A stretch of DNA of 64,000 nt from Limibacter armeniacum (lineage in GTDB: Bacteria; Bacteroidota; Bacteroidia; Cytophagales; Flammeovirgaceae), in NCBI RefSeq assembly GCF_036880985.1, contig NZ_JBAJNO010000008.1, forward strand, positions 2,778,656 through 2,842,655, given 5' to 3'. The notes under the pieces were generated by a model. That model had not been told where the DNA came from, searched no databases, and saw nothing but the letters and a program-made list of their open reading frames with translations. Shown here piece by piece: positions 1 to 64,000 of this stretch (position 1 is the stretch's first letter; each line of letters begins with the position of its first letter). Position numbers and translations under genes: made by a program.

Positions 1-1409
1 AACCAAGTCAACTTTTCATTGATTTCCCAATCTGACTGGGTAAACACAGCCCATTGTTTGGTCACTTGGTCAATCAGGTAATTATAGGCTTCAATCTGAT
101 CAAAAATATCATCAAATTGATACTCTAAACCACTACTTAGTGTGTTCTTTCCTCCTATAAAATTATTGATGGTAATATTGTACTGTGCACCTGACTGCCA
201 TGTTGTATTCTTGGTATTGCCATATCCTTCAGGAAACTCATAGGTACCAGTATAATGACTTCTTCGGGTATGCTGCAATCCTGTATAAACCGATAAATTG
301 CTAATATCTGAGAGTTTGGTATCCATCTCTACATTACCTGAAAGAATGTTAGTGTCTCGACTTTCAGACTGTAACCTTTTATGAGGCTCCAAGTCTAATT
401 GGTCTCCCCCATCCCTTTGTTCCTGTATAGCATTTAAAGAGATCGCATACCGAGTCCTCGTCGTTGGTTTCAAAAAAGCATTGGTTCCAAAAGAGAAGTT
501 CTTGATTCTAGGCAACTCTGAAAACCCATCATTGTTTTGGTCAAACTCCTGACGCTTTCTGTGTGATAAAAACACCGTCATCCCTCTGTTTCCTGTATTG
601 TTAATCAATGAACCATTGAAATTGACCACATTATCATGCGAATCCCCTCCAATTACTGCATGGTTTACAGATAAGCCATAAGCATTTTTCTCAGGGTCTT
701 TTGTCAGAATATTGATTGTACCCGCAATAGCACTTGAACCATACATCGCAGAGCCACCTCCTCTTACCACTTCCACTCTGTCTATCATATTGGCAGGGAT
801 TTGTTCCAGTCCATACAATCCCATCAGAGAACTGAAGATCGGTCGGCTATTTATCAGCAGCTGTGTATAGGCTCCTCCCATACCATTCATCCGAACCTGT
901 GTATAGTTACAGGTTTGGCAATCAGTCTCTACCCTTAATCCAGACTGATAGTTCAACCCATCAGCCAAGCAAGCTGCCTGTGTTGCCTCAAAAATCTTAC
1001 TGGTCAAAATATCGACAGCAACTGGTGACTGTGAACGCAGCCTATCCGTCCGAGTACCCGTTACCACAACTTCATCCATACTAAATAGGTCTTCCTGCAA
1101 GTGAATATTAACTTCACTACGCTTCTCACCTCCAACAAATACTTCTTTCAGGACAGTTCGGTAACCTATGTAACTCACTTTCAAAACCTGCTTACCTACC
1201 GTGACTCCTTTTATTTCAAATACTCCTTCAGCATTGGTTATCACGCCTTGTTGAGTACCAGCAAGCTGTACAGTTGCACCAGGCAGTGGCGTTCCTTCCG
1301 CTTGCACTTTACCATACAATATCAAGTCCTGGGCTGTCACCATGTTGGTCAGGCTCAAAAACAACAGCAAGAACCACCAGTATAATTTATTTTTTGGCTT
1401 AGTAATCAT
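1..1409 (-). CDS. TonB-dependent outer-membrane receptor, N-terminal part (cut by window edge)
   Basis: Reading leftwards from the ATG at 1409, the frame stays open to position 1. It starts with a signal peptide, followed by a carboxypeptidase-D-like regulatory repeat (residues about 28-105: GVITNAEGVFEIKGVTVGKQ). A TonB-box-like stretch (MDEVVVTGTRTDR) and a receptor plug domain follow. The plug carries RVEVVRGGGSAMYG and SAIAGTINILTK, typical of FecA/HmuR-like receptors, and a DCQTCNYTQVRMNG segment seen in Bacteroidota metal or haem receptors. The barrel continues beyond the window. It is divergent to a metal ABC transporter, with a DtxR-type box 51 bp upstream of the start, so uptake of a metal or metal chelate is inferred. 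The substrate cannot be read from sequence. Confidence 0.93.
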   Translation of the reverse strand, partial: MITKPKNKLYWWFLLLFLSLTNMVTAQDLILYGKVQAEGTPLPGATVQLAGTQQGVITNAEGVFEIKGVTVGKQVLKVSYIGYRTVLKEVFVGGEKRSEVNIHLQEDLFSMDEVVVTGTRTDRLRSQSPVAVDILTSKIFEATQAACLADGLNYQSGLRVETDCQTCNYTQVRMNGMGGAYTQLLINSRPIFSSLMGLYGLEQIPANMIDRVEVVRGGGSAMYGSSAIAGTINILTKDPEKNAYGLSVNHAVIGGDSHDNVVNFNGSLINNTGNRGMTVFLSHRKRQEFDQNNDGFSELPRIKNFSFGTNAFLKPTTRTRYAISLNAIQEQRDGGDQLDLEPHKRLQSESRDTNILSGNVEMDTKLSDISNLSVYTGLQHTRRSHYTGTYEFPEGYGNTKNTTWQSGAQYNITINNFIGGKNTLSSGLEYQFDDIFDQIEAYNYLIDQVTKQWAVFTQSDWEINEKLTW

Positions 1410-1459
1410 ATTAGAATTCGCTATGAAACAATCTATCAATACACAAACCTAAATATATT

Positions 1460-1475
1460 TTTAGACTTACCTAAA
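1460..1475. promoter_or_regulatory. DtxR/MntR-type operator, box A (TonB receptor side)
   Basis: The 16-mer TTTAGACTTACCTAAA is an imperfect palindrome with TTTAG/CTAAA arms. It resembles known MntR/IdeR boxes (TTTAGGTNNACCTAAA type) and matches box B at 14 of 16 positions. It lies 51 bp upstream of the receptor ATG, where bound repressor would block transcription. The cognate regulator is inferred to be the DtxR-like domain encoded at 3538-4815. Confidence 0.65.
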
Positions 1476-1640
1476 TTTATTTTACCTTTACGCTTAAATA
1501 AACTTTTTGGCTAAGCAAAAAGTTATCGCTTATAGTCAAATTATCATATAAAAGGTTTTAGGCTGAAAAAGGAGAAGTATGGATATAAATAAGGAGACAC
1601 CGTAGAATTAACACAGAGAAATAGATAACAATCCCTAACT

Positions 1641-1656
1641 TTTAGACATATCTAAA
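1641..1656. promoter_or_regulatory. DtxR/MntR-type operator, box B (ABC transporter side)
   Basis: TTTAGACATATCTAAA is a nearly perfect 16-bp palindrome with one mismatched pair, and differs from box A at two positions. It lies 94 bp upstream of the preferred ATG (1750) of the substrate-binding lipoprotein. Two boxes, one in front of each divergent unit, suggest coordinated metal-dependent repression of the receptor and the transporter. Confidence 0.68.
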
Positions 1657-1749
1657 AATATTTATAGATATTCAAGAAAAAATTGATTAGTCGAATTGAA
1701 ATTGCAAACTTTACCAAGTTTCAAAACTAATTCACACAGCTATTTATAT

Positions 1750-2667
1750 ATGAGAGTAACTAATTGGCTTATAGTAGGACTGCTAACCCTGCTAATGGCT
1801 GCTTGCGGTACAACGGAAAAGCAGAAAGGAGAAAAGCTGACCATCATTACAACTACAGGAATGATAGAAGATGCTGTTAAAAATATTACAGGAGAACTCG
1901 CTGATGTAGAAGGATTAATGGGCCCTGGAGTTGACCCTCACCTATACAAGGCAACACCTTCTGACCTACAGAAACTGAGAGGTGCGGACATCGTATTTTA
2001 CAATGGCTTACACCTTGAAGGCAGTATGACAGATGTGCTAGAGAAATTTGCCCGTAAAAAGGCAGTATTTCCACTTTCAGATGGTCTGGATGAAAAAAAG
2101 CTAAGAACACCTGAAGACGGTTCAACGGTACATGACCCACATATTTGGTTTGATGTAGAACTTTGGTCTCAAGCGGTATCCTATGCTGCTGAAAAAATTG
2201 CAGCTCAAGACCCCGACAATGCAACTGTCTATAAAACCAATGCTGAGAAATACTTGCAGCAACTTCACGAGCTAAATAACTGGACACGGACTCAAATCCA
2301 ATCTATCCCTTCCCAAAGCAGGGTTTTGATTACTGCACATGACGCATTTGGCTACTTTGGCTCTGCATATGACATTGAAGTAAAAGGCTTGCAAGGCATT
2401 TCAACTGTTGCCGAATTTGGTCTTAAGGATATTTCTGGTTTGGTCAACTTTATTGTAAGCCACAAGATCAAGGCTGTTTTTGTCGAAACATCAGTTCCTC
2501 ATAAGTCGTTGGAAGCGGTTGTTTCAGGATGCCATGAAAAGCAACACAATATCAGTATCGGTGGTACACTTTACTCAGATGCCATGGGTGCTTTAGGCTC
2601 TGAAGCTGGTACTTACATTGGCATGGTCAAATCCAATGTAAACACCATCGTAAGTGCGCTCAAATAA
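1750..2667 (+). CDS. Metal (Mn/Zn) ABC transporter substrate-binding lipoprotein, TroA/MntA family
   Basis: This is the periplasmic metal-binding component of a cluster A-I ABC importer. I prefer the start at 1750 over 1696 because it gives a compact lipoprotein signal (MRVTNWLIVGLLTLLMAAC, lipobox LMAAC), whereas the upstream ATG adds an atypical 18-residue extension. Family metal-ligand regions are visible: GVDPHLYKATPSD, HDPHIWFD, a conserved HDAFGYFG and a late VFVETS segment. Its length of about 305 residues is normal for the family. The ATPase follows 49 bp downstream and then the permease, so one operon is likely. Mn or Zn is the probable substrate, and the DtxR-type regulator fused to the permease favours Mn or Fe. 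Confidence 0.93.
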   Translation: MRVTNWLIVGLLTLLMAACGTTEKQKGEKLTIITTTGMIEDAVKNITGELADVEGLMGPGVDPHLYKATPSDLQKLRGADIVFYNGLHLEGSMTDVLEKFARKKAVFPLSDGLDEKKLRTPEDGSTVHDPHIWFDVELWSQAVSYAAEKIAAQDPDNATVYKTNAEKYLQQLHELNNWTRTQIQSIPSQSRVLITAHDAFGYFGSAYDIEVKGLQGISTVAEFGLKDISGLVNFIVSHKIKAVFVETSVPHKSLEAVVSGCHEKQHNISIGGTLYSDAMGALGSEAGTYIGMVKSNVNTIVSALK

Positions 2668-2716
2668 GTCCTTGCTCAGAAATCTCGAGTAATTAGATCG
2701 GAAAAGATTTTCAATT

Positions 2717-3508
2717 ATGACGATACATAACGTTCAACATCCCGCAATAGAACTACATAACCTGACAGTAACCTATGATGGCAAGCCCGCTGCTTGGAAC
2801 CTTGACTACACCCTTCCTCAAGGTCAGTTGATCGGTATCATGGGACCCAATGGTTCAGGAAAAAGTACTTCTATGAAGGCGATGATGGGATTGGTACCAT
2901 TGGCAAGTGGAGAAGTGCAGCTTTTTGGCAAACCATTAGACAGTGTCAGAAACCGTGTAGCATATGTTCCCCAAAGAGGGTCTGTAGACTGGGATTTCCC
3001 TGCATCAGTACTTGATACCGTGTTGATGGGTAGGCTTAACCGGAAAAATATTTTCAAGCGAACCTCTAAGCAGGATAAAGAAATTGCTTTGGAATGCATC
3101 AAGAAGGTTAGGCTCGAAAAGTTTGTCCACAGACAAATCTCACAGCTTTCAGGTGGACAGCAACAACGTGTTTTCATAGCACGTGCCTTAGCGCAGCAGG
3201 CTGATCTGTACTTGTTGGATGAACCTTTTGCAGGTGTAGATGCTGCTACAGAAAATGCCATCATCGATCTATTAAAAGAGATGAAGGAAGAGGGTAAAAC
3301 TGTTGTAGTAGTCCATCACGATCTTCAAACAGCCCCTGCCTATTTTGATTGGTTATTGCTGATGAACACCCGACTGGTTGCATCAGGTCCTACAGAAATG
3401 GTATATAAAGAAGAAATCCTGAACGATGCTTTTGGCGGTAAACTAAATGTACTCACGCAACTGGGTGAGCTTATAAAAGAGCAAAACCACCCATTCAGGG
3501 AAAAGTAA
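2717..3508 (+). CDS. Metal ABC transporter ATP-binding protein (MntB/ZnuC family)
   Basis: This is the cytoplasmic ATPase of the importer. Walker A GPNGSGKST lies at about residues 42-50, the ABC signature LSGGQQQR at about 144 and Walker B LYLLDEPF at about 165, with a VVVHHDL switch histidine after it. Its 263 residues are normal for this family. Spacing to the permease is 29 bp, consistent with co-transcription. No key residue is missing. Confidence 0.96.
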   Translation: MTIHNVQHPAIELHNLTVTYDGKPAAWNLDYTLPQGQLIGIMGPNGSGKSTSMKAMMGLVPLASGEVQLFGKPLDSVRNRVAYVPQRGSVDWDFPASVLDTVLMGRLNRKNIFKRTSKQDKEIALECIKKVRLEKFVHRQISQLSGGQQQRVFIARALAQQADLYLLDEPFAGVDAATENAIIDLLKEMKEEGKTVVVVHHDLQTAPAYFDWLLLMNTRLVASGPTEMVYKEEILNDAFGGKLNVLTQLGELIKEQNHPFREK

Positions 3509-3537
3509 AAGAGATAGACTAATTAATTGAGAGAATA

Positions 3538-4815
3538 ATGGGAGACTTTTTTCTATTACAGGACCCCAATGTCAGATGGGTAGTTTTAGCCATGATGCTG
3601 ATCTGTGGAAGTGCGGCTGTTGTAGGCTGCTTTGCATTTCTCCGGAAACGTTCGTTGGTGGGTGATGCTGTTTCCCATGCCATCCTTCCCGGTATATGTT
3701 TGGCGTTTATGCTTGCCCAAACCAAGCATCCTGTGGTGTTGATGTTTGGGGCAGTGTCTGTTGGACTTTTCTCACTTTGGTTAATTGATTTCATTACTGA
3801 CAAATCCAAGATAAAGCCTGACGCTGCACTTGCCCTTGTAATGTCTGTTTTTTATGGTATCGGTATCTTGCTGATGACCTCTATTCAGGCTTCTGGTAAT
3901 GCTGCCCAATCCGGTCTTGACAAGTTTCTTTTTGGAAAAGCCGCTGCCATGATGCAGGAAGATGTTATCGCATATGGCGTCTTTTCATTAGTCTTATTGG
4001 CCATTGTCTTATTATTTTTCAAGTCATTTTCACTGATCATTTTTGACAGAGAACATGCACAAGTCATCGGCTTACCTGTCAAGCAACTGGAATCTTTGAT
4101 GGCTTTATTGACAGTATTTGCCATTGCCATTGGTATTCAGGCAGTAGGTGTTGTACTCATGTCGGCATTGCTCATTACACCTGCAGCAGCAGCTCGCTAC
4201 TGGACACACAACCTAAAAGTAATGCTGGTACTGGCAGCATTCTTTGCTGTTCTGTCTGGCATAGGTGGCGCCTACATTTCATACACCATTCCCAAAATGC
4301 CTACAGGTCCTTGGATTGTTGTCCTTCTGACATTCATGACCATCATCTCAGTTCTATTTGGAGCCAAAAAAGGTGTCTGGTTTAAAAGCATCGAGAATAG
4401 GAGGATGACAAGTAGAATGGTTGAGGAAAACATTCTGAAAATCCTCTATATGTTTGGAGAAAAGGAGGATGCATTTGATAAGCAATATTCCATAGCTCAA
4501 TTGAAATCGAAAAGGAAGTTTAACCTTTTCAAATTTAAGACTGCACTGAAAAGGCTCGAATCGAAAGGAGCAATTCAAAGGAATGGCAACCAAGTTTCAC
4601 TGACTGCAGAAGGTATTGAAAAAGGAAAAAGAGTAACCAGACTTCACAGGCTCTGGGAGCTATACCTAACAAAATACCTTAACCTCCCTGCCGACCACGT
4701 GCATGAGGAAGCTGAAGCAATGGAACACTTGATTACACCTGAACTAGAAAAGGAACTCGAAAAAGAGCTTGACTATCCTCATGTTGATCCTCATGACTCT
4801 CCAATACCTAGATAG
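3538..4815 (+). CDS. Metal ABC transporter permease fused to a C-terminal DtxR/MntR-family regulator
   Basis: Residues 1 to about 280 form a multi-helix ABC-3 permease (ZnuB/MntC type), including RKRSLVGDAVSHAILPG near residue 38 and a GVVLMSALLITPAAAAR helix. About 145 residues follow that do not belong to a permease. Residues about 295-370 resemble a winged helix (MVEENILKILYMFG, then FKTALKRLESKGAI). Residues about 370-425 match the metal-binding and dimerisation region of DtxR-type repressors: RLHRLWELYLTKYL, HEEAEAMEHLI and YPHVDPHDSPIP. Such fusions are known in some Bacteroidota. The regulator would stay tethered to the membrane unless released, and the boxes at 1460 and 1641 are its likely targets. 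The frame is uninterrupted. Confidence 0.9.
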   Translation: MGDFFLLQDPNVRWVVLAMMLICGSAAVVGCFAFLRKRSLVGDAVSHAILPGICLAFMLAQTKHPVVLMFGAVSVGLFSLWLIDFITDKSKIKPDAALALVMSVFYGIGILLMTSIQASGNAAQSGLDKFLFGKAAAMMQEDVIAYGVFSLVLLAIVLLFFKSFSLIIFDREHAQVIGLPVKQLESLMALLTVFAIAIGIQAVGVVLMSALLITPAAAARYWTHNLKVMLVLAAFFAVLSGIGGAYISYTIPKMPTGPWIVVLLTFMTIISVLFGAKKGVWFKSIENRRMTSRMVEENILKILYMFGEKEDAFDKQYSIAQLKSKRKFNLFKFKTALKRLESKGAIQRNGNQVSLTAEGIEKGKRVTRLHRLWELYLTKYLNLPADHVHEEAEAMEHLITPELEKELEKELDYPHVDPHDSPIPR

Positions 4816-4823
4816 TATTATTC

Positions 4824-4859
4824 AAGCCTTTAGGAACGAAACTTCTTAAAGGCTTTTTT
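4824..4859 (+). terminator. Rho-independent terminator of the metal transporter operon
   Basis: The stem AAGCCTTTA/TAAAGGCTT is followed by a T run, 8 bp after the permease-regulator stop codon. It closes the three-gene operon. Confidence 0.85.
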
Positions 4860-4951
4860 ATGTCCACATTTTGAAAGCATGTATCTTCATTATTGGTTAA
4901 CTTAGAAATGCCCACACAACCGCACTTTCTTTTTCTTAACCGGCCCTCATC

Positions 4952-5818
4952 ATGCAAAAGTTTCTGACATCTCCCCTACTTCACTTCTTCCTACTCGGTG
5001 CTGTTATCTTTGTTATTTATCACTTCACAAATTCAAAACCCGAAGTGGATACTATTTTAATTGATAATAGCGACATCCAACAAATGGTATCTAAATGGGA
5101 AGTAAAATGGAATAGGAAGCCAAATACCGAAGAACTATCCAACTTAATTGACGATGCTATCAATCAGGAAGTTCTTTACAGAGAAGCTCTAAAAATGAAA
5201 CTTGAGCACAATGACGAAGTAATCAAACGCCGTCTAGCTCAAAAAATGCAATTTATTACCAGTGATCTAGCAAAAATAAAAGCGCCTTTAGAAAAAGATT
5301 TACAACAGTTTTTCGAAAAAAACAAAGAGAAATACTCCACCAAAACATCCTATAGCTTATACCAAATCACTTTCAATTATAGCAAAGGCAATAATGCTAA
5401 ACTAAATGCAAAAGAACTTCTAATAAAGAATGAAAAGGCTACCATAGAAGAAATGAAAGGCAAAGGTGATGTATCTGTTATCCCATTCTATTTGGAAAAA
5501 ATGGATATTGATCAGCTTAGAAATAAAGTCAGCTTACAATTCGCCCAATCTATAAATGATTTAGAAACTGGTAAGTGGGAAGGACCAATATCATCAGGAT
5601 TTGGAGAACACTTAGTATATATCACAGCAAAAGAAGCGCCTCAAATACCAAAATTAAACACTATAAAAAATCAGATAACCCGAGACTGGTATTACGAACA
5701 AGAACAAAATATCTATGCTTCCATTTTAGAGGAACTCAAAAAAAAGTATAAGATTAAGATTGACATTGAATCCTCTTCATCTGAAATAGATATTTTAAAA
5801 TTACAGCAAGAGAACTAA
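4952..5818 (+). CDS. Membrane-anchored parvulin-type PPIase-like protein
   Basis: A short N-terminal segment (HFFLLGAVIFVIYHF) anchors the protein. It is followed by a SurA-N-like helical region (LIDDAINQEVLYREALKM, typical of SurA/PpiD chaperone arms) and then a PpiC/parvulin-like domain (residues about 125-255: YSLYQITFNY, GKWEGPISSGFGEHLVYI). The extended region before the domain and its weak active-site similarity suggest chaperone function more than strong isomerase activity. In other genomes relatives sit next to HupE/UreJ-type membrane proteins; none is present here. A role in envelope protein folding is inferred. Confidence 0.75.
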   Translation: MQKFLTSPLLHFFLLGAVIFVIYHFTNSKPEVDTILIDNSDIQQMVSKWEVKWNRKPNTEELSNLIDDAINQEVLYREALKMKLEHNDEVIKRRLAQKMQFITSDLAKIKAPLEKDLQQFFEKNKEKYSTKTSYSLYQITFNYSKGNNAKLNAKELLIKNEKATIEEMKGKGDVSVIPFYLEKMDIDQLRNKVSLQFAQSINDLETGKWEGPISSGFGEHLVYITAKEAPQIPKLNTIKNQITRDWYYEQEQNIYASILEELKKKYKIKIDIESSSSEIDILKLQQEN

Positions 5819-5959
5819 TGAAACTAACTATCAATATCCCTAAACCTTGCCATGAAAAGTGGTCTGAAATGACGATATCATGCTCATCCTGTTAAACCTA
5901 AAAAGCAGCAACCTTTTCTTCAACGTGTACGTGACCTATTCAAAAAGAACGAGGAGTAA
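5818..5959 (+). pseudogene. Remnant of a small Bacteroidota CHE(K/N)W-type protein gene
   Basis: An ATG overlapping the preceding stop (ATAATG arrangement at 5816-5820) opens MKLTINIPKPCHEKWSEM, then ISCSSC and a stop at 5895. This start is characteristic of a Bacteroidota family beginning with PCH..W..M followed by a C..C motif, but the normal continuation is missing. A second frame (5873-5959) reads a plausible basic C-terminus ending QPFLQRVRDLFKKNEE, and is separated from an upstream ATG (5852) by an in-frame TGA at 5870. I read this as an internally deleted or frameshifted gene. A genuine 25-residue peptide is the alternative. Confidence 0.4.
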
Positions 5960-5986
5960 TGTTTTTACTTAAGTATTTTAAACCAA

Positions 5987-6018
5987 TTGCTATTATCAGT
6001 GTTAGTCATATAACTTTG
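5987..6018 (+). promoter_or_regulatory. Bacteroidota-type promoter upstream of the YpdA-like gene
   Basis: TTG (5987-5989) and TAACTTTG (6011-6018) are separated by 21 nt. They match the -33 TTG and -7 TAnnTTTG elements of the Bacteroidota housekeeping sigma factor. The downstream ATG is at 6071. Confidence 0.5.
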
Positions 6019-6070
6019 TATTGTTTCTATAGAAAGAAAATAAGATTTCATCACCCGAAAATATAGTAGA

Positions 6071-7072
6071 ATGTTTGATGTGCTGATTGTAGGGGCTGGT
6101 CCAATCGGACTGGCTACAGGTATAGAAGCCAAAAAAGCTGGACTCAGTTATGTAATTATTGAAAAGGGATGCCTAGTCAATTCACTATACAATTACCCTG
6201 TGAATATGACGTTCTTCTCTACTTCTGAAAGGTTAGAGATTGGTGATGTCCCATTCGTTTCACATAATCCACGTCCTACCAGACAAGAAGCCTTGGAATA
6301 CTACCGCAGGGTCCAGACAAAATGGGAACTGAATGTACAGCTGTTTGAAAAAGTTGAAGCTGTAAACCGAGAAGAAGGGCAAGAAGTCAGCTATACCATT
6401 CAAACATCTAAAGGTACTTATCAGGCTAGGTCAATCGTGGTGGCAACAGGCTTTTTTGACTTCCCTAATTATATGAATATCAAAGGTGAAGAACTGCCGA
6501 AAGTCAAACACTATTATGACGATCCACATTTATATGCCTTTACCAATGTTGTAGTGGTAGGTGCTGCCAACTCATCTGTTGATGCGGCACTACAAACCTT
6601 TAGAAAAGGGGCAAATGTTACCATGATTATCCGCGAACAGGAAATCAGTCACAGGGTAAAATATTGGGTAAAACCAGATGTTGAAAACCGTATCAAGGAA
6701 GGTAGCATTACAGCTCACTTTGGCGCAAACATAGAAGAAATCAAGGAAGGTAGTGTCATCTTCAGAAAAGAGAACGGTGAGGTTGAAGAAATCCCAAATG
6801 ATTTTGTCTTGGCTTTAACAGGCTATCAACCGGATTTTGGTTTCCTGAAAAATATTGGGATTGATCTTTCTGATGACGAAAAAATGGAACCTGAGCACAG
6901 TAAGGAAACTTACGAAACCAATATGCCAAATATCTTCTTGGCAGGTGTAATCTGTGGAGGGATGATCACCACTACTTGGTTTATTGAAAACTCACGAGAG
7001 CATGCCGATATCGTCATCAATCAGATAAAAGAACGAATTGGCAAAGGGAAGAATGTTGAAATCAGCAACTAG
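6071..7072 (+). CDS. ypdA: YpdA-family FAD/NAD(P)-dependent oxidoreductase (putative bacillithiol disulfide reductase)
   Basis: The protein has an N-terminal FAD-binding GAGPIG Rossmann motif (residues 7-12), a long substrate region with PVNMTFFSTSERLEIG and a second dinucleotide-binding GAANSSVDAA motif near residue 162. The C-terminal NIFLAGVICGG is a typical FAD-proximal segment. Its 333 residues match YpdA/Bdr proteins, which regenerate bacillithiol from its disulfide with NADPH in many Bacillota and Bacteroidota. No other bacillithiol gene lies in this window, so the substrate is inferred from family resemblance. Confidence 0.85.
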   Translation: MFDVLIVGAGPIGLATGIEAKKAGLSYVIIEKGCLVNSLYNYPVNMTFFSTSERLEIGDVPFVSHNPRPTRQEALEYYRRVQTKWELNVQLFEKVEAVNREEGQEVSYTIQTSKGTYQARSIVVATGFFDFPNYMNIKGEELPKVKHYYDDPHLYAFTNVVVVGAANSSVDAALQTFRKGANVTMIIREQEISHRVKYWVKPDVENRIKEGSITAHFGANIEEIKEGSVIFRKENGEVEEIPNDFVLALTGYQPDFGFLKNIGIDLSDDEKMEPEHSKETYETNMPNIFLAGVICGGMITTTWFIENSREHADIVINQIKERIGKGKNVEISN

Positions 7073-7075
7073 ATA

Positions 7076-7117
7076 AAAAAAGGAGATAAGCATTATTCAT
7101 TAGCTTGTCTCCTTTTA
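7076..7117. terminator. Bidirectional terminator between ypdA and the convergent gene
   Basis: The stem AAAAGGAGATAAGC/GCTTGTCTCCTTTT lies between convergent genes, with T runs on both strands. Confidence 0.8.
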
Positions 7118-7119
7118 TT

Positions 7120-7818
7120 TTACTTCCTGCCAGATTCACTGGTCAGCATTGTATAGTACTCAAGAGCCTCTATAAGTTCATCTTCATTTTTCAACTTCAG
7201 GTCATTATCTGACACAAAGTTCTTGACAGCCTTTCTGTATGCCCCCATCAAATCATAGAATCCTTTTTTGTTGTACACAAACTCATCAGAAAACACCTCT
7301 AAAAGTTTTGAACCTTCCAGATTAGGGTATTTGAATGAATGAAGTTTATGCAATTGGTTTTCCCTGATGACTAATAGCGAATAACGGCTAGGATTTCTGA
7401 ACTCACGATAAGCTTCTCCATTACTTCCTGATTCTGCACTTGTCATTGGAGTCTGACGGACAGCCAAAACATCAAAATAGTTTGACTTATAACGCAACTC
7501 CATAAAAAGCTTTCGCTCACCGCCTGTATAGTCAAAATTGACTTCCACAGCTTCAAAATGTCTTTGCTCTTCATTTTCCATATCATAGAACACAAATGCA
7601 TTAACCTGATAAGGAGAAAAACTTTCTGTAGATTCAGCACCTTTTAAGTAAACCAAACTTTGCAAGCCTCTTGATACAAAGTTTACTTTCCCTTCTTTTA
7701 CTTTGCCATCAGCTAATTCAACAGCACCATCATACCATACATTGGGGAAATTGTCTTGTGCAAAGGAAAACGTGGAGGTGAGGAGGAAAGTTAGTAGCGA
7801 TAGTAGTTTTCTAACCAT
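7120..7818 (-). CDS. Secreted protein of unknown function
   Basis: The start at 7818 gives a clear signal peptide (MVRKLLSLLTFLLTSTFSFAQ). The frame continues upstream to 7908, but that stretch runs through the hairpin at 7903-7939 and is unlikely to be translated. The mature protein of about 210 residues contains a DGAVELADGKVKEGKVNF segment resembling the beta-rich start of Bacteroidota proteins that react to transcript-like GxVxL..G..x.G patterns. No catalytic motif is evident. A periplasmic or surface location is inferred from the signal only. Confidence 0.75.
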   Translation of the reverse strand: MVRKLLSLLTFLLTSTFSFAQDNFPNVWYDGAVELADGKVKEGKVNFVSRGLQSLVYLKGAESTESFSPYQVNAFVFYDMENEEQRHFEAVEVNFDYTGGERKLFMELRYKSNYFDVLAVRQTPMTSAESGSNGEAYREFRNPSRYSLLVIRENQLHKLHSFKYPNLEGSKLLEVFSDEFVYNKKGFYDLMGAYRKAVKNFVSDNDLKLKNEDELIEALEYYTMLTSESGRK

Positions 7819-7902
7819 ATACGATTGATTTTTAGGATAATAGATTAATTCCCTCCCAAAGTAAAAAAAATATTGTGTTGGTCTAATTAACAAATGAAAA
7901 TA

Positions 7903-7944
7903 CCTCACAAAATTTCGATAAAAAGTTCATTTTGTGAGGTTTTC
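7903..7944. terminator. Hairpin downstream of the ClC channel gene
   Basis: CCTCACAAAAT and its exact complement ATTTTGTGAGG enclose a 15-nt loop between the end of the ClC gene and the start of the next minus-strand gene. T-rich flanks make it a likely terminator for the channel gene and mark the next gene's start as 7818. Confidence 0.6.
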
Positions 7945-7960
7945 AGTTAAATATCACGAA

Positions 7961-9346
7961 TTATTTGCGTGCATCTTTTTGTTTCTGCTGAAATTTTTCT
8001 TTTGCAATCTGCCCCAAAGACTTACCCTTATATTGAGACCTGATAAGGTGTTTGCTTGTCCCTACAATCTGAGAGTTATAAATACCTGCATGTCCTGAAA
8101 ACAAGTAACTTACAACACAGGCTATTGCTATATAAACTCCATAATTAATTCCGAAGAGTTCCAAACCCATTACTGCACACGCAATCGGTGTGTTAGCTGC
8201 TCCCGCAAAAACTGCTACGAAGCCCATTCCCGCTAAAAGATCAAAAGGCAACGGAATAATACCTGATAATGAATTTCCCAATGCAGCTCCGATAAAGAAT
8301 AATGGGGTAACCTCCCCTCCTTTGTATGCTGCACCTAAAGTCAGTGCTGTAAAAAGTAATTTCCCAGCCCAGTCATAAGGTGCTAAATGTTGAGAAAATG
8401 CGGCTTTAATGGTTGGCACACCTAGCCCCATATATCGAGTACCGACATCAGGACCGACCCCGAAATACAATACCCCAAAAAGTATCATGACGATAGCTCC
8501 CCCAACCAAAGGTCTGAAAGGTGCATAGGATATTTTCCTTTTCAGGAAATCACCCCAAAGGTGTGTTGTCTTGGCAAAAAGCCTCCCTGCCAAACCAAAG
8601 CAGATACCCGCTAAGGATGCATACACTATATGCATCACAGGGATGACATGGTCTGGATCTCCCGCCACATGGTAAACTGAATGGTGAATATATAGGTACT
8701 CATGTGAAATCAACCTACAGAAAAAGTCTGCAATGGCTGCTGCAAGGAAAGCCGGTAAAATAGCCTCATGGGAAATACGACCTAACAGAAAGACTTCAAG
8801 CCCAAAAATCGCCCCCGCCAATGGCGTACCGAATACTGAGCCGAATCCTGCTGCCATACCTGCAATCAGTATCATCTTTCGATCTTGCGCAGTCAGTTTG
8901 AATAACCTTGTAAACTGATCAGCTATAGAAGCTCCCATCTGGATGGCAGTTCCCTCTCGACCTGCTGAACCACCAAATAAATGGGTCACCACAGTTCCAA
9001 ACAACACCATTGGAGCCATCCTGAAGCGAATGATTTTGCTAGGCTTATGGATTTGGTCAATGATAAGGTTGTTCCCTCCCTCTACTTCTTTACCGAAGTA
9101 ATTATAGAGCAGTCCTACCCCAAGTCCACCAATTGGCAGGAGTAAAACCAACCATAAGTGTGCTGCACGGGTATCACTTGCCCAATGCAATGACCAAAGG
9201 AAAATTGCTGAAGCAAACCCTGCCAATACACCTATAATCAATGAGAGAATTACCCACTTGATCAGATAAAAAATGATAGGGAATCGCTGAAAAATCGGAA
9301 ATAATAGAGAACCTTCCTGTATATAAAAAGGATTGAATCGCTTCAT
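7961..9346 (-). CDS. ClC-family chloride channel/transporter
   Basis: This is a polytopic membrane protein with the ClC selectivity motif GSAGREGTAIQMG at about residue 127, where the glutamate of GREG is the gating/coupling glutamate of the family. It also has a GMAAGFGSVFGTPLAGAIFGLE helix pair (shown in part) and GGEVTPLFFIGAALG near the C-terminus. There are no CBS domains. I prefer the start at 9346 (MKRFNPFYIQEG); an in-frame ATG at 9391 would add 15 residues. It probably moves chloride or another small anion, possibly in exchange for protons. It appears monocistronic. Confidence 0.93.
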   Translation of the reverse strand: MKRFNPFYIQEGSLLFPIFQRFPIIFYLIKWVILSLIIGVLAGFASAIFLWSLHWASDTRAAHLWLVLLLPIGGLGVGLLYNYFGKEVEGGNNLIIDQIHKPSKIIRFRMAPMVLFGTVVTHLFGGSAGREGTAIQMGASIADQFTRLFKLTAQDRKMILIAGMAAGFGSVFGTPLAGAIFGLEVFLLGRISHEAILPAFLAAAIADFFCRLISHEYLYIHHSVYHVAGDPDHVIPVMHIVYASLAGICFGLAGRLFAKTTHLWGDFLKRKISYAPFRPLVGGAIVMILFGVLYFGVGPDVGTRYMGLGVPTIKAAFSQHLAPYDWAGKLLFTALTLGAAYKGGEVTPLFFIGAALGNSLSGIIPLPFDLLAGMGFVAVFAGAANTPIACAVMGLELFGINYGVYIAIACVVSYLFSGHAGIYNSQIVGTSKHLIRSQYKGKSLGQIAKEKFQQKQKDARK

Positions 9347-9637
9347 GGTCAAAATAAGATATTGTAAAAAATCAAGTCGCAATTTAATCAATCTACCAAA
9401 ATAGCCTTATGTTCATTGATATAATCGTATCCTTTAAACTAAATGATCTTTATCAACTATCGAAATCACAAAACTCCCATGAACAATGTTATCAATTGTT
9501 TGCAGCACTTTATCAAATCTTAATACCATTCTAAAGCTCACCTATATATTAATAAGAATCCAAAATCCGTTATTGATGTAACCTGCTAGTAAAAGCATTT
9601 AAACGATTATTTTTAACCAACTAAAAACCAAAAAGAA

Positions 9638-10117
9638 ATGGGTTTCTTTGACAAGCTAAAAGCTGTAAAAAACATGGTTACAGGTGGTGCTGCTGAAGTG
9701 GTAGCGTCTATCGAGCACGATGGAGAACTATCTGTAGGCGAGCCATTCAACATCAAGGTTCAGGCGCTTACTAAAGACGCAGACCTTAAAATCGGTAAAG
9801 TTTACCTTAAGCTGAGAGCCGTAGAGCATATTGAAGCGGAAGGTATTGAGGTAGAGTATGAAGGTGGCGAGCGTGAAGTAGAGCATGAAATCGTGAAAAA
9901 GACAGTAGAAACCTACAACCACGAGATTCTTGTAGACGGCCCTCAGACTATGGAAGCCAACGAAACTTATGAGTGGAATGTGGAAGTGACTATTCCTGAA
10001 AAATGTAATGGCACTTATAACGGAGTTCATGCTGAACACAGATGGATGTTCTTCGTAGGTCTGGATGCATTTGGTAATGATCCGGATTCAGGATGGATTC
10101 CTTTTGATATTTACTAA
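9638..10117 (+). CDS. Spo0M/arrestin-like protein
   Basis: This 159-residue cytoplasmic protein begins MGFFDKLKAVKNMVTGG and consists mainly of an acidic beta-sandwich-like domain (GELSVGEPFNIKVQAL, KVYLKLRAVEHIE, then YEWNVEVTIPEKCNGTY). This layout resembles Spo0M/arrestin-fold proteins, although Spo0M proteins are usually longer. In other bacteria such proteins affect cell-envelope or developmental control, but the role here is unknown. It stands alone between terminators. The assignment rests on fold-level pattern only. Confidence 0.6.
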   Translation: MGFFDKLKAVKNMVTGGAAEVVASIEHDGELSVGEPFNIKVQALTKDADLKIGKVYLKLRAVEHIEAEGIEVEYEGGEREVEHEIVKKTVETYNHEILVDGPQTMEANETYEWNVEVTIPEKCNGTYNGVHAEHRWMFFVGLDAFGNDPDSGWIPFDIY

Positions 10118-10123
10118 TACATG

Positions 10124-10155
10124 AATCCCTGCTAAGAGTAGCAGGGATTTTTTTT
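10124..10155 (+). terminator. Rho-independent terminator of the Spo0M-like gene
   Basis: The stem AATCCCTGCT/AGCAGGGATT is followed by eight T, 7 bp after the stop codon. Confidence 0.9.
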
Positions 10156-10406
10156 GCCGTTTTTTGCCTTTCTATATCATAACATTGCGCTACCATTCTG
10201 AAAGAAATCTCACCTATCTGTTAATGAACTGAAATATTACATTCAATATTCTCAGAACCTTCTGCACAATTCATATAGGCTTTATGAAATTAAATGAATA
10301 GGCTTTTTATTGTGAGCCGTGTCTATGGATGCTTATTGTCAAATAAGACATTCAAATGTTCAATTTTAGTCACTAATTAACTGTAACTGAAAACTTTCAA
10401 AATGCT

Positions 10407-10889
10407 ATGAAAAAATTACATCTAATTGTAACAGGCCTATTTATGATGTGCCTAATGTTCACAGGAGTATCTTATGGCCAGACCAGAGGTGCTTCGATGG
10501 CTGCAGGTGAAGCCAAAGAACAGATCCATCAAATCAAAAGCTACCTGACTGAGAACCTAAAATTATCTCAAGACCAGCTTAACATGTTGGAGAAATCTAA
10601 CCAGAATGTGATCAACACTTTGAGTGAAATCGACAACAGTGAAGAGGATGCAAAAGTGAAAGCTGAGAAGATCAAAGCTTTGGCTACACAACGTGAAAAT
10701 GAAATGAATACCATCTTCACTGATGAAGCTCAAAGAGATATGTTTGACACGCATATGAAACAGTATGCGAAAGAGCTGAAAGAAAAGAACAAAGAAGGTG
10801 GAATCCACTTACCAGATATTGGAAAGGACCTGATTGATGATCATGGTAACATCACTGCTGAAGCAGTGAACTTAGTATTGGGACTATAA
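10407..10889 (+). CDS. Exported helical protein of unknown function
   Basis: A signal peptide (MKKLHLIVTGLFMMCLMFTGVSYG) precedes a helical, charged mature domain with NLKLSQDQLNMLEKSNQN and a second helix pair ending in FTDEAQRDMFDTHMKQY. The pattern of L(S/T)xxQ-like helices recalls Spy/CpxP-like periplasmic proteins, but the canonical LTxxQ motif is not exact. A periplasmic, possibly stress-related role is a guess. It is monocistronic with its own terminator. Confidence 0.7.
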   Translation: MKKLHLIVTGLFMMCLMFTGVSYGQTRGASMAAGEAKEQIHQIKSYLTENLKLSQDQLNMLEKSNQNVINTLSEIDNSEEDAKVKAEKIKALATQRENEMNTIFTDEAQRDMFDTHMKQYAKELKEKNKEGGIHLPDIGKDLIDDHGNITAEAVNLVLGL

Positions 10890-10907
10890 TCATTATCGTC
10901 AATCAAT

Positions 10908-10946
10908 TAAAAAGCCATTCTGTGTTATTGCAGAATGGCTTTTTTA
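10908..10946. terminator. Bidirectional terminator between convergent genes
   Basis: AAAAGCCATTCTG and CAGAATGGCTTTT pair around a short loop, with A and T runs on both sides, between the exported protein gene and the convergent peptidase gene. Confidence 0.88.
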
Positions 10947-10963
10947 TGATAATCATCTTCACC

Positions 10964-12625
10964 CTATTGGACTATTTCCAAACTCAATACCTCATCCGAA
11001 TATGGAGATGGATGCCCCTTGCAGGATATATGATTATCGTGTGACTCTTCCTCTGCTATCCTGCCTCCAGTATTTTGCTGATCAACCTTGGGTTTCTCAT
11101 CCACATTAGCCAACTCCCAAGCGGTGGCAAATACCAATTCGGTTCTCCTTTCCAGTAAAGCATAATCAATCTTATCAGCCGTATCTGTAGGTCGGTGGTA
11201 GTCCTCATGTTCACCATCCGTAAAAAACATCACAGGAATATTGTGAATGGCAAAATTGTATTGATCAGAACGGAAGTAATACTGTTTTGGATGTGTAGGG
11301 TCATTATGTTCAAAGTCCATTGTCAAGTCTTTAAAGTAAGAACCACTGATTCCCGTAAAGATTTCATGCAAGTCTGATGAGAGAAAATCAGAACCAATCG
11401 GGTAAACATATTGCCCCCCACCTGAGTGTTTGTCGTCTATCCTGCCCAACATATCTGAATTGACATTAGCGACTGTTTGATCAAGCGAAAATACAGGGTT
11501 CTCTGTATAATAAACGGAACCTAATAACCCTTTCTCCTCACCTGAAAGTGCCAAAAAGACAAGAGTTCTTCTTGGTCCATTTCCTGAAGTCTTAGCCGAA
11601 GCTACAGTCTCAGCCATTTCCATCAAGGCAGATGTACCAGAACCATTATCATCAGCCCCATTATAAATCACATCTCCAAATGCACCAACATGGTCATAGT
11701 GCGCTGTCAAAACTACCACCTCATCCTTGAGGTCACTTCCTTCCACATATCCGATTACGTTTTCAGTCTGTACTTTCCCTGTCTCTGATGTAACTGACAT
11801 CGATATCGTCTGTTCACTTTGCCCTGCCGACTCATTCAGTAGTGTGCTTACACTTTTTCCAAACAAACCATTTCCCATTCCAGGTGCTCCGATAAAAACA
11901 GGAAAATCATCTGATTCCGATAGCTCATCAAAAGTCAGTTTCGTTCCTTCAAAATATGACTGGTAATGATCAAAGTAATTGATATAACCTGACTCATCAT
12001 AAAAGATTGCAATGGCAAATGTCGCCCCATGCAACTTTGCCTCCGCTATTTTTCTGCTCATTGCTGCATTGTCGCCATTTTCCAATGCCAAATCTTCAGG
12101 TGCTCCCAAAAAGAACATCACCCCTTTCCCGTTTACATCAACACTTTCGTAGTCAGAATATTGAGGATCTACAATTCCAAACCGGACAAAAACAACGTCC
12201 TTATTTAGTATTTCTACATTTATGGGTTTTGATGCACCATAAGGCACAAAATCATCAAACAGGTCTGCGCTATAATTTCCCGCTTCCAAAACACCAGATG
12301 CCAAATTCCAGCTATTCAAATCAAATGACTGAAAATAAGGGTTCTCCAATGCAGTAGGACTTTCCAAACCAACCTTCTGAAAATGGTCTCTTATATAGTT
12401 AGCGGCCATTTTTTGCCCTTCGGTGCCTGTATCCCTTCCCATATACGCATCACTACTGATTTCTGTGAGGTGTGCCTTTATCCTATTCTGATCAATTGTT
12501 TTGTAAAAAACATCCTTTGACGATTCAAATATGGGATCTGGCTCATTGGGTGTATCCTCTTTACAGGAAGTAAAAAGTAACAATAGCATCAAGCTTGCCT
12601 GAAAAAAAATCGAATGTCTTGACAT
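10964..12625 (-). CDS. M28-family zinc metallopeptidase, lipoprotein
   Basis: A lipoprotein signal (LLLLFTSCKED) places it in the periplasm or outer membrane. A PA-like insert (residues about 130-270) precedes the M28 aminopeptidase core. Expected metal ligands are visible in order: HYDHVG (about 308), GADDNGSG (about 320), GEEKGLLG with the catalytic Glu pair (about 360), NSDMLGR (about 390) and DYHRPTD (about 475). The 553-residue length fits a PA-M28 peptidase. It probably trims peptides extracellularly. It is divergent to the BCCT transporter, with a 395-bp non-coding region between them. Confidence 0.93.
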   Translation of the reverse strand: MSRHSIFFQASLMLLLLFTSCKEDTPNEPDPIFESSKDVFYKTIDQNRIKAHLTEISSDAYMGRDTGTEGQKMAANYIRDHFQKVGLESPTALENPYFQSFDLNSWNLASGVLEAGNYSADLFDDFVPYGASKPINVEILNKDVVFVRFGIVDPQYSDYESVDVNGKGVMFFLGAPEDLALENGDNAAMSRKIAEAKLHGATFAIAIFYDESGYINYFDHYQSYFEGTKLTFDELSESDDFPVFIGAPGMGNGLFGKSVSTLLNESAGQSEQTISMSVTSETGKVQTENVIGYVEGSDLKDEVVVLTAHYDHVGAFGDVIYNGADDNGSGTSALMEMAETVASAKTSGNGPRRTLVFLALSGEEKGLLGSVYYTENPVFSLDQTVANVNSDMLGRIDDKHSGGGQYVYPIGSDFLSSDLHEIFTGISGSYFKDLTMDFEHNDPTHPKQYYFRSDQYNFAIHNIPVMFFTDGEHEDYHRPTDTADKIDYALLERRTELVFATAWELANVDEKPKVDQQNTGGRIAEEESHDNHISCKGHPSPYSDEVLSLEIVQ

Positions 12626-12920
12626 AGTTATTTATTAGTTAGTGCTGTAGTGATAATTCCTAAACTAGGAAGAATTGATTTGAGTTTAACCTAAGTCCTG
12701 TTATCAAACTGAACCAATCAAACCCAATTGATGTACAAAGATGCCATCCAATTAATTAATACTTGATGAAACTGACTAAAAATCTAACAATAATCCTATT
12801 CGATTTATACTTTTCCAAGGTGCCATATTAAGATTTGTTGATACTACAGGCTTATCATTTCGGAACTCCTCCCCTACCTTTGCTGTTCTCTGCCTGTTGA
12901 TCGAACTCAAGTTCATCAGC

Positions 12921-12978
12921 AATAAAAGAGTGAATCAACCATATACAACCTTGATTCCTCTCTTATTGGCTAATAGCC
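12921..12978. promoter_or_regulatory. Hairpin-rich leader upstream of the BCCT transporter
   Basis: This lies in the 395-bp gap between the M28 peptidase and the transporter. An imperfect long hairpin pairs AATAAAAGAGTGAATCAA with TTGATTCCTCTCTTATT around a 12-nt loop and is followed at once by GGCTAATAGCC. The pair ends about 43 bp before the transporter ATG. It could be a regulator site or a structured mRNA leader. No T run follows, so it is not a standard terminator. I see nothing else in 12,626-12,920. Confidence 0.4.
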
Positions 12979-13020
12979 ACAAGTGCATCTTTAATTCACC
13001 TAATTAACAAACAAGTTACC

Positions 13021-14715
13021 ATGAGCAAGACAAAAGGGAATACGTCAAATAAATACTTTGACGTTCACGGTCCCGTTTTTTGGCCTGCAACAATTCTGAT
13101 TGTACTCTTCATTGCCATTACACTAATTGTTGGAGAGCCTATTAAAAACTTTTTTTCAGAGGTTCAAAATTCTATTTCCAATACCACAGGCTGGTTTATT
13201 ATTATTTCCATAAACTTCTTCCTGTTTTTCTGCCTGTATATGGCATTCAGTAAATTCGGGAAAATTAGGCTTGGTGGAAAAAAAGCAAAACCTGAGTTCA
13301 GTACAACTGCATGGTTTGCTATGCTTTTCGGAGCCGGAATGGGTATCGGATTGATGTTCTGGAGTGTTGCAGAACCAATCTATAACTTCGTGTCACCTGC
13401 CAGACCTGACATAGAGCCAAAATCTATGGAAGCATACTCTGAAGGTATGAAATATGTATTCCTTCACTGGGGATTCCATGCTTGGGCGGTTTATGCTTTA
13501 GTAGGAATGGCTTTGGCTTACTTTACTTTTAACAGGAAGTTACCTTTAGCCATTCGATCTGTATTTTACCCGATTTTAGGAGAACGTATTCATGGCCGAA
13601 TTGGTGATGTAATAGACGTGCTTGCTGTAGTCGCAACCCTATTCGGTTTGGCATCTTCCTTAGGACTAGGTGTACAACAGGTAGGTGCAGGTATGGAATA
13701 CCTTTTTGGATTTGAAAATAACACAAGCCTTCAGATCATTCTCATTACAGTGATTACCTTGGCTGCTACGATTTCGGTGGTTACTGGACTTGATGGTGGG
13801 GTAAAATTGTTGAGTCAACTCAACCTGAACCTGGCTACCGTATTCCTGTTGATTCTGCTGATTCTAGGCCCAACAATGTTTATCCTAGATGGTTTCATTG
13901 AGAATCTAGGTAATTACCTTGGAGACTTTATTAAACTAGGATTCTGGACTGAAAGCTATGTAGACGGTAAACTTGATCCTAATCACGTAGATTGGCAAAA
14001 TGGCTGGACACTGATGTACTACACTTGGTGGATTGCATGGTCGCCATTTGTTGGTATTTTTATCGCCCGTATTTCCAAAGGACGTACCATTAAGGAATTC
14101 GTATTAGGTGTATTGGTCGTACCTACATTGGTTACCTTCTTCTGGATTAGTGCATTTGGAGGCACGGCATTTTTCTTCGAACTGACAGGTGTAGACATGT
14201 CATCTACCATCATGAAAGATGTATCTACTTCCCTTTACTTCCTGATGGAGCAACTGCCACTGTCTAGTATCACTTCGTTTCTGGCAATGATTCTGGTCAT
14301 TAGCTTTTTTGTAACCTCATCAGATTCAGGTTCACTGGTAGTGGATTCTATCACTTCTGGTGGTAAACTGGATGCGCCAGTAGGTCAACGTATATTTTGG
14401 GCACTTACAGAAGGTTTTGTTGCAGCCATGCTGCTATACGGTGGAGGACTTCAAGCCATACAGGCAGCCGTGATTTCAACTGGTTTGCCATTTACTGTGA
14501 TTCTGGTGCTTATGGCATTCAGTCTGCGAAAAGCCATGAAAGATGAGAAAGACCTCGATGAGTCAAAAAGCAGTAGCGGTAAGGAGAGTGAAGACTACAA
14601 AAAGGTTATTGCTGAAATAATAAAGCAACAACAAACCAAGAAAAAGTCCATCGTGACCGAAAATCAAATAATGGAGAACCAAGAAACAGCATTGATTAAA
14701 AATGAAAGTAATTGA
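13021..14715 (+). CDS. BCCT-family betaine/choline/carnitine-type transporter
   Basis: This is a 12-helix membrane protein with the BCCT signature regions GAGMGIGLMFWSVAEPI (about residue 107) and HWGFHAWAVYALVGMALAYF. A tryptophan-rich segment with TWWIAWSPFVGIFIARISKG corresponds to the conserved transport signature. It takes up quaternary amines such as glycine betaine or choline with Na+ or H+. The charged C-terminal tail (about residues 505-564) may sense osmotic state. Its last 14 bp overlap the UspA gene, so the two are translationally coupled. Confidence 0.94.
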   Translation: MSKTKGNTSNKYFDVHGPVFWPATILIVLFIAITLIVGEPIKNFFSEVQNSISNTTGWFIIISINFFLFFCLYMAFSKFGKIRLGGKKAKPEFSTTAWFAMLFGAGMGIGLMFWSVAEPIYNFVSPARPDIEPKSMEAYSEGMKYVFLHWGFHAWAVYALVGMALAYFTFNRKLPLAIRSVFYPILGERIHGRIGDVIDVLAVVATLFGLASSLGLGVQQVGAGMEYLFGFENNTSLQIILITVITLAATISVVTGLDGGVKLLSQLNLNLATVFLLILLILGPTMFILDGFIENLGNYLGDFIKLGFWTESYVDGKLDPNHVDWQNGWTLMYYTWWIAWSPFVGIFIARISKGRTIKEFVLGVLVVPTLVTFFWISAFGGTAFFFELTGVDMSSTIMKDVSTSLYFLMEQLPLSSITSFLAMILVISFFVTSSDSGSLVVDSITSGGKLDAPVGQRIFWALTEGFVAAMLLYGGGLQAIQAAVISTGLPFTVILVLMAFSLRKAMKDEKDLDESKSSSGKESEDYKKVIAEIIKQQQTKKKSIVTENQIMENQETALIKNESN

Positions 14716-15652
14716 TCATATTATCGTTGGGCTAGACCTGTCCACCATGGACGGTTATCTTTTAGAGTATGCCGCTTTTATCAGTAATAAGCTAGGTGCA
14801 GACAAGATCAGCTTTCTTCATGTCACCCCAACATTCTCCGTTTTTGATGAGCTTGAGGATGATTGGACGGAAGAGGAAATTCCCGATTCACTGGAAGAAA
14901 TCATTAAGGAAGAACTTTCGGACAGAGTTCAGAAATACTTTCACCCCAAAAGCAAGACAAGTATCGAACAGCAGGTAGTTGTACTTGAAGGAGACACCAC
15001 TGAACAATTTATCCGTTATGCTGTTACCAGCAATGCAGACCTATTACTGCTAGGTAAAAAATCAGGGTTAAAAGGTGCTGGACTGATTCTGAAACAGGTT
15101 ATCTCCCTTTCTCCATGTTCAGTGATGTTGGCTTCAGAGCTTGCTCCACACAGTATTGATAATATTATGTTGCCGCTTAACTTCTCCAGCAACTCTATTT
15201 TAGCATATGAAAGGGCTGAGATGCTGTCAAAATACTTTGGGGCCAATTACTTTATGCAGTTCGTTAACACTGAAGTTACACTTACTTCCTTGTTAAAAAC
15301 GAAAATCTATACATTCTCTGAAAAGGAGAAGGAAGCCTTCAAAGGAAGTGTAGAAAAGGAAGCCAAAGCGAAGTATAAAAAATTCCTGAAGAAAATCGGT
15401 AAGACAGAGGATGAGATGACTGACATCAAGTTTACGGTCAATACAGATGGTGACCCTGCATATACCATTTACCGATATGCCATTAAAAGAAAGGCAGACT
15501 TGATATTGCTGGGTGCCGGTATCAGGAGCAGTTACTCCAACTTGTTTTTGGATAGTATTTCTGAAAAGCTGGCAGCTTATGATTCAACAATCCCTGTATA
15601 TATCGTAAAGAACAAGGAGCGTAACCTCAAGAATATTCACGACCTGTTCTGA
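14702..15652 (+). CDS. Tandem universal stress protein (UspA family)
   Basis: Two Usp domains (residues about 1-145 and 150-316) each start with a beta-strand (IIVGLDLST, NIMLPLNFSS) and end with the nucleotide-loop region (LLLGKKSGLKGAG, LILLGAGIRSSYS). The exact ATP-binding G-2X-G-9X-G(S/T) pattern is not evident in either, so nucleotide binding is uncertain. It overlaps the BCCT transporter by 14 bp. A regulatory or stress-coupled partnership with osmolyte uptake is inferred from this arrangement. Confidence 0.88.
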   Translation: MKVIDHIIVGLDLSTMDGYLLEYAAFISNKLGADKISFLHVTPTFSVFDELEDDWTEEEIPDSLEEIIKEELSDRVQKYFHPKSKTSIEQQVVVLEGDTTEQFIRYAVTSNADLLLLGKKSGLKGAGLILKQVISLSPCSVMLASELAPHSIDNIMLPLNFSSNSILAYERAEMLSKYFGANYFMQFVNTEVTLTSLLKTKIYTFSEKEKEAFKGSVEKEAKAKYKKFLKKIGKTEDEMTDIKFTVNTDGDPAYTIYRYAIKRKADLILLGAGIRSSYSNLFLDSISEKLAAYDSTIPVYIVKNKERNLKNIHDLF

Positions 15653-15676
15653 TGGTATCTACATTCCAATAAAATT

Positions 15677-15708
15677 AAGGCAGTCCTGTACAAGGGACTG
15701 CCTTTTTT
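15677..15708 (+). terminator. Terminator of the BCCT-UspA operon
   Basis: The stem AAGGCAGTCC/GGACTGCCTT is followed by a T run, 24 bp after the UspA stop codon. Confidence 0.9.
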
Positions 15709-15884
15709 ATTTGGTTCACTATTTGTCTATTCACCATTAAACCACAAAAATACTATCTGAAATACCCATAAGACGGATTTCTATACCTATTTTCATATGG
15801 CTAAACAGGATGATCTGACGATAATTTTTATCTTTACCCATGAGAATAGACTAAAAATTAACCAATATAGAGATGACGAAAGAA

Positions 15885-16487
15885 ATGAAAAGACTTTTTG
15901 GTCTGTGCATCACACTTTTTGTCGTGACACTCTCCTCACAGGGTCAGGGAGTTATGATTGGAGCGAGAGCAGGAATGAACCTAGGGATGATGAAACATTC
16001 AGAATATGAAATTTCTCCAGATGTAGGTTTCACGGCGGGAGTTATTTTTGAAGCAGCTACGAGTCCTATTTTCTCACTGCAACCCGAACTGAACTTTGCC
16101 ATTCAGCGTGTACAAGTCGAAAACCAAGCAATCAACATTCAATCTTTTGAAGTACCATTGCTCTTCAAGTTCAGCACTACTCCACGCAGAAAAGTTAGGG
16201 TTTTTGGAAATATTGGACCAGCGATTAGCCTTATCCAAAAAATCAGTGGTGACGGAGTCTATTACCCATTTACAGAACAATTTGACTTTAGTGACCCTGA
16301 ACCAACTTGGAGGGACTATTACAAAAGTGCTAATCTCAGTTTTGTGATTGGAGCAGGTGTGGCATTTGACAATATCCTGATTGAAGGAAGATATTATGGC
16401 GGACTGAGTAACCTGAGCAACTCTGATAAGCCTTCTATTTCTGTATCAAAATTCAATCTGACTACAGCCTATATTCTGGTATTCTAG
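15885..16487 (+). CDS. PorT-like outer-membrane beta-barrel protein
   Basis: A signal peptide (MKRLFGLCITLFVVTLSSQGQG) is followed by alternating hydrophobic strands: MIGARAGMNLG, TAGVIFEAATSPIFSLQPEL, FEVPLLFKF and a terminal FNLTTAYILVF ending in an aromatic residue, as barrel proteins do. This matches the OMP_b-brl_2/PorT family common in Bacteroidota. The in-frame ATG at 15873 would add four residues; 15885 gives the better signal. Function is unknown beyond outer-membrane location. Confidence 0.85.
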   Translation: MKRLFGLCITLFVVTLSSQGQGVMIGARAGMNLGMMKHSEYEISPDVGFTAGVIFEAATSPIFSLQPELNFAIQRVQVENQAINIQSFEVPLLFKFSTTPRRKVRVFGNIGPAISLIQKISGDGVYYPFTEQFDFSDPEPTWRDYYKSANLSFVIGAGVAFDNILIEGRYYGGLSNLSNSDKPSISVSKFNLTTAYILVF

Positions 16488-16503
16488 CATACCAATTCTT
16501 GAT

Positions 16504-16544
16504 AAAAAAAGGGTTTGAAATTACGATTTTCAAACCCTTTTTTA
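16504..16544. terminator. Bidirectional terminator between convergent genes
   Basis: AAAAAAGGGTTTGAAA and TTTTCAAACCCTTTTTT form a strong A/T-flanked stem between the barrel gene and the convergent coiled-coil protein gene. Confidence 0.9.
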
Positions 16545-16563
16545 TTGACTGAACTACTCAGTT

Positions 16564-17718
16564 TTATCTGTATTCAAAGCGGCATTTACGTTCCACTTTC
16601 CATGTCTCATTCTCACTTTTGCGGGCAAACCCTCTACTGACAACCTCTACCTTTGTAGATGGGCTTGCAGTACCTACCACAACCGTATAAGGATCCAGTT
16701 TTTCATCCTTATTCATATTTGCCTGATGCAATTTCACAGGATGGTTGATTAACTCAAATTCCGCACGATCTTCATCCAGCAGTGTAACTCGATATTGAAA
16801 CGCCAATCCTTTATCATGACGACAAAGCTCTGTCAAGAAGCCCTCTTCACCTTTAGCATAAAAGTAATCTGTCACAGAAGCTTTCACATACTCCAATTGC
16901 AAATCACCTAGGAATGATTGCATATCAACCTCTCCTCCATCACCTTCACCTGTAACCGCACTAGCCACTTTCTTGTCAGTATGATTTACTGGCTTCTCAG
17001 GCAAGTCGTTTTCCTGATATTGTCTGCCTTCTTTTACAGGAAAAGATTCAGACTGATAACTTCTCTGACCAATATTGCGAATTTGCTGCTCAAGACGCTC
17101 AAGCCTGCCATCGATGTTATAAGTATTGACTTCAGAACGCCCCTGTTCATTCATTTCCCTTTGGCGTTGCTGAATAATCATTGCTTCACGACGACAATCC
17201 TGTAGCTCACGCATCAGGTCTTCACGTACATTCTCTATTTCATCCTGAAGTGTGAAATAGCGTTTGTTGAGTTGCTGGTTGACAGAGAGAAGCTCATCTT
17301 TCAAGGCCCTTACCTCATCATCATAATGACGCAGTGCATTTGAGTTATGATGATGCCCTCCTCCTACTCCTCCTTCAGAAACAGATCTTTCCAGTTTTTC
17401 AATTCTGTTGATATAGCCATCCAAATAAGTTCGGGTTTGCAGCAATGCATCAGATGGAAAATATTTTTCCACATAATTAACAATTGACTGCTGTACGCCT
17501 TCTTTTACTTTTTGGTGAAATTTTTCTTCAACTTTCTTAAAGAGCATATTGATGATGTCCTCTTCTTGCTGGTATATAATTTTCGCAAGCAATTCTGCAC
17601 GTGTTTTATCCAATACTCGTGCAGCATTGCTGATAAATTCTTGCTGGTCTGTATTTTGACTATCTTGAAGTAGTGTTGAAAGCAACTCCGTTACAACCTC
17701 CGCATTCTTTTTGTACAT
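16564..17718 (-). CDS. Coiled-coil cytoplasmic protein of unknown function
   Basis: This is a 384-residue soluble protein without a signal peptide. Residues about 1-100 are helical. A GVGGGHHHNSN linker (about 117-127) leads to a long coiled coil (about 135-215, rich in E, R, Q and L). A compact C-terminal domain (about 260-384) ends in WKVERKCRFEYR and could be an mRNA- or lipid-binding beta domain, but I recognise no family. It is a single gene. A structural or scaffolding role is only a guess from the coiled coil. Confidence 0.75.
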   Translation of the reverse strand: MYKKNAEVVTELLSTLLQDSQNTDQQEFISNAARVLDKTRAELLAKIIYQQEEDIINMLFKKVEEKFHQKVKEGVQQSIVNYVEKYFPSDALLQTRTYLDGYINRIEKLERSVSEGGVGGGHHHNSNALRHYDDEVRALKDELLSVNQQLNKRYFTLQDEIENVREDLMRELQDCRREAMIIQQRQREMNEQGRSEVNTYNIDGRLERLEQQIRNIGQRSYQSESFPVKEGRQYQENDLPEKPVNHTDKKVASAVTGEGDGGEVDMQSFLGDLQLEYVKASVTDYFYAKGEEGFLTELCRHDKGLAFQYRVTLLDEDRAEFELINHPVKLHQANMNKDEKLDPYTVVVGTASPSTKVEVVSRGFARKSENETWKVERKCRFEYR

Positions 17719-17929
17719 AAAAACTAATAAATCTGAGTCAGCTACTTGATTGATTGGTTAGTCTGTCGGACAGGTGACGTTACCGACAGTTTTTGTATAT
17801 GACAAAATTATACCGATTTCTCAGATTTCTATCTTTTTTGTAATTTTTCTATGATTTTATTGTAAAAACCTCTTAAAATCACGCCACCTAACACTTTTTC
17901 ATTAGCGAGTCACAAAATCCCTTGACCAA

Positions 17930-17973
17930 TAAAAAAGCCCTCAAGGTGAGTAATCGCTCACCTTGAAGGCTTC
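17930..17973 (-). terminator. Terminator of the downstream lipoprotein gene
   Basis: On the minus strand, GCCTTCAAGGTGAG pairs with CTCACCTTGAGGGC and is followed by TTTTTT, just past the stop of the lipoprotein gene at 17996. Confidence 0.85.
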
Positions 17974-17995
17974 TTAATCAATATATAAAACTTTA

Positions 17996-18829
17996 CTATT
18001 CGTCGGTAGCTTGTTGATCAACAGGGCATCCCGTCTTAACCTCGTACACAGTTGTAATCCCAGATGTATTAAAATATTCCCTTCCTAAGAAAACCGCTCC
18101 ACTGTAGTAGTCAAACTGACCACCTAGAAGTGATGTTCTTTCGCCATCTGACCCTACCAAGAAAGACGCTTTGCTTACCATATTTCCGTTCCCATCGTAC
18201 TCATATTCCGTAAGCTTTTCATAAGTAGCTTCTTCTCCCACTCCTTTTACATAGTAGTTCTCATTCTTTAAAAGTCCATTTTCATAATATTCAAAAAGAA
18301 CATACTTTTCCACAAAACTCTCTTTGATATCCTGTCTGATGAACACATCCGTCTCTTCATCATAGGTATTGGTATAGACTATTTCACTGCCTCCACTTTC
18401 ATACTTTAGCCTGTTCCCAAAAGAATCAAATGTGATATCATAAACCAAGTCTTCTTCAATACGGACATTGTAGTATCGAACACGTTTCTGTGTAATGCCG
18501 TCTACCCAATAGTCAATCACTCTATAGGAAGTCAATTGCCTGTTGGAATTAAATTGTTCCACCTTGGTTGGCATTCCTTTACTATTATATGTAAAAACGG
18601 AATAGTCTGTGTACTGTTCTTTTTGGTTTCTCCTGTAATAAAACAGTGAGTCCGCGCCATAAACATCCAAATGGAACAATGCCCCTGTTGTATTCTCTAC
18701 ATTGGTTTCATAAGCGACTAAACAGTTTCCACTACCCAACACCTGATCAATAGGTAACAATTCTGTAGGGTCACATCCACCAAAAAGAATTAAAACGGGC
18801 AATAAGAGAAGGTGTAGTTTATTTTTCAT
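17996..18829 (-). CDS. Lipoprotein with YD/RHS-like repeats
   Basis: The start at 18829 gives a lipoprotein signal (MKNKLHLLLLPVLILFGGC). The mature part has repeated Y-rich strands such as SVFTYNSKGMPTKVEQF, DYWVDGITQKRVRYY, FDSFGNRLKYE and YEYDGNGNMVSKASF. This resembles the short YD-type repeats of Bacteroidota surface proteins and the RHS wrap. The frame is open upstream to 18922, but that stretch carries no signal. It is likely outer-membrane anchored. Function is unknown. Confidence 0.75.
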   Translation of the reverse strand: MKNKLHLLLLPVLILFGGCDPTELLPIDQVLGSGNCLVAYETNVENTTGALFHLDVYGADSLFYYRRNQKEQYTDYSVFTYNSKGMPTKVEQFNSNRQLTSYRVIDYWVDGITQKRVRYYNVRIEEDLVYDITFDSFGNRLKYESGGSEIVYTNTYDEETDVFIRQDIKESFVEKYVLFEYYENGLLKNENYYVKGVGEEATYEKLTEYEYDGNGNMVSKASFLVGSDGERTSLLGGQFDYYSGAVFLGREYFNTSGITTVYEVKTGCPVDQQATDE

Positions 18830-18999
18830 ATGCCTTGAAGCTCTCAGTTTCAGAATAAAAATATGGTTAGTTACTTCGTTAGCTATTATACGAATAATTT
18901 TGAATAGAATTTTAGCAATCAAAAATAATGTGCATTTCCCAAAAGGGATGTGTTAATTTGCAGTCGCTATTTTAAATCAACTACACAGCACCTTATATC

Positions 19000-19824
19000 A
19001 TGACTATCAGAGAGAAGATTTATAATATTATAGATAATGAGAAGAACCTAAGCACAAGACTCTTCGATGCATTTATGACCACCCTGATTATACTGAATGT
19101 AGCTGCCATCATTCTGGAGTCCCATCAGTCACTGGCAACTGCATTCCATCAGGAGTTTTTCGCATTTGAAATCTTCTCTGTTTTTATCTTCACAATTGAA
19201 TTGATGCTACGGATCATTGTCGCTGATATCCATTATAAGTCGGAAAATTATCTCAACTCAGTCATAAGGTACCTATTCTCATTCAGCGCCATTGTAGATA
19301 TTCTTGCGATTATGCCTTTTTACCTACCGATGTTCCTAGCAGTAGATTTACGCTTTATCAGAATGCTAAGACTTGTAAGGCTACTCCGTGTACTGAAGAT
19401 CGGACGTTACAATAAAGCTTTAAAAGCCGTTGCAAAAGCATTAGGTCAAAGAAAAGAGGAACTGTTCCTAACGTCTTTTGTAGGATTGGTACTGCTACTA
19501 TTTTCCGGAACGCTGATGTACTATGTAGAGCATGAGACACAACCAGACGCATTTCCTAACATTACAGCCTCACTATGGTGGGCCATCGCAACACTAACAA
19601 CAGTTGGTTATGGAGATGTTTATCCTGTTACAACATTGGGAAAATTTATTGCGGGTATCATTGCATTTATAGGCGTAGGGTTTGTAGCACTTCCAACGGG
19701 TATTCTCAGTTCAGCCTTTATGGAGCAAATCAACCGAAGAGAACAAGAAGAAAAGGAAAAAGAGGAGAATATTGATGAACATAAAGAAGTATGCAGTTGC
19801 CCACACTGTGGGAAAGAGCTGTAA
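19000..19824 (+). CDS. Voltage-gated potassium channel with a C-terminal Cys motif
   Basis: This is a six-helix Kv-like channel. The S4 segment is recognisable as RFIRMLRLVRLLRVLKIGRY, with an arginine or lysine every third residue (about residues 114-133). The pore has the K+ selectivity filter TTVGYGD (about 199-205). Its 274 residues fit prokaryotic Kv channels such as KvAP. The cytoplasmic tail is acidic and ends in CSCPHCGKEL, a rubredoxin/zinc-ribbon-like knuckle that is unusual for the family. It would conduct K+ in response to membrane potential. It is monocistronic. Confidence 0.93.
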   Translation: MTIREKIYNIIDNEKNLSTRLFDAFMTTLIILNVAAIILESHQSLATAFHQEFFAFEIFSVFIFTIELMLRIIVADIHYKSENYLNSVIRYLFSFSAIVDILAIMPFYLPMFLAVDLRFIRMLRLVRLLRVLKIGRYNKALKAVAKALGQRKEELFLTSFVGLVLLLFSGTLMYYVEHETQPDAFPNITASLWWAIATLTTVGYGDVYPVTTLGKFIAGIIAFIGVGFVALPTGILSSAFMEQINRREQEEKEKEENIDEHKEVCSCPHCGKEL

Positions 19825-19955
19825 AAATCATCTACTATAAATCACTTCGATAATATTCAGCCTTTCAAGGCTTATTCCCTAAAAGGGAAAAATTAATTCG
19901 GATTTCAATACATCAAAGAAATCAAGATTAGCCTATTCAAATTGCCACCTAACTT

Positions 19956-19991
19956 AAAAAAAGGGATTGAGTTAAACTCAATCCCTTTTTT
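19956..19991. terminator. Bidirectional terminator between the K+ channel and the convergent lipoprotein gene
   Basis: AAAAAAAGGGATTGAG and CTCAATCCCTTTTTT form a stem with A and T runs on both sides. It separates convergent genes. Confidence 0.88.
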
Positions 19992-20027
19992 GTTACTCAA
20001 CAGTAAAATTAAAACTGTCCCAAAACT

Positions 20028-20513
20028 TTATTCCTTCACTATATTAACAACTCTTTCATCACCATCTGACACCTTCCATTTCAATTCACCGTTGTACCAA
20101 ACTTCTGTTAGAATAATATTATTGTGACTCTTGTTAAAATCACACATTAAGGTATCTGTATCAGACTCATTCCACTTAATATAAGTCACAGCAAGATTAT
20201 CATCATCTGCTGTTTCATTAACAAAAAGGTTCATATAGTATTGCCCATCAATCTCCACTACTTTGAAATGTTCCGGTAAATCAAGATTACCATCAAAAAC
20301 ACGTTTTTCTTCTCCATCTATCAAGGCATATATATCAATAGAGGCTTCATCATAATGGTCAGGTTCTTCAGGGTTTAATAAATCAGTTCCATCATTACCA
20401 GTTAAACTTATCAATAAACTGACATCAATGACTGTACAGCATTCTTTTCCATCTGAACTGCAACCAAAAGTCAAAATCAATAAAAATAAAAGAAATTGGG
20501 TTATGTATTTCAT
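20028..20513 (-). CDS. Small lipoprotein of unknown function
   Basis: A lipoprotein signal (MKYITQFLLFLLILTFGC) with Cys18 as the modified residue is followed by a Cys pair (ECC) and an acidic beta-rich domain of about 140 residues (DIYALIDGEEKRVFDG, YYMNLFVNET, WYNGELKWKVSDG). The pattern is of a small secreted beta protein with no recognised family. A surface location is inferred. Confidence 0.7.
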   Translation of the reverse strand: MKYITQFLLFLLILTFGCSSDGKECCTVIDVSLLISLTGNDGTDLLNPEEPDHYDEASIDIYALIDGEEKRVFDGNLDLPEHFKVVEIDGQYYMNLFVNETADDDNLAVTYIKWNESDTDTLMCDFNKSHNNIILTEVWYNGELKWKVSDGDERVVNIVKE

Positions 20514-20720
20514 CTCTAAATATCATGAAATTATAAAATCAGTTACACATAAGTAAAACTGAAAACAGCTTCACTTTTAATGACACCTGAAAACCAAAAA
20601 GTGACATATAATAACTTCAAGCTTTATGTATAAATAAACCTATATTTTGCAAAAATTAAATGTAAGTAACCCACTGAAAATAGCGTAAAAGAAACAACCT
20701 GTTTCATTAACTTTTCAAAG

Positions 20721-20910
20721 ATGAAACACCTCACCTACAACCAGCGGAAAAAAATTGCCGATGGCATCAAGAAAAATATGTCTGATGCGGCTATTGCACG
20801 AGAAATAGGCGTGCACCGAAGCACTGTGGGCAGAGAGATCAAACGATATGGTGGAAGAGAAAAATATTCGGAGTACCTTGCTTTCAAAATTGCGCTGCAC
20901 AACCAGCGAT
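20721..20910 (+). pseudogene. IS30-family transposase, N-terminal fragment
   Basis: The frame starts with the IS30 helix-turn-helix domain: LTYNQRKKIADGIKKNMS, DAAIAREIGVHRSTVGREIK and RYGGREKYS. After about residue 63 the sequence no longer resembles a transposase. The DDE core, which in IS30 proteins brings the total to about 320-350 residues, is absent. The frame stays open to 21368 by chance. It is a decayed insertion-sequence remnant. Positions 20,911-21,423 show no other gene I can support. Confidence 0.7.
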
Positions 20911-21423
20911 TTGCTTCGTTTATGTTACGATGCCCTGAAGGAAAGGGTAGCGTTTTAGGAAAAAGATGGGGTGTTTTGGATATCACAGCACATATAAGTT
21001 GGTCATCTGTCCCGCCCATACGCTGGTTATCTATTCCACTTGACAACACTTACCATATAAATAACTGCCCTAAAAATAGTGGTGATTCTTTTTCCTTGTT
21101 TTATGTGCCCCCAATGCGCCTTTTTTATACAGGAAGCTTTTTAGACACGTACCATCAAGGATGTAACAATACTCCACACTTTCAACAAAACGTCACCCTA
21201 TTTCTTCCCAAAGTGGTGTCAGATAAAATACTCAAGTCTTACACTTGCCTGAGATCTTACGCTATAAAAAGCCTAACATCGAAATACACTTCTTCCCTAC
21301 ATGCTGCTAAAAAACTATGGTTGCCAAAACCAATAAATAAAAAACGAATCATCATGGCTTTACCCTGAACAATCGCTACTGAAAAGGTCACATATAATAA
21401 ATATTTCACACCTTCCTTTCATT

Positions 21424-21461
21424 AAAAAAATCTCCAACTAATAGTTTGGAGATTTTTTTTT
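21424..21461. terminator. Strong bidirectional terminator
   Basis: AAAAAAATCTCCAAACT-type arms pair around AATAGT, with A and T runs on both sides. It lies between the IS30 remnant and the end of the methyltransferase gene. Confidence 0.8.
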
Positions 21462-21535
21462 GGAGGTGTTGCATTTTAATTGATAACTTTTCGAATTGCA
21501 ATTGTTTTTTTAAGATAAAAAAACAGTTGAACTAT

Positions 21536-22165
21536 TTAATTTTTTCTAATCAGCAAAATTGTATGTACCTCAAAATTATTTCCTCTCGGATACTCTACCC
21601 TATAGGTTTCTATTATGTCCAGTTGATTTGTTTTTAATGCAGCTGTAATTTTCATTAGGTTATGAAAATAAAAATACATTCTATCACCAGTACTCCCCGA
21701 CTGAAAACCGGATTTTGCATGATCACCTTCCACAAAACTCAGATAGAAAATTCCACCATCAGTAAGCAGATTGCTACACGCACTAAAAAGTTTAGCACAA
21801 TCTTCCAATGAAAGATAAGGTATACAAAACCCTGCGACTATTGCATCAAAGGTTTGCTGAAAGCCACTAAGGTTTCGAATGTCCATCACCTGAAAATTGG
21901 CAGTTGGATTATTTATCTTAGCCAATTCAATCATTTTGGGAGATACATCAACACCCTCCCATAAAATGTCAGGTCTTTTGTCAAGCAGGTATTTGGTGAT
22001 ATTGCCAGGCCCACAACCCAGTTCCAAAACAAATGGTGAATGCTTTTCAATCAGTGCGCAAAATTTATCATAGGTATGGTTATATAAATCAATACCCATA
22101 AAAACCTCCTCATACTTTTTAGATACCTTTTCCCAAGAATTGAATGTTTCCTGATATTGATCCAT
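21536..22165 (-). CDS. Class I SAM-dependent methyltransferase
   Basis: The SAM-binding motif I VLELGCGPGNITKYLL is at about residues 46-61. Motif II (WEGVDVSPKMIELAK) follows with an acidic residue at the ribose-binding position, and a motif III/IV region FDAIVAGFCIPYL comes later. Its 209 residues and single-domain layout fit small-molecule methyltransferases. The substrate cannot be inferred. It is separated from the upstream gene by 26 bp and probably shares a transcript with it. Confidence 0.88.
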   Translation of the reverse strand: MDQYQETFNSWEKVSKKYEEVFMGIDLYNHTYDKFCALIEKHSPFVLELGCGPGNITKYLLDKRPDILWEGVDVSPKMIELAKINNPTANFQVMDIRNLSGFQQTFDAIVAGFCIPYLSLEDCAKLFSACSNLLTDGGIFYLSFVEGDHAKSGFQSGSTGDRMYFYFHNLMKITAALKTNQLDIIETYRVEYPRGNNFEVHTILLIRKN

Positions 22166-22191
22166 GCTTTCATTATTAAATTTGATACTTT

Positions 22192-22725
22192 CTAGTCAAT
22201 CCTGATTTTAAGAGAATCAAGATTTTGATCACCATAATAAACTATCATTTGGTTCTTATCAATCAAATCAACACCCTTGATACTTTTCATTTCGAGTTGA
22301 AATTCACCAACTTTTGTTTCCAAAAGGCTACCCACTTCATAAACACTATAATCGCAACAAGCATCCAAAACACCATTAAAATCTTCTCTGATTTGATATT
22401 GTCCCTTTTCAATAACCGTTTCAGTAGGCACAAAATAAAAAATTAAAGCCGCCCCAACGATTAGTCCCATCATTCCATCTATTAACCAAGCAACCGCTAC
22501 AACTAAAGGATAGCATAGGTATAAGGAATAATAAACTACAGAAAAGCGAAACCTTCTAACATTGAGAAAAAACAACAACACACCAGTTAGATAAATGACT
22601 ATTCTAGTAAAATAGACCAATTGGGAATTTACACCGAAATTGAAACTCCAGATAAAGAGAAAATGAAATAGTATAAAAAAAATTAAGGTAATATGAGTCC
22701 CAAACAATATTTTATTAAGCTTCAT
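22192..22725 (-). CDS. Membrane protein of unknown function
   Basis: The N-terminal half has four hydrophobic segments (LIFFILFHFLFIWSF, FTRIVIYLTGVLLFFL, YYSLYLCYPLVVAVAWLI and GLIVGAALIFYFV). The remaining 75 residues are soluble, with a DACCDYSVYEVGSLLETKVG stretch. I recognise no family. It is likely co-transcribed with the methyltransferase downstream. Confidence 0.7.
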   Translation of the reverse strand: MKLNKILFGTHITLIFFILFHFLFIWSFNFGVNSQLVYFTRIVIYLTGVLLFFLNVRRFRFSVVYYSLYLCYPLVVAVAWLIDGMMGLIVGAALIFYFVPTETVIEKGQYQIREDFNGVLDACCDYSVYEVGSLLETKVGEFQLEMKSIKGVDLIDKNQMIVYYGDQNLDSLKIRID

Positions 22726-22831
22726 AAACTAGAAAGTCATTAAATGGTGATTACTACCTTTTGATTAAAAATAATTCCTATATCTAGTATAAATTATTGC
22801 TTGTGAAAAACTCAGGAATACACGAAGTTCC

Positions 22832-22879
22832 CTGAGCGAAGTCGAAGGGCTTAAATATTGAGACTTCGACTTCGCTCAG
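22832..22879. repeat. REP-like inverted repeat
   Basis: CTGAGCGAAGTCGAAG (22832-22847) and its exact reverse complement (22864-22879) are separated by 16 nt. The same GAGCGAAGTCGAAG motif is widespread as an extragenic palindrome in Bacteroidota and Cyanobacteria. It lies between two minus-strand genes and may also act as a stem at the 3' end of upstream mRNA. Confidence 0.75.
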
Positions 22880-22932
22880 TCACCGCATTTATTAAAATAT
22901 TTATGTCTATAATTTCACATCGATTTCTCAAC

Positions 22933-24693
22933 CTATAGCACCAAATTCCCATTTACATAGGTTTTCACACATTCTATCTGCTCCAGCTGATGAGTTGGTG
23001 TTTCAAAAGGATTTCTGTCAAGAATAATAAAGTCTGCATACTTCCCTTCTTTCAATGATCCAATTTTATCCTCCATACCAAATTGCCATGCAGCATTAAT
23101 GGTCAATGCTTTGACAGCTTCCATCAGATTTATTTTCTGATTTACACCGATCGAGTCACCTGAAATTGTTTGACGCTCGATTGCGGTTTGCATTAATCGG
23201 AATGGATCACTTTCAAACATAGGCTGGTCAGCATGCAATGAATATTTTATCGCCATATCCTGTGCAGCACCAAGCGGCAAAATATTTTCTACTCTATCTT
23301 CTCCTAACATGGATGACTTTAAGGCATCACCATAATAATAAAGATGGTTGATATGAAAACTTGGCGTGATATTCAGATTTTTCATGCGTTCCAATCCGGT
23401 AGTAGAAAGCAAAAGGCAATGTTCCAATCTATGCTTAGATTCTGAAAAATTGAGTGCGCCATTCAATGACTCAAAAACATCCAACACTTCATTTGTTGCC
23501 GCATCACCTTGCGTATGAATAGCAATCTGCCAACCTTGCTGGTGATATTTTTGAATGATGTGTTTCAAACTGTCTTTTTCCACCAATGCATGACCTGCGT
23601 GTGAATGTGGAATTTCCAGTGTTTCGTTCGTCATTTTTGATTCCTTGTAAGGTTCGTTCAGGTACATTGAACCGATATAGGGAGAACCATCATACCATAG
23701 CTTTACTCCGATTATATCATAAAAATCATCTCCATTTCCTTTTTTTTCAGGCAGCAAATGTACTACGTCATTTCGCATATATACAAAATGTCTGGGAGTA
23801 GCCTTACGCTGTGGAAACATGCCAATTTTTGTCAATAAGCCGCCGAGAAGTGTTGGCTCCTGTGCAGACAGGTGTTCAAAAAGCATCAATGGTTTGCTGT
23901 CCGTGATAGTGGCGCCAGTTGTTACAATTGTTGTATTCCCGTTTTTGGCATATTCCGACATAACTTTTGCGCCCATCTCTCCCAATACTTTTGGCGTCAG
24001 CACTTTGTCTTTCAACAAATTGGTAAATGGTTTGATCGCCTCCTGTTCTACAATTAATCCAGTAAACGCACCACTGCTGTCTTTGTCATAATAACTATGA
24101 TCTGAAGGATTGGGTGTTTCTGTTGTAATGCCTACTTCTTCAAAAGCTTTAGAATTTGCCCAGTAGCTGTGCAAACTTTGACTGAAAATCAACACAGGAT
24201 TATTTGGCGCAACCTTGTCAAGATATTGAATAGATGGGGGAATCAAATCACCCACCAAAATCGGATCAATACCTTTGCAAATTACCCACTCCCCTTCTTT
24301 GTGCTGCTTGACTGATAGTTCAAAGCTTTCCCAAACCTCTTGATTTGATTTGTGCGTAAAGCCTGACAAATCATGCATTTTTGACAAGAACATCGTAATT
24401 CCAAAGTGGGTATGCGGATCTATAAAACCTGGCATTACCGTAGCACCTTTCAAATCAACTTGTGCAACTTTGTCAGTTTTATAAGTTGCGATTTCCTGCG
24501 CAGAACCAATTGCCTTGATCTTTCCATCTTCCACAAACATAGCGTTTGCAGTAGGTCTTGATTCTTCCAGCGTAATAATGTTCCCGTTGTAGTAAATCGT
24601 AGGGGTTGTCTTTTCAAAGTCCTGTTTCAGATAATAGTATAAAAAAAATAGGATCACAGTGAATCCTAAGATAGTAGAAAGTAATTTTTTCAT
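22933..24693 (-). CDS. YtcJ-like amidohydrolase (amidohydrolase 3 family), membrane-anchored
   Basis: An N-terminal hydrophobic segment (LLSTILGFTVILFFLYYYL) suggests anchoring or export. The metal-binding MPGFIDPHTHFG motif lies at about residues 85-96. Further histidines follow in HTQGDAATNEVLDVF, SKHRLEHCLLLS and YSLHADQPMF. The C-terminal KEGKYADFIILDRNPF is typical of the amidohydrolase composite domain. Its 586 residues fit the YtcJ branch, whose substrates are mostly unknown amides or formamides. Confidence 0.88.
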   Translation of the reverse strand: MKKLLSTILGFTVILFFLYYYLKQDFEKTTPTIYYNGNIITLEESRPTANAMFVEDGKIKAIGSAQEIATYKTDKVAQVDLKGATVMPGFIDPHTHFGITMFLSKMHDLSGFTHKSNQEVWESFELSVKQHKEGEWVICKGIDPILVGDLIPPSIQYLDKVAPNNPVLIFSQSLHSYWANSKAFEEVGITTETPNPSDHSYYDKDSSGAFTGLIVEQEAIKPFTNLLKDKVLTPKVLGEMGAKVMSEYAKNGNTTIVTTGATITDSKPLMLFEHLSAQEPTLLGGLLTKIGMFPQRKATPRHFVYMRNDVVHLLPEKKGNGDDFYDIIGVKLWYDGSPYIGSMYLNEPYKESKMTNETLEIPHSHAGHALVEKDSLKHIIQKYHQQGWQIAIHTQGDAATNEVLDVFESLNGALNFSESKHRLEHCLLLSTTGLERMKNLNITPSFHINHLYYYGDALKSSMLGEDRVENILPLGAAQDMAIKYSLHADQPMFESDPFRLMQTAIERQTISGDSIGVNQKINLMEAVKALTINAAWQFGMEDKIGSLKEGKYADFIILDRNPFETPTHQLEQIECVKTYVNGNLVL

Positions 24694-24864
24694 GTTGTTT
24701 GTTTGTCCTGCTTCTGATGTATGTGTATGACTACAATGATAATCAGAAAAATGTTTCTAATTGAAGTGACTTTAGAAATTAAGTGAATTCAATTAACTCA
24801 TCTAACCAATCATATTTAACTCTTCACACTAGAGTAGCAATTCATTTTTTGGTATTCAATCCAT

Positions 24865-24891
24865 AAAAAAGGCGCCCATGTAGAGCGCCGA
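24865..24891 (-). terminator. Terminator downstream of the TlpA-like thioredoxin gene
   Basis: On the minus strand, GGCGCTC-type arms close with GGGCGCC and are followed by TTTTTT, about 60 bp beyond the stop of the gene at 24952. Confidence 0.75.
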
Positions 24892-24951
24892 CTATAGGCA
24901 ATTTAAGAATCTATAAATCTTGCTTTTGGGTATTTAACCTCAAGCATAAAA

Positions 24952-26118
24952 TTAATCATGCTGACTTGACGTTAAATATTCTTCTTTCATCAGCTCGTCC
25001 AGTTTATCATAAAACTCCTCATTTTCACCGACGGCTTTAAACACAACGTGTCCTTCCTGATCAAGAATCACTTTTGTTGGAAAACTACTCACGCCATACA
25101 TTGTAGGAAGATCAACCTCTTCTTTATTGTTCAGGAGTTGAATCCAATCGAGTTGCTGCTTTTCAATCATTTTTCTCCACGTCTCTTCTTCATCTTTACA
25201 GGCAATTCCAACAAAAGCTACACTTCCCTTATATTTATCGAAGTAGGTTTTCATTTTGGGCATTCCTTTTAAACAAACACCACACCATGACCCCCAGAAA
25301 TCCAACACTACATATTTTCCCTTTACTTGTTCTAGTTTAAAAACTTCTCCTTCACTTGAAATAGAACTAAAAACTGGTGCCAATTTTCCAGATTCTGTAT
25401 TTTCCCATCCTGCTACCATACCTGTCAGTCTTTTGCCATTTTCAGAATTGCGTACATGTTCTGACAGAAGTTCTTCGTATTTACTAGCTGTATCCCTAGA
25501 TACGTGACTCTCCAAAAATAAAATGGATGACAGCTCATAATCCAAATGTTTTTTAGCCCATTCTGTACGAAGTGGTTCTACAGTTAAAAGCGACAGACTA
25601 TCTAACTTCTCATCTAATCTTTTGGACTCATTAGGATCAGAATCTTTCAGTTCCCAACTTCTTCTATATAATTTAGATTCATCTATATAATATGGCTGTA
25701 AAACTTTTCGAAGCTCATTTTGCTGTTGGGTTATTTCATTTCCTTTAACTACATCATAATCAACACCCCATTCATCTGCACTACCTTTCAAAATAACTTC
25801 GCTGTCTGGCCCCAAATAAGCATTAATAAATCTTGAGCGAAATGTTGTTCTAAATAAAGCTTCATCAAAGTAAATAATTTGAATTTCTGATTGTTCCGTA
25901 ATTGGCAATGAGACATTGATCTTGCCATTAATACTGAAAGCAAATTTAAATTCATCATCATAGACAACTACCAACAAACCAGTTCCATAATTCTCAATAT
26001 CAGCTTTTATTGTGCTGTTACCTATCTGACTATAAATCCCTATAAACATCAAAGCGGCTATAATAAGGGCTAACAATGACAAGCTAATTATCTTTAATAC
26101 TTTCTTTAAAAAATTCAT
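24952..26118 (-). CDS. TlpA/ResA-like thioredoxin-fold redox protein
   Basis: A hydrophobic N-terminus (ISLSLLALIIAALMFIGIY) serves as signal or anchor. A helical unknown domain (residues about 60-230) follows, then a TlpA-like redoxin domain with VVLDFWGSWCGVCLKGMPKM (active-site CGVC at about residue 278) and a cis-proline region SSFPTKVILDQEG. It resembles Bacteroidota proteins that combine a DUF4369-like domain with a redoxin. It probably reduces or maintains disulfides of envelope proteins. Confidence 0.88.
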   Translation of the reverse strand: MNFLKKVLKIISLSLLALIIAALMFIGIYSQIGNSTIKADIENYGTGLLVVVYDDEFKFAFSINGKINVSLPITEQSEIQIIYFDEALFRTTFRSRFINAYLGPDSEVILKGSADEWGVDYDVVKGNEITQQQNELRKVLQPYYIDESKLYRRSWELKDSDPNESKRLDEKLDSLSLLTVEPLRTEWAKKHLDYELSSILFLESHVSRDTASKYEELLSEHVRNSENGKRLTGMVAGWENTESGKLAPVFSSISSEGEVFKLEQVKGKYVVLDFWGSWCGVCLKGMPKMKTYFDKYKGSVAFVGIACKDEEETWRKMIEKQQLDWIQLLNNKEEVDLPTMYGVSSFPTKVILDQEGHVVFKAVGENEEFYDKLDELMKEEYLTSSQHD

Positions 26119-26455
26119 TTGATTGGATTTAGTAAATTAAAAAATTCAACAATTACTTAAACTGACTAAAAAATTAACTAAGTAATATTTAATTATAGCC
26201 GAACAACTTAATGATATATTAATTAAAATCATAATTTAATTTAGATCAACTCACCAATTCCAATCCTACACCTAACCAGAAATCAGTATAATTTTCAGTA
26301 CTTATTTTGAAACACAAACCTCTCAACAATTATCAAAACGCTAGAAACTTGTAAAAGACACTTTCAAATTATTTTCGAAAAATCACAAAAAGTAAGCACA
26401 ACAATAAATCAACTACATTTCGATTCACAATATCCCTTTCAATTTATTACACATA
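26119..26455. other. AT-rich non-coding region
   Basis: This is the region between the TlpA-like gene and the GH2 terminator, very AT-rich. I see no ORF, RNA gene or repeat. It probably contains the promoter of the TlpA-like gene, but no clear TTG/TAnnTTTG pair was found. Confidence 0.5.
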
Positions 26456-26487
26456 TAAAAAAGGGCGACCATTTGTGGTCGCCCTTG
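26456..26487 (-). terminator. Terminator of the GH2 gene
   Basis: On the minus strand AAGGGCGACCAC pairs with GTGG-type arms ending GTCGCCCTT and is followed by TTTTTT, 50 bp after the GH2 stop codon. Confidence 0.88.
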
Positions 26488-26536
26488 ACATTTCACTTAT
26501 ACCTTATCTTTCAATTTCAAAGACTTTTCAAATAAG

Positions 26537-28378
26537 TTACTTTTTTTGCAACCCTTGATTATTATAAAATGCTTGCAAGACAGAAAATGCCTGTTTCTTT
26601 TTTCCATCTTCTGAAATTAATCCCTTTCTATTCCAACCATCCTGAATTTCAGGAAGTGGTCTTCTTGGCGATCTGAAATCCACCAGAATCCAAGGGGAAC
26701 ATCCCTGAAACTGTTCAATTTGCGAGAGCATTTTCAACGTTTCTTCATAGAGATAAGCCTGATACTCTTCCGTCCATCTTGTTCCTTTATCACCGTGTAA
26801 ACCTTGTTTGGCACCTGCCCCAAACTCAGAGATAAAAACGGGTTTGTCCTGTTCAATCACCCATTGGATTTCTTTGCATGTTTCAGGTGTTCCGCCATAC
26901 CATCCAATATATTGGTTGAAACTTAAAACATCCACCACATCTGCAAATGGGTCAGAGATTGTTTTTACATTTGGCTTATCCTGATAGGCACTTTGTTCCA
27001 GTGCAGCACTGATTAATCTTGTCGGGTCCATCTGCTTGGCAGTTTTAGCCAATCGCTTCAGAAAAATATTTCTTGCCTCGCTGTTTGGTGTTTCATTCGC
27101 CATTGACCAGATAATAACAGATGCCCTGTTCTTGTCACGGCTAATTACCGTTTTCAATTGGTTTTCTGCATTTTCATAAGTCGCTGCATTTTCCCAATCG
27201 ATTGTCCAGTAAACTGGATTTTCTTCCCAAACCAGTAATCCCATCTGGTCTGCCAACCTTACCATATGCTCATTGTGCGGATAGTGCGCCAACCTTACAA
27301 AATTGCATCCCAATTCTTTTGCCCATTCCAGCAGCTGCACTGCATCTTCTTTTGTATAGGCTCTACCTTCCCTGAATGGACTTTCTTCATGAATTGAAAT
27401 TCCTTTCAGGAAAACCTGCTCCTCATTCAGTAAAATATAAGAACCTTTCGTTCTGATGGTACGGAAACCAATCTGATCTTTCAGTTTATCCCCCTCCATT
27501 TCAATCTCCACATCATAAAGTTTTGGGTTGTTTGTTGACCAGTACTCAATACGGTTTTGCTTGATTTCAAAACTTACCTTGCCTTCCTTATCGGTCTTCA
27601 GTTTTTTATGAATGCCCAATTCAGGAATCCTAAGTTCTACATTTTTGTCACTTGCTTCTTTTCCATTTACTGTCACAAACCCTTTAATCAGCTTTGCATT
27701 GGAAGGATCAAGTTGTACAACATAATCCGCTATGTAAGTAGCTCCTGTTTCAACCAGTTTCACCTCTCTTGTGATACCGCCATAATTCCACCAGTCTGTA
27801 TTCAAAGTAGGCACCCCTTCCTTCTTTCTTTTGTTGTCTACTTTTACTACGAGAAAATTATCTTTCTCTTTCAGCAAATTGGTCACTTCATAATTGAATG
27901 GTGTAAACCCACCGATATGTGTTCCCAGTTTCTTACCGTTCATGTAAACATCTGCCTGATAATTTACAGCACCGAAGTAAACAAATACACGGTTATCATC
28001 CAGCTGCTTTTTATAATCAAAAGATTTTTTGTACCAGACTGTTCCTTCGTAATAAAAGAGTTTTTCACTTTGTGAATTCCAGTCTGATGGCACCGCCATA
28101 CTTTCTGACTTGTCGAAGTTATACTCCACCAAATCTGTTGGCCCATCTGCTTTTGCATTTAAAAAATAAGCACCTTTCCCCGGATTTTCCTGCTGATCGA
28201 ATGGCTCATAACGATAATTGTAATAGCCATTCTCATAAGGATCCACAATGTAATTCCACTGTCCATTTAGAGAAGTGGAAGATCTGTTGTAAGTATTAAT
28301 CAGAAGTGCGGTTTTTTGTGCGAGCAACACGTGGTTACAGATTAGCAAAACTGCTAAAAAAAGAGTCAGTTTTTTCAT
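26537..28378 (-). CDS. Secreted glycoside hydrolase family 2 enzyme
   Basis: A signal peptide (MKKLTLFLAVLLICNHVLLAQ) is followed by the GH2 jelly-roll and immunoglobulin-like domains (residues about 25-290) and a TIM barrel. The acid/base WSMANETPNSE is at about residue 426 and the nucleophile FISEFGAGAKQGLHG at about 516. The overall pattern is closest to beta-glucuronidase or beta-galactosidase proteins of about 600 residues. The sugar specificity cannot be read. The gene stands alone, not in a polysaccharide-utilisation locus. It degrades glycans outside the cytoplasm. Confidence 0.92.
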   Translation of the reverse strand: MKKLTLFLAVLLICNHVLLAQKTALLINTYNRSSTSLNGQWNYIVDPYENGYYNYRYEPFDQQENPGKGAYFLNAKADGPTDLVEYNFDKSESMAVPSDWNSQSEKLFYYEGTVWYKKSFDYKKQLDDNRVFVYFGAVNYQADVYMNGKKLGTHIGGFTPFNYEVTNLLKEKDNFLVVKVDNKRKKEGVPTLNTDWWNYGGITREVKLVETGATYIADYVVQLDPSNAKLIKGFVTVNGKEASDKNVELRIPELGIHKKLKTDKEGKVSFEIKQNRIEYWSTNNPKLYDVEIEMEGDKLKDQIGFRTIRTKGSYILLNEEQVFLKGISIHEESPFREGRAYTKEDAVQLLEWAKELGCNFVRLAHYPHNEHMVRLADQMGLLVWEENPVYWTIDWENAATYENAENQLKTVISRDKNRASVIIWSMANETPNSEARNIFLKRLAKTAKQMDPTRLISAALEQSAYQDKPNVKTISDPFADVVDVLSFNQYIGWYGGTPETCKEIQWVIEQDKPVFISEFGAGAKQGLHGDKGTRWTEEYQAYLYEETLKMLSQIEQFQGCSPWILVDFRSPRRPLPEIQDGWNRKGLISEDGKKKQAFSVLQAFYNNQGLQKK

Positions 28379-28561
28379 GATGAAAAGTTCAAGAGTAAGT
28401 GTGTAAAAAATTGAATGGAATATACTTACTCTTGGAGTTTTATAAAACCGAAAGGTGTTTAAATGACATTTATTTTATAATGGAATTATAATAGGTTAAT
28501 ACTTTTAGTATAAGCAGAGATATAATTGAAATCGGAAGTTTTAAACGCTTCAATGATTTAT

Positions 28562-28652
28562 AGGTTCAACTCCTTTGGAGTTGGAAAAATATGATTTACT
28601 TATACCTCAGGCTTACGCCTAAGGCTACTATTGTTCAATTCCTTCGGGATTA
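28562..28652. repeat. Left cluster of REP-like hairpins (host)
   Basis: Three short hairpins lie in a row: CAACTCC TTT GGAGTTG, CTCAGGC TTAC GCCTAAGG and a CCTTCGGG motif. Comparable units occur at the right end of the window (63,530-63,980). They are extragenic palindromes of host origin. I see no gene or promoter in 28,379-28,561. Confidence 0.65.
28641..28652. other. Candidate left attachment core (attL)
   Basis: CCTTCGGGATTA is identical to 63530-63541. It lies in a REP-like palindrome and 111 bp outside the first putative integrase arm site. Identity of 12 bp is short for a core, and because REP units are repetitive the match could be coincidental. Confidence 0.45.
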
Positions 28653-28688
28653 ATTAAAAAACGCAATATTACTGATGATCAGGGAGTT

Positions 28689-28726
28689 ACCGTAAAACGC
28701 AAGTACAGTGTTTTACGGTTTTTTTA
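28689..28726 (+). terminator. Terminator-like hairpin inside the left prophage end
   Basis: CCGTAAAAC and GTTTTACGG pair around an 11-nt loop and are followed by seven T. No gene precedes it on the plus strand. It may insulate the phage from host transcription or end a short untranslated RNA starting within 28,650-28,690. Confidence 0.7.
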
Positions 28727-28762
28727 TTCCCATGTTTTTGATATTCAATGCCTTACAATTTT

Positions 28763-28842
28763 GGTAACACTAGTGGTAACAGGGATTTATTGCATGTTTT
28801 GGTAACACTCCCGGTAACACTTGAGGTAGTCTTGGTAACACT
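28763..28842. promoter_or_regulatory. Putative integrase arm-type binding sites, left
   Basis: Five copies of GGTAACA(CT) occur at 28763, 28775, 28801, 28813 and 28834. The first two and the second two are spaced 12 bp, start to start. They lie between the attL core and the integrase gene, as arm sites of tyrosine integrases do. A similar pair exists at the right end. Confidence 0.6.
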
Positions 28843-28907
28843 TGCGATTTCATTTTAGGATAGATTGAGATTTATTTTTTTAATAACTCAATTTTTTTGT
28901 TTCAATC

Positions 28908-30068
28908 ATGATTAAAAACAATTCAAGATCCATGAGTGTGCAGTACCTGGCACGCAAAGCATCAAATGGTTATGTTACGATCTATGCCCGTATCGAAGTG
29001 AATGGTGATCGGGGTACACCGTTCAGTACAGGTATCCGCTGTTTGGAAAAGCATTGGAATGGGGATATGATCAACCACAAACACGCCAGTGCAGACAACG
29101 AGGAACTTGCTATTATCCGAAATGAGGTCAAGATGGTGTATCTGGAGATGCGCAAATTTAGAATGTCTATCACGCCTGTAACATTGCGTGAACGTTGGGA
29201 GAAGTTTGTAGAGATAAAGTCCATAAGTCTGCTAGGTGTCTGGAAAGAATGGATCAAGATGAAGGGCAAGGTGCTTAAGGCGAACACCCTCTACAATATT
29301 GAACGGAGGTGCTTGCGGTTTCAGGAGTTTTTGAAGGAAACTGGCGCATCTGATATGGATGTGAACAAGGTAACAAGGCCTTGGGCTGATACCTTTATCA
29401 ACTGGATGCGAAAGCATAAGTATAGTGTCAACTATATAGCAAAGTTGGTGGAGGAGCTGAAAGCGGTAGTTGCCTTTTCGGTGGATAAGGGGTACTTGTA
29501 TGTTAATCCACTTCTGGGGCTTAAGTATTCCAGAACTACAGACGCTGAACGGGTGTACATAAGCAGCGATGAGCTGGAGGCGATTACGAAGATGAAGTTT
29601 TTCAGGAAGCGATTGCAGCGAACTGCCGACCTGCTGGTATTTTCTTGCCGTACGGGGCTGAGCTATGCGGACCTGATGGACTTTGACTATGAGAAGCATC
29701 TGCACTATATCGGCAATCAGGCTTGCATCAAGAAGAAGCGTGTCAAGTCAAAGGTTGAGTTTATCGTCCCGATTGATTCGGTTGCGATGAAAATCCTGAA
29801 CAGCTACGATTACAAGCTCCCTAAGATTGGTAATAGTGGCTATAATATGAACCTTAAGATTCTGGCTGAGGTAATGGGTATTCGAAAGAATTTGACTACC
29901 CATGTGGGAAGGCGTACTTTCTCCATGGTACAATACCAGCAAGGGGTAAGAAGGCAGACCATTGCCCGCATGCTTGGCCACAAGTCTGAACGAACAACTG
30001 ATACCTATTACCTAGACATGCTACAGATCAGTATCGAGGCTGAACTTGATTTGATCTTGAGTGCCTAA
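28908..30068 (+). CDS. int: Tyrosine integrase (Bacteroidota type)
   Basis: Residues about 1-90 form an arm-binding domain (SVQYLARKASNGYVTIYARI), about 110-195 the SAM-like core-binding domain, and about 205-386 the catalytic domain. Catalytic residues are visible: Arg in CRTGLSYADL, H..R in THVGRRTF, His in MLGHKSERTTDTYY and the nucleophile Tyr in the same segment. It would insert and excise the prophage. It is the only gene reading into the element from the left end, between the candidate arm sites and a cargo gene. The start at 28908 follows an AT-rich leader without a clear promoter. Confidence 0.96.
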   Translation: MIKNNSRSMSVQYLARKASNGYVTIYARIEVNGDRGTPFSTGIRCLEKHWNGDMINHKHASADNEELAIIRNEVKMVYLEMRKFRMSITPVTLRERWEKFVEIKSISLLGVWKEWIKMKGKVLKANTLYNIERRCLRFQEFLKETGASDMDVNKVTRPWADTFINWMRKHKYSVNYIAKLVEELKAVVAFSVDKGYLYVNPLLGLKYSRTTDAERVYISSDELEAITKMKFFRKRLQRTADLLVFSCRTGLSYADLMDFDYEKHLHYIGNQACIKKKRVKSKVEFIVPIDSVAMKILNSYDYKLPKIGNSGYNMNLKILAEVMGIRKNLTTHVGRRTFSMVQYQQGVRRQTIARMLGHKSERTTDTYYLDMLQISIEAELDLILSA

Positions 30069-30121
30069 ACTATAATCCTACCTGCAAGAATATCAACAAG
30101 ACCAACGTAATAATTGAACAC

Positions 30122-30152
30122 AAAAAAGTTCGGTTGCTAGCCGAACTTTTTA
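30122..30152 (+). terminator. Terminator of the integrase gene
   Basis: AAAAAGTTCGG and CCGAACTTTTT form a stem around TTGCTAG, followed by T-rich sequence. Confidence 0.88.
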
Positions 30153-30200
30153 TATTTTCCCTCCTGTTTAATTTCGTTTAACATATAGCCCAATTTTTTT

Positions 30201-30782
30201 ATGAGAACTATATTGATTCTAACCATCACCCTAATCTTTTCAACCTGTCTTTATGCTCAAAAAGGAACCACTTTGATTGGGGACTTTAAGGCTGGTATGA
30301 GTAAAAAAGAGTATAGGAGTGCAATAAAGGAAGTGCCTGTATCTGCTTTTTTCCATAGAATGAAATTCAATGGGATTGAGTTTATTGTTAATGGAACTAA
30401 CAAAGCCTATGGTGCGGGAGAAAAAGAGCTTAAAACATTTACTATGTATTCAGCATTAGATCACGATGCAACAGAGGCGGCCTTATTCAAACTAATGTCC
30501 TTATTTAAAAATGAGCTTAAATATGAGGTAGTCTACGAAAAAGAATATGCCAAGTCACCAGCACTTAGTAAAGGGGATTTGATGGCATGCTATAATGATA
30601 TTAATGGAAATCGTGTTTTTACCATTACTATGGGAGGTACTTCTTATACATCAGGTGTTCTATTTTACTATATGTATTTAGACATTGAGTCAAAGAAAGA
30701 CTTTGATTTGAAGCTAAAAGACTCAAAAGTGGATCATAACAAGGATGTTAATGATGCAAAGAAGATGCTTAGTGGTAATTGA
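30201..30782 (+). CDS. Secreted protein of unknown function, candidate prophage cargo gene
   Basis: A signal peptide (MRTILILTITLIFSTCLYA, cleavage before QKG) precedes a mature protein of about 174 residues. It contains GDFKAGMSKKEYRSAIKEV, an FKAGMSK-like start seen in Bacteroidota proteins of unknown role, followed by FNGIEFIVNGTNKA and a K/D-rich C-terminus. It is the only non-integrase gene on the plus strand in the late half, flanked by terminators on both sides. This suggests an independently expressed lysogeny gene. No function is recognised. Confidence 0.78.
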   Translation: MRTILILTITLIFSTCLYAQKGTTLIGDFKAGMSKKEYRSAIKEVPVSAFFHRMKFNGIEFIVNGTNKAYGAGEKELKTFTMYSALDHDATEAALFKLMSLFKNELKYEVVYEKEYAKSPALSKGDLMACYNDINGNRVFTITMGGTSYTSGVLFYYMYLDIESKKDFDLKLKDSKVDHNKDVNDAKKMLSGN

Positions 30783-30798
30783 TATACCCTACTGTTTG

Positions 30799-30837
30799 AA
30801 AAGCCCTGGTCAATCTAGCTTTGACCAGGGCTTTTTT
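30799..30837. terminator. Bidirectional terminator between the cargo gene and the tail operon
   Basis: AAAAGCCCTGGTCAA and TTGACCAGGGCTTTT pair around a short loop. It separates the plus-strand cargo gene from the end of the minus-strand tail operon. Confidence 0.92.
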
Positions 30838-30838
30838 A

Positions 30839-32752
30839 TTACTCCAGAACTGCTCCCTCTTTTGGCACCCTTGCTTCCATCTTGACATCCTTAATCCCGT
30901 CATGGGTTAACTTATATGTTAACTTTTTTGGGAGGTAATGGAAGTTGTTTGTTTGGTACCAGCTAAATGGCTGGTAGCTGATAATGTCTGCAATGGTCAT
31001 TTTGGGCTTGATCTTGATCAGTTTGCAGTTGGCTAGAAACAGCATGGCCCTTTTGTGGAAAGTCTCGTATAGTCCTTCCTCATCGTCCCAAATCAGGGAG
31101 TACTGTATTTGGTTGTCTTGCCTGTTGGATAGCCTGATTTGTGGGTTACTGGTTTGGTAGTTGGTAGCCGTAACATAGTTGTAGTTGTTCCCTTCGTAAT
31201 CATCTATTGGCTGATAGTCGGGAAAGTTGCTATGGTTAAGGTGTCCAATCCTGCCAGACTTATCGCCTGTTATTTCGGGAAAGTAGCGGAACCCATAGGT
31301 GAACTCAAATTCAAACTCCCCGTCCAATTCTTCCTGTATAGGAAATGTCAATGGAATATTGGTGCCTATATTCAGGAAATGCTCTTCACCTTGTGAGTGT
31401 GTACGTGCATGGGATGTGATAAGCCCTCTTCTGCGTACTTCTACATTATTGTCTTTGTAATAGATCTCCACTTCCATTAGGTCTTCGATATCAGGCAACG
31501 GCTCGTTGTTTGGGTCGGTATCATCGTATCGAATTTGTACACCTAAATACCCAGGGGTGTTAGTGGGTTCTATTGGCCTGACCAAATCAAAGCTGCTTTG
31601 TTTGATTATCTTTCCTCTATTGACCATATAAACAGGGTCAACGCCTGTGTTGATCTCCATCTTCTGGTCTCCTTCCCGAAAGACTACTTCTTTTGGATAT
31701 CGGTTAAATCCTAATATTGGTTGCCAAAGCAGGTCGATTGACTTGTACCAGCTGGTGTTGGCTCTTACATAGTAGGTCTCGCCACTGGCAAAGTTTACAG
31801 GTGGCAAATCCTGATAGGTGTCCACCGTTCCGTTCAGGGTTGGTTTTGGGTCTCCCTGTTTGGTATTGTGTGAAAATGAGACCTTGTCTATATGCCCTTT
31901 TTCGGAACTCTCGATGGATAGGACATCCAAGTACTTGAACCCGTAGTTATTCTCATAGTATAGGTAGCCCGGCAATGAGTGGATATCCATCAGGGTTACT
32001 TTGTTTTGGACGGTATCAAAGTATGTGAAGATGCCGAAATTTCTAGCCAGGGCATTCAGGAATGTAGAAACTGTTAGGCTTGGTGGTGCGATATCGTAGG
32101 CGGTATCCCAATACAGCCCATTGTTAGGGTGGTCTGTAAACCACATTACGGATTTGTACTGCTCTGCCGGAAACCTGAGAATCATTTCCATCTCATAGCC
32201 AAGTGCTGCAAATAGCTGCTCCAATAGGTAGGTAGTTGAGATGCAGAATACGGAATCGTCAAACACGACCGAATCCTCATTTGTTCGGGTGAGGATCTGC
32301 TGAAAGTCATCTGAAGCAAACAGGTCTGCTACGGGTGTGTAGCCTTCCTGTACCAGTTGGGTGTTGCGGTCTAAGTAACCGATTATCTTGATGCTGAATA
32401 GCTCAGGCAAAGTAACCTCTTTGATTTCTGCGAGTATGGAGGTGTTGGAGGTGACAAATACCTCATAGCCTTTGCTGGTACAGCGTTGCAGGATGAGCTT
32501 ACCGGATATAAGGGTAAATCCTTTGAAGCTGATTTGGCAGTCGTAGGTGTTGATAAAGTTGTTCTTGTACACTTCGGGCATATGCTCAAAGCCGAACACT
32601 TTTTTTGAGGCACCGGTATAGGGGATCACAAACGAGTAGGTATGTGTTCCGGAAAGGTATTCGAGGTTGAAATAGTCTGAGTCCACCACAAAGTTGATGC
32701 TGGTGTCTTTGTCTACTGGCAGTACTTCACCGCTGACGGTTATGCTGATCAT
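30839..32752 (-). CDS. Phage tail-tip/hub-like structural protein
   Basis: This is the last gene of the late operon, overlapping its upstream neighbour by 4 bp. It is 637 residues of mostly beta-strand sequence. N-terminal features include SGEVLPVDKDTSINF and DCQISFKGFTLISGKL, reminiscent of a gp27/hub-type beta domain. Later segments such as TVSTFLNALARNFGIFTYFD suggest the small helical part found in hub proteins. No glycanase domain is visible. Position directly after tape measure and a second tail protein supports a tail-tip hub or baseplate role. The family is not firmly identified. Confidence 0.6.
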   Translation of the reverse strand: MISITVSGEVLPVDKDTSINFVVDSDYFNLEYLSGTHTYSFVIPYTGASKKVFGFEHMPEVYKNNFINTYDCQISFKGFTLISGKLILQRCTSKGYEVFVTSNTSILAEIKEVTLPELFSIKIIGYLDRNTQLVQEGYTPVADLFASDDFQQILTRTNEDSVVFDDSVFCISTTYLLEQLFAALGYEMEMILRFPAEQYKSVMWFTDHPNNGLYWDTAYDIAPPSLTVSTFLNALARNFGIFTYFDTVQNKVTLMDIHSLPGYLYYENNYGFKYLDVLSIESSEKGHIDKVSFSHNTKQGDPKPTLNGTVDTYQDLPPVNFASGETYYVRANTSWYKSIDLLWQPILGFNRYPKEVVFREGDQKMEINTGVDPVYMVNRGKIIKQSSFDLVRPIEPTNTPGYLGVQIRYDDTDPNNEPLPDIEDLMEVEIYYKDNNVEVRRRGLITSHARTHSQGEEHFLNIGTNIPLTFPIQEELDGEFEFEFTYGFRYFPEITGDKSGRIGHLNHSNFPDYQPIDDYEGNNYNYVTATNYQTSNPQIRLSNRQDNQIQYSLIWDDEEGLYETFHKRAMLFLANCKLIKIKPKMTIADIISYQPFSWYQTNNFHYLPKKLTYKLTHDGIKDVKMEARVPKEGAVLE

Positions 32753-33822
32753 CTGTTTGGGATATCGATTGAAAACTCAAAACTGTAAAGGGTGTCTCCA
32801 TCTTGTGGGCCTTTGATTTTCTTGTCGGTGATGGCTACCTCTACATACTTGTCTGACAGTTTGGCCAGTACCCTTTCGGCCGACATGATATTGAGTGCTG
32901 ACTGGAACTCGCTTTTGGATTTGAAATAGCCTGTACGAAGTTTCATCATCATCTTTTCTTCCACTTTCTGCACCATGCCATTGTCTACCAGTGTGGTGCT
33001 GTAGCTTGGCCCATAGATGGAATAGTCGTTTCGCTGGAACTCGCTTTCGCTGCTGCTTTGCCCTTTGGCGATCAGGGTTTCGAAGTTGCCGGAATAGCGG
33101 TCCCAATACAGGAGTTCCACTTCGTAGATACTCTTTTTGCTGGATGGGTAAAGTGTCAAGGTCTCGTTGTTGAAGGTGATGACCACCCGGCTGATCACTT
33201 TCCCTGGTTGCTTGTCTGCATAACCTTGCTGAGGAAAACCCACGGGTACCAGATAGGCTCTTTGCTTGATGGCCGAAAACACGACATCGTTGTAAGTGGG
33301 CGATGGCAATAGCTGTGTTTCGGTATGGGTAGTGCCGTCATCGTAGATGATCTTGAACTCTACCGGATCATTGGGATAGCCTGCCACTGTTACAAAGTAG
33401 TTGGCGGTTTCGCTTACGGTTCGGCTTGTCAGTGCGGCAAATAGGCTACTGCTGTATTGCTGGTTGATGTTGGCGAACTGGATCTTTGATTTGATGGCTG
33501 ACCATTCCACTACATCCGTATAGGTGACACCGTCGGTGCTTTCCTGTAGCTTGAAGTACTTTAGGTGAAATGGCAGAAACTGGATGCTGACACTTTCCGG
33601 ATTGGGGGAAATAAATTCGAGCTGTGAATCTGTCAGTTCGGATAAGTCAAAGAGAAATTCTTCCTGGTTGTTTCTGACCAGCTTTTGAATGATGGACATT
33701 TCGCCATATTCGAGGTCTTCCACCTTGACAAAAAGGAAGTCGTCTTCCGTATCAGAAAAGTGCATCAGTATGCGGTTGAGGCTTGGCAAAAGCCCTACTG
33801 GTTGCTGGATATAAGTCCTCAT
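32749..33822 (-). CDS. Phage distal-tail-like protein
   Basis: This 357-residue beta-rich protein lies between tape measure and hub genes with 4-bp overlaps on both sides. It begins MRTYIQQPVGLLPSLNRILM and contains ISRVVITFNNETLTLYPSSK and YEVELLYWDRYSGNFETLI. The position is where distal tail (Dit) proteins occur. Sequence similarity to known Dit proteins cannot be judged from inspection. Confidence 0.55.
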   Translation of the reverse strand: MRTYIQQPVGLLPSLNRILMHFSDTEDDFLFVKVEDLEYGEMSIIQKLVRNNQEEFLFDLSELTDSQLEFISPNPESVSIQFLPFHLKYFKLQESTDGVTYTDVVEWSAIKSKIQFANINQQYSSSLFAALTSRTVSETANYFVTVAGYPNDPVEFKIIYDDGTTHTETQLLPSPTYNDVVFSAIKQRAYLVPVGFPQQGYADKQPGKVISRVVITFNNETLTLYPSSKKSIYEVELLYWDRYSGNFETLIAKGQSSSESEFQRNDYSIYGPSYSTTLVDNGMVQKVEEKMMMKLRTGYFKSKSEFQSALNIMSAERVLAKLSDKYVEVAITDKKIKGPQDGDTLYSFEFSIDIPNR

Positions 33823-36323
33823 ATTTTTACGAAGTTTTCAATTGTTTCTTGCTTCTCAACTTCTTCCCGGCTATTGGTGGTGTCATCATTTGTCCAGATG
33901 ATCTTTGCATATTTCGGTTGCTCCCTTTGGGTTTGTAGCTCTTGAACTACCGCTCCTAATAGCATGGTCTGTTTTTCGAACATGCTTGTATCCAATGGTG
34001 GTGGGGTTGCGGCTTGTGTGCTGCCTCCTGCTGCAAACTTGTTGGCTCGGATCATCTCCAGCATGCCAATGATTGGTCCATAACTTGGAGAGTCTACCAT
34101 CCAGTTAGGTGCTACCCATTCGGCTCCACGTTCGCCAATGATGCCATAGTGTGCACTTCCTACATGGCCACCACCTGCAAAGGTTCCGGCACTTCGGATA
34201 GGGGACCATCTGCCTTGGTCATAGAAGGTGGCTCCACCTGCTGCATATGTGGTACCGCCTGATACGGTTGCACCTCCTCCCGAATTGTATTTAGGTGCTT
34301 CCGGTGGCTTGGATTTGTTGACAGCTTTTAGGGCTTGTCCTATACCTGTGATTGCTGCTGAAATACCTGTAGCGATATAGGCCCCAACTACATATGGGAA
34401 TGCGGGTCCTTTATCTTTTGCGGCCTTGATAGCACCTGCTGTCGCATTGGCAATGGCAGAACCTTGTTGGGCAAAGATTTCAGCAACCGCAACCGCTTTG
34501 CCAAACTTGGAGTACTCATCAATGTATTCGGCCACACTTGAAAGTGAGTTGGCTATCAGGTTGGTGCCTGTCATGATATTGTCAAACATCATCTGATCAT
34601 ACGCCTTTTGAGCGGCCATCCTCTTTTTATGTTTGTCGAGTGTTTGGTCCCGTAAGATATTGATCAGGTTTTGTTTTTGAACTTCAAGATCAATGCTCTT
34701 GGCTGCCAGTTGTTCTTCAATGCCAATCAGCTCAAGGTTTTGGTCATAAACCTCTTCTGTATTTACTTCCTTGGCTTCCTCTGCTGCGATACGTTCATCA
34801 GCAGCGGCTTCCTGCTTTGCTTTTTCTTCTGCCAGTCTTTGTGCTTCGAGTTGCTTGTCTCTGTCAGCAGCCCATTCAGCGTCATTGGCTTGCTTGGCTC
34901 TGAGTGCTTCTTCTGCTCTAAGGTCTACCAGCTTTTGTTTGAGCGTATCTACCTGCAAGGTGGTTTCCCTTAATTTTCTGAGCAGACTTTCATAGGATGC
35001 GTCGGACATGGCACCGGGACCACCGTCAATCAATGAATTAAGGTCTTCCTGTTTTTTGACCAGCTTTGTGAGTTCTTTTTCACTGTCTGAAATCATCTGA
35101 GGTAAGTCCTCAGTGGTGGCATCCTTGATGTTTTTCAGGTTCTTGGCGATCCTTTCATCGAGTGTATCATAACTCTCAATGATGCGGTTTAGCAGTGAAA
35201 GCGATTCAGCCAGTACGACATTGAAAAAGTTCTTTGTCCCTTCTACCAGGTCTTTGGTGTTGGCTGACAGTCGAGCGTATTCGGTGTTGATCTTTTCGGC
35301 ATAATCGACCTGTTCCTTTTGCTTTTCTCCTAGGTCATCCAATGTGTCGAGGTTGGATTTCATGGCCGCATCAATGTTGTTGAATGCGTTCTCCAATCCT
35401 CCCAAGTCTTCCAGCGGGCCACCTCCCAAATCTGCAATCAGGGTTTGGGTTTGTTGGGCATTGAGTCCCATCTCACGAGCCTTCCGGATAATGTCCTGGA
35501 ATATGTCGATCATGGATTCTTTGCCGCTGTTGATCCTTTGGATTACATCCTCATTGAATGCGTCGCCCAATGGTGCCAATGCTGCTTTTGCTGCTGGTGT
35601 TAATTCTCTTATCTGTTCAGCAAATGTTTTGACCGCATCAATTAGCTTGTCGTCGAATATGGTACCTTTTTCTTCCTGTACCATCAGCTTTACAAAGTCC
35701 TCCGCTTGAATATTCGCCTGTTTCATTACAGGAGTATATTCGTTGATTTTGCTGAGGAAATCCCCGCTTGCGTCTGCTCCTTGGAGGTAGCCTTTCTTGA
35801 TCATCTCCAAAGAGTCCTGAAAGGTCATGCCATAGGTTTTTGCAAGGGTGTTGGATGCCCTTAGTACCTCGTTTACATCAGCGTCAAAGGTATCAGCCAA
35901 GGCTTTCGCCTGACCTGTAGCCTGATGTAGGGCATCACCTTGCAGCTCGGAATAACGTTGGGTTACTCGGTTGAGCTTTGCGTATTCGGCTATGATTCTC
36001 TGAAGCTCGGAGGCTGCCAAACCGATACCTGCCGCCACTGCCGCCCATCCAGCTTTTGCCATGCTGAAAATCTGCGGTTGGGCTTTGGCCATCATGGACA
36101 TGTTTTGGTTGTTGGAGCGTGCTTCCTTGCTTACTTCACCGAGCCGGGTCCTTACCTTTTTGAGTTCCTTTGATTTATCAGCGAACTCTTTGGTATTGGT
36201 CGGCATCTTTTCGAGTTGCTTATTCAGAACAGCAGCAGCGGCTTTCATCTCTTTCATGCTAGCCTCGGCTTTTTTGCCGTTCATGATAATCTCGACGGTC
36301 CGTTTATCTGTATTAGATGCCAT
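33819..36323 (-). CDS. Phage tail tape measure protein
   Basis: This 834-residue protein has the TP901-type core: ELKKVRTRLGEVSKEARS coiled-coil start, a hydrophobic AKAGWAAVAAGIGLAASEL stretch and a helical middle with LGDAFNEDVIQRI. A second hydrophobic region (AVAVAEIFAQQGSAIANA) follows. The C-terminal tail is glycine-rich, with YGIIGERGAEWVAPNWM, the GERG.E motif found near the end of many tape measures. It sets tail length and helps genome entry. A 70-residue ORF overlaps its start. Confidence 0.92.
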   Translation of the reverse strand: MASNTDKRTVEIIMNGKKAEASMKEMKAAAAVLNKQLEKMPTNTKEFADKSKELKKVRTRLGEVSKEARSNNQNMSMMAKAQPQIFSMAKAGWAAVAAGIGLAASELQRIIAEYAKLNRVTQRYSELQGDALHQATGQAKALADTFDADVNEVLRASNTLAKTYGMTFQDSLEMIKKGYLQGADASGDFLSKINEYTPVMKQANIQAEDFVKLMVQEEKGTIFDDKLIDAVKTFAEQIRELTPAAKAALAPLGDAFNEDVIQRINSGKESMIDIFQDIIRKAREMGLNAQQTQTLIADLGGGPLEDLGGLENAFNNIDAAMKSNLDTLDDLGEKQKEQVDYAEKINTEYARLSANTKDLVEGTKNFFNVVLAESLSLLNRIIESYDTLDERIAKNLKNIKDATTEDLPQMISDSEKELTKLVKKQEDLNSLIDGGPGAMSDASYESLLRKLRETTLQVDTLKQKLVDLRAEEALRAKQANDAEWAADRDKQLEAQRLAEEKAKQEAAADERIAAEEAKEVNTEEVYDQNLELIGIEEQLAAKSIDLEVQKQNLINILRDQTLDKHKKRMAAQKAYDQMMFDNIMTGTNLIANSLSSVAEYIDEYSKFGKAVAVAEIFAQQGSAIANATAGAIKAAKDKGPAFPYVVGAYIATGISAAITGIGQALKAVNKSKPPEAPKYNSGGGATVSGGTTYAAGGATFYDQGRWSPIRSAGTFAGGGHVGSAHYGIIGERGAEWVAPNWMVDSPSYGPIIGMLEMIRANKFAAGGSTQAATPPPLDTSMFEKQTMLLGAVVQELQTQREQPKYAKIIWTNDDTTNSREEVEKQETIENFVKI

Positions 36324-36525
36324 TGTCTTTGATATGCTTTAGAAGTAATGAAGCTGCTTTAATCCTTTCTTTTTTATGGTGGAACTCGCTTGAACCTATA
36401 GGTAGTTTTGCTAAATCATGCTTAGCTACAACTAGGCTCTTTTCAGCTCTAAGTATTTTAGATGCCAAGGTTCCAAGCATTGGCGGTGCTCCAACAATTA
36501 GCACTTTCCTTATTTTCTTTTCCAT
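36313..36525 (-). CDS. Small phage protein upstream of tape measure
   Basis: This is a 70-residue basic protein (MEKKIRKVLIVGAPPMLGTL). It sits between the neck gene (1-bp overlap) and tape measure (11-bp overlap), the place of tail assembly chaperones in many siphoviruses. It is too short and unlike known chaperones to name. Overlaps on both sides support translation. Confidence 0.6.
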   Translation of the reverse strand: MEKKIRKVLIVGAPPMLGTLASKILRAEKSLVVAKHDLAKLPIGSSEFHHKKERIKAASLLLKHIKDNGI

Positions 36526-37007
36526 TACAGTTCGATCATTCGTGGAATTGCTTCCAGCAGTTCTTCAATAGCTCTGTCGCTTGAGTTTTCGAGTGTGCGT
36601 TCCATCAGCCTTCTATAGAACCAAGCTGTATGTGTTGTGAACCATGGTTTTGGTTTCCTTAGCTGCGTCTGTTTGTTTGCAGCTTGCATCATTCTTCTGC
36701 GTTTGTAATAAGACTTTCCGGTATTGATCTTCTTTTTGCCAAACCGCTTTCTTTTCCAGTTTGCGGCTGCTCCTTCGCTGAACTTCAGTCCCCGTCCTGT
36801 TCCCTGATCGACATACATACCCCGTCTGAGGTATGATATCTTGATGCTTTTGACCATCTGAGGGTTGGCCAGAATGTGGCGGTTAATGGATCGGGCTAAC
36901 TCTCCAGTGTCGCCAATGTTGAGGTTCCGGAACTCAAGACGGTACTTGTCAAAAAGCTCATCGAGTAGGAGTGCGACCAGCTTGACGTTGGATAGTGCTT
37001 TAGCCAT
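36525..37007 (-). CDS. HK97-gp10-like neck/tail-completion protein
   Basis: The protein is 160 residues and basic. It contains LNIGDTGELARSINRHI and YVDQGTGRGLKFSEGAAANW, with a basic KRKRFGKKK patch. The (D/E)TG.L..S and YV..GTG pattern is typical of HK97 gp10-like and virion morphogenesis proteins at the head-tail junction. The gene overlaps its upstream neighbour by 8 bp. Confidence 0.75.
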   Translation of the reverse strand: MAKALSNVKLVALLLDELFDKYRLEFRNLNIGDTGELARSINRHILANPQMVKSIKISYLRRGMYVDQGTGRGLKFSEGAAANWKRKRFGKKKINTGKSYYKRRRMMQAANKQTQLRKPKPWFTTHTAWFYRRLMERTLENSSDRAIEELLEAIPRMIEL

Positions 37008-37515
37008 TGGCTGTGAATTTTTCTGGTTTGTACTTCAGGTCAGTGGTGCTGTTGGTTCGGAACAGGAAGCTGACGTATACGCCATAGTATTGGCTGGCGA
37101 GGTTGCCTATCTTTTCGATCCGCAAATCCTGAATGCTCATAAAGTACTTTGCTCGGTTGTCGAGCAGGTGTTTTTTGATATATCCGATACAATCCTCTGC
37201 AATGACTTCTGCTATTGAAATGGCCTCATCTTTTTCGTCGTCAGTGGTGGCTTTATCCAGGATAAAAAAACCTGCTGCACTGTCCCGTAGGTGGTTGTCT
37301 GCTCCGTTGTCGAGGTATCCCGTTTCGGTGGTTTCGACCATCAGCAGTGGGAGCTGTTGACTTTGCCGCTTTTTGCCTTTGGCTACCAAGAAACTTTCAA
37401 TGTCCATGGCGGATTGGATGGGGTCGGCTCCTGTGATGATGCGGGCATAACCTTTTAAGTCAATATGGGCTTCCTGCATTTGCTTCATCATGGTGATATA
37501 GTCTCCGTGTCTCAT
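37000..37515 (-). CDS. Phage tail-terminator-like protein
   Basis: The protein is 171 residues, begins MRHGDYITMMKQMQEAHIDL and contains LPLLMVETTETGYLDNGADN. It is flanked by overlapping genes of the neck/tail module. Size and position suit a tail terminator or tail-completion protein. I cannot identify it by family motif. Confidence 0.55.
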   Translation of the reverse strand: MRHGDYITMMKQMQEAHIDLKGYARIITGADPIQSAMDIESFLVAKGKKRQSQQLPLLMVETTETGYLDNGADNHLRDSAAGFFILDKATTDDEKDEAISIAEVIAEDCIGYIKKHLLDNRAKYFMSIQDLRIEKIGNLASQYYGVYVSFLFRTNSTTDLKYKPEKFTANG

Positions 37516-38285
37516 TTCTTCAGGTTCTTTTGGTTTCGCATATCAATATCCAAGCTGATAAAAGCGGTATGCAATAGGGTGTTGCAGGTGGCTTGCCAGT
37601 CTCCAAACTTATCGCCAGCCATGCCGTTGATCAGTTCCAGCCATCCGTATGACTTTCCTTTGATTTTTTCACCGCCTTCAAATACATTCTTGTACCTGCC
37701 ATTGAGCATCTTTCGGCAACCGTAGTAAAATATCCTGATAGCGGTCAGCTGGTCGGGCTTGATGTGTTTGCGGATCAGGTCGGCTCTCTGCTGGACACTT
37801 GGTTCTGAAAAGGGTATCCGCTTGTCTGTTTCGGTTGGCGTTGCGGTTGCGGGTCGCCAAAGGACGGCTACCATCTTGTATAAGAAGCTGATGTACTTGT
37901 CGGGGTTTTCGCAAAACTTGATATAGTAGCTGTCTGCTGCTGCAAATTCGAGCAGGTTGATATTGTTCAGCTTGTCATTTGGTCCGATCAGTTTGGTGCC
38001 TCTTAGGGTACCGAGTGAAAGTTCAGGATAGGGGTTTTGTGTTAGCCGGGTTTCATTGAATATGAAATCTGTACAGTCCCAAATGTTGATGATTTGGACA
38101 TTGGTCAGCAGCTTGAAGGTGCTGAAAGGAACGTCCAAAAGTATTCTGAGCATCTTGACTTTTGCCTCCTTATGGCTTTTGGCTGAATGGAATACGTTGG
38201 CGATTTGGCGTACCTGCTTTGGGGTAAGCTCGTTCCAGTTTTCAGCTATGTTCCTTTTGTACTTTCCTATTGTTGCCTCGATCAT
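37512..38285 (-). CDS. Phage protein of unknown function at the start of the tail module
   Basis: The protein is 257 residues, mainly helical, beginning MIEATIGKYKRNIAENWNEL and containing RQIANVFHSAKSHKEAKV and FFYYGCRK-type aromatic segments (IRIFYYGCRKML). It is the first gene after the terminator that ends the lysis cassette, so it probably starts the tail transcript. A connector or assembly function is possible. No recognised family. Confidence 0.6.
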   Translation of the reverse strand: MIEATIGKYKRNIAENWNELTPKQVRQIANVFHSAKSHKEAKVKMLRILLDVPFSTFKLLTNVQIINIWDCTDFIFNETRLTQNPYPELSLGTLRGTKLIGPNDKLNNINLLEFAAADSYYIKFCENPDKYISFLYKMVAVLWRPATATPTETDKRIPFSEPSVQQRADLIRKHIKPDQLTAIRIFYYGCRKMLNGRYKNVFEGGEKIKGKSYGWLELINGMAGDKFGDWQATCNTLLHTAFISLDIDMRNQKNLKK

Positions 38286-38290
38286 AAGCG

Positions 38291-38327
38291 AAAGAAAGCC
38301 GCACGCCCAATGGCGAGCGGCTTTTTG
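38291..38327. terminator. Terminator between lysis cassette and tail module
   Basis: AAAGCCGC and GCGGCTTT enclose a 14-nt loop, with T-rich sequence on both strands. It lies 4 bp before the DUF5675 stop codon on the minus strand side and just before the tail genes. Confidence 0.75.
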
Positions 38328-38331
38328 GTTA

Positions 38332-38775
38332 TTAGTTGACTGTCAAATCAAAAGATTCCATGCCATAGGTGATGGCCAGTTTTACCAGTAGCTCAATGGC
38401 TGCGGCTGAGTAGGTAACATCGAGTTGCCCGTCAGCATTGAGGTCTGAGGATAGATCCAGTCCCAGCAAGACGCAACCCTTTGTATGGCTGTTGTAGGTG
38501 CCGGAATGGATCAGTATTCCTGATCTCCCTTTCACTTCCTGACCGTTTTTCTCTGTGACATGAAAGGCTCTGTTCTTGTATTTGCCCGTAGTCCTGAGTG
38601 TACAGTGGTAAGTCCCAGTCGGGATGCAGGATATGTTCTGCTGATTGTTGAGCCATGGTAATTCTAAACTGCGGCATTCGAACAGTTTCTGCCTGTTGTT
38701 GTAGAGCGAAAAGATGCCCTCGGTCTGTTTGGAATTGCCCTTGATCCTTGTCAGGGTGGCTTTGTAGTTGCTCAT
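38332..38775 (-). CDS. DUF5675-family phage protein, probable lysis enzyme
   Basis: The 147-residue protein has a segment resembling an L,D-transpeptidase active site: RSGILIHSGTYNSHTKGCVL, with His and Cys in the HS.....S.GC arrangement, preceded by ISCIPTGTYHC. DUF5675 proteins are common in tailed phages next to holin genes and are thought to act on peptidoglycan. Its first 344 bp share DNA with the membrane-protein ORF in another frame. No other endolysin candidate is seen in the prophage. Confidence 0.8.
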   Translation of the reverse strand: MSNYKATLTRIKGNSKQTEGIFSLYNNRQKLFECRSLELPWLNNQQNISCIPTGTYHCTLRTTGKYKNRAFHVTEKNGQEVKGRSGILIHSGTYNSHTKGCVLLGLDLSSDLNADGQLDVTYSAAAIELLVKLAITYGMESFDLTVN

Positions 38776-38980
38776 AGATCATTGCGATTGTGTCGATTTC
38801 GACGGGTTCCTGATAATTAGCTGGCGTGTCTGGAATGTTCTTGATGATCTCCTGACCAGCGCCTACGATAGGGCCTGTGTATTTGGTGATCCCAAAGAAG
38901 GTTCCTGCCAAGGTCAATAATGATAAGATGGTGATAGCGATACTTTTGCGCTTTTTCCGTTTTTGGATGATGTCTGACAT
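38432..38980 (-). CDS. Single-pass membrane protein overlapping the lysis gene, spanin-like
   Basis: The first 69 residues (38,980-38,776) are not covered by another gene. They hold a basic start (MSDIIQKRKKRKS) and one hydrophobic segment (IAITILSLLTLAGTFFGI). The frame then continues open for 344 bp through the DUF5675 gene, where its composition looks like a shadow. A real N-terminus with a long overlap resembles nested Rz/Rz1-type lysis genes. Alternatively a frameshift would join the anchor to DUF5675. Confidence 0.5.
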   Translation of the reverse strand: MSDIIQKRKKRKSIAITILSLLTLAGTFFGITKYTGPIVGAGQEIIKNIPDTPANYQEPVEIDTIAMIYEQLQSHPDKDQGQFQTDRGHLFALQQQAETVRMPQFRITMAQQSAEHILHPDWDLPLYTQDYGQIQEQSLSCHREKRSGSEREIRNTDPFRHLQQPYKGLRLAGTGSILRPQC

Positions 38981-39005
38981 TAGTCAATGGTTTTTAGGTG
39001 AAGAA

Positions 39006-39311
39006 TTATTTTTGACCTATAAGCAGGTCGAGCTTTTTATTGATTACTTGAAACTCCCGATTCATTCCATCCTCCATATCCTGTTGATCTTCCTTGCTTG
39101 AGTCGGTAATTGTTTTCATAGCGGCTGTGTTCTGCTCGATCGCAATGACGCTACGAATGGCGATTTCCTTGAAGTCATTGAACTGAATCCAGTTGACGAA
39201 ATAGGAGATAAAAAGTATTGCTATGAGCAGCACTACAATGAATGGCTGCTGCTTGGCTTTTTGAATAAAAGTGCTTCCTGCTTCGGTTGCGAGTTTGGCT
39301 TCTTCAATCAT
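39006..39311 (-). CDS. Holin-like small membrane protein
   Basis: The ATG at 39311 lies one base after the stop codon of the upstream gene, so I prefer it to the longer frame starting at 39389. The 101-residue product has one hydrophobic segment (PFIVVLLIAILFISYFVNW), an alpha-helical cytoplasmic tail with acidic charge, and an end IGQK. Size, topology and position before a DUF5675 gene suggest a class III holin or holin-like function. No direct signature. Confidence 0.6.
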   Translation of the reverse strand: MIEEAKLATEAGSTFIQKAKQQPFIVVLLIAILFISYFVNWIQFNDFKEIAIRSVIAIEQNTAAMKTITDSSKEDQQDMEDGMNREFQVINKKLDLLIGQK

Positions 39312-39312
39312 A

Positions 39313-40290
39313 TCAGTAGTACATTTTGGTGTGTGGGTCCCGACATTCTTTTTCATTGCTGTATTTATCTGAATTAAAGAAGGTGGCATACAGGGTGTCT
39401 GATGCTTTCTCCTTTAAATAATCGATAGCCTTTTTGAGGTATGCTCCCCCGTCGTTTTCAAGGTTCTGGCTGGTCATGTCAATGTCGCTCATGCTTGCCA
39501 TTTTCTCTTTTTCGGCTGCTCCCTCGTAGCTGTCAAATGATCGGATGCCATTGTCTGTGATGATGACCACAAACTCACGGATGGCTGTTGCTGATGACAG
39601 CAGTACTACTGCCGGAACCAGCATGTCAATCAGCGTCTGGTTGTCGGCTGAGACGTTGCCTGTTTTGATTTCGGCTTTTAGCTCATCGTAGAAGTCCTTG
39701 CCTAATTCGGCTTGGATGTTGAAGTCTTCCACCTTGCGGATAACGGAAGACATACTACGGAATGTAGTCCGTGAACCGTGTAGGTTATAGTATAGCTGGA
39801 ACTGGTCGATAGTATTGACAAAGTGCTCCTTGTTGATGGTGTAGGCATTTGAGGCTACCCATTCCGGAAAGTCTGCCTTGTTTGTTTCGAGAAACTCCAG
39901 TAACATATCGATCCCTTCAAAACCTGTTTGCAACAACTGTTTCTTGAGGTTGGCAATCTGCCAAGGCCATGCAGTTTTTTGCGTCTCGCTTTGGTTGATA
40001 TGGAAACCAGACTCTGAGATATCCAATTGGCCACTTGTCATGTAACTGGCAAATGCCAGGTTAGCGAGTGCTGACTGGATCTCGTCCAATAGCTCCTGCT
40101 CAATATCTGTCAGTGTAGCAGGGTCGGCTTCGTACTTGTCATTGATGCGGTCATACAATGCCTTGCTGATCACTGGAATGATATGCTTGCGCTCTGTCCT
40201 GCGGATGGCAGGTTTTATCAGGTCGATATCAAAGTCATCCTTGACGTTGTCAAGATTGTTGGCCAGTTCTTCAGGTGTAGAGATTAACAT
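39313..40290 (-). CDS. Head-tail connector-like protein (DUF6712-like)
   Basis: The protein is 325 residues and helical, beginning MLISTPEELANNLDNVKDDF. It is placed directly after the portal gene, where Bacteroidota phages carry DUF6712-type proteins, and has the family-like segment IKPAIRRTERKHIIPVISKA. A head-tail connector or adaptor role is inferred from position and resemblance. A 1-bp gap separates it from the portal. Confidence 0.65.
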   Translation of the reverse strand: MLISTPEELANNLDNVKDDFDIDLIKPAIRRTERKHIIPVISKALYDRINDKYEADPATLTDIEQELLDEIQSALANLAFASYMTSGQLDISESGFHINQSETQKTAWPWQIANLKKQLLQTGFEGIDMLLEFLETNKADFPEWVASNAYTINKEHFVNTIDQFQLYYNLHGSRTTFRSMSSVIRKVEDFNIQAELGKDFYDELKAEIKTGNVSADNQTLIDMLVPAVVLLSSATAIREFVVIITDNGIRSFDSYEGAAEKEKMASMSDIDMTSQNLENDGGAYLKKAIDYLKEKASDTLYATFFNSDKYSNEKECRDPHTKMYY

Positions 40291-40291
40291 A

Positions 40292-41596
40292 TTAGCTATT
40301 GGTTTTCTCGGTTACTTCAGCGCCTGAGTCAAGCTTGTTAATCAGGCTGTTTTTGAATTTCACTTCATACTCCCACCCATTGTAGTCGAATATGAACTGC
40401 ACCGGCTCCAAGATGATATCCTGGTCAGGCTGAGAAGTGAGGATGTAGTTGTTGAAAGCTACTCGTTGCTCCGAGCCGCCAGCGTTACCCATCTGCTTTC
40501 CTGGTGTACTACCAATAAGCGTTGGGTGAACTCCTGCTGCGAATAGGGTGTGTGAGCTGGCTTCCTGCGAATCCTCGATATAGGCACCGTCTTTCAGCTT
40601 ATTGTCAATTGGGGTAATGGTCCAACCCTTTCGGATGTTACCCATTCCGTCATCATCTGTAGCAGTCATGATGGCTTTCATGGCATTATCAGTACCAGTC
40701 ATGGTTTCAGTAAACCATTCCATTTCTTTCTTTACTGTAGCTACCTTTTCACTGGTTGACATGGTGCCCCATTCTTCGTACTTGTCCTCCCACCACCATT
40801 TAGCTATTTCTATATGGAATGCGGGTGTTAGCTGATTCTTGAGTGCAGCTTTCTTGAACTCAGGAATACCCATGGCTACTTCGTACCAACCGGACTTACG
40901 GACGGTATCCCATGCAGGGAGCGGATAGTATTCCTCATCGATTGCCGGGAATGATAGGGGATAGATCAGCTTATCTGCTTTACTATCTTTTACCGATTGT
41001 ATAGGGTCATACTCTACATTGATGACATCAACAATGGTCTGGTCTTCTTCCTTGGCTGCTTTCCAGTCCGGATTGATATAGCATTTCTTGAGTGGGCCAC
41101 TCTTTATCAGGCCCCATCTGCACCATGCTGCTTTGATGCGGTTGATGTTGGCTATCTTATTACGGCCATTACCCATGATCAATTCAGGGAACACTGTATG
41201 GTAATAGAAGTAGTCCAGGCAAGCAGGGAACAGGTACATACGCTTGAAGTTGGTTCTCTTGAGCCATTCCTCCACTTCCTTGTCCTGCTTGCGGATAAAC
41301 GTCTCGTTGCCCTTATCATCTATCTCAGTGACACCGTACACCATACCGCCAGCATATAGGGCCTTGGCTTTCCACTCCAATGTCCGTTTGAGTATTGTTG
41401 AGCGGCTTACATCCTCGTACATCTCTTGTGGTCTGAGGTTGTTCTTTCCCCAGTGTGCTATCTCTGTATTACCTGATGAACTGCTGCTGGAAGTCTTGGA
41501 GGTTGGACCAATGTTGGTCTTGACCAATGCATTGACACCACCACCGATGTAAGCAGCAGCTCCGTTCTCACTGATATATATGCTCTGTGCGCTCAT
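40292..41596 (-). CDS. Phage portal protein
   Basis: This 434-residue protein has portal-type features: a wing/stem pattern with KRTLEWKAKALYAGGMVYG and FPACLDYFYYHTVFPELI in the N-terminal half, and IGSTPGKQMGNAGGSEQRV near residue 380, typical of Bacteroidota phage portals. It forms the DNA channel of the capsid. ATGA overlap joins it to the small upstream gene, and a connector follows. Confidence 0.85.
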   Translation of the reverse strand: MSAQSIYISENGAAAYIGGGVNALVKTNIGPTSKTSSSSSSGNTEIAHWGKNNLRPQEMYEDVSRSTILKRTLEWKAKALYAGGMVYGVTEIDDKGNETFIRKQDKEVEEWLKRTNFKRMYLFPACLDYFYYHTVFPELIMGNGRNKIANINRIKAAWCRWGLIKSGPLKKCYINPDWKAAKEEDQTIVDVINVEYDPIQSVKDSKADKLIYPLSFPAIDEEYYPLPAWDTVRKSGWYEVAMGIPEFKKAALKNQLTPAFHIEIAKWWWEDKYEEWGTMSTSEKVATVKKEMEWFTETMTGTDNAMKAIMTATDDDGMGNIRKGWTITPIDNKLKDGAYIEDSQEASSHTLFAAGVHPTLIGSTPGKQMGNAGGSEQRVAFNNYILTSQPDQDIILEPVQFIFDYNGWEYEVKFKNSLINKLDSGAEVTEKTNS

Positions 41597-41865
41597 TAGC
41601 TAGGGATTACTCGGTGATCATTAAAATGTGTCATCAGGAAAATGCAGAACTCTCGGATCTTCCCGGCTTTGGTCTTCACCCTGCGATTCCCATGTACATG
41701 GCTGATACCCTGCAACTGGCAATCCGAAAGGTGAACTATTTCACCCCCACGGTTACGGTTGCTGTCAGCAGTGACAAATGTGATGGAAAAGACTGCTCCT
41801 TCTTTCCTCATCATCTCTATTGCGTGCGTTCTAGTGATTGTATTTTCCATAGGGTGAACTGTCAT
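41596..41865 (-). CDS. Small conserved-looking phage protein between terminase and portal
   Basis: An 89-residue protein with MENTITRTHAIEMMRKEGAV, then FVTADSNRNRGGEIVHLSDC and a basic RVKTKAGKIREFCIFL. The second ATG (41850) may be the real start. It overlaps the portal by the ATGA arrangement. A hairpin (TTCACC/GGTGAA) lies just upstream of the start. Unknown role. Confidence 0.6.
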   Translation of the reverse strand: MTVHPMENTITRTHAIEMMRKEGAVFSITFVTADSNRNRGGEIVHLSDCQLQGISHVHGNRRVKTKAGKIREFCIFLMTHFNDHRVIPS

Positions 41866-42023
41866 ATACCATATTTTTCACCTTTAGGGTGAAGTTTTTG
41901 CAACAGTGCGCGGCGGGGTCAACTTTGTCTTTAAATAGAATTTTAAAGGTTTTAGAAATTGAAAAACCGCCTTATTGATATTGTTAGAGTAGATATTTCG
42001 AAAATCCCAGTACAGAATTTTTT

Positions 42024-43679
42024 TTAGCCATTCGGCACGAAAGAACTACCTGGTGTGATCTTTCCTTTATTGACGGCCACTGCCTGCAAATCCCATGAGT
42101 CTGAAAAGTGGGTAGTGGTTCGTTGGTCAACACTTGCGTTCCGCTCCCTGCTCTTGTCCTTCTGTATTTCGCCTTTGCGTCCTTCCTTGACTTTGGCCTG
42201 CATCATAGATAGCAATAGCCATTTACAGTTTTCACGGTTGAAGGTCCAGCGGTCAATACGCTCATGGTTGCCTGCAAAAATCTTGTGAGCAATCTGATAC
42301 TTCTCTGATTGTAGTGCAGGTCTGCCAAGATTGATTCGTTTTATTCGCCAGCCTCTTTTTCTCAGTTGCGCTACAAAGTCATCATTCATAGTCGTCTTTG
42401 ATCCTGGCGATTTTGTATTGCCCCAATGATCTTCAATGAATGTCACTTCCTTTTTGAGGTGCGCGAGGTAATAGTCTCCAAAATCATTAGCCAGGTCATA
42501 GGTCAGTTTCGGATGCTTCACATACAAAGCATTGACTGTTCGCATCTCCCGTCCATGCTGCTGTGACACTGGTAGTGTTGATACTATAGAACCCCAGTCC
42601 ACTGAAATGATCAGCGGTTTGTTTGGGTCTACATCCGTATCAAATCGGCTATCTCGTTTGCTGAGTGCTTCAAGGTTGTAGCCCAGTTTTTCCAGATAAC
42701 TGAAGTTGGACTCTGCTACATAGGTGTGTAACCTGTCACTCAGCATAGGATAGAAGCCACCCTCAACTTTCCCTGGTCTTTTATTCAGCATTTCAATCAT
42801 GAAAATGAATAGCGGTAAATCCCTGAATTGCTGCTCTATATATTTAAAGCCAAGGTTCTGGATATTGTCAAACGCTGAAGCTTCAGAATAGAACATCCCT
42901 TTTTTGGAAGGGAAGTACTTTAGTAGCTTGTTAAGCTTCTTGATATCCTCCCAAATCAGCAGCCTTTGTTCCTGCTCTTTTGATTGCAGGAAGTCTATCT
43001 GTAGATCAACAATTTCATTTCTGATGTCGATGATATCCGTCTGATAATCATCCTTGTAATAACTTCCATATTCCAGCAACCAATCCGCTTGGTTCATATA
43101 AGGCATGGAGCTAAAAATGAAAACACCATGGTGTAAAGGGATATGCTTAAAATAGTCAAGGTTACCACGGTTGGTGGCTGAGACTTCCTTATCAAACTTA
43201 TCCTTGTCAAGCTCCAACCCTTCATCGGCTATAATTCCATCAGAGTTGACACCCCTTGCAGAACTACTATTGCCATCTTGAGATACAAATTGAAAGATTG
43301 TCCCGGTATAGAAATAAATACAGTTGTCATACTTGGCTGGCGGTTCGTAAGGCTCATCCCAGTCCCAAAGCTTTGGAGCCTTCCGGCCAATGAAAAAATG
43401 ATAGTCCTTGATATAGCCAATCCGTTCCAGTGAAGCTACCGTAGAGGGAAGTGTCTTACTTAAAATGGCACTGTAGGTCCTGCCAACAAGCATCCACTTT
43501 GAGCGAGGCATAAGCTGTACAATCAAGTGCATCAGCCATGCAATCAATGAAGACTTACCTGTTCCCCTTCCCCAAATAGATATTGAAGAAGCAAACTTGT
43601 GAATCATGTATCGAAGCTGAGGTTTATTGAATTTCAGCTGCTTTATTACAAGATCATTCTTCTTCTTTTTCTTTGCCAT
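42024..43679 (-). CDS. Phage terminase large subunit
   Basis: The ATPase Walker A WGRGTGKSSLIAWL lies at about residues 36-49 and the Walker B/acid segment GIIADEGLELD at about 149. A nuclease-like IISVDWGS follows near 359, and a late VTFIEDHWGN. Its 551 residues are normal for TerL. It packages and cuts the phage genome. It overlaps the small subunit by 26 bp. A 158-bp non-coding gap separates it from the next gene. Confidence 0.93.
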   Translation of the reverse strand: MAKKKKKNDLVIKQLKFNKPQLRYMIHKFASSISIWGRGTGKSSLIAWLMHLIVQLMPRSKWMLVGRTYSAILSKTLPSTVASLERIGYIKDYHFFIGRKAPKLWDWDEPYEPPAKYDNCIYFYTGTIFQFVSQDGNSSSARGVNSDGIIADEGLELDKDKFDKEVSATNRGNLDYFKHIPLHHGVFIFSSMPYMNQADWLLEYGSYYKDDYQTDIIDIRNEIVDLQIDFLQSKEQEQRLLIWEDIKKLNKLLKYFPSKKGMFYSEASAFDNIQNLGFKYIEQQFRDLPLFIFMIEMLNKRPGKVEGGFYPMLSDRLHTYVAESNFSYLEKLGYNLEALSKRDSRFDTDVDPNKPLIISVDWGSIVSTLPVSQQHGREMRTVNALYVKHPKLTYDLANDFGDYYLAHLKKEVTFIEDHWGNTKSPGSKTTMNDDFVAQLRKRGWRIKRINLGRPALQSEKYQIAHKIFAGNHERIDRWTFNRENCKWLLLSMMQAKVKEGRKGEIQKDKSRERNASVDQRTTTHFSDSWDLQAVAVNKGKITPGSSFVPNG

Positions 43680-44271
43680 CGAGTATCATTTTCATTTCTT
43701 CCCTACTTACTTCCATTTCCTCCATTGCATCAACCACCATTTGATGTTTTTGCTTAGGAAGGCTGGAAAGGTCCTCAAAGTCAATATCGATTACCTCACC
43801 ATTTGAAATTAGCTGGATCAAGTATTGATGTGTTGGCAAATCAGGTACAGCACCGTCAGCCTGTTCAAGCCTTGAGAGCTTAATCATCTGCTCATTGGCT
43901 CGGAGCATAAACTCTACATCCTTTGCTTTAGCCGCTATCCTGAAAGCATCCATGGCCAATTCATAATGAATAGCCCTTAGACCTTCCTTCTCAGCTATAT
44001 TCAAATTTCCATAAAGCCTATATGCTGCCTTGCAGTCCTTGTATGCCTGACTTTCACAGATACCGAACTCATCCATTAAGGAGATTACTACATTGGATTT
44101 TTTCTGTCCAGACAATAACATCGACCATGCAGCACGTATCCGGATTGAAGCAGCCTGTTCTTTGGCGCTCAATTCTACAGACTCATCAATGCTGTTGGCT
44201 TTGATCCTGTCCAACAGGTTGCCTTTATCATTCAGCAGTTTTTTGTAGTAACCTCCTAATTTTCTTTTCAC
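43654..44271 (-). CDS. Putative terminase small subunit
   Basis: The 205-residue helical protein contains RAAWSMLLSGQKKSNVVISL followed by ICESQAYKDCKAAYRLYGNL, an HTH-like region, and overlaps TerL by 26 bp. Position and DNA-binding appearance support a TerS function. The acidic C-terminus (DGKEKEEE) may contact TerL. Confidence 0.75.
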   Translation of the reverse strand: MKRKLGGYYKKLLNDKGNLLDRIKANSIDESVELSAKEQAASIRIRAAWSMLLSGQKKSNVVISLMDEFGICESQAYKDCKAAYRLYGNLNIAEKEGLRAIHYELAMDAFRIAAKAKDVEFMLRANEQMIKLSRLEQADGAVPDLPTHQYLIQLISNGEVIDIDFEDLSSLPKQKHQMVVDAMEEMEVSREEMKMILDGKEKEEE

Positions 44272-45008
44272 GCGATGGATGCTTTCAGTTCAGCAAGGGT
44301 ATCTTCCCACTTCTCAACTAAATGGGCCTTGCTATCATCTTTTCTGTATTTGCTAATCATCTTCTGAGCATGCACGATTTTCTTTTTAACCTCTTCCTGC
44401 TCTTCCTCAGATAGAGTTGTAGGCTCAGGCGTTGGCACTACCTTTTCCCCGTTCTTGGCTGCATCAAGTTTGTTATGCACTTCAGGAAGTATCTTGATAG
44501 CAATCTCCTTGCACCTGAGAGCGGCTTCCTTTCGTTCCTCGATATGAGTCTGAGCGTTTAGCTTGTTATGGAACAGGAAATTGAACTCATCATACAAAGC
44601 CCTTCTTTCCTTGTACAGCGGTTCCAAGCTTGCCTCATCCACCCGGTCATCAGGTTCGGTCAGCTCGGTTAAGCCTTCCTTGAAATCAACTTCCTCAGCT
44701 TCCTGCTCAGCTGGAGCTTCAGTATCTTCAGCTTCCTGCTCTGCTGTAGTTTCTTCAGCAGCTTCAAGTTTAATAGGCTGGTTTTCCTGCTTTACCTTTT
44801 CTTCCTGAGCCTTTTTACTGTTTGTGTCCTGCTCATACTTCAGGTACATGTACTTCAGTACAGAGTTAAGCTTCCGGACATTGTAGTCTGTCTTTCCTCT
44901 TTGGAATAGGGCTACAAGGTTACGGTTCTTGCCGTACTTCAGGTATAGTCTGACACCCGCCTCATAGGAGGGTGTCTTTTGTTCCAAATACTTTTTGATG
45001 TCTTTCAT
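44268..45008 (-). CDS. Acidic phage protein of unknown function
   Basis: The 246-residue protein starts with a basic domain (YEAGVRLYLKYGKNRNLVAL). A disordered acidic stretch follows (residues about 80-130: repeated AEEE, AEQEAED), then a helical C-terminus. Proteins of this shape occur beside terminases in Bacteroidota phages. The function is unknown. It overlaps TerS by 4 bp and its upstream neighbour by 1 bp. Confidence 0.7.
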   Translation of the reverse strand: MKDIKKYLEQKTPSYEAGVRLYLKYGKNRNLVALFQRGKTDYNVRKLNSVLKYMYLKYEQDTNSKKAQEEKVKQENQPIKLEAAEETTAEQEAEDTEAPAEQEAEEVDFKEGLTELTEPDDRVDEASLEPLYKERRALYDEFNFLFHNKLNAQTHIEERKEAALRCKEIAIKILPEVHNKLDAAKNGEKVVPTPEPTTLSEEEQEEVKKKIVHAQKMISKYRKDDSKAHLVEKWEDTLAELKASIA

Positions 45009-45580
45009 TATACGCCAGGAGTGATTACGCCCGTGAATGGATCTTGCACGCTGTCATCAGACAACTTTACAGTACCCATAAAAATAGGTGCAGGACCTTT
45101 TCGAGCTGATTGGAAATTGAATGTATTACCTCTTCGATCTGCTGAAGCAGCACCAGTTGTAGCAACTCCACCAGATACACGCTTGGCCGGATAGCCACGA
45201 TGTCCAAGCATACGTGTTTGGCCATCCATTTCACGCACAAGGATAATGAAGTTGCCATTCTGCGTGTACTGGTCAAAACCAAGCATTTCCCCTTTGGAAC
45301 CCGGATGCAAAAACTCTATGGAGTTCAATTTTGACATGCCGTCAAACTCACCCTGAGATTCCCCATCAAGCTTCAATGTCTCAATGGTTCCATAGACACG
45401 CGTGAACCCTACAGTATTGGCGAATACAATATCTCCCGTGATCGTCACCAAATCTGACAGCAGGTTATCTACATAAGCAGGTTCGTCAGATACAGGAACA
45501 GGAAGCGTTACAATATCTTCAAGTTTGGCAATGGCAAGGATCTGTTCCAGTCCCCAGGGTTTGGCTCGCCATCGTTCCAT
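45008..45580 (-). CDS. Capsid-associated or tail-tube-like phage protein
   Basis: I place the start at 45580 (MERWRAKPWGLEQI), because the upstream ATG (45649) falls inside a strong hairpin. The 190-residue product is beta-rich, with VTLPVPVSDEPAYVDNLLS and GNTFNFQSARKGPAPIFMG. It follows the major capsid gene. A decoration, stabiliser or tail role is possible. Not identified by family. Confidence 0.65.
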   Translation of the reverse strand: MERWRAKPWGLEQILAIAKLEDIVTLPVPVSDEPAYVDNLLSDLVTITGDIVFANTVGFTRVYGTIETLKLDGESQGEFDGMSKLNSIEFLHPGSKGEMLGFDQYTQNGNFIILVREMDGQTRMLGHRGYPAKRVSGGVATTGAASADRRGNTFNFQSARKGPAPIFMGTVKLSDDSVQDPFTGVITPGV

Positions 45581-45628
45581 AAAACATCTTCTAACATGAT
45601 TGATATGATTTGTAAGAAGTGAGAGAAT

Positions 45629-45663
45629 AGGTCTGATTGGCGTTATCAATCAGACCTTTATTG
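45629..45663. terminator. Attenuator-like hairpin after the capsid gene
   Basis: AGGTCTGATTG and its exact complement CAATCAGACCT enclose a 7-nt loop. It lies just past the capsid stop codon in the minus direction. T runs are weak, so partial read-through is likely, leaving the capsid transcript more abundant than downstream genes. Confidence 0.65.
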
Positions 45664-45664
45664 G

Positions 45665-46651
45665 TTAGGCTTGGTCGTTGATCCAAACCGCATCTAGGGT
45701 GGCAAACTGAACACCAAAGGCAAGCGCAAGGAAGATGGCCAACGTTTTAGGGTTGGTCTTCATTACCTCGATTTTCTCCTGGTCAGATTCACCGTCAATA
45801 CCCACACACATATTCCATTCAGGAGAAATGATCACACGTTGAGAGGTACCCATTCCAGCCAAAGGAACAATCTCACACATACCCGCTGAGCCTTCCAAGT
45901 AGGTTTGCTCATACTTGGTATTGTATGGATTTGCACCAGTCTCGGCTTTGTAATCGTCACAATATTTATCGTAAACATTGTAACTCATGTACATCTTAAC
46001 AGGTCTGCTTCTGAAGGCATCGTCAATTTGACGGTACATGTCTTTAAGCTTCGTTAGTGCATCCGCTGAAGTGATTGCACCTGTAGCAATGACGTTACCT
46101 CTTGTAAGGTCAAAACCTTCTGTTGCATCACCAGCATTGTCTATCGCTGATTGCGCGCCAATGGCAAGCTCATCCGTGATGATCTTAAAGAAGCCATTAT
46201 TCACATCCACCGCATCGGTACCAGCACTGTTATAGATGCCATTAAACAGGACATCCATATTCAGTTCATGACCTACAGTAGCGAGAATCTGCTCAAAAAA
46301 TTCTTTCTCAAAAGGATGGTCACTTGCATCGACACCCTTTTTCATAAGCATGGCTAACCATGACTTACGGTATTCCAATGGGTTTTCTTCCAAGTTGACC
46401 TCACCAATCTGTACCTGCAAGGTCCTTGGCTTGATGGCACCCACATTGGCTTTTTTAGACCAATCCTTACCGTAAGGTTTTAGGAGCTTTTCAAGTTGCA
46501 GCGTGGAAAGAACATAACGGTCCTTGATTCCTGGCAAGACATTAAAGTGATTGAAAATGTCATCCATGGAAGTGGTGGGGATGGTAATCAGCTCTCGCTG
46601 AAATTCCTCACAGTATTGCTGTAATGCTTCAATATTAATAGCGTCAGGCAT
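45665..46651 (-). CDS. Major capsid protein
   Basis: This 328-residue protein has an HK97-like outline: N-terminal helix (INIEALQQYCEEFQRELITI), a spine/P-domain part with MDVLFNGIYNSAGTDAVDV, and a C-terminal RVIISPEWNMCVGIDGES followed by a hydrophobic LAIFLALAFGVQFATL segment. It follows the S49 protease/scaffold gene, as MCP genes do. It is expected to assemble the head. Confidence 0.88.
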   Translation of the reverse strand: MPDAINIEALQQYCEEFQRELITIPTTSMDDIFNHFNVLPGIKDRYVLSTLQLEKLLKPYGKDWSKKANVGAIKPRTLQVQIGEVNLEENPLEYRKSWLAMLMKKGVDASDHPFEKEFFEQILATVGHELNMDVLFNGIYNSAGTDAVDVNNGFFKIITDELAIGAQSAIDNAGDATEGFDLTRGNVIATGAITSADALTKLKDMYRQIDDAFRSRPVKMYMSYNVYDKYCDDYKAETGANPYNTKYEQTYLEGSAGMCEIVPLAGMGTSQRVIISPEWNMCVGIDGESDQEKIEVMKTNPKTLAIFLALAFGVQFATLDAVWINDQA

Positions 46652-46678
46652 TTCTATGAAATGTTAGAAGGTGAAGGA

Positions 46679-47071
46679 TTATTTTCTCATTCTGGCGATA
46701 CGCTCCTGTCTTTGTTTTCCGACAGTAGAAAAGTGAGCGGCTTCAGCGTCAGTAGATGGGCTGCTGTCGTTGTCGCTATTGCCAGTAGCTGGTTGCGTAC
46801 TGCTTGCGGACGGACTCTTTTCCAGCTCCTGGATACGAGCCTCAAGCGTAGCTATATTTTCGTTAGCTGCTGAAAGATCAGAGTTGGCTGTTTCCAAATT
46901 GGCATTGGCAGTTTCAAGCTGCGTTTGTACCGCTTCTGATGCAGCCAAAGACTGCTCGATGGTATCCATCTGTTCGTTGTTAAGCACAACGCCCTCTTCT
47001 GTAGCGTCAAGCTCAGTAGCGTTTAAAGCTGCAAAAGTGCGTGCCCATTTGTTGGTGGTGATATTTGACAT
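46679..47071 (-). CDS. Internal-start scaffold protein (same frame as the protease)
   Basis: An in-frame ATG at 47071 begins MSNITTNKWARTFAALNATE, exactly where the protease domain ends and the coiled coil begins. A separate 130-residue product ending RMRK is likely, as in lambda C/Nu3. An A-rich stretch precedes the ATG; Bacteroidota lack strong ribosome-binding sequences, so this is not decisive. Confidence 0.5.
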   Translation of the reverse strand: MSNITTNKWARTFAALNATELDATEEGVVLNNEQMDTIEQSLAASEAVQTQLETANANLETANSDLSAANENIATLEARIQELEKSPSASSTQPATGNSDNDSSPSTDAEAAHFSTVGKQRQERIARMRK

Positions 47072-47959
47072 TTTGGTATTGGTCTTTTTTGAAGAATTTG
47101 ATTTATCTGTAAGTGCGGATAACCTTTTGAGTGCAAAGTTTTCATCTCCAATGGCATCGATCAGACCAACTTCCAATGCTTCGCTGCTGGTGAAAATGGC
47201 TCCTTTGAACAAGGTCTTATGATTTAGCTTCAACTTTCCACGTCGGTTTTTCTTGATACCGTTCACAAAGGCATTGTTAAGTGGGTTCAGGATTTTTTGC
47301 TTATATGGTTCAGTGTTACCTTCCATCAATGCCCTGTACTCACTGTTTTTTTCTGAGGCATCATCAGCGTAAATACTATTGAACTTTACGCCCAAACTTT
47401 CCCAATACTCACGGTCATCTACATAATTCATCATTGCACCAATAGAGCCGATCAGGTTGGTATCATGTGAGCTAATAATCTCATCTGCTGCACTGGCAAT
47501 CCACATAGCAGCAGAAGCGGCCATTCCATCACTGACAAAAGCAGCAACAGGTTTACGGGTATTTCGGATTGTATCTACCAATGTTTGTGTACCATCAGCC
47601 TGACCACCTGGAGAGTCAATATCCAACAGGATAGCGTCAATATCCGGATCATTATCAAAGGCAATAATTTGTTTTGATTTGGTAATGGTCCCCTCAGGGC
47701 CACACTGTTGGTCATTCTTCATGACAACACCATGGATCTTGACAACCCCGAATCTTCTCTGCTTACTTACTCCACTGGAGGCAACAGTATAATTCATCGT
47801 GTTGGAGCGGTGCGCTTCCCGAAGCTGAGCAAGGTCTTTTCCTTCCCAGAAACTACGTCCGGACAATATGGAGTTGATCAGTGGTACAAATCCTTTGACA
47901 GAGTCTTGATTAATAGCCCAGACGCTATTAAGTATGGTAGAAATAAGTGCTGTATTCAT
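46679..47959 (-). CDS. S49 (SppA-like) phage head protease fused to scaffold
   Basis: The N-terminal two-thirds carry an S49 signal-peptide-peptidase-like fold: LLDIDSPGGQADG and FVSDGMAASAAMWIASAAD with the catalytic Ser, then TNLIGSIGAMMN. Residues from about 297 onward are coiled-coil (QTQLETANANLETANSDL) and disordered, which is scaffold-like. It precedes the major capsid gene. Prohead proteases cut the scaffold and capsid during maturation. An in-frame internal start may give free scaffold. Confidence 0.9.
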   Translation of the reverse strand: MNTALISTILNSVWAINQDSVKGFVPLINSILSGRSFWEGKDLAQLREAHRSNTMNYTVASSGVSKQRRFGVVKIHGVVMKNDQQCGPEGTITKSKQIIAFDNDPDIDAILLDIDSPGGQADGTQTLVDTIRNTRKPVAAFVSDGMAASAAMWIASAADEIISSHDTNLIGSIGAMMNYVDDREYWESLGVKFNSIYADDASEKNSEYRALMEGNTEPYKQKILNPLNNAFVNGIKKNRRGKLKLNHKTLFKGAIFTSSEALEVGLIDAIGDENFALKRLSALTDKSNSSKKTNTKMSNITTNKWARTFAALNATELDATEEGVVLNNEQMDTIEQSLAASEAVQTQLETANANLETANSDLSAANENIATLEARIQELEKSPSASSTQPATGNSDNDSSPSTDAEAAHFSTVGKQRQERIARMRK

Positions 47960-48048
47960 TGCGCTTCAGTTCGGTGATTCGATTTTGAAGCAATAACAGG
48001 ATAGGAGATGTTTTCCCGTAGGACAAAAAGTTGTTCAATAGAAAGGTG

Positions 48049-48077
48049 AAAAAGCCTCCCGGTGATGGGAGGCTTTC
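48049..48077 (-). terminator. Terminator after the 944-residue phage protein
   Basis: On the minus strand, AAAGCCTCCC pairs with GGGAGGCTTT around a 6-nt loop and is followed by TTTTTC. It partially isolates the large protein from the capsid genes. Confidence 0.82.
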
Positions 48078-48080
48078 TTG

Positions 48081-50915
48081 TTATATAGTGGCCAGTGTTG
48101 TTCCACTTACATTCTTGACAGTAAAGGTACCGCCACTGTTTTTGATTACGGTAAAGTCATCGGCAACAACATCGCTGGTATCTGCTACCGTTATTTCCAA
48201 ATCCCCTTCCGTAATGATATAGTTTGCATTGGAGTTCCCATCATCGTTATAGCGGGACACCCACTGACAACCCGACCAATCCAAGACACCACTCATACCA
48301 TTTCCCCTGTAGTTGAGTCTTCTCAGTTCTCCATTCACATTAAGCATGTTCCTTATTTTACCCTCTATATTGAAAAAGAAATTGTAACTCCTGAAGCCGA
48401 ACTCGACATTGGCAAAATCATAATCAAAGTTATCAGGCATGGAGTCCATATTCCTGAACAGGATCTGAGACCTTACTGAGTAACTACCTGCCTTGAATGG
48501 TGTTACGCCAGTCACCAATGGCAATTCAAAAAGATAGAGGTACCCATTACCAAACTCGTTATGTATCCTGACGTTTGACAGGTCCAGTACCCCTGTAAGG
48601 TTAGGCAAATAAGAAATCACAAAGTCACCTTTACCCAAGTTGGTAGTGTTAGAGAATAGCAAAGTATCACAAGCCATTTGCGACAGGCTAAACTGAGGGT
48701 ATCCAGTATCCGAAGGATCACTGATATCCACATCAAAATCAAGCCCACTAAAGTCAGCCGTACCAACTGTATTACCAATGGTTGCCAGTAATGGATTGTT
48801 GGATACAATACATACACCATTGTTGTTTTGGTACCCACCTGCATAGGTAGTTTGTATTGATTTCACCTTCTCCAGTAATGGGTGGTTGTTGATTCTCAGC
48901 TCTATAGTACGATCATCTGTGTAATTGATAGGCATATCAATCTCCTGCAATATATCATTGTCCCTTGCATAGAACCTTACCAGTGCTGTATCTGCAAATG
49001 AGATCCTTTCCAGTTTAGGATTGTACCATAACCTGAAATAGGCATTGCCCTGAAGTACAGATAACTTTGAGTCACTACCGTCTATCAGGCGTAAATTCGC
49101 ATTATTGTTGGCTATAAACTGTCTTCCGCCATTTACCTCATCTCCAATAATTGACTCCTTGAAGATGATTTCCTCCAGATTTGTTTGATCATTGATAGTG
49201 AAAAAGTCTCCAAACCTTGCATACAATGCTTTAAATGTCCCCTTGATGGCATCATTGCCAAATTCTGAATTGTTGATGCTTATATCCTGATAGTTATTAG
49301 GATCATCATTTACACTGGCTACCGCCAATACCATCATATCACCATCATCATTAATAGCATATCGGGTAATACTGCTTGATGCCCCTTGGTCGCTTTGATA
49401 TCCGCTATCCTTTTCAAAAAAGACATTGGCACATTGCAGCCTTTCCCGCAGTGGGTTTTTCAGTACCTGCTCTATATAGTTGTCATCCCCAAAGAAGCTC
49501 AGGTAAAACCAGTGGCTCCATAGCTTGATGGTCATCTGACTGCCAGCTTCCTGCAACAGCTCATTGAACACGTCCAGATAGACAGCTGCAATACGGTTAA
49601 GTGAAAGGTCATAGGTGGCTGTAGAAGCATTTGCCGCATCAGTAAAATCTACATTATAGATGCTTAGCTTTTTCATATCAAGCTCTATCAGGCTATCAGG
49701 TTCCGTATGGTAAAATTCCACAATCGATCCCTCCAAACCATAGTACGATTCCATACCAGTGGCATTGATAAACACATTGTTGTATGGTCCCCGGACAATG
49801 ATCAGCCCTTCTCCTGAATTCTGAGAAAAACGGTTACGCAGATCAAAATACCCTTTCTTCATCTTCACTTTCACAAGGCCAAAAGTAGCGGTCGTAAATG
49901 TCCAGCCTTCCCCGTTGCCGTCAAAGTTCTCTCCGCCCAGCTTTTCCATCAGGTCAATACATGATTGGTCTGGTTCCTCTCCAGGAATAAGCGGAAACCC
50001 TTGTGCTGAAGACTCAAACCCAAACTCATCTACCAGTACGCCAATCTTAAAGGTACGTCCTGTAAAGGTCTGATTACTGCCAATGTTATCGACCTGTTCC
50101 AGTATTGACAAAAGCTTATCCTTTTGGAGTATGGCATTGGTAACATCTACCGTAACATCTTGCTGCTTAATCCAATCACCCAAAGTCAGGTTCAGGTTAT
50201 TGGCATTCTTCAAACATAAGTAAACAAGGTTGGTCCATCCGGCATCGCTCAGGTCTACATCACCCGAAATCAGTGCATCACAAAACTGAAATCCTGATAC
50301 GGAGCTTTTACCATCTTCCAAATACAGATAGGAAAGTCCTGCATCCGGATCATGTACCCATTCATAATTGTTGGTGCCCTGTACCAGTAGTGCTTCAGGG
50401 TTGCCACTCTCTACAATAAGGTCTGGTATCTTGACTTCTGTTTCGGTGGCTCCCTCATAGAATGGAATATCACAAGCTGACTGATAACGGCAAGATAGGC
50501 GGTACCCGTTTTTGTCAGCAGTTTGAGCGCCTGATCCGTCATCATAGGTGATCCGGGCTGGAAGCTCCTTGGTGCCAACGGCTCTTACGTCTCCGTTCTG
50601 ATACTCACAAAGCAGGATCAACTCTTTCCCTATTATCTCGCTTAGCTCGGTGGTTACAATCTCCCGCACCTTTGGGAGCTGGAAAGAAAGTGCCGTATCA
50701 AAGTATTCTCCCTGGCTACTTTGGTTTTCCTTAACTGTCAGTGAGCCGCTTTCCTGCGTGAAGTAGATTTCCTTCCACACCTTGGTAGGATACAGCTCTA
50801 TATCACCATCCAGCTTGGCACCTATTTGTTCGGGAAAGGAGGCTATTTCCTCTTCCAGTACGTACTGGATCTTGGCCAGTCCGCCAATATTGGTTTGTCC
50901 TGAGTAGGTTGTCAT
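48081..50915 (-). CDS. Giant phage protein: tail-tube-like N-terminus with LRR-like extension
   Basis: The N-terminal ~155 residues have beta-rich tail-tube-like features, including SSQGEYFDTALSFQLPKVRE and a DKNGYRLSCRYQSACDIPFY segment recalling a widespread Bacteroidota phage tube protein. The remaining ~790 residues carry leucine-rich-repeat-like units (NANLRLIDGSDSKL, LRINNHPLLEKVKSI, VISYLPNLTGVLDLSNVRI). The protein ends SGTTLATI. The architecture suggests a surface-binding fibre or decoration. The gene lies upstream of the protease-capsid genes, not in the tail module. No enzymatic motif. Confidence 0.65.
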   Translation of the reverse strand: MTTYSGQTNIGGLAKIQYVLEEEIASFPEQIGAKLDGDIELYPTKVWKEIYFTQESGSLTVKENQSSQGEYFDTALSFQLPKVREIVTTELSEIIGKELILLCEYQNGDVRAVGTKELPARITYDDGSGAQTADKNGYRLSCRYQSACDIPFYEGATETEVKIPDLIVESGNPEALLVQGTNNYEWVHDPDAGLSYLYLEDGKSSVSGFQFCDALISGDVDLSDAGWTNLVYLCLKNANNLNLTLGDWIKQQDVTVDVTNAILQKDKLLSILEQVDNIGSNQTFTGRTFKIGVLVDEFGFESSAQGFPLIPGEEPDQSCIDLMEKLGGENFDGNGEGWTFTTATFGLVKVKMKKGYFDLRNRFSQNSGEGLIIVRGPYNNVFINATGMESYYGLEGSIVEFYHTEPDSLIELDMKKLSIYNVDFTDAANASTATYDLSLNRIAAVYLDVFNELLQEAGSQMTIKLWSHWFYLSFFGDDNYIEQVLKNPLRERLQCANVFFEKDSGYQSDQGASSSITRYAINDDGDMMVLAVASVNDDPNNYQDISINNSEFGNDAIKGTFKALYARFGDFFTINDQTNLEEIIFKESIIGDEVNGGRQFIANNNANLRLIDGSDSKLSVLQGNAYFRLWYNPKLERISFADTALVRFYARDNDILQEIDMPINYTDDRTIELRINNHPLLEKVKSIQTTYAGGYQNNNGVCIVSNNPLLATIGNTVGTADFSGLDFDVDISDPSDTGYPQFSLSQMACDTLLFSNTTNLGKGDFVISYLPNLTGVLDLSNVRIHNEFGNGYLYLFELPLVTGVTPFKAGSYSVRSQILFRNMDSMPDNFDYDFANVEFGFRSYNFFFNIEGKIRNMLNVNGELRRLNYRGNGMSGVLDWSGCQWVSRYNDDGNSNANYIITEGDLEITVADTSDVVADDFTVIKNSGGTFTVKNVSGTTLATI

Positions 50916-50926
50916 GTTGTTATCAA

Positions 50927-51388
50927 TTAGAAAAGTATATCATCATTTGTATTGGTGGCGAGAAAATGATCCAGCTCTTTTTTGTGGTTTGAGCGTTGCC
51001 AAGTCTTGTAGGCTGTTTCACGCTGGAGGTCATCTTCAGAGATTTGGTGAAGCTCCAAAAACTCACTGATGATCAAAAGCACATTATGGCCATGGTTACG
51101 CTTGGCATTGTAGAGCACAAAGTCCAGCATTTCTTTGCAAAACCATTCCTTGATCAGTCGTTGGAGGCGGTACCGTCTGGATAGTGTAGGGTTGTGCATC
51201 AGTACATGCACACGGTTGTACTTCTCTGCTTGCTCCAGCATATGGAGCATACGTTTACGGTCAGGTCCTTTCTGACCGATACATAAATTAGGATTGATGC
51301 GAAGCCGTTTCTGCTTGTTGCGCTTCTTCAAAAACTTGTACAGGTAATTATCCAGCAAAAGTACTGTAGGGCTTAACCTCATTGACAT
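50927..51388 (-). CDS. First gene of the late operon, unknown function
   Basis: The 153-residue basic protein begins MSMRLSPTVLLLDNYLYKFL and contains a KKRNKQKRLRINPN basic segment and a helical C-terminus. It lies 11 bp before the large protein. DNA- or RNA-binding is possible from its charge. It could be a late activator or a structural component. Duplicated promoter-like elements lie about 70-130 bp upstream. Confidence 0.6.
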   Translation of the reverse strand: MSMRLSPTVLLLDNYLYKFLKKRNKQKRLRINPNLCIGQKGPDRKRMLHMLEQAEKYNRVHVLMHNPTLSRRYRLQRLIKEWFCKEMLDFVLYNAKRNHGHNVLLIISEFLELHQISEDDLQRETAYKTWQRSNHKKELDHFLATNTNDDILF

Positions 51389-51459
51389 AGGTCATGGATT
51401 TGATTTCCACAAAAAAATAAGCTGGATAATGGGTAGTGTAAGAGGGGTTGATTGGGATA

Positions 51460-51523
51460 TACATTTGTCCGTTATAGACCTTTCTAATAGGACAAATGTA
51501 CATAAAATAGGACAAATGTACAT
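51460..51523. promoter_or_regulatory. Repeated GGACAAATGTACAT elements upstream of the late operon
   Basis: ATAGGACAAATGTACAT occurs twice (51487-51503 and 51507-51523), 20 bp apart, and TACATTTGTCC (51460-51470) is the same motif inverted. On the minus strand the two direct copies contain TACATTTG, an exact TAnnTTTG promoter -7 box. They lie about 70-135 bp upstream of the late operon start at 51388. They are likely late-promoter elements or operators for a phage activator. Confidence 0.6.
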
Positions 51524-51625
51524 GGTCAAAATCTTGGATATGTCAGATTTTGTACTATTCCCATAATTCTGACCAAATACGAAATTTCAGTGATTTAGTG
51601 GCTCCGTGGAGAGTTGGGAAAAAGT

Positions 51626-52052
51626 GTTGATTTTGTTGATTTGTTGATAGTCTATGTTAAGTGTTAGTTTATCAATGAGTTATAAGATCAACATTTTTGG
51701 TAAATCTGATCAACAGCATGTTGTTTGTTGATCGGTTTTTGACCCTTTTTGGTGTGTTTTGTTAAAATACTTTAAAAAACCTGACTAATTCTCTCCTTAG
51801 CTGATCAACACTTTTGTTGATTATCAACATTTTTAAAAATTTTGTTGATTGTGTAAGTTATTGATAGTTAGTTTTTTATATACCATTATCAACAAATCAA
51901 CAAAATCAACACTATTTTCAACTTCGCTGAGTTTTACTGAGAACTAAATCTTTAGTTATTGTATTATCCCTATTTTTTTTTCGATTCGTTTTTTTTCAGG
52001 CATAAAAAAGCCTTTGGGAATCCAAAGGCTGTTGATCTGTTGTTTTGTTGAT
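51626..52052. repeat. GTTGAT/ATCAAC iteron-like array
   Basis: Thirteen copies of the hexamer occur in 285 bp: GTTGAT at 51626, 51635, 51643, 51727, 51816 and 51844, and ATCAAC at 51687, 51709, 51804, 51823, 51888, 51896 and 51905. Two more GTTGAT copies lie at 52031 and 52047. Flanks often extend to TTGTTGAT. A palindromic pair TGTTGAT/ATCAACA spans 51815-51829. The 666-bp region 51,389-52,054 has no gene and is AT-rich. A phage replication origin or partition-type site is suggested. Confidence 0.75.
52004..52030 (-). terminator. Terminator of the early operon
   Basis: On the minus strand, AGCCTTTGG and CCAAAGGCT pair around GATT-like loop and are followed by TTTTTT. It ends the early transcript 25 bp past the last gene. 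Confidence 0.85.
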
Positions 52053-52054
52053 AA

Positions 52055-52252
52055 TCAATCCAGACTATCCAATGCATATTCTTCCTGCCATTTATAAGAT
52101 TTTCCTGCAACCGTATCTTTTATGTCTTTATTGAAGTCGATAATAGCCGGGAGTAGGAGCAGCACCATCACACATATCAGACAGATAAAACCAATAATGG
52201 CGGTGTAATTAATATTTCTTTCCATCATAAACAGGTTTAGTTGTCCATACAT
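52055..52252 (-). CDS. Small membrane protein, last gene of the early operon
   Basis: This 65-residue protein overlaps the upstream gene by 16 bp. It has one strongly hydrophobic segment (IIGFICLICVMVLLLLPAII) and an acidic cytoplasmic tail ending YALDSLD. Alternative starts at the second or third methionine (MMERN) are possible. Function is unknown. Confidence 0.6.
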   Translation of the reverse strand: MYGQLNLFMMERNINYTAIIGFICLICVMVLLLLPAIIDFNKDIKDTVAGKSYKWQEEYALDSLD

Positions 52253-52914
52253 TTAGGGCACGTCTTACCATCCACGTATAGTTTGTCTTCACAATACCAA
52301 CATTGCATGGTTTTTTTTGGTCTATCAACTGGTCTAGTTCGATTAAATGCCAATCTCCATCCTGCATGAAGAAACAAGTCCACGCCTTTGTAGTTGGCCA
52401 CTTGCATAATTGCGGCTAACGCTGCACCTGCCTGATATTCTCGTGTTGTTCCTGGTCCTTCCGGATCAAGTGCTAGTACCTTTTTTTCGGCATATACCAG
52501 GGCATGTTCTATACTTTTGAATGTAGGTTGTTTTCCTGCCAGGTTCTTTTCATACACATAGCCAATGGTACTGATCATTAGCTTCCCTTCATTGTTGCTA
52601 ATCCAATCACAAATCCAAAGAAAAGAACTTGCTAATTTATCCTCAAAAGTGTCTTTGATAAAGATTGGGTAAAATGTCTGAATATGGAAGTTGAACGTTT
52701 CTGGATTTACAAAATTCACAAGAGTTAAACTGTTAATGTAATGTTTGATATATGCTTTTTTGTTGAGGTTTGCAGCTTCAGCTGCTTTTCCCAGGTCAGA
52801 GCTTGCCCTTAGTATATTGTGATATTGACAATGTTCTTCTTCTTTAAAGTCTTTTGATTTTACTCTGATATAGGCATTGTGTATAAACTGAGTAAGCCGA
52901 GTTGATTTTGCCAT
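52237..52914 (-). CDS. Phage early protein with C-terminal zinc ribbon
   Basis: The 225-residue protein begins MAKSTRLTQFIHNAYIRVKS. Its C-terminus has two CxxC pairs (CWYCEDKLYVDGKTCPKC), a zinc-ribbon. The middle region is helical and aromatic. DNA- or RNA-binding is plausible. No family recognised. Confidence 0.65.
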   Translation of the reverse strand: MAKSTRLTQFIHNAYIRVKSKDFKEEEHCQYHNILRASSDLGKAAEAANLNKKAYIKHYINSLTLVNFVNPETFNFHIQTFYPIFIKDTFEDKLASSFLWICDWISNNEGKLMISTIGYVYEKNLAGKQPTFKSIEHALVYAEKKVLALDPEGPGTTREYQAGAALAAIMQVANYKGVDLFLHAGWRLAFNRTRPVDRPKKTMQCWYCEDKLYVDGKTCPKCMDN

Positions 52915-52932
52915 TGATTTTTGTAGTTAAAA

Positions 52933-52957
52933 TGGGAGGGGTGAGAAGTCCCTCCCG
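52933..52957. terminator. Hairpin between two early genes
   Basis: GGGAGGG and CCCTCCC pair around an 11-nt loop, followed on the minus strand by ATTTTAAC. It may attenuate the early transcript. Confidence 0.55.
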
Positions 52958-52978
52958 TTAGGTGAAAAATGCACGAGT

Positions 52979-53140
52979 TTATTCAGAATCATCATCATCA
53001 CTGTCATAGTAATAATCGTCATCATCATCATCGTATGACCATATATTTTGACTTCCTTTCTTCTTGTCTAATAAGCTTCCCAGTAGTGAGACGAAAGCCA
53101 AGACAATAAAGTAGAGTAGCATTACTTTTATAAGGGCCAT
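52979..53140 (-). CDS. Short membrane protein with aspartate-rich tail
   Basis: The frame from ATG at 53140 to TAA at 52979 encodes 53 residues: a hydrophobic segment (VMLLYFIVLAFVSLLGSLL) followed by DDDDDDYYYDSDDDDSE. It fits tightly between two other genes. The 9-codon tract of aspartates at the end is striking. Function unknown. Confidence 0.55.
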   Translation of the reverse strand: MALIKVMLLYFIVLAFVSLLGSLLDKKKGSQNIWSYDDDDDDYYYDSDDDDSE

Positions 53141-53158
53141 GGTTTTAGGGGTTATTGA

Positions 53159-53497
53159 TTAATAATAAGATGTGGGAGTCCCTGATCCATCTCTTTGATC
53201 ACGTTTAAACTCAGCATTGACTTTTGCTTCTATAGCTTCATCCATATCATAAAAAACACCAACCTCTTTATAGTAATGAGTATGACCTTTTGGCTTTTTC
53301 ATAAGCTTTATGATATTATTTTCGAAGATTTCAAGTTTGAATTTTTCTTGATCGATATGGTTTCTTATTTCTCGATGATGTTTTTTAGACTCTTTTAGTT
53401 TTTTAGCATCATCTATATTTAGAAAAATGACCAAGGCTATCAACATGAAAAGAAAGCCTAACTCAATGCTTAGAATTATTCCATTAGAACTACTCAT
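53159..53497 (-). CDS. Single-pass membrane protein
   Basis: I prefer the start at 53497 (MSSSNGIILSIELGFL), which overlaps the upstream stop by 8 bp. The longer frame (53593) has no leader sense. The 112-residue product has a hydrophobic N-terminus (LSIELGFLFMLIALVIFL) and a charged tail. Unknown function. Confidence 0.6.
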   Translation of the reverse strand: MSSSNGIILSIELGFLFMLIALVIFLNIDDAKKLKESKKHHREIRNHIDQEKFKLEIFENNIIKLMKKPKGHTHYYKEVGVFYDMDEAIEAKVNAEFKRDQRDGSGTPTSYY

Positions 53498-53984
53498 TAT
53501 TATTAATGAAAAGGTGTTTGTACTCAGTGAATGTGATTTCTTTACAGTCTTTTGGAGGGTCAAACTTAAATGTATCGCTGACCATAAAACCATAGTATTT
53601 TTTATTTCTAAATGAGTATCCTATATGATTAGGAAAGCCTTTATAACCGACGCATTGATTCAGCTCTTTTCTACCTATTAGAAGACATTCATCCATTTCT
53701 TTTTGTATCGTCTTACCTAATTTGGTGTTCAGTTTTGGCATCCATTCATGACTAGAATTATAGACGTTCTTCCAAACCTTGGTATCCACCTCAACATCCT
53801 TATCAAAGGTTACAGAGGAAAAACCTCCTTGAGCTGCAAAGTCATCAGGACGGTAATGTTTAATGTTGTACTTAAAACAGAAATCAATTTGATCATCATA
53901 AGCTTGTTCCATTCTTCTTTCCAGTTCCTGAAACTTCTTACCTGTCTCGGTTTTCTTTTCTGTGATATAATAAATCGTTGCCAT
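53490..53984 (-). CDS. Unknown phage early protein
   Basis: The 164-residue soluble protein begins MATIYYITEKKTETGKKFQE, with a VDTKVWKNVYNSSHEWMPKL aromatic segment and a helical C-terminus. It is part of a tightly packed operon (2-bp gap upstream, 8-bp overlap downstream). I recognise no family. Confidence 0.65.
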   Translation of the reverse strand: MATIYYITEKKTETGKKFQELERRMEQAYDDQIDFCFKYNIKHYRPDDFAAQGGFSSVTFDKDVEVDTKVWKNVYNSSHEWMPKLNTKLGKTIQKEMDECLLIGRKELNQCVGYKGFPNHIGYSFRNKKYYGFMVSDTFKFDPPKDCKEITFTEYKHLFINNNE

Positions 53985-53986
53985 GG

Positions 53987-54583
53987 TTATACTTCGGGTT
54001 CAAGTTCTACAATGATGTTATTGTCCATATAGCGTCTGACGCTTTTGATCTGCTCAGGAAGGTCTAAGCTGATTTTTTGCATCATGCGAGAGAAAGTGGA
54101 AAGTCCCAGACCTGCATTTGAAATGTCCTGCTTCATCTGCTTTTCCATCTTGCGTTTAGCTTGTCTATTGATTGCTCGTTTGATTCGTTTTTCCCATTCT
54201 TCTTTGGTTATGGCTCGGGCATTTTGAAACATCACGTTTTTGTATTCCTCAAAATAGCTGCTGGCCACTGATACCATAAGTCTGAAGTGATACTCATCGC
54301 TGCCGGAAAGCGATTCGACGTATGGGAATATCTCATCGGTCTTTTTGTCCAGCAGGTCAAACTCAGGGCTGTTAGGCATTTCATACAGCGTGATAAAGCT
54401 TTCGGCTTTCCTCTCGAAGTTTTTGTACTTGAGCTTCATTGCTTGGTTGCCACTGGCAAAGCTGCGGTAATAAGCCAGCGCGATATATAAGGCTGTCTCG
54501 AAGCGGTGAACCTTGTTGATTATTGCTTCGGTTACACCTTCAGGTTTTTTGAACTTAGGTTCGTAATAGTCTAGGATATGCAT
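53987..54583 (-). CDS. Unknown helical phage early protein
   Basis: The 198-residue protein begins MHILDYYEPKFKKPEGVTEA. It is alpha-helical and basic near residues 130-150 (EKRIKRAINRQAKRKMEKQM), which suggests nucleic-acid contact. It overlaps its upstream neighbour by 1 bp. Function is not known. Confidence 0.65.
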   Translation of the reverse strand: MHILDYYEPKFKKPEGVTEAIINKVHRFETALYIALAYYRSFASGNQAMKLKYKNFERKAESFITLYEMPNSPEFDLLDKKTDEIFPYVESLSGSDEYHFRLMVSVASSYFEEYKNVMFQNARAITKEEWEKRIKRAINRQAKRKMEKQMKQDISNAGLGLSTFSRMMQKISLDLPEQIKSVRRYMDNNIIVELEPEV

Positions 54584-54960
54584 CAGAATAAGTTTAGTTG
54601 GTTAGGATCTTTTTTCTCATGTTTCGTCAATGGCTCAAATGCTTTGCATGTATCGTTTAGGTTTTGAGCAATGCCCATCATTTCAGCCACTTCAATGGGG
54701 ATAGTATCCTGGTAAAAGATGATTTCAAGTGCCAGTTTCCCGATACACTCCTGACCTGTTTTCACCAGTTGGATACTCTCTTTCAGCAATGGCAGCTCAT
54801 ATTTCGGGTGGTGAGCTGATAGGCATTTTCGGCATTTCAGACAGTTCTGATCTTTCCATTCCGTTACCTGCCAAGCATGGTCAAATGGGTTGATGGTATC
54901 TGTCCGTTTATGCCCTTCAGCCAGTTGCTGTATATGGTTGAGGTTTTTGTTTAGGTCCAT
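54583..54960 (-). CDS. Zinc-binding phage protein with C-terminal sliding-clamp motif
   Basis: The 125-residue protein has a CLKCRKC zinc-knuckle (about residues 40-46) followed by HH, and ends DPNQLNLF. QLNLF matches the QL(S/D)LF-type motif that binds the beta sliding clamp, and in clamp-binding proteins it often lies at the very C-terminus. The gene is next to the helicase in the replication module. It probably recruits host DnaN to phage DNA, or interferes with it. Confidence 0.75.
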   Translation of the reverse strand: MDLNKNLNHIQQLAEGHKRTDTINPFDHAWQVTEWKDQNCLKCRKCLSAHHPKYELPLLKESIQLVKTGQECIGKLALEIIFYQDTIPIEVAEMMGIAQNLNDTCKAFEPLTKHEKKDPNQLNLF

Positions 54961-55286
54961 GCTACTCCTTCTTTGTTTAGATAGCTGATAATGTTTCTTA
55001 TCCTCATATATTCCTGGTGCATCAGCTGGTATTCCAGTTGCTTATCCTCATATACTTTTGGATCGGTTTCTCCCATCATCTGAGCAAGTCTGATTTGTTC
55101 AGATTTCTTTGACTTTTGATCCTGTAACATATCATGGTACCAGTTCAAGCAATCACTGAAGCAGTCGAAGTCTGGCTTTAATTCATCCGGATAATTATTG
55201 AGTTTACCTAGGTTGGCTCTGTACTCCAGTGCTGCTTTTGTAGCCTTGAATATTAGTTCGAGGTCTTCACTTTGAATCGTTATCAT
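54951..55286 (-). CDS. Small phage early protein
   Basis: The 111-residue protein begins MITIQSEDLELIFKATKAAL and is helical. It overlaps the clamp-motif gene by 10 bp and lies 1 bp after the helicase. It is probably part of the replication module, but no family is recognised. Confidence 0.65.
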   Translation of the reverse strand: MITIQSEDLELIFKATKAALEYRANLGKLNNYPDELKPDFDCFSDCLNWYHDMLQDQKSKKSEQIRLAQMMGETDPKVYEDKQLEYQLMHQEYMRIRNIISYLNKEGVAWT

Positions 55287-55287
55287 A

Positions 55288-57687
55288 TTAGAAAGGAGGT
55301 TTAAATTGAATCTTGTCGTAATTGTCTGAGATCACTACTGTTCTGTCTTTCTCGCTCCAGTCGTGAAAGCTCTGTATATGCTTGCGCCATTGATCCTGTT
55401 TGATTGGGTTATCTACCTTTCGGTTAAACCTTTCCATCAAGTCTTCCATTTCTATCCACCTGCTGTTAATTGGCTGAGCTTTGAGGTATTCAAATACCAG
55501 GTCTTCAGCGTTGCCGTTCAGGTGAATTTTGGCGGTTTCAACCAAGTAGTTTTCCTCATCAATGTTCAGGTCGTCGATTGTCTTACCCTTGATTCTTTCA
55601 AATTCTTCAGGTGTTAACCAATCTTCAGCTTGAAGCTCGTAATAGCGGTTTTTGGGAATCCTGTACTCGCTGGTGTTCTTGATTTTCTCTCTGTAATAGA
55701 TGTACTGAAGGTTGCCTTTATGGTCTTTTTCCACATCCAAAGGGATGTAGATAAATGACACACTTGTACTTAGGGTTTTGTATCCTTTTTCTGCAAACAC
55801 TCGCTTGATGTCATCAGGGCTGTACTTAAACTTGGCGGTGTCTTTCATCAGGTCACAAAGTACCTTTGGGTGTATCCTGACCGTTTGCACATTGAAGTTG
55901 AGGAAAAGGTCTCTCATAAAGGTTTCGACCTCTTTCATGGCCATTGGCTTTGAATGCTTGATCACATTGAAAAACTCTTCCGTTTGAATGTGCTTTACAT
56001 TGAACCAAAGACGGCCCATCTTCATTTCGGCAATGCTGTTGTTTCGGGCATTGGGGTTTACATGGTGGATAGGAGTCTGGACTAACATGCTCAGGAATGC
56101 AGGGACTTCTTCCTTCATCATCTGCAGCATGTTTGGTTTTGTCTCTTGTAGTACTGGCGGTTTCAGCATAAAGAAACGGTCCTCATCATCAGAGTCAATC
56201 TTCATGATATTATCCTCATGGTTTGAGGTGGCTATGAAGTGAGCAAAGTTGGATACTTCAGACTTGATCACACCTTTTGGTTCCATCAATCTTGTGTGTC
56301 CTGTGATCAAATCCTTTAGCATGTTCATCGCCTGGTCTCTTTCACTTTCTACCTTAATTTCTTCCAGACCTATATATGTCTTGTAAGCGTTGTGTGAGTT
56401 GAACCTGCCTAACAGGTCGTTGATATCAGTAACCATGGCATTGGCTCCAAAGATGTATCGCATCAGGTTGAGTAAGGTTGACTTACCTGTTCCACGCTCG
56501 CGGCTCATCAGGATGACCATAGGGAGTCTGGCTTTTGGATAGCGATAGGCAATCCGGAACCAGTCAAGCAATACCGTTAATCTGTCTCCCAATATTGGTG
56601 CATCCCATTCCGCATTCCCTTGTGAGATATGGTGGAAATAGCTTAGGATATTGGGACATGCTTCTGCTGCTTCTTCAGCAGTTTTGAAATTGCCAGGATA
56701 AACATTCAGCGGTTCGTAGACATTGTAATAGTCAAACTCCAACCTGCCTTTGCTGGTGGTAAACCTCCGTTGGTAGTTCTTGGTGTTGTCCGGCTCAAGC
56801 GCCAGCCCATCATAAGCGGGGATGTCTTTGATAAAATCCGCTCCATATTTCCTTTTTACCGATTCGTAGGAAGTTGGCTGCATGCCTCGTACAAACAGGT
56901 CAGCATTTTCGCCCAAATACTGGACTGACATCAGTACAATCTTATCCAAGATTTGAATATACTTGTCTGCATCTACGTGCTTGATCTTTTTGATCTCACC
57001 CCTGATCAGTTGGTAAATGCAAGACTTATAGATAAACTCAGACTTGTCAATATCTCCAAACCTGTTATAGATATTATAGAAGTCTTGTACCGTGTGATCC
57101 TGAAAGTCGATACCAAAGTAGCGGTACAGGTGTTCCATTTCTCCATCAGCCAGCTTGACATGATCAAACCATTTGTTTTCATGTTCGCTGCTTAGGGATT
57201 TAATGATTTCTTCTTCGTGATCCGGAAATTCGAACAGCATCCTATCCAGTGTTCGGGCTTGCTGCCAGTAGTCCGCCTTGATTACTTTCAGTACGATTCT
57301 TTTGGTTGCAATACCTTTCCGTTTGGTTAGGTAGTTAAAAGCCTTGTGGAATGACTTGATCTGTTTTGTCAAACCTGCGGGCTTTTTATAGAGGTCTTTG
57401 TTTGGGTGGTATTTGTTGACTCTTGTATCAGATGGGTAGAGTATTGTCAGTACTTCAGGAGTTAGTTTGTCCAGGATATCGGTCAGCTCTTTTACTGGCT
57501 CCATTGAATCGTAATTGAACAAGTCGTAAAACTTTTGAACCAATACGATGTCATCCCCTTGTAAACTTCCTTCAATTCCTTCGGTTTCTGACCCTAGCAC
57601 AATGATTACATTTTTGGAAAGGTTCTTTCCATCCATGGTCATCTTAGCTTCAATTGCCTGTGAAAAAAGTATCGTTGAGGTATTCAT
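55288..57687 (-). CDS. Phage primase-helicase, superfamily 3 (D5-like)
   Basis: The SF3 helicase core is clear: Walker A SRERGTGKSTLLNLM at about residue 395, Walker B region KTYIGLEEIKVES at about 438 and motif C AHFIATSNHED at about 485, followed by DEDRFFML. About 330 residues precede it, which may act as a primase or origin-binding domain. Its 799 residues fit D5-like phage replication proteins. It is the likely initiator or helicase at the iteron-like array at 51.6 kb. Confidence 0.9.
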   Translation of the reverse strand: MNTSTILFSQAIEAKMTMDGKNLSKNVIIVLGSETEGIEGSLQGDDIVLVQKFYDLFNYDSMEPVKELTDILDKLTPEVLTILYPSDTRVNKYHPNKDLYKKPAGLTKQIKSFHKAFNYLTKRKGIATKRIVLKVIKADYWQQARTLDRMLFEFPDHEEEIIKSLSSEHENKWFDHVKLADGEMEHLYRYFGIDFQDHTVQDFYNIYNRFGDIDKSEFIYKSCIYQLIRGEIKKIKHVDADKYIQILDKIVLMSVQYLGENADLFVRGMQPTSYESVKRKYGADFIKDIPAYDGLALEPDNTKNYQRRFTTSKGRLEFDYYNVYEPLNVYPGNFKTAEEAAEACPNILSYFHHISQGNAEWDAPILGDRLTVLLDWFRIAYRYPKARLPMVILMSRERGTGKSTLLNLMRYIFGANAMVTDINDLLGRFNSHNAYKTYIGLEEIKVESERDQAMNMLKDLITGHTRLMEPKGVIKSEVSNFAHFIATSNHEDNIMKIDSDDEDRFFMLKPPVLQETKPNMLQMMKEEVPAFLSMLVQTPIHHVNPNARNNSIAEMKMGRLWFNVKHIQTEEFFNVIKHSKPMAMKEVETFMRDLFLNFNVQTVRIHPKVLCDLMKDTAKFKYSPDDIKRVFAEKGYKTLSTSVSFIYIPLDVEKDHKGNLQYIYYREKIKNTSEYRIPKNRYYELQAEDWLTPEEFERIKGKTIDDLNIDEENYLVETAKIHLNGNAEDLVFEYLKAQPINSRWIEMEDLMERFNRKVDNPIKQDQWRKHIQSFHDWSEKDRTVVISDNYDKIQFKPPF

Positions 57688-58193
57688 AATATTTTACTGA
57701 TTGCGTCTTCTGCGGTTAATGTCTTTTCTGTTTCCTCGTAGGGAATTTCTTCTTCCATAAATCTGATCAGGGCATAGAGCCTTACAATGCTTCGGCTCTT
57801 TGCTTGGATCGTGTCTTGGTCTGTCTCCTGCTGGATGGCAAACCAAAACTTGAACATCATCACCTTAAACTCTGCTATGCGGTGCTTATCGATCAGGTCG
57901 GATGACTCTAGCATATGCGCTGATTCCATGCGTCCTTTTTCCAATTGCACTTTCATTGAATTGCGGCTAACGAAAGCGTTGTGCCGCTGTACCAAGTCCT
58001 GTTTTACACCATTATAAATGGAGGTGGTGGTTTGCATGATCTTCTTATAGAAGGTCAGCTCTTCGGTGATATACTTGCGGCTCTTCTCGTTGCACCAACT
58101 TTGCTGTAGTGTCCATTCCTTTTTTTGGATGGCCTTTTGCAGGTCGTTGGTCAGGAACTGGAAGTGCTTCTGATGTGTGGGTGTTGCGCTCAT
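57684..58193 (-). CDS. Coiled-coil phage early protein
   Basis: The 169-residue protein is helical, beginning MSATPTHQKHFQFLTNDLQK. It ends with acidic EEEIPYEETEKTLTAEDAIS. It overlaps the helicase gene by 4 bp, so it may be a helicase loader or partner. No motif confirms this. Confidence 0.65.
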   Translation of the reverse strand: MSATPTHQKHFQFLTNDLQKAIQKKEWTLQQSWCNEKSRKYITEELTFYKKIMQTTTSIYNGVKQDLVQRHNAFVSRNSMKVQLEKGRMESAHMLESSDLIDKHRIAEFKVMMFKFWFAIQQETDQDTIQAKSRSIVRLYALIRFMEEEIPYEETEKTLTAEDAISKIL

Positions 58194-58250
58194 CTGTTAT
58201 CCTCCTTTTTTATCCCAAATTGGTGTCCAGCTATTCAATCAGGTAGGACA

Positions 58251-58946
58251 TTATTCTGCTTCCTGTTCCCTTCTTTTTTGCTGACCTTTCAGCGCATTTA
58301 AGCGATTTTGAGCGGATCGGTATTTGGTGTTAAGCTCTTCCTTTTGCTCGTTCAGTTCGCTGATCTGCTCCCGCTGGATGGCCAGTGTTCGGTCTGCATC
58401 TTCCAAGTTTTCTTCCAGTTCGGCTACCTTGTTTTTGAAGTCATTCAAGCGACTGTTGAGCGAAGTATTAGCGGATTGTAGCGACTGTTCTGACTCGCCC
58501 ATATTGTTGAGCTGTCGTCTCATTTCGGAGTTGGCTTTTTCCTGCTCGATACATGACTGGTGTATTTCGTTGTAGCGAGACTTGAGCGACGTGTGAGCGG
58601 ATTTCTCCAACTTCAAATCCTGTTCGAGCGAGTCTTTTTCAGCCTTCAGGTTTCGCTCTGAGTTCGCTACCGAAACAGCGATTTGTTGTGCCTCTTCGAG
58701 AGCGGTTTTGAGCGAATCCACTTGTTTTTGATAGTCTGAGACTATTTCAAGCTTGTTTTTAAGGGTGTTGTAAGTGGCCTTCAGAAGGGTAGTGGCGATA
58801 TACGCCACTGCCGAAAATGTGAAAGCTATTGTGTTGTCCAGCTCAAAGGCTTGCTTTACTACCTGACCAGCCAAAATGACCACTGCCATGGTGAATAGAA
58901 AGCGGAACATCGTACTGGTGCGAAGGATATATTCTAGTGTTTTCAT
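58251..58946 (-). CDS. Membrane-anchored coiled-coil protein
   Basis: Two hydrophobic segments at the N-terminus (FRFLFTMAVVILAGQVV and IAFTFSAVAYIATTLLKA) are followed by a long coiled coil (residues about 65-225) with regular heptads. It overlaps its upstream membrane-protein gene by 4 bp. The pair could form a complex at the membrane and act in superinfection exclusion or DNA positioning. Function is not known. Confidence 0.7.
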   Translation of the reverse strand: MKTLEYILRTSTMFRFLFTMAVVILAGQVVKQAFELDNTIAFTFSAVAYIATTLLKATYNTLKNKLEIVSDYQKQVDSLKTALEEAQQIAVSVANSERNLKAEKDSLEQDLKLEKSAHTSLKSRYNEIHQSCIEQEKANSEMRRQLNNMGESEQSLQSANTSLNSRLNDFKNKVAELEENLEDADRTLAIQREQISELNEQKEELNTKYRSAQNRLNALKGQQKRREQEAE

Positions 58947-59560
58947 GCCTGTCTATTGATTTTGGATTTCAAGATTTCAAACTGTGAATTGGTGGATGCT
59001 TCCGGTACCTTTTTGGGTGTTGGTTCGGTCGCTTCCGGTTCGCTCTCTTGTCGCTTGTACTTGCTCATCATTTGCTCAAAGTTTTCTTTCTCCACTCGCT
59101 TGGCTAGCTCGTGGCTGGCGATCATAATAAAGAGTGAAGGGAAGAAACCGAGCACCCCAATTCCGAAGATTAGCAGCTCATTGATTTGCTCGCTGTACAA
59201 AATGGCGTGGTAACTGGCGATGGATAAGCAGCCGCTGACAAACGCTGAAAAGTAGCTGCTCTTTTGCATGCCGTTGATGGCGAAAAAGAAGGAACCCGCC
59301 TCGATAACCAGACCTGCACAAAGTCCCAAAAGGATGGAAAGTGTGTGCATCAGCATAGAGCTGTTATCCATTCCCATGGCTTCCAGTTGTGAACTGATTT
59401 TGCTCTCGAAAATGGAGGCAAAAAAGATGGCGATGCTTATAGCCTGGACAAATGCCATTAGGCCGATCATCAGCGCAAAGCCACTTGTTTGACGGAGCAT
59501 AAAGAGTAGTAGGTCCGTTCTGTTCTTTAGTTCGAATACCCAGTGTGTTTTATGCTTCAT
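58943..59560 (-). CDS. Four-helix membrane protein of the early operon
   Basis: The 205-residue protein has four hydrophobic segments (ALMIGLMAFVQAISIAIFFA, MHTLSILLGLCAGLVIEAG, a YFSAFVSGCLSIASYHAIL stretch and LLIFGIGVLGFFPSLFIM). A soluble, E/P-rich C-terminus follows. A DUF-type channel-like layout is visible, but no family. It is co-translated with the following coiled-coil membrane protein. Confidence 0.7.
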   Translation of the reverse strand: MKHKTHWVFELKNRTDLLLFMLRQTSGFALMIGLMAFVQAISIAIFFASIFESKISSQLEAMGMDNSSMLMHTLSILLGLCAGLVIEAGSFFFAINGMQKSSYFSAFVSGCLSIASYHAILYSEQINELLIFGIGVLGFFPSLFIMIASHELAKRVEKENFEQMMSKYKRQESEPEATEPTPKKVPEASTNSQFEILKSKINRQA

Positions 59561-60047
59561 TGTATATCTGAATAGGTTCTTTGAATAAGTATAATGCGTA
59601 AGAGATCATCCGTTCTCTCTCCAACTGGTTAGCGTTGTGGAATAAGTGGCAGATTGATTTTGCCGAAAACGGATCATGTGTAGGAAGTCTGTATTTCACC
59701 AGTTGGGCATGTCTGCCAAACACTAGATCAAACATCTCTACAGGCTTGAGGTTGTAGGTAAAAAAACACCAGTCCTTTATATGTTTCTTGACTGAGTCAA
59801 TTGGCAGTAGGCTGTTTATTTCCTTGCTGATATACTCAGCGAAAAGCTGCTCAGCCTCTGAGTCCACCATCAGGATAAACTCAGGAAGGCTGAAACGTGT
59901 AGATTCGTATTTCTTGTGAAGGTGCTCAGGGTTGGTGTGATCCCCGAAAATCTTTCTAAAATCAGGATAGTATAAGTGCCTCTCTGAGTACTTGCAAACC
60001 ATTCTGATGATGTTGTGAATCTGTTCGTAATTCGGTATCTTTATCAT
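59550..60047 (-). CDS. Unknown phage early protein
   Basis: The start at 60047 (MIKIPNYEQIHNI) is preferred, because the upstream ATG (60074) lies within a terminator-like hairpin. The 165-residue protein is helical, with SEAEQLFAEYISKEINSLLP and CHLFHNANQLERERM. It overlaps the next gene by 11 bp. I recognise no function. Confidence 0.6.
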   Translation of the reverse strand: MIKIPNYEQIHNIIRMVCKYSERHLYYPDFRKIFGDHTNPEHLHKKYESTRFSLPEFILMVDSEAEQLFAEYISKEINSLLPIDSVKKHIKDWCFFTYNLKPVEMFDLVFGRHAQLVKYRLPTHDPFSAKSICHLFHNANQLERERMISYALYLFKEPIQIYNEA

Positions 60048-60063
60048 TCGAAATTTTAGTTTA

Positions 60064-60103
60064 AAAGGCTGCATCAGGCGTTAAGTGATGTGGCCTTTTT
60101 TTG
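60064..60103. terminator. Terminator-like hairpin after the DUF2528-like gene
   Basis: AAAAGGCTGCATCA and TGATGTGGCCTTTT form an imperfect stem with T runs on both strands, 13 bp past the stop codon on the minus strand. Confidence 0.65.
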
Positions 60104-60116
60104 TTTATGGATTTAA

Positions 60117-60470
60117 TTAATGTTGTGGGTTTATGTCTACCGTTAGCCAATCCTCTCGTAACTCAAATGGACTGAAGTTGACAACTTTTACACCTATTGA
60201 TCCGTCCAGTTTGGGCCATTCCGGTTTTGAGTCAAATACATCAATAAGCTGATCAGCATTATCAATCCTTCTGGACATCGCTTCACGAAAACATTCAAGT
60301 GACCACTTTCTAATTGCCTCTTCGATTTCGTCAGCTTCTTCGTCATAGTCCCAGTCCCAATATTCAAGCAGTACATTTGCTGATTCAGTAGTAAAAACAT
60401 CAGTATCGACTTCGAATGTGACCTCGGCATAGGATGAGTCGTATTGACATCTATATTCTTTTATTGGCAT
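60117..60470 (-). CDS. DUF2528-like phage protein
   Basis: The 117-residue acidic protein has EYRCQYDSSYAEVTFEVDTD at the start, LLEYWDWDYDEEADEIEEAI in the middle and EWPKLDGSIGVKVVNFSPFE near the end. The WP.(L/M)DGS.GI(K/R) pattern recalls DUF2528 proteins in phages. No known activity. It is the fourth gene of the early operon in reading order. Confidence 0.6.
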   Translation of the reverse strand: MPIKEYRCQYDSSYAEVTFEVDTDVFTTESANVLLEYWDWDYDEEADEIEEAIRKWSLECFREAMSRRIDNADQLIDVFDSKPEWPKLDGSIGVKVVNFSPFELREDWLTVDINPQH

Positions 60471-60474
60471 GGCT

Positions 60475-60915
60475 TTAAGGTTTTGGAGCGATGGTTAATG
60501 ACATTTCCTGATCTGGAGTGTAAGTTTTCCCATCATCAATCCAACCGATTTTACCAACCTTCACCATCTCATTCATCATCTCATCAGTTACGTTTTGGCC
60601 TGAAGCTTTGAGTAATATACTGGCGTTATTTTTCACCTGAATAATCATGTTTAGTGACTCCTTAAAGTCAGCTATGAAATCATCTAGGTTTTCGGCAGTG
60701 ACCACATTACAGATATCCTGAATGGTTTCGAGGTCGTACTCCTTATTGGTTGGTGTTCTTGTCGGTTGACTTGGAGTAGGTTCAAGTTCTTTCGACTGGA
60801 CCCATTCACTGTAGGTTTTTGACTTGTTGGTTCCGTCTCCATGATGTATTTCATTTAGATATGCTTCTGCTGCATTACACCTTTTCTTCCAGTAATCTTG
60901 TTCTGCTTTTGTCAT
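60475..60915 (-). CDS. Unknown phage early protein
   Basis: The 146-residue protein begins MTKAEQDYWKKRCNAAEAYL, with a linker rich in P and T (PTPSQPTRTPTN) and a helical C-terminal half (DDFIADFKESLNMIIQVKNN). It lies 4 bp from its neighbours. Function not recognised. Confidence 0.6.
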   Translation of the reverse strand: MTKAEQDYWKKRCNAAEAYLNEIHHGDGTNKSKTYSEWVQSKELEPTPSQPTRTPTNKEYDLETIQDICNVVTAENLDDFIADFKESLNMIIQVKNNASILLKASGQNVTDEMMNEMVKVGKIGWIDDGKTYTPDQEMSLTIAPKP

Positions 60916-60919
60916 CGTT

Positions 60920-61153
60920 TTACTTGTTTTGTGATTCTTGTGCTTCGCATTCAGCTTTCCTTACTTCGAGGTTTGCCATTTGAATAGTATAAAGTGTGTT
61001 CTCCCATTCTTCGGCTTCATCATCTTGATAGTTCTCTTCTGCAAGGTCTTTCATATCACCTGCATAAGTTTCCATCTCATCAAGGATGTTGCTTGATAGG
61101 GCTGTAAGTGGTGTCTCTCCATCGTACAGTTCATTAAATTCTTGTGTAGTCAT
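60920..61153 (-). CDS. Small acidic phage protein, first gene of the early operon
   Basis: The 77-residue helical acidic protein begins MTTQEFNELYDGETPLTALS and includes EENYQDDEAEEWENTLYTIQ. It is the first open frame of the early transcript, after a 339-bp non-coding region. Its high acidity resembles DNA mimics or inhibitors of host proteins, but no evidence supports a precise function. Confidence 0.55.
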   Translation of the reverse strand: MTTQEFNELYDGETPLTALSSNILDEMETYAGDMKDLAEENYQDDEAEEWENTLYTIQMANLEVRKAECEAQESQNK

Positions 61154-61321
61154 CAGTGATAGCTTTTACGGTTATACATAATTTTCAAAACCCAAAAGGG
61201 CATAGTTTACCTGTTGCACCGTCAGCATATGTTTTTTGCTTATGGCGTACAGGAGGGGTAAGAACCCGATATATATAATGTTATGAGTATGCAATTGGAT
61301 GTGGGAAGAAATCCCAATCAG

Positions 61322-61342
61322 GTAAAAGGCAATGCCTTTTAC
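61322..61342. promoter_or_regulatory. Perfect 21-bp palindrome in the early control region
   Basis: GTAAAAGGCA, one central A, and its exact complement TGCCTTTTAC lie in the 339-bp non-coding gap 61,154-61,492 between the early operon and a plus-strand gene. It may be an operator for a phage regulator; no T run follows, so it is not a terminator. A second weaker palindrome (GGGAAGAAATCCC) lies at about 61,300-61,313. I see no RNA gene. Confidence 0.5.
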
Positions 61343-61492
61343 TTGACCCCTCTGTTTAACCCATTATCAATCAAAAATTTTATGCCTTAAATGGAGCAGG
61401 ACATTCGCCCCGCTCCGTGTTTCCGATTACCTTGAAATTGTGTAATTTAATAGCGCTTAAACCTTATTTTTCACCACAAAAACAGATAACCT

Positions 61493-61858
61493 ATGAATGA
61501 AAATGAACAAGTACTTTATAATGATGGAATGACTTATCAGGTATATATGACCAGGGCATTCCGAAAACACTACGATGGCTCTAATCTAAAACTTCACTCT
61601 TCTGCTATGAGTAACCTTGTCTTGTCTGAGAGCGGAAGTAGCAACGTCAAGCATCTTGGTAAGACTGAGAAACTCTTTGCTAAAGTCAAGAAAGATGTCT
61701 TGCAAGCCGCTGACAAATTTCTCAAGTTCAAACTGACAGATGTTGAGCGAGCCATTATTGAACAGGAGCGGTCGAATCTGTCCAATGCCTTTAACTCTTA
61801 TAGCCTAAGAACTTCTATTAGGCGTATAGTGGAAGTTACTGACCGCTTCAAATTCTAA
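61493..61858 (+). CDS. Small plus-strand phage protein
   Basis: The 121-residue basic protein begins MNENEQVLYNDGMTYQVYMT and is helical, with KLFAKVKKDVLQAADKFLKF. It is one of two plus-strand genes in the lysogeny-control region and could be a regulator. Its 3' end overlaps the convergent gene by 54 bp. No family is recognised. Confidence 0.6.
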   Translation: MNENEQVLYNDGMTYQVYMTRAFRKHYDGSNLKLHSSAMSNLVLSESGSSNVKHLGKTEKLFAKVKKDVLQAADKFLKFKLTDVERAIIEQERSNLSNAFNSYSLRTSIRRIVEVTDRFKF

Positions 61859-62299
61859 GGTTTCTTTAGCCAATCCAATCAGGAACTCTTGGTGTTGATT
61901 TGGCAAATCCTTCTTTTGGTAACATGAAAGCATGTTAGATACCCTTTCATTGTTTGCCAATATGAAGTCTGCCAGTTCCTGGTTTGACATACTACTGAAA
62001 TCAAGGTTTGTGATAAAGCTGGATAGCTCATTGCTGAAATGCTCCATCACGAAATAGTTATTCTTCAGTAGTGAGATAACCTCTTTGGCATGACTGATCT
62101 TTTGCGACCTGAACAGCGTTATGGTAGCGCCTATTGGCGTTTCAATGTTAGCTTGCATCAGGTTGTCTCCCGTAAAACCACAAGTGATATTGAGCTTGTA
62201 GTTTTCTTTATTATATACCTGACATACTATGACTTCGCTATAGGTAATTGTAGTGTCAGGTGCTAATGCGTAAAGAATTTGTTCTAGTGCTGCTTTCAT
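61805..62299 (-). CDS. Unknown phage protein
   Basis: I place the start at 62299 (MKAALEQILYALAPDTT) because the longer frame runs into the upstream gene. The 164-residue protein has IETPIGATITLFRSQKISHA and a helical C-terminal half. It overlaps the convergent plus-strand gene by 54 bp. No function. Confidence 0.6.
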   Translation of the reverse strand: MKAALEQILYALAPDTTITYSEVIVCQVYNKENYKLNITCGFTGDNLMQANIETPIGATITLFRSQKISHAKEVISLLKNNYFVMEHFSNELSSFITNLDFSSMSNQELADFILANNERVSNMLSCYQKKDLPNQHQEFLIGLAKETLEFEAVSNFHYTPNRSS

Positions 62300-62339
62300 T
62301 TCAATTTTTTTTAAAACCTCTCTCCAATAGCGGGAATAA

Positions 62340-62654
62340 TTAAGAACAATCAGGTACAGTGCAAGGCTCTGTACTTGAAGCATCCACTTCATTGATGTGA
62401 GGATATGAACTACTTTCGGCAGTAGCGGGGTCTAAAACATCGTAACCAAGTAAACCGCTTTCCAGTGCTTCCTTAAAATTCTTTTGAGCAAAAGGCTGAT
62501 CCTTATTTTTTACTAGGTCCTGTTTGAGGAGATACTTTAAAACATCACCCATATTTGATTTCCCGTAAACTTTTTTGAGAGTTACAAGGTGTTTCCTTAA
62601 TGGAATTTCAAGTTTCACCCCAGTATATATCGTTTGTATTTGTGGTTCAGTCAT
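62340..62654 (-). CDS. Small phage protein divergent from the repressor, possible regulator
   Basis: The 104-residue protein begins MTEPQIQTIYTGVKLEIPLR and includes KVYGKSNMGDVLKYLLKQ, reminiscent of ribbon-helix-helix proteins. It is transcribed away from the repressor across a shared operator region, the position of a Cro-like or antirepressor gene. Function is only suggested by position. Confidence 0.55.
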   Translation of the reverse strand: MTEPQIQTIYTGVKLEIPLRKHLVTLKKVYGKSNMGDVLKYLLKQDLVKNKDQPFAQKNFKEALESGLLGYDVLDPATAESSSYPHINEVDASSTEPCTVPDCS

Positions 62655-62703
62655 GATAAAACGGTTCTAGGTATTTAATTCTTAGCCTTTTTTGCTACTT
62701 TTG

Positions 62704-62730
62704 TTAAACGCTGTTTAATACGGTTAAACC
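62704..62730. promoter_or_regulatory. Lysogeny operator region
   Basis: The palindrome TTAAACGCTGTTTAA (62704-62718) is followed 4 bp later by GGTTAAACC (62722-62730), which repeats the same half-site TTAAAC. They lie between the divergent repressor and the small regulator gene. They are the likely binding sites of the XRE protein at 62824. Confidence 0.6.
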
Positions 62731-62823
62731 ATATTTACTATCATTTAACATTACAATTATATACGGATTAAGTTTAAAACACAAGGAATAATCCCAATCC
62801 ATTAAAGATAAAGTTACAATATT

Positions 62824-63351
62824 ATGAGTATTTCAAATCGCATAACACAGTTTATGATTGAAAAAGAATTAACTGTTGATCAATTAGCGCGTGAGTTAAA
62901 TTGCTCACTAACAACAATATACGATTGGAGGAAAGGAAGAAGCGCTCCAAAGCTGAATAACATAATTCAACTTTTTGAGATTTATCCCGATTTGAATGTT
63001 GATTGGTTAGTTACTGGACGTGGGGAAATGCTTATTACTGAAGAAGGAATCAGATCTTCGGAAAGTAAACCTAAAGTTGAAGAAATAGATTCAAGGTTTG
63101 AGAAAATTGAAAAACAACTGGAAAGCCTTAAATCAAATACAGACCCTTTTTTGGCCATGTTCCAGATGTTAAATCAGATGGCGAAGAATAATGGAATGAA
63201 ATTGACCATGAATGCGGATGACCAGCCTGCTAATAGGCAGTCGGGAAAGTTGGCGGGTGATACTGAAATGTCAGAGGCTGAAAAAGAGATAGAATCCTTG
63301 AACTATTGGGTAGAAGAATACCCAAAGCGTAACCACAATGTTGCTGCTTAA
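62824..63351 (+). CDS. XRE-family phage repressor without peptidase domain
   Basis: Residues about 5-65 form an HTH_XRE domain: TVDQLARELNCSLTTIYDWR, RKGRSAPKLNNIIQLFEIYP and DWLVTGRGEML. A coiled coil (residues about 85-110) probably mediates dimerisation. There is no C-terminal S24 autopeptidase (LexA/CI) domain in its 175 residues. It probably maintains lysogeny through the operators at 62704. Because it lacks autocleavage, induction likely needs an antirepressor. Confidence 0.82.
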   Translation: MSISNRITQFMIEKELTVDQLARELNCSLTTIYDWRKGRSAPKLNNIIQLFEIYPDLNVDWLVTGRGEMLITEEGIRSSESKPKVEEIDSRFEKIEKQLESLKSNTDPFLAMFQMLNQMAKNNGMKLTMNADDQPANRQSGKLAGDTEMSEAEKEIESLNYWVEEYPKRNHNVAA

Positions 63352-63398
63352 CCCCAGGTTCAGGATACTAAAACTTGGTCCAAAAAGTTCGGGATGTG

Positions 63399-63424
63399 TT
63401 ACACAATCCGGCGGGATTGTGTAA
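63399..63424. other. Hairpin downstream of the repressor
   Basis: TTACACAATCC and its exact complement GGATTGTGTAA enclose a 4-nt loop, 48 bp after the repressor stop codon. It has no T run. It may act as a weak terminator or as a protein-binding site near the right end of the prophage. Confidence 0.55.
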
Positions 63425-63449
63425 TTCTAGGGTTATTTAATCACTTTTT

Positions 63450-63470
63450 GGTAACAGTCCTGGTATCACC
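63450..63470. promoter_or_regulatory. Putative integrase arm-type sites, right
   Basis: GGTAACAGT (63450) and GGTATCACC (63462) are spaced 12 bp and resemble the left-end GGTAACACT pairs, also 12 bp apart. They are 60-80 bp inside the attR core. One base differs from the left consensus in each. Confidence 0.5.
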
Positions 63471-63529
63471 CCAGTTAAGCGCTCGCTTAACTTTCTGACA
63501 TCTAGTAATTTAAAATTTGGAAAATAATC

Positions 63530-63541
63530 CCTTCGGGATTA
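63530..63541. other. Candidate right attachment core (attR)
   Basis: CCTTCGGGATTA is identical to 28641-28652. It forms part of a hairpin AATAATCCC TTC GGGATTATT followed by a T run, a REP-like or terminator-like structure. Confidence 0.45.
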
Positions 63542-64000
63542 TTTTTTCATACAGCAAACACCGTTTCCGAAGGAAACAAACCATATTAGCTCCAGATGGC
63601 AATCTGGATTTTACAGCAATCAATATATCATAACCCTGAAAGGGTTGAACAGGATAACATCATTTAGTAGATCATAATATGTGAAAGGATTAGAGTAGGA
63701 AATCTCTATTCCAATTCAATACTTGCTTAAATCGTGAGTAATGGATTATCACCCTAAAAATATAGCCCTTTCAGGGTTGAATAATGTACGTTTCTACTGA
63801 TGGGATAATTAAGATGTACTAAATAACCGGAGTTATCTCGTTGCCTGTTTCGATGCTGTTGCACGCGCGGTAAAACCCATCACTAACGTGTATAGCCTCT
63901 TCGGGGCAGGTGTATTGCTCCGAATAAAAAGTCAAACTTAATAATCCCATCGCTGGCATATACAATCCCTTCGGGACATATGCCTTGAAAGTGCAAGATA
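63542..64000. repeat. Right cluster of REP-like hairpins (host)
   Basis: Consecutive hairpin units occur: GTTTCC GAA GGAAAC, TCCAGAT GGCA ATCTGGA, ACCCTGAAAGGGT (63,632) with GGTTGAA flank, CCCTTTCAGGG (63,761) with the same flank, CTCTTCGGGG (63,898) and CCCTTCGGGA (63,970). The last two share a CCCATC...CT lead-in. No gene is seen in this region. Confidence 0.65.

Follow-up and report, generated by a model that had tools for sequence, protein, structure and literature searches.

The closest described systems are the rep-ori modules of SaPIs and PICIs, represented by SaPI5 Rep and the pri-rep-ori of Gram-negative PICIs, in which short iterons are located near an SF3/D5-like initiator helicase. 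According to the available part of PMC7581432, SaPI Rep uses its C-terminal domain to recognise an iteron origin located immediately downstream of the rep gene, and the isolated C-terminal domain of the SCCmec helicase Cch2 binds its putative origin. The accessible text of PMC6092414 describes two sets of iterons flanking an AT-rich region downstream of rep, as well as a plasmid test, and that of PMC10111431 places DUF5906 genes with mapped origins in PICIs. In the PLE of Vibrio cholerae, the DNA-binding domain of the initiator RepA covaries with the origin (PMC8263062, available part); this is a RepA_N initiator with three ~30-bp repeats, unlike the system described here.

The window analysed here, a stretch of 64,000 nucleotides from Limibacter armeniacum, also contains a short-iteron cluster, with 15 exact copies of the 7-mer TGTTGAT in 428 bp, in both orientations and irregularly spaced. 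We regard this array as a likely prophage replication origin (probability roughly 0.84), at which the prophage's own SF3 helicase would bind TGTTGAT via its C-terminal domain, melt the DNA and start replication, because dozens of related mobile elements have comparable clusters adjoining a helicase gene of this kind. The layout is best read as that of the SaPI/PICI modules, with the array as a variant since it is found in a phage-sized prophage, 3.2 kb from the helicase gene and at the early–late boundary. The SaPI/PICI origin, in contrast, lies immediately 3′ of the initiator gene (arrays of 66 of 96 relatives of the window helicase are within 1.5 kb). SaPIs and PICIs are satellites without head genes of their own, whereas the window prophage has a head-maturation protease match and a presumed capsid gene. 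Their iteron sets flank an AT-rich region; in the window, six and seven sites surround a 71-bp gap of 67% AT, with 72% and 78% in the flanking halves. The window system further differs in belonging to Bacteroidota and in the mirror symmetry of its 13 main sites.

The alpha protein of the phage satellite P4, with ori1 and crr, is an SF3 helicase initiator with short iterons. The P4 origin has two separate iteron regions, both needed; one array was found here. Plasmid iteron origins of the Rep_3/RepA type consist of ~20-bp direct repeats in one orientation and are not matched by irregularly spaced 7-mers in both orientations. SCCmec Cch2 is comparable as a helicase with a C-terminal domain that binds its putative origin (PMC7581432, available part), but it has three 5-nt AAGTG iterons versus 15 seven-letter sites in both orientations here. 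The NrS-1 phage polymerase-helicase contains the nearest solved structure, its helicase region, both by sequence profile and by fold; the available part of PMC7102993 gives two copies of the 8-nt recognition sequence and describes no array. A search of the accessible literature for such arrays in Bacteroidetes/Bacteroidota elements found nothing relevant, which is weak evidence of absence.

The array and its prophage

The following features are located in the window.

28511..63732, no strand: prophage holding the array, ~35.2 kb; the limits are those of the stretch common to both copies and the ends are approximate
45665-46651: presumed capsid gene, matching phrog_11320 (function unknown), its role suggested by position
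50927..51388, minus strand: gp153, nearest gene to the array on its late side
51619..51917, no strand: main array, predicted origin; 13 exact TGTTGAT sites in 51625-51911, framed by inverted arms
51625+, 51634+, 51642+, 51687-, 51709-, 51726+, 51804-, 51815+, 51823-, 51843+, 51888-, 51896-, 51905-: first bases of the main-array TGTTGAT sites
51619-51649 and 51887-51917: inverted arms of the array, 31 nt, 97% complementary
51733..51803, no strand: longest internal site-free stretch, 71 bp, with 6 main-array sites on one side and 7 on the other
52009..52030, minus strand: terminator-like hairpin with a T run after it, where the leftward early operon ends (consensus match only)
52030 and 52046 (52030..52052), plus strand: two outlying TGTTGAT sites, adjoining the end of the early operon
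55288..57687, minus strand: SF3 helicase, DUF5906, 799 aa, predicted initiator
55696..55944, minus strand: helicase residues 582-664, predicted C-terminal winged-helix-like domain, proposed TGTTGAT reader

The window stops at a contig end, and the stretch 28511-63732 is common to three other contig ends; we infer two prophage copies at two contig junctions of this Cytophagales genome. The copies have an identical interior (28641-63545) and differ only in the outer 130-190 bp (G000, contig ends C8 and C9), so the prophage ends are approximate. These outer ends resemble a host repeat family, and integration into repeats is therefore possible. Prophage genes include a tyrosine integrase, a match to a head-maturation protease (phrog_53), an HTH regulator and the DUF5906 SF3 helicase. 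Just before the integrase gene, GGTAACA occurs five times in one orientation (28763, 28775, 28801, 28813 and 28834); these copies (28763-28840) are possibly integrase arm sites.

The array is located in a 666-bp gap (51389-52054) between two leftward gene runs, early (52055-62654) and late (30839-51388), in agreement with the earlier note, which had placed it in gene-free DNA between early and late transcription units. The sole ORF of at least 50 aa in the gap is a 55-aa TTG frame (51348-51515) overlapping gp153. Two terminator-like hairpins were found in the stretch against 0.3 expected. A recount reproduced the 13 GTTGAT/ATCAAC hexamers claimed for 51626-51910 (285 bp) and the copies at 52031 and 52047; as T precedes each of the 15 copies, the unit is the exact 7-mer TGTTGAT (15/15) rather than the hexamer, with 13 in the main array and two beside the early terminator. 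In 2000 dinucleotide shuffles of the gap, TGTTGAT had a mean count of 0.35 and a maximum of 3, versus the 15 present. Among all 6- and 7-mers of the 35.2-kb prophage (low-complexity words left out), the cluster ranks 1 with a log10 p of -24.6, and it is the only TGTTGAT cluster within the prophage. The 8.04-Mb assembly has 37 close same-strand TGTTGAT pairs, of which 28 fall in the four contig-end copies of the array.

The spacings are 9, 8, 45, 22, 17, 78, 11, 8, 20, 45, 8 and 9, with a further 125 and 16 leading to the outlying pair. The array is thus near mirror-symmetric, with 9-8-45 at one end and 45-8-9 at the other and with the three outer sites of one end oriented towards those of the other; this symmetry is absent from the earlier note. 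Perfect inverted repeats reach 27 nt, whereas none exceeded 13 nt in 30 shuffles. With the two outlying sites left out, 10 of the 13 main sites belong to mirrored pairs; rearranging the array 200 times gave 4.9 on average (p 0.005, the lowest value that this test can return). The site-free stretch (70 of its 71 bases measured) is not AT-richer than the flanking halves. GC skew gave no clear origin signal.

Arrays beside relatives of the helicase

A homologous-protein search with the helicase gave three proteins, the window's own included. Searches with the single sequence confirmed no locus in genome contigs or viral contigs, only distant phage matches, and an alignment was therefore needed; the alignment-based search added the best 80 of 89 genome loci and 42 viral contigs. 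Together, 152 helicase loci and the window gave 153 proteins, reduced to 99 loci by collapsing those at least 80% alike (29 viral contigs, 57 genome contigs, 12 from a search of the order, and the window). For the array count, 96 of the 99 were kept, having at least 700 bases downstream. An array in both orientations, counted where the cluster had p < 1e-8, lies within 1.5 kb downstream of the helicase gene in 66 of these 96 non-redundant DUF5906 loci, compared with control rates of 4/89 upstream regions, 8/505 distal tiles and 0/288 shuffles. Under a stricter rule, the 99 loci comprise 60 with arrays within 1.5 kb, 11 displaced, the window among them, and 28 with none; the search for displaced arrays extended to 8.5 kb beyond the helicase gene on its downstream side, and at the distal-tile rate ~3 of the 11 could be chance. 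These counts strongly support the iteron-type origin for the SF3 helicase that the earlier note had offered as one possibility, and absence of the cluster from related phages, which would have spoken against it, was not what the comparison found. The array is conserved in relatives; the identical hexamer is not, as the words differ between elements.

After a weak five-site cluster (L102) was dropped from 72, 71 arrays remained for the analyses of words, of the word–domain link and of AT content. TGT is contained in 53 of the 71 words, TGA in 14 and neither in four. In 390 genomes of the order, helicase matches were found in 40 and presumed capsid protein matches in 52, and 18 stretches were taken from a part of these matches. 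Besides the window prophage, 11 of 17 scanned regions hold clusters with other words: TGTAACA-type in G350, G216, G146, G296 and G366, TGTAACC in G012, TGTAACT in G027 and G351, TGTAGGA in G070, TGTCAGA in G043 (C4), and a one-sided cluster in G001. No cluster was present in the scanned regions of G370, G303, G043 (C3), G025, G181 and G173. Mirror symmetry at p < 0.05 was found in 7 of 68 arrays, the window among them (four of 72 with fewer than six sites dropped), and was rejected as a family rule, as was an AT-richer centre, the largest internal gap being AT-richer in 37 of 71 arrays.

Arrays are carried by phages, by small integrase-helicase elements and by a relaxase-bearing element, so that an organisation comparable to SaPI/PICI reappears in another phylum, both in prophages of phage size and in an element with a relaxase. 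The relaxase-bearing element is the following.

5013-13722 of L136: Dyadobacter element carrying the array together with genes for an integrase, an HTH protein, a DUF5906 helicase, a TOPRIM protein and a MobA-type relaxase

Its array is located between the helicase gene and the TOPRIM gene, and the element resembles a mobilizable one that has a predicted origin of its own. In L095 and L096, two small integrase-helicase elements, the array is present and only integrase and helicase are matched among the window's proteins; both also have a second both-strand cluster with a different word (GATTCC x9, L095:12160-12324; GGAATCC x18, L096:12869-13165). Short helicases (~400 aa), which have no N-terminal part, keep arrays, as do three phages with no DUF5906 match (L087, L090 and L094); the replication genes of L087 and L090 match phrog_22657 and DNA primase families, and L094 has a phrog_28855 protein. 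L107 has two neighbouring arrays after one helicase gene, TGTTACT and TGTAATC (1305-1479 and 2580-2748), and in L201 and L219 TGTAAAC and TGTAAAA clusters lie 270-280 bp before the helicase gene, not after it.

The helicase as predicted initiator

Across the 71 arrays (four in neither helicase length class), the repeated word tracks the predicted C-terminal winged-helix domain of the helicase and not the ATPase core, in statistics that retain shared ancestry. We propose that the winged-helix-like domain of the window helicase reads TGTTGAT. The earlier note had named the helicase N-terminus as a candidate binder; the word–domain link and the domain model point, indirectly, to the C-terminal domain instead. 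The helicase gave a fold match to SaPI5 Rep. Foldseek with the C-terminal domain alone gave no match at E 0.001 or better, and P4 alpha is absent from the fold-search lists, which excludes nothing. TOPRIM-like motifs (VEGE-type and DAD-type) in the N-terminal part, common to six relatives, are not recognisable in the window helicase, so a primase function may have been lost. All seven aligned long helicases end in -F and six of the seven in -PF, an ending that recalls the tail of single-strand binding protein.

In the proposed mechanism, the helicase would bind the TGTTGAT sites through the winged-helix domain, and the bound protein would melt the DNA and start replication at the array. The two mirrored halves could let two oppositely facing hexamers assemble and leave in both directions. 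The origin would be silent while the early genes, helicase included, are repressed. Binding, melting, firing and direction at the array are all predictions from sequence. If the origin reading is true, it predicts the origin for many Bacteroidota phages and elements and supplies 71 helicase-domain/DNA-word pairs from which a recognition code could be derived.

gp153 and other readings of the array

gp153 represents a conserved family, often first after the array in related phages, and the window member and three related members have no Pfam or PHROG match. With 16 copies or duplicates left out of 56, 40 gp153 loci remained, still holding four near-identical pairs (L081/L110, L082/L101, L121/L194 and L174/L211) and one locus with no upstream sequence (L076); 29 of the 40, window included, have the array no more than 2.5 kb upstream of gp153. 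The array might therefore be mainly a late-transcription switch, read by gp153 or another early protein and near replication genes by chance, and the displaced arrays fit this, as gp153 is carried by 8 of 10 displaced long-helicase loci, usually next to the array. We consider such a switch improbable. No gp153 match is found in about 47-48 of 60 near-array loci (47 being 19 long and 28 short), although some of these stretches are short, and there is no array in four gp153-bearing stretches that have no SF3 match or other array-bearing replication gene (L086, L092, L093 and L097, the last with a DnaD-like or O-like initiator match instead of SF3). In L189, L191, L192, L197 and L216, the array stays at the helicase with gp153 kilobases away. 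gp153 was also considered as the main binder, as arrays often precede it, but the idea was not adopted because each of the two occurs in loci that lack the other. Given that the array often lies shortly before this first late gene, a second role in late-gene control is possible.

The resemblance to the NrS-1 helicase region raises the idea that the sites are single-strand primase start sites, as proposed for the NrS-1 8-nt sequence, rather than duplex initiator sites; NrS-1 polymerase recognises TTTGGTTA on starting DNA synthesis (PMC8718748, available part), and most long relatives have TOPRIM-like motifs in their N-terminal part. We judge this very unlikely, as these motifs are not recognisable in the window helicase, the ~400-aa helicases keep arrays without the N-terminal part, and only two copies of the recognition site are given for the NrS-1 genome in the available part of PMC7102993. 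The inverted arms, which resemble transposon ends, and the relaxase of L136 would fit a role unrelated to replication start, in partition (parS-like), recombination (transposon end) or transfer (oriT). Such a role has hardly any likelihood in our view: the prophage limits are ~23 kb from the array on one side and ~12 kb on the other, the integrase of the prophage is a tyrosine integrase, and arrays recur beside the helicase gene across different element types. The position of the array within the prophage was the reason for rejecting a transposon end or att site.

The replication origin is thus the preferred reading. A wider form of it, which we think doubtful, has the helicase-bound array both fire replication and gate the late operon, with the family as a portable replicon whose word is rewritten with the C-terminal domain. 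Late genes would then come on only once the origin has fired; the replicon would be common to Bacteroidota phages, small integrase-helicase elements and mobilizable elements, and the recognition code of the C-terminal domain would be readable from sequence alone. Between the array and gp153, 51457-51523 contains two direct repeats of 18 nt (AATAGGACAAATGTACAT) plus a 14-nt copy in inverted orientation. On the minus strand there, TACATTTG resembles the Bacteroidota -7 promoter box TAnnTTTG, and this is possibly a late promoter region.
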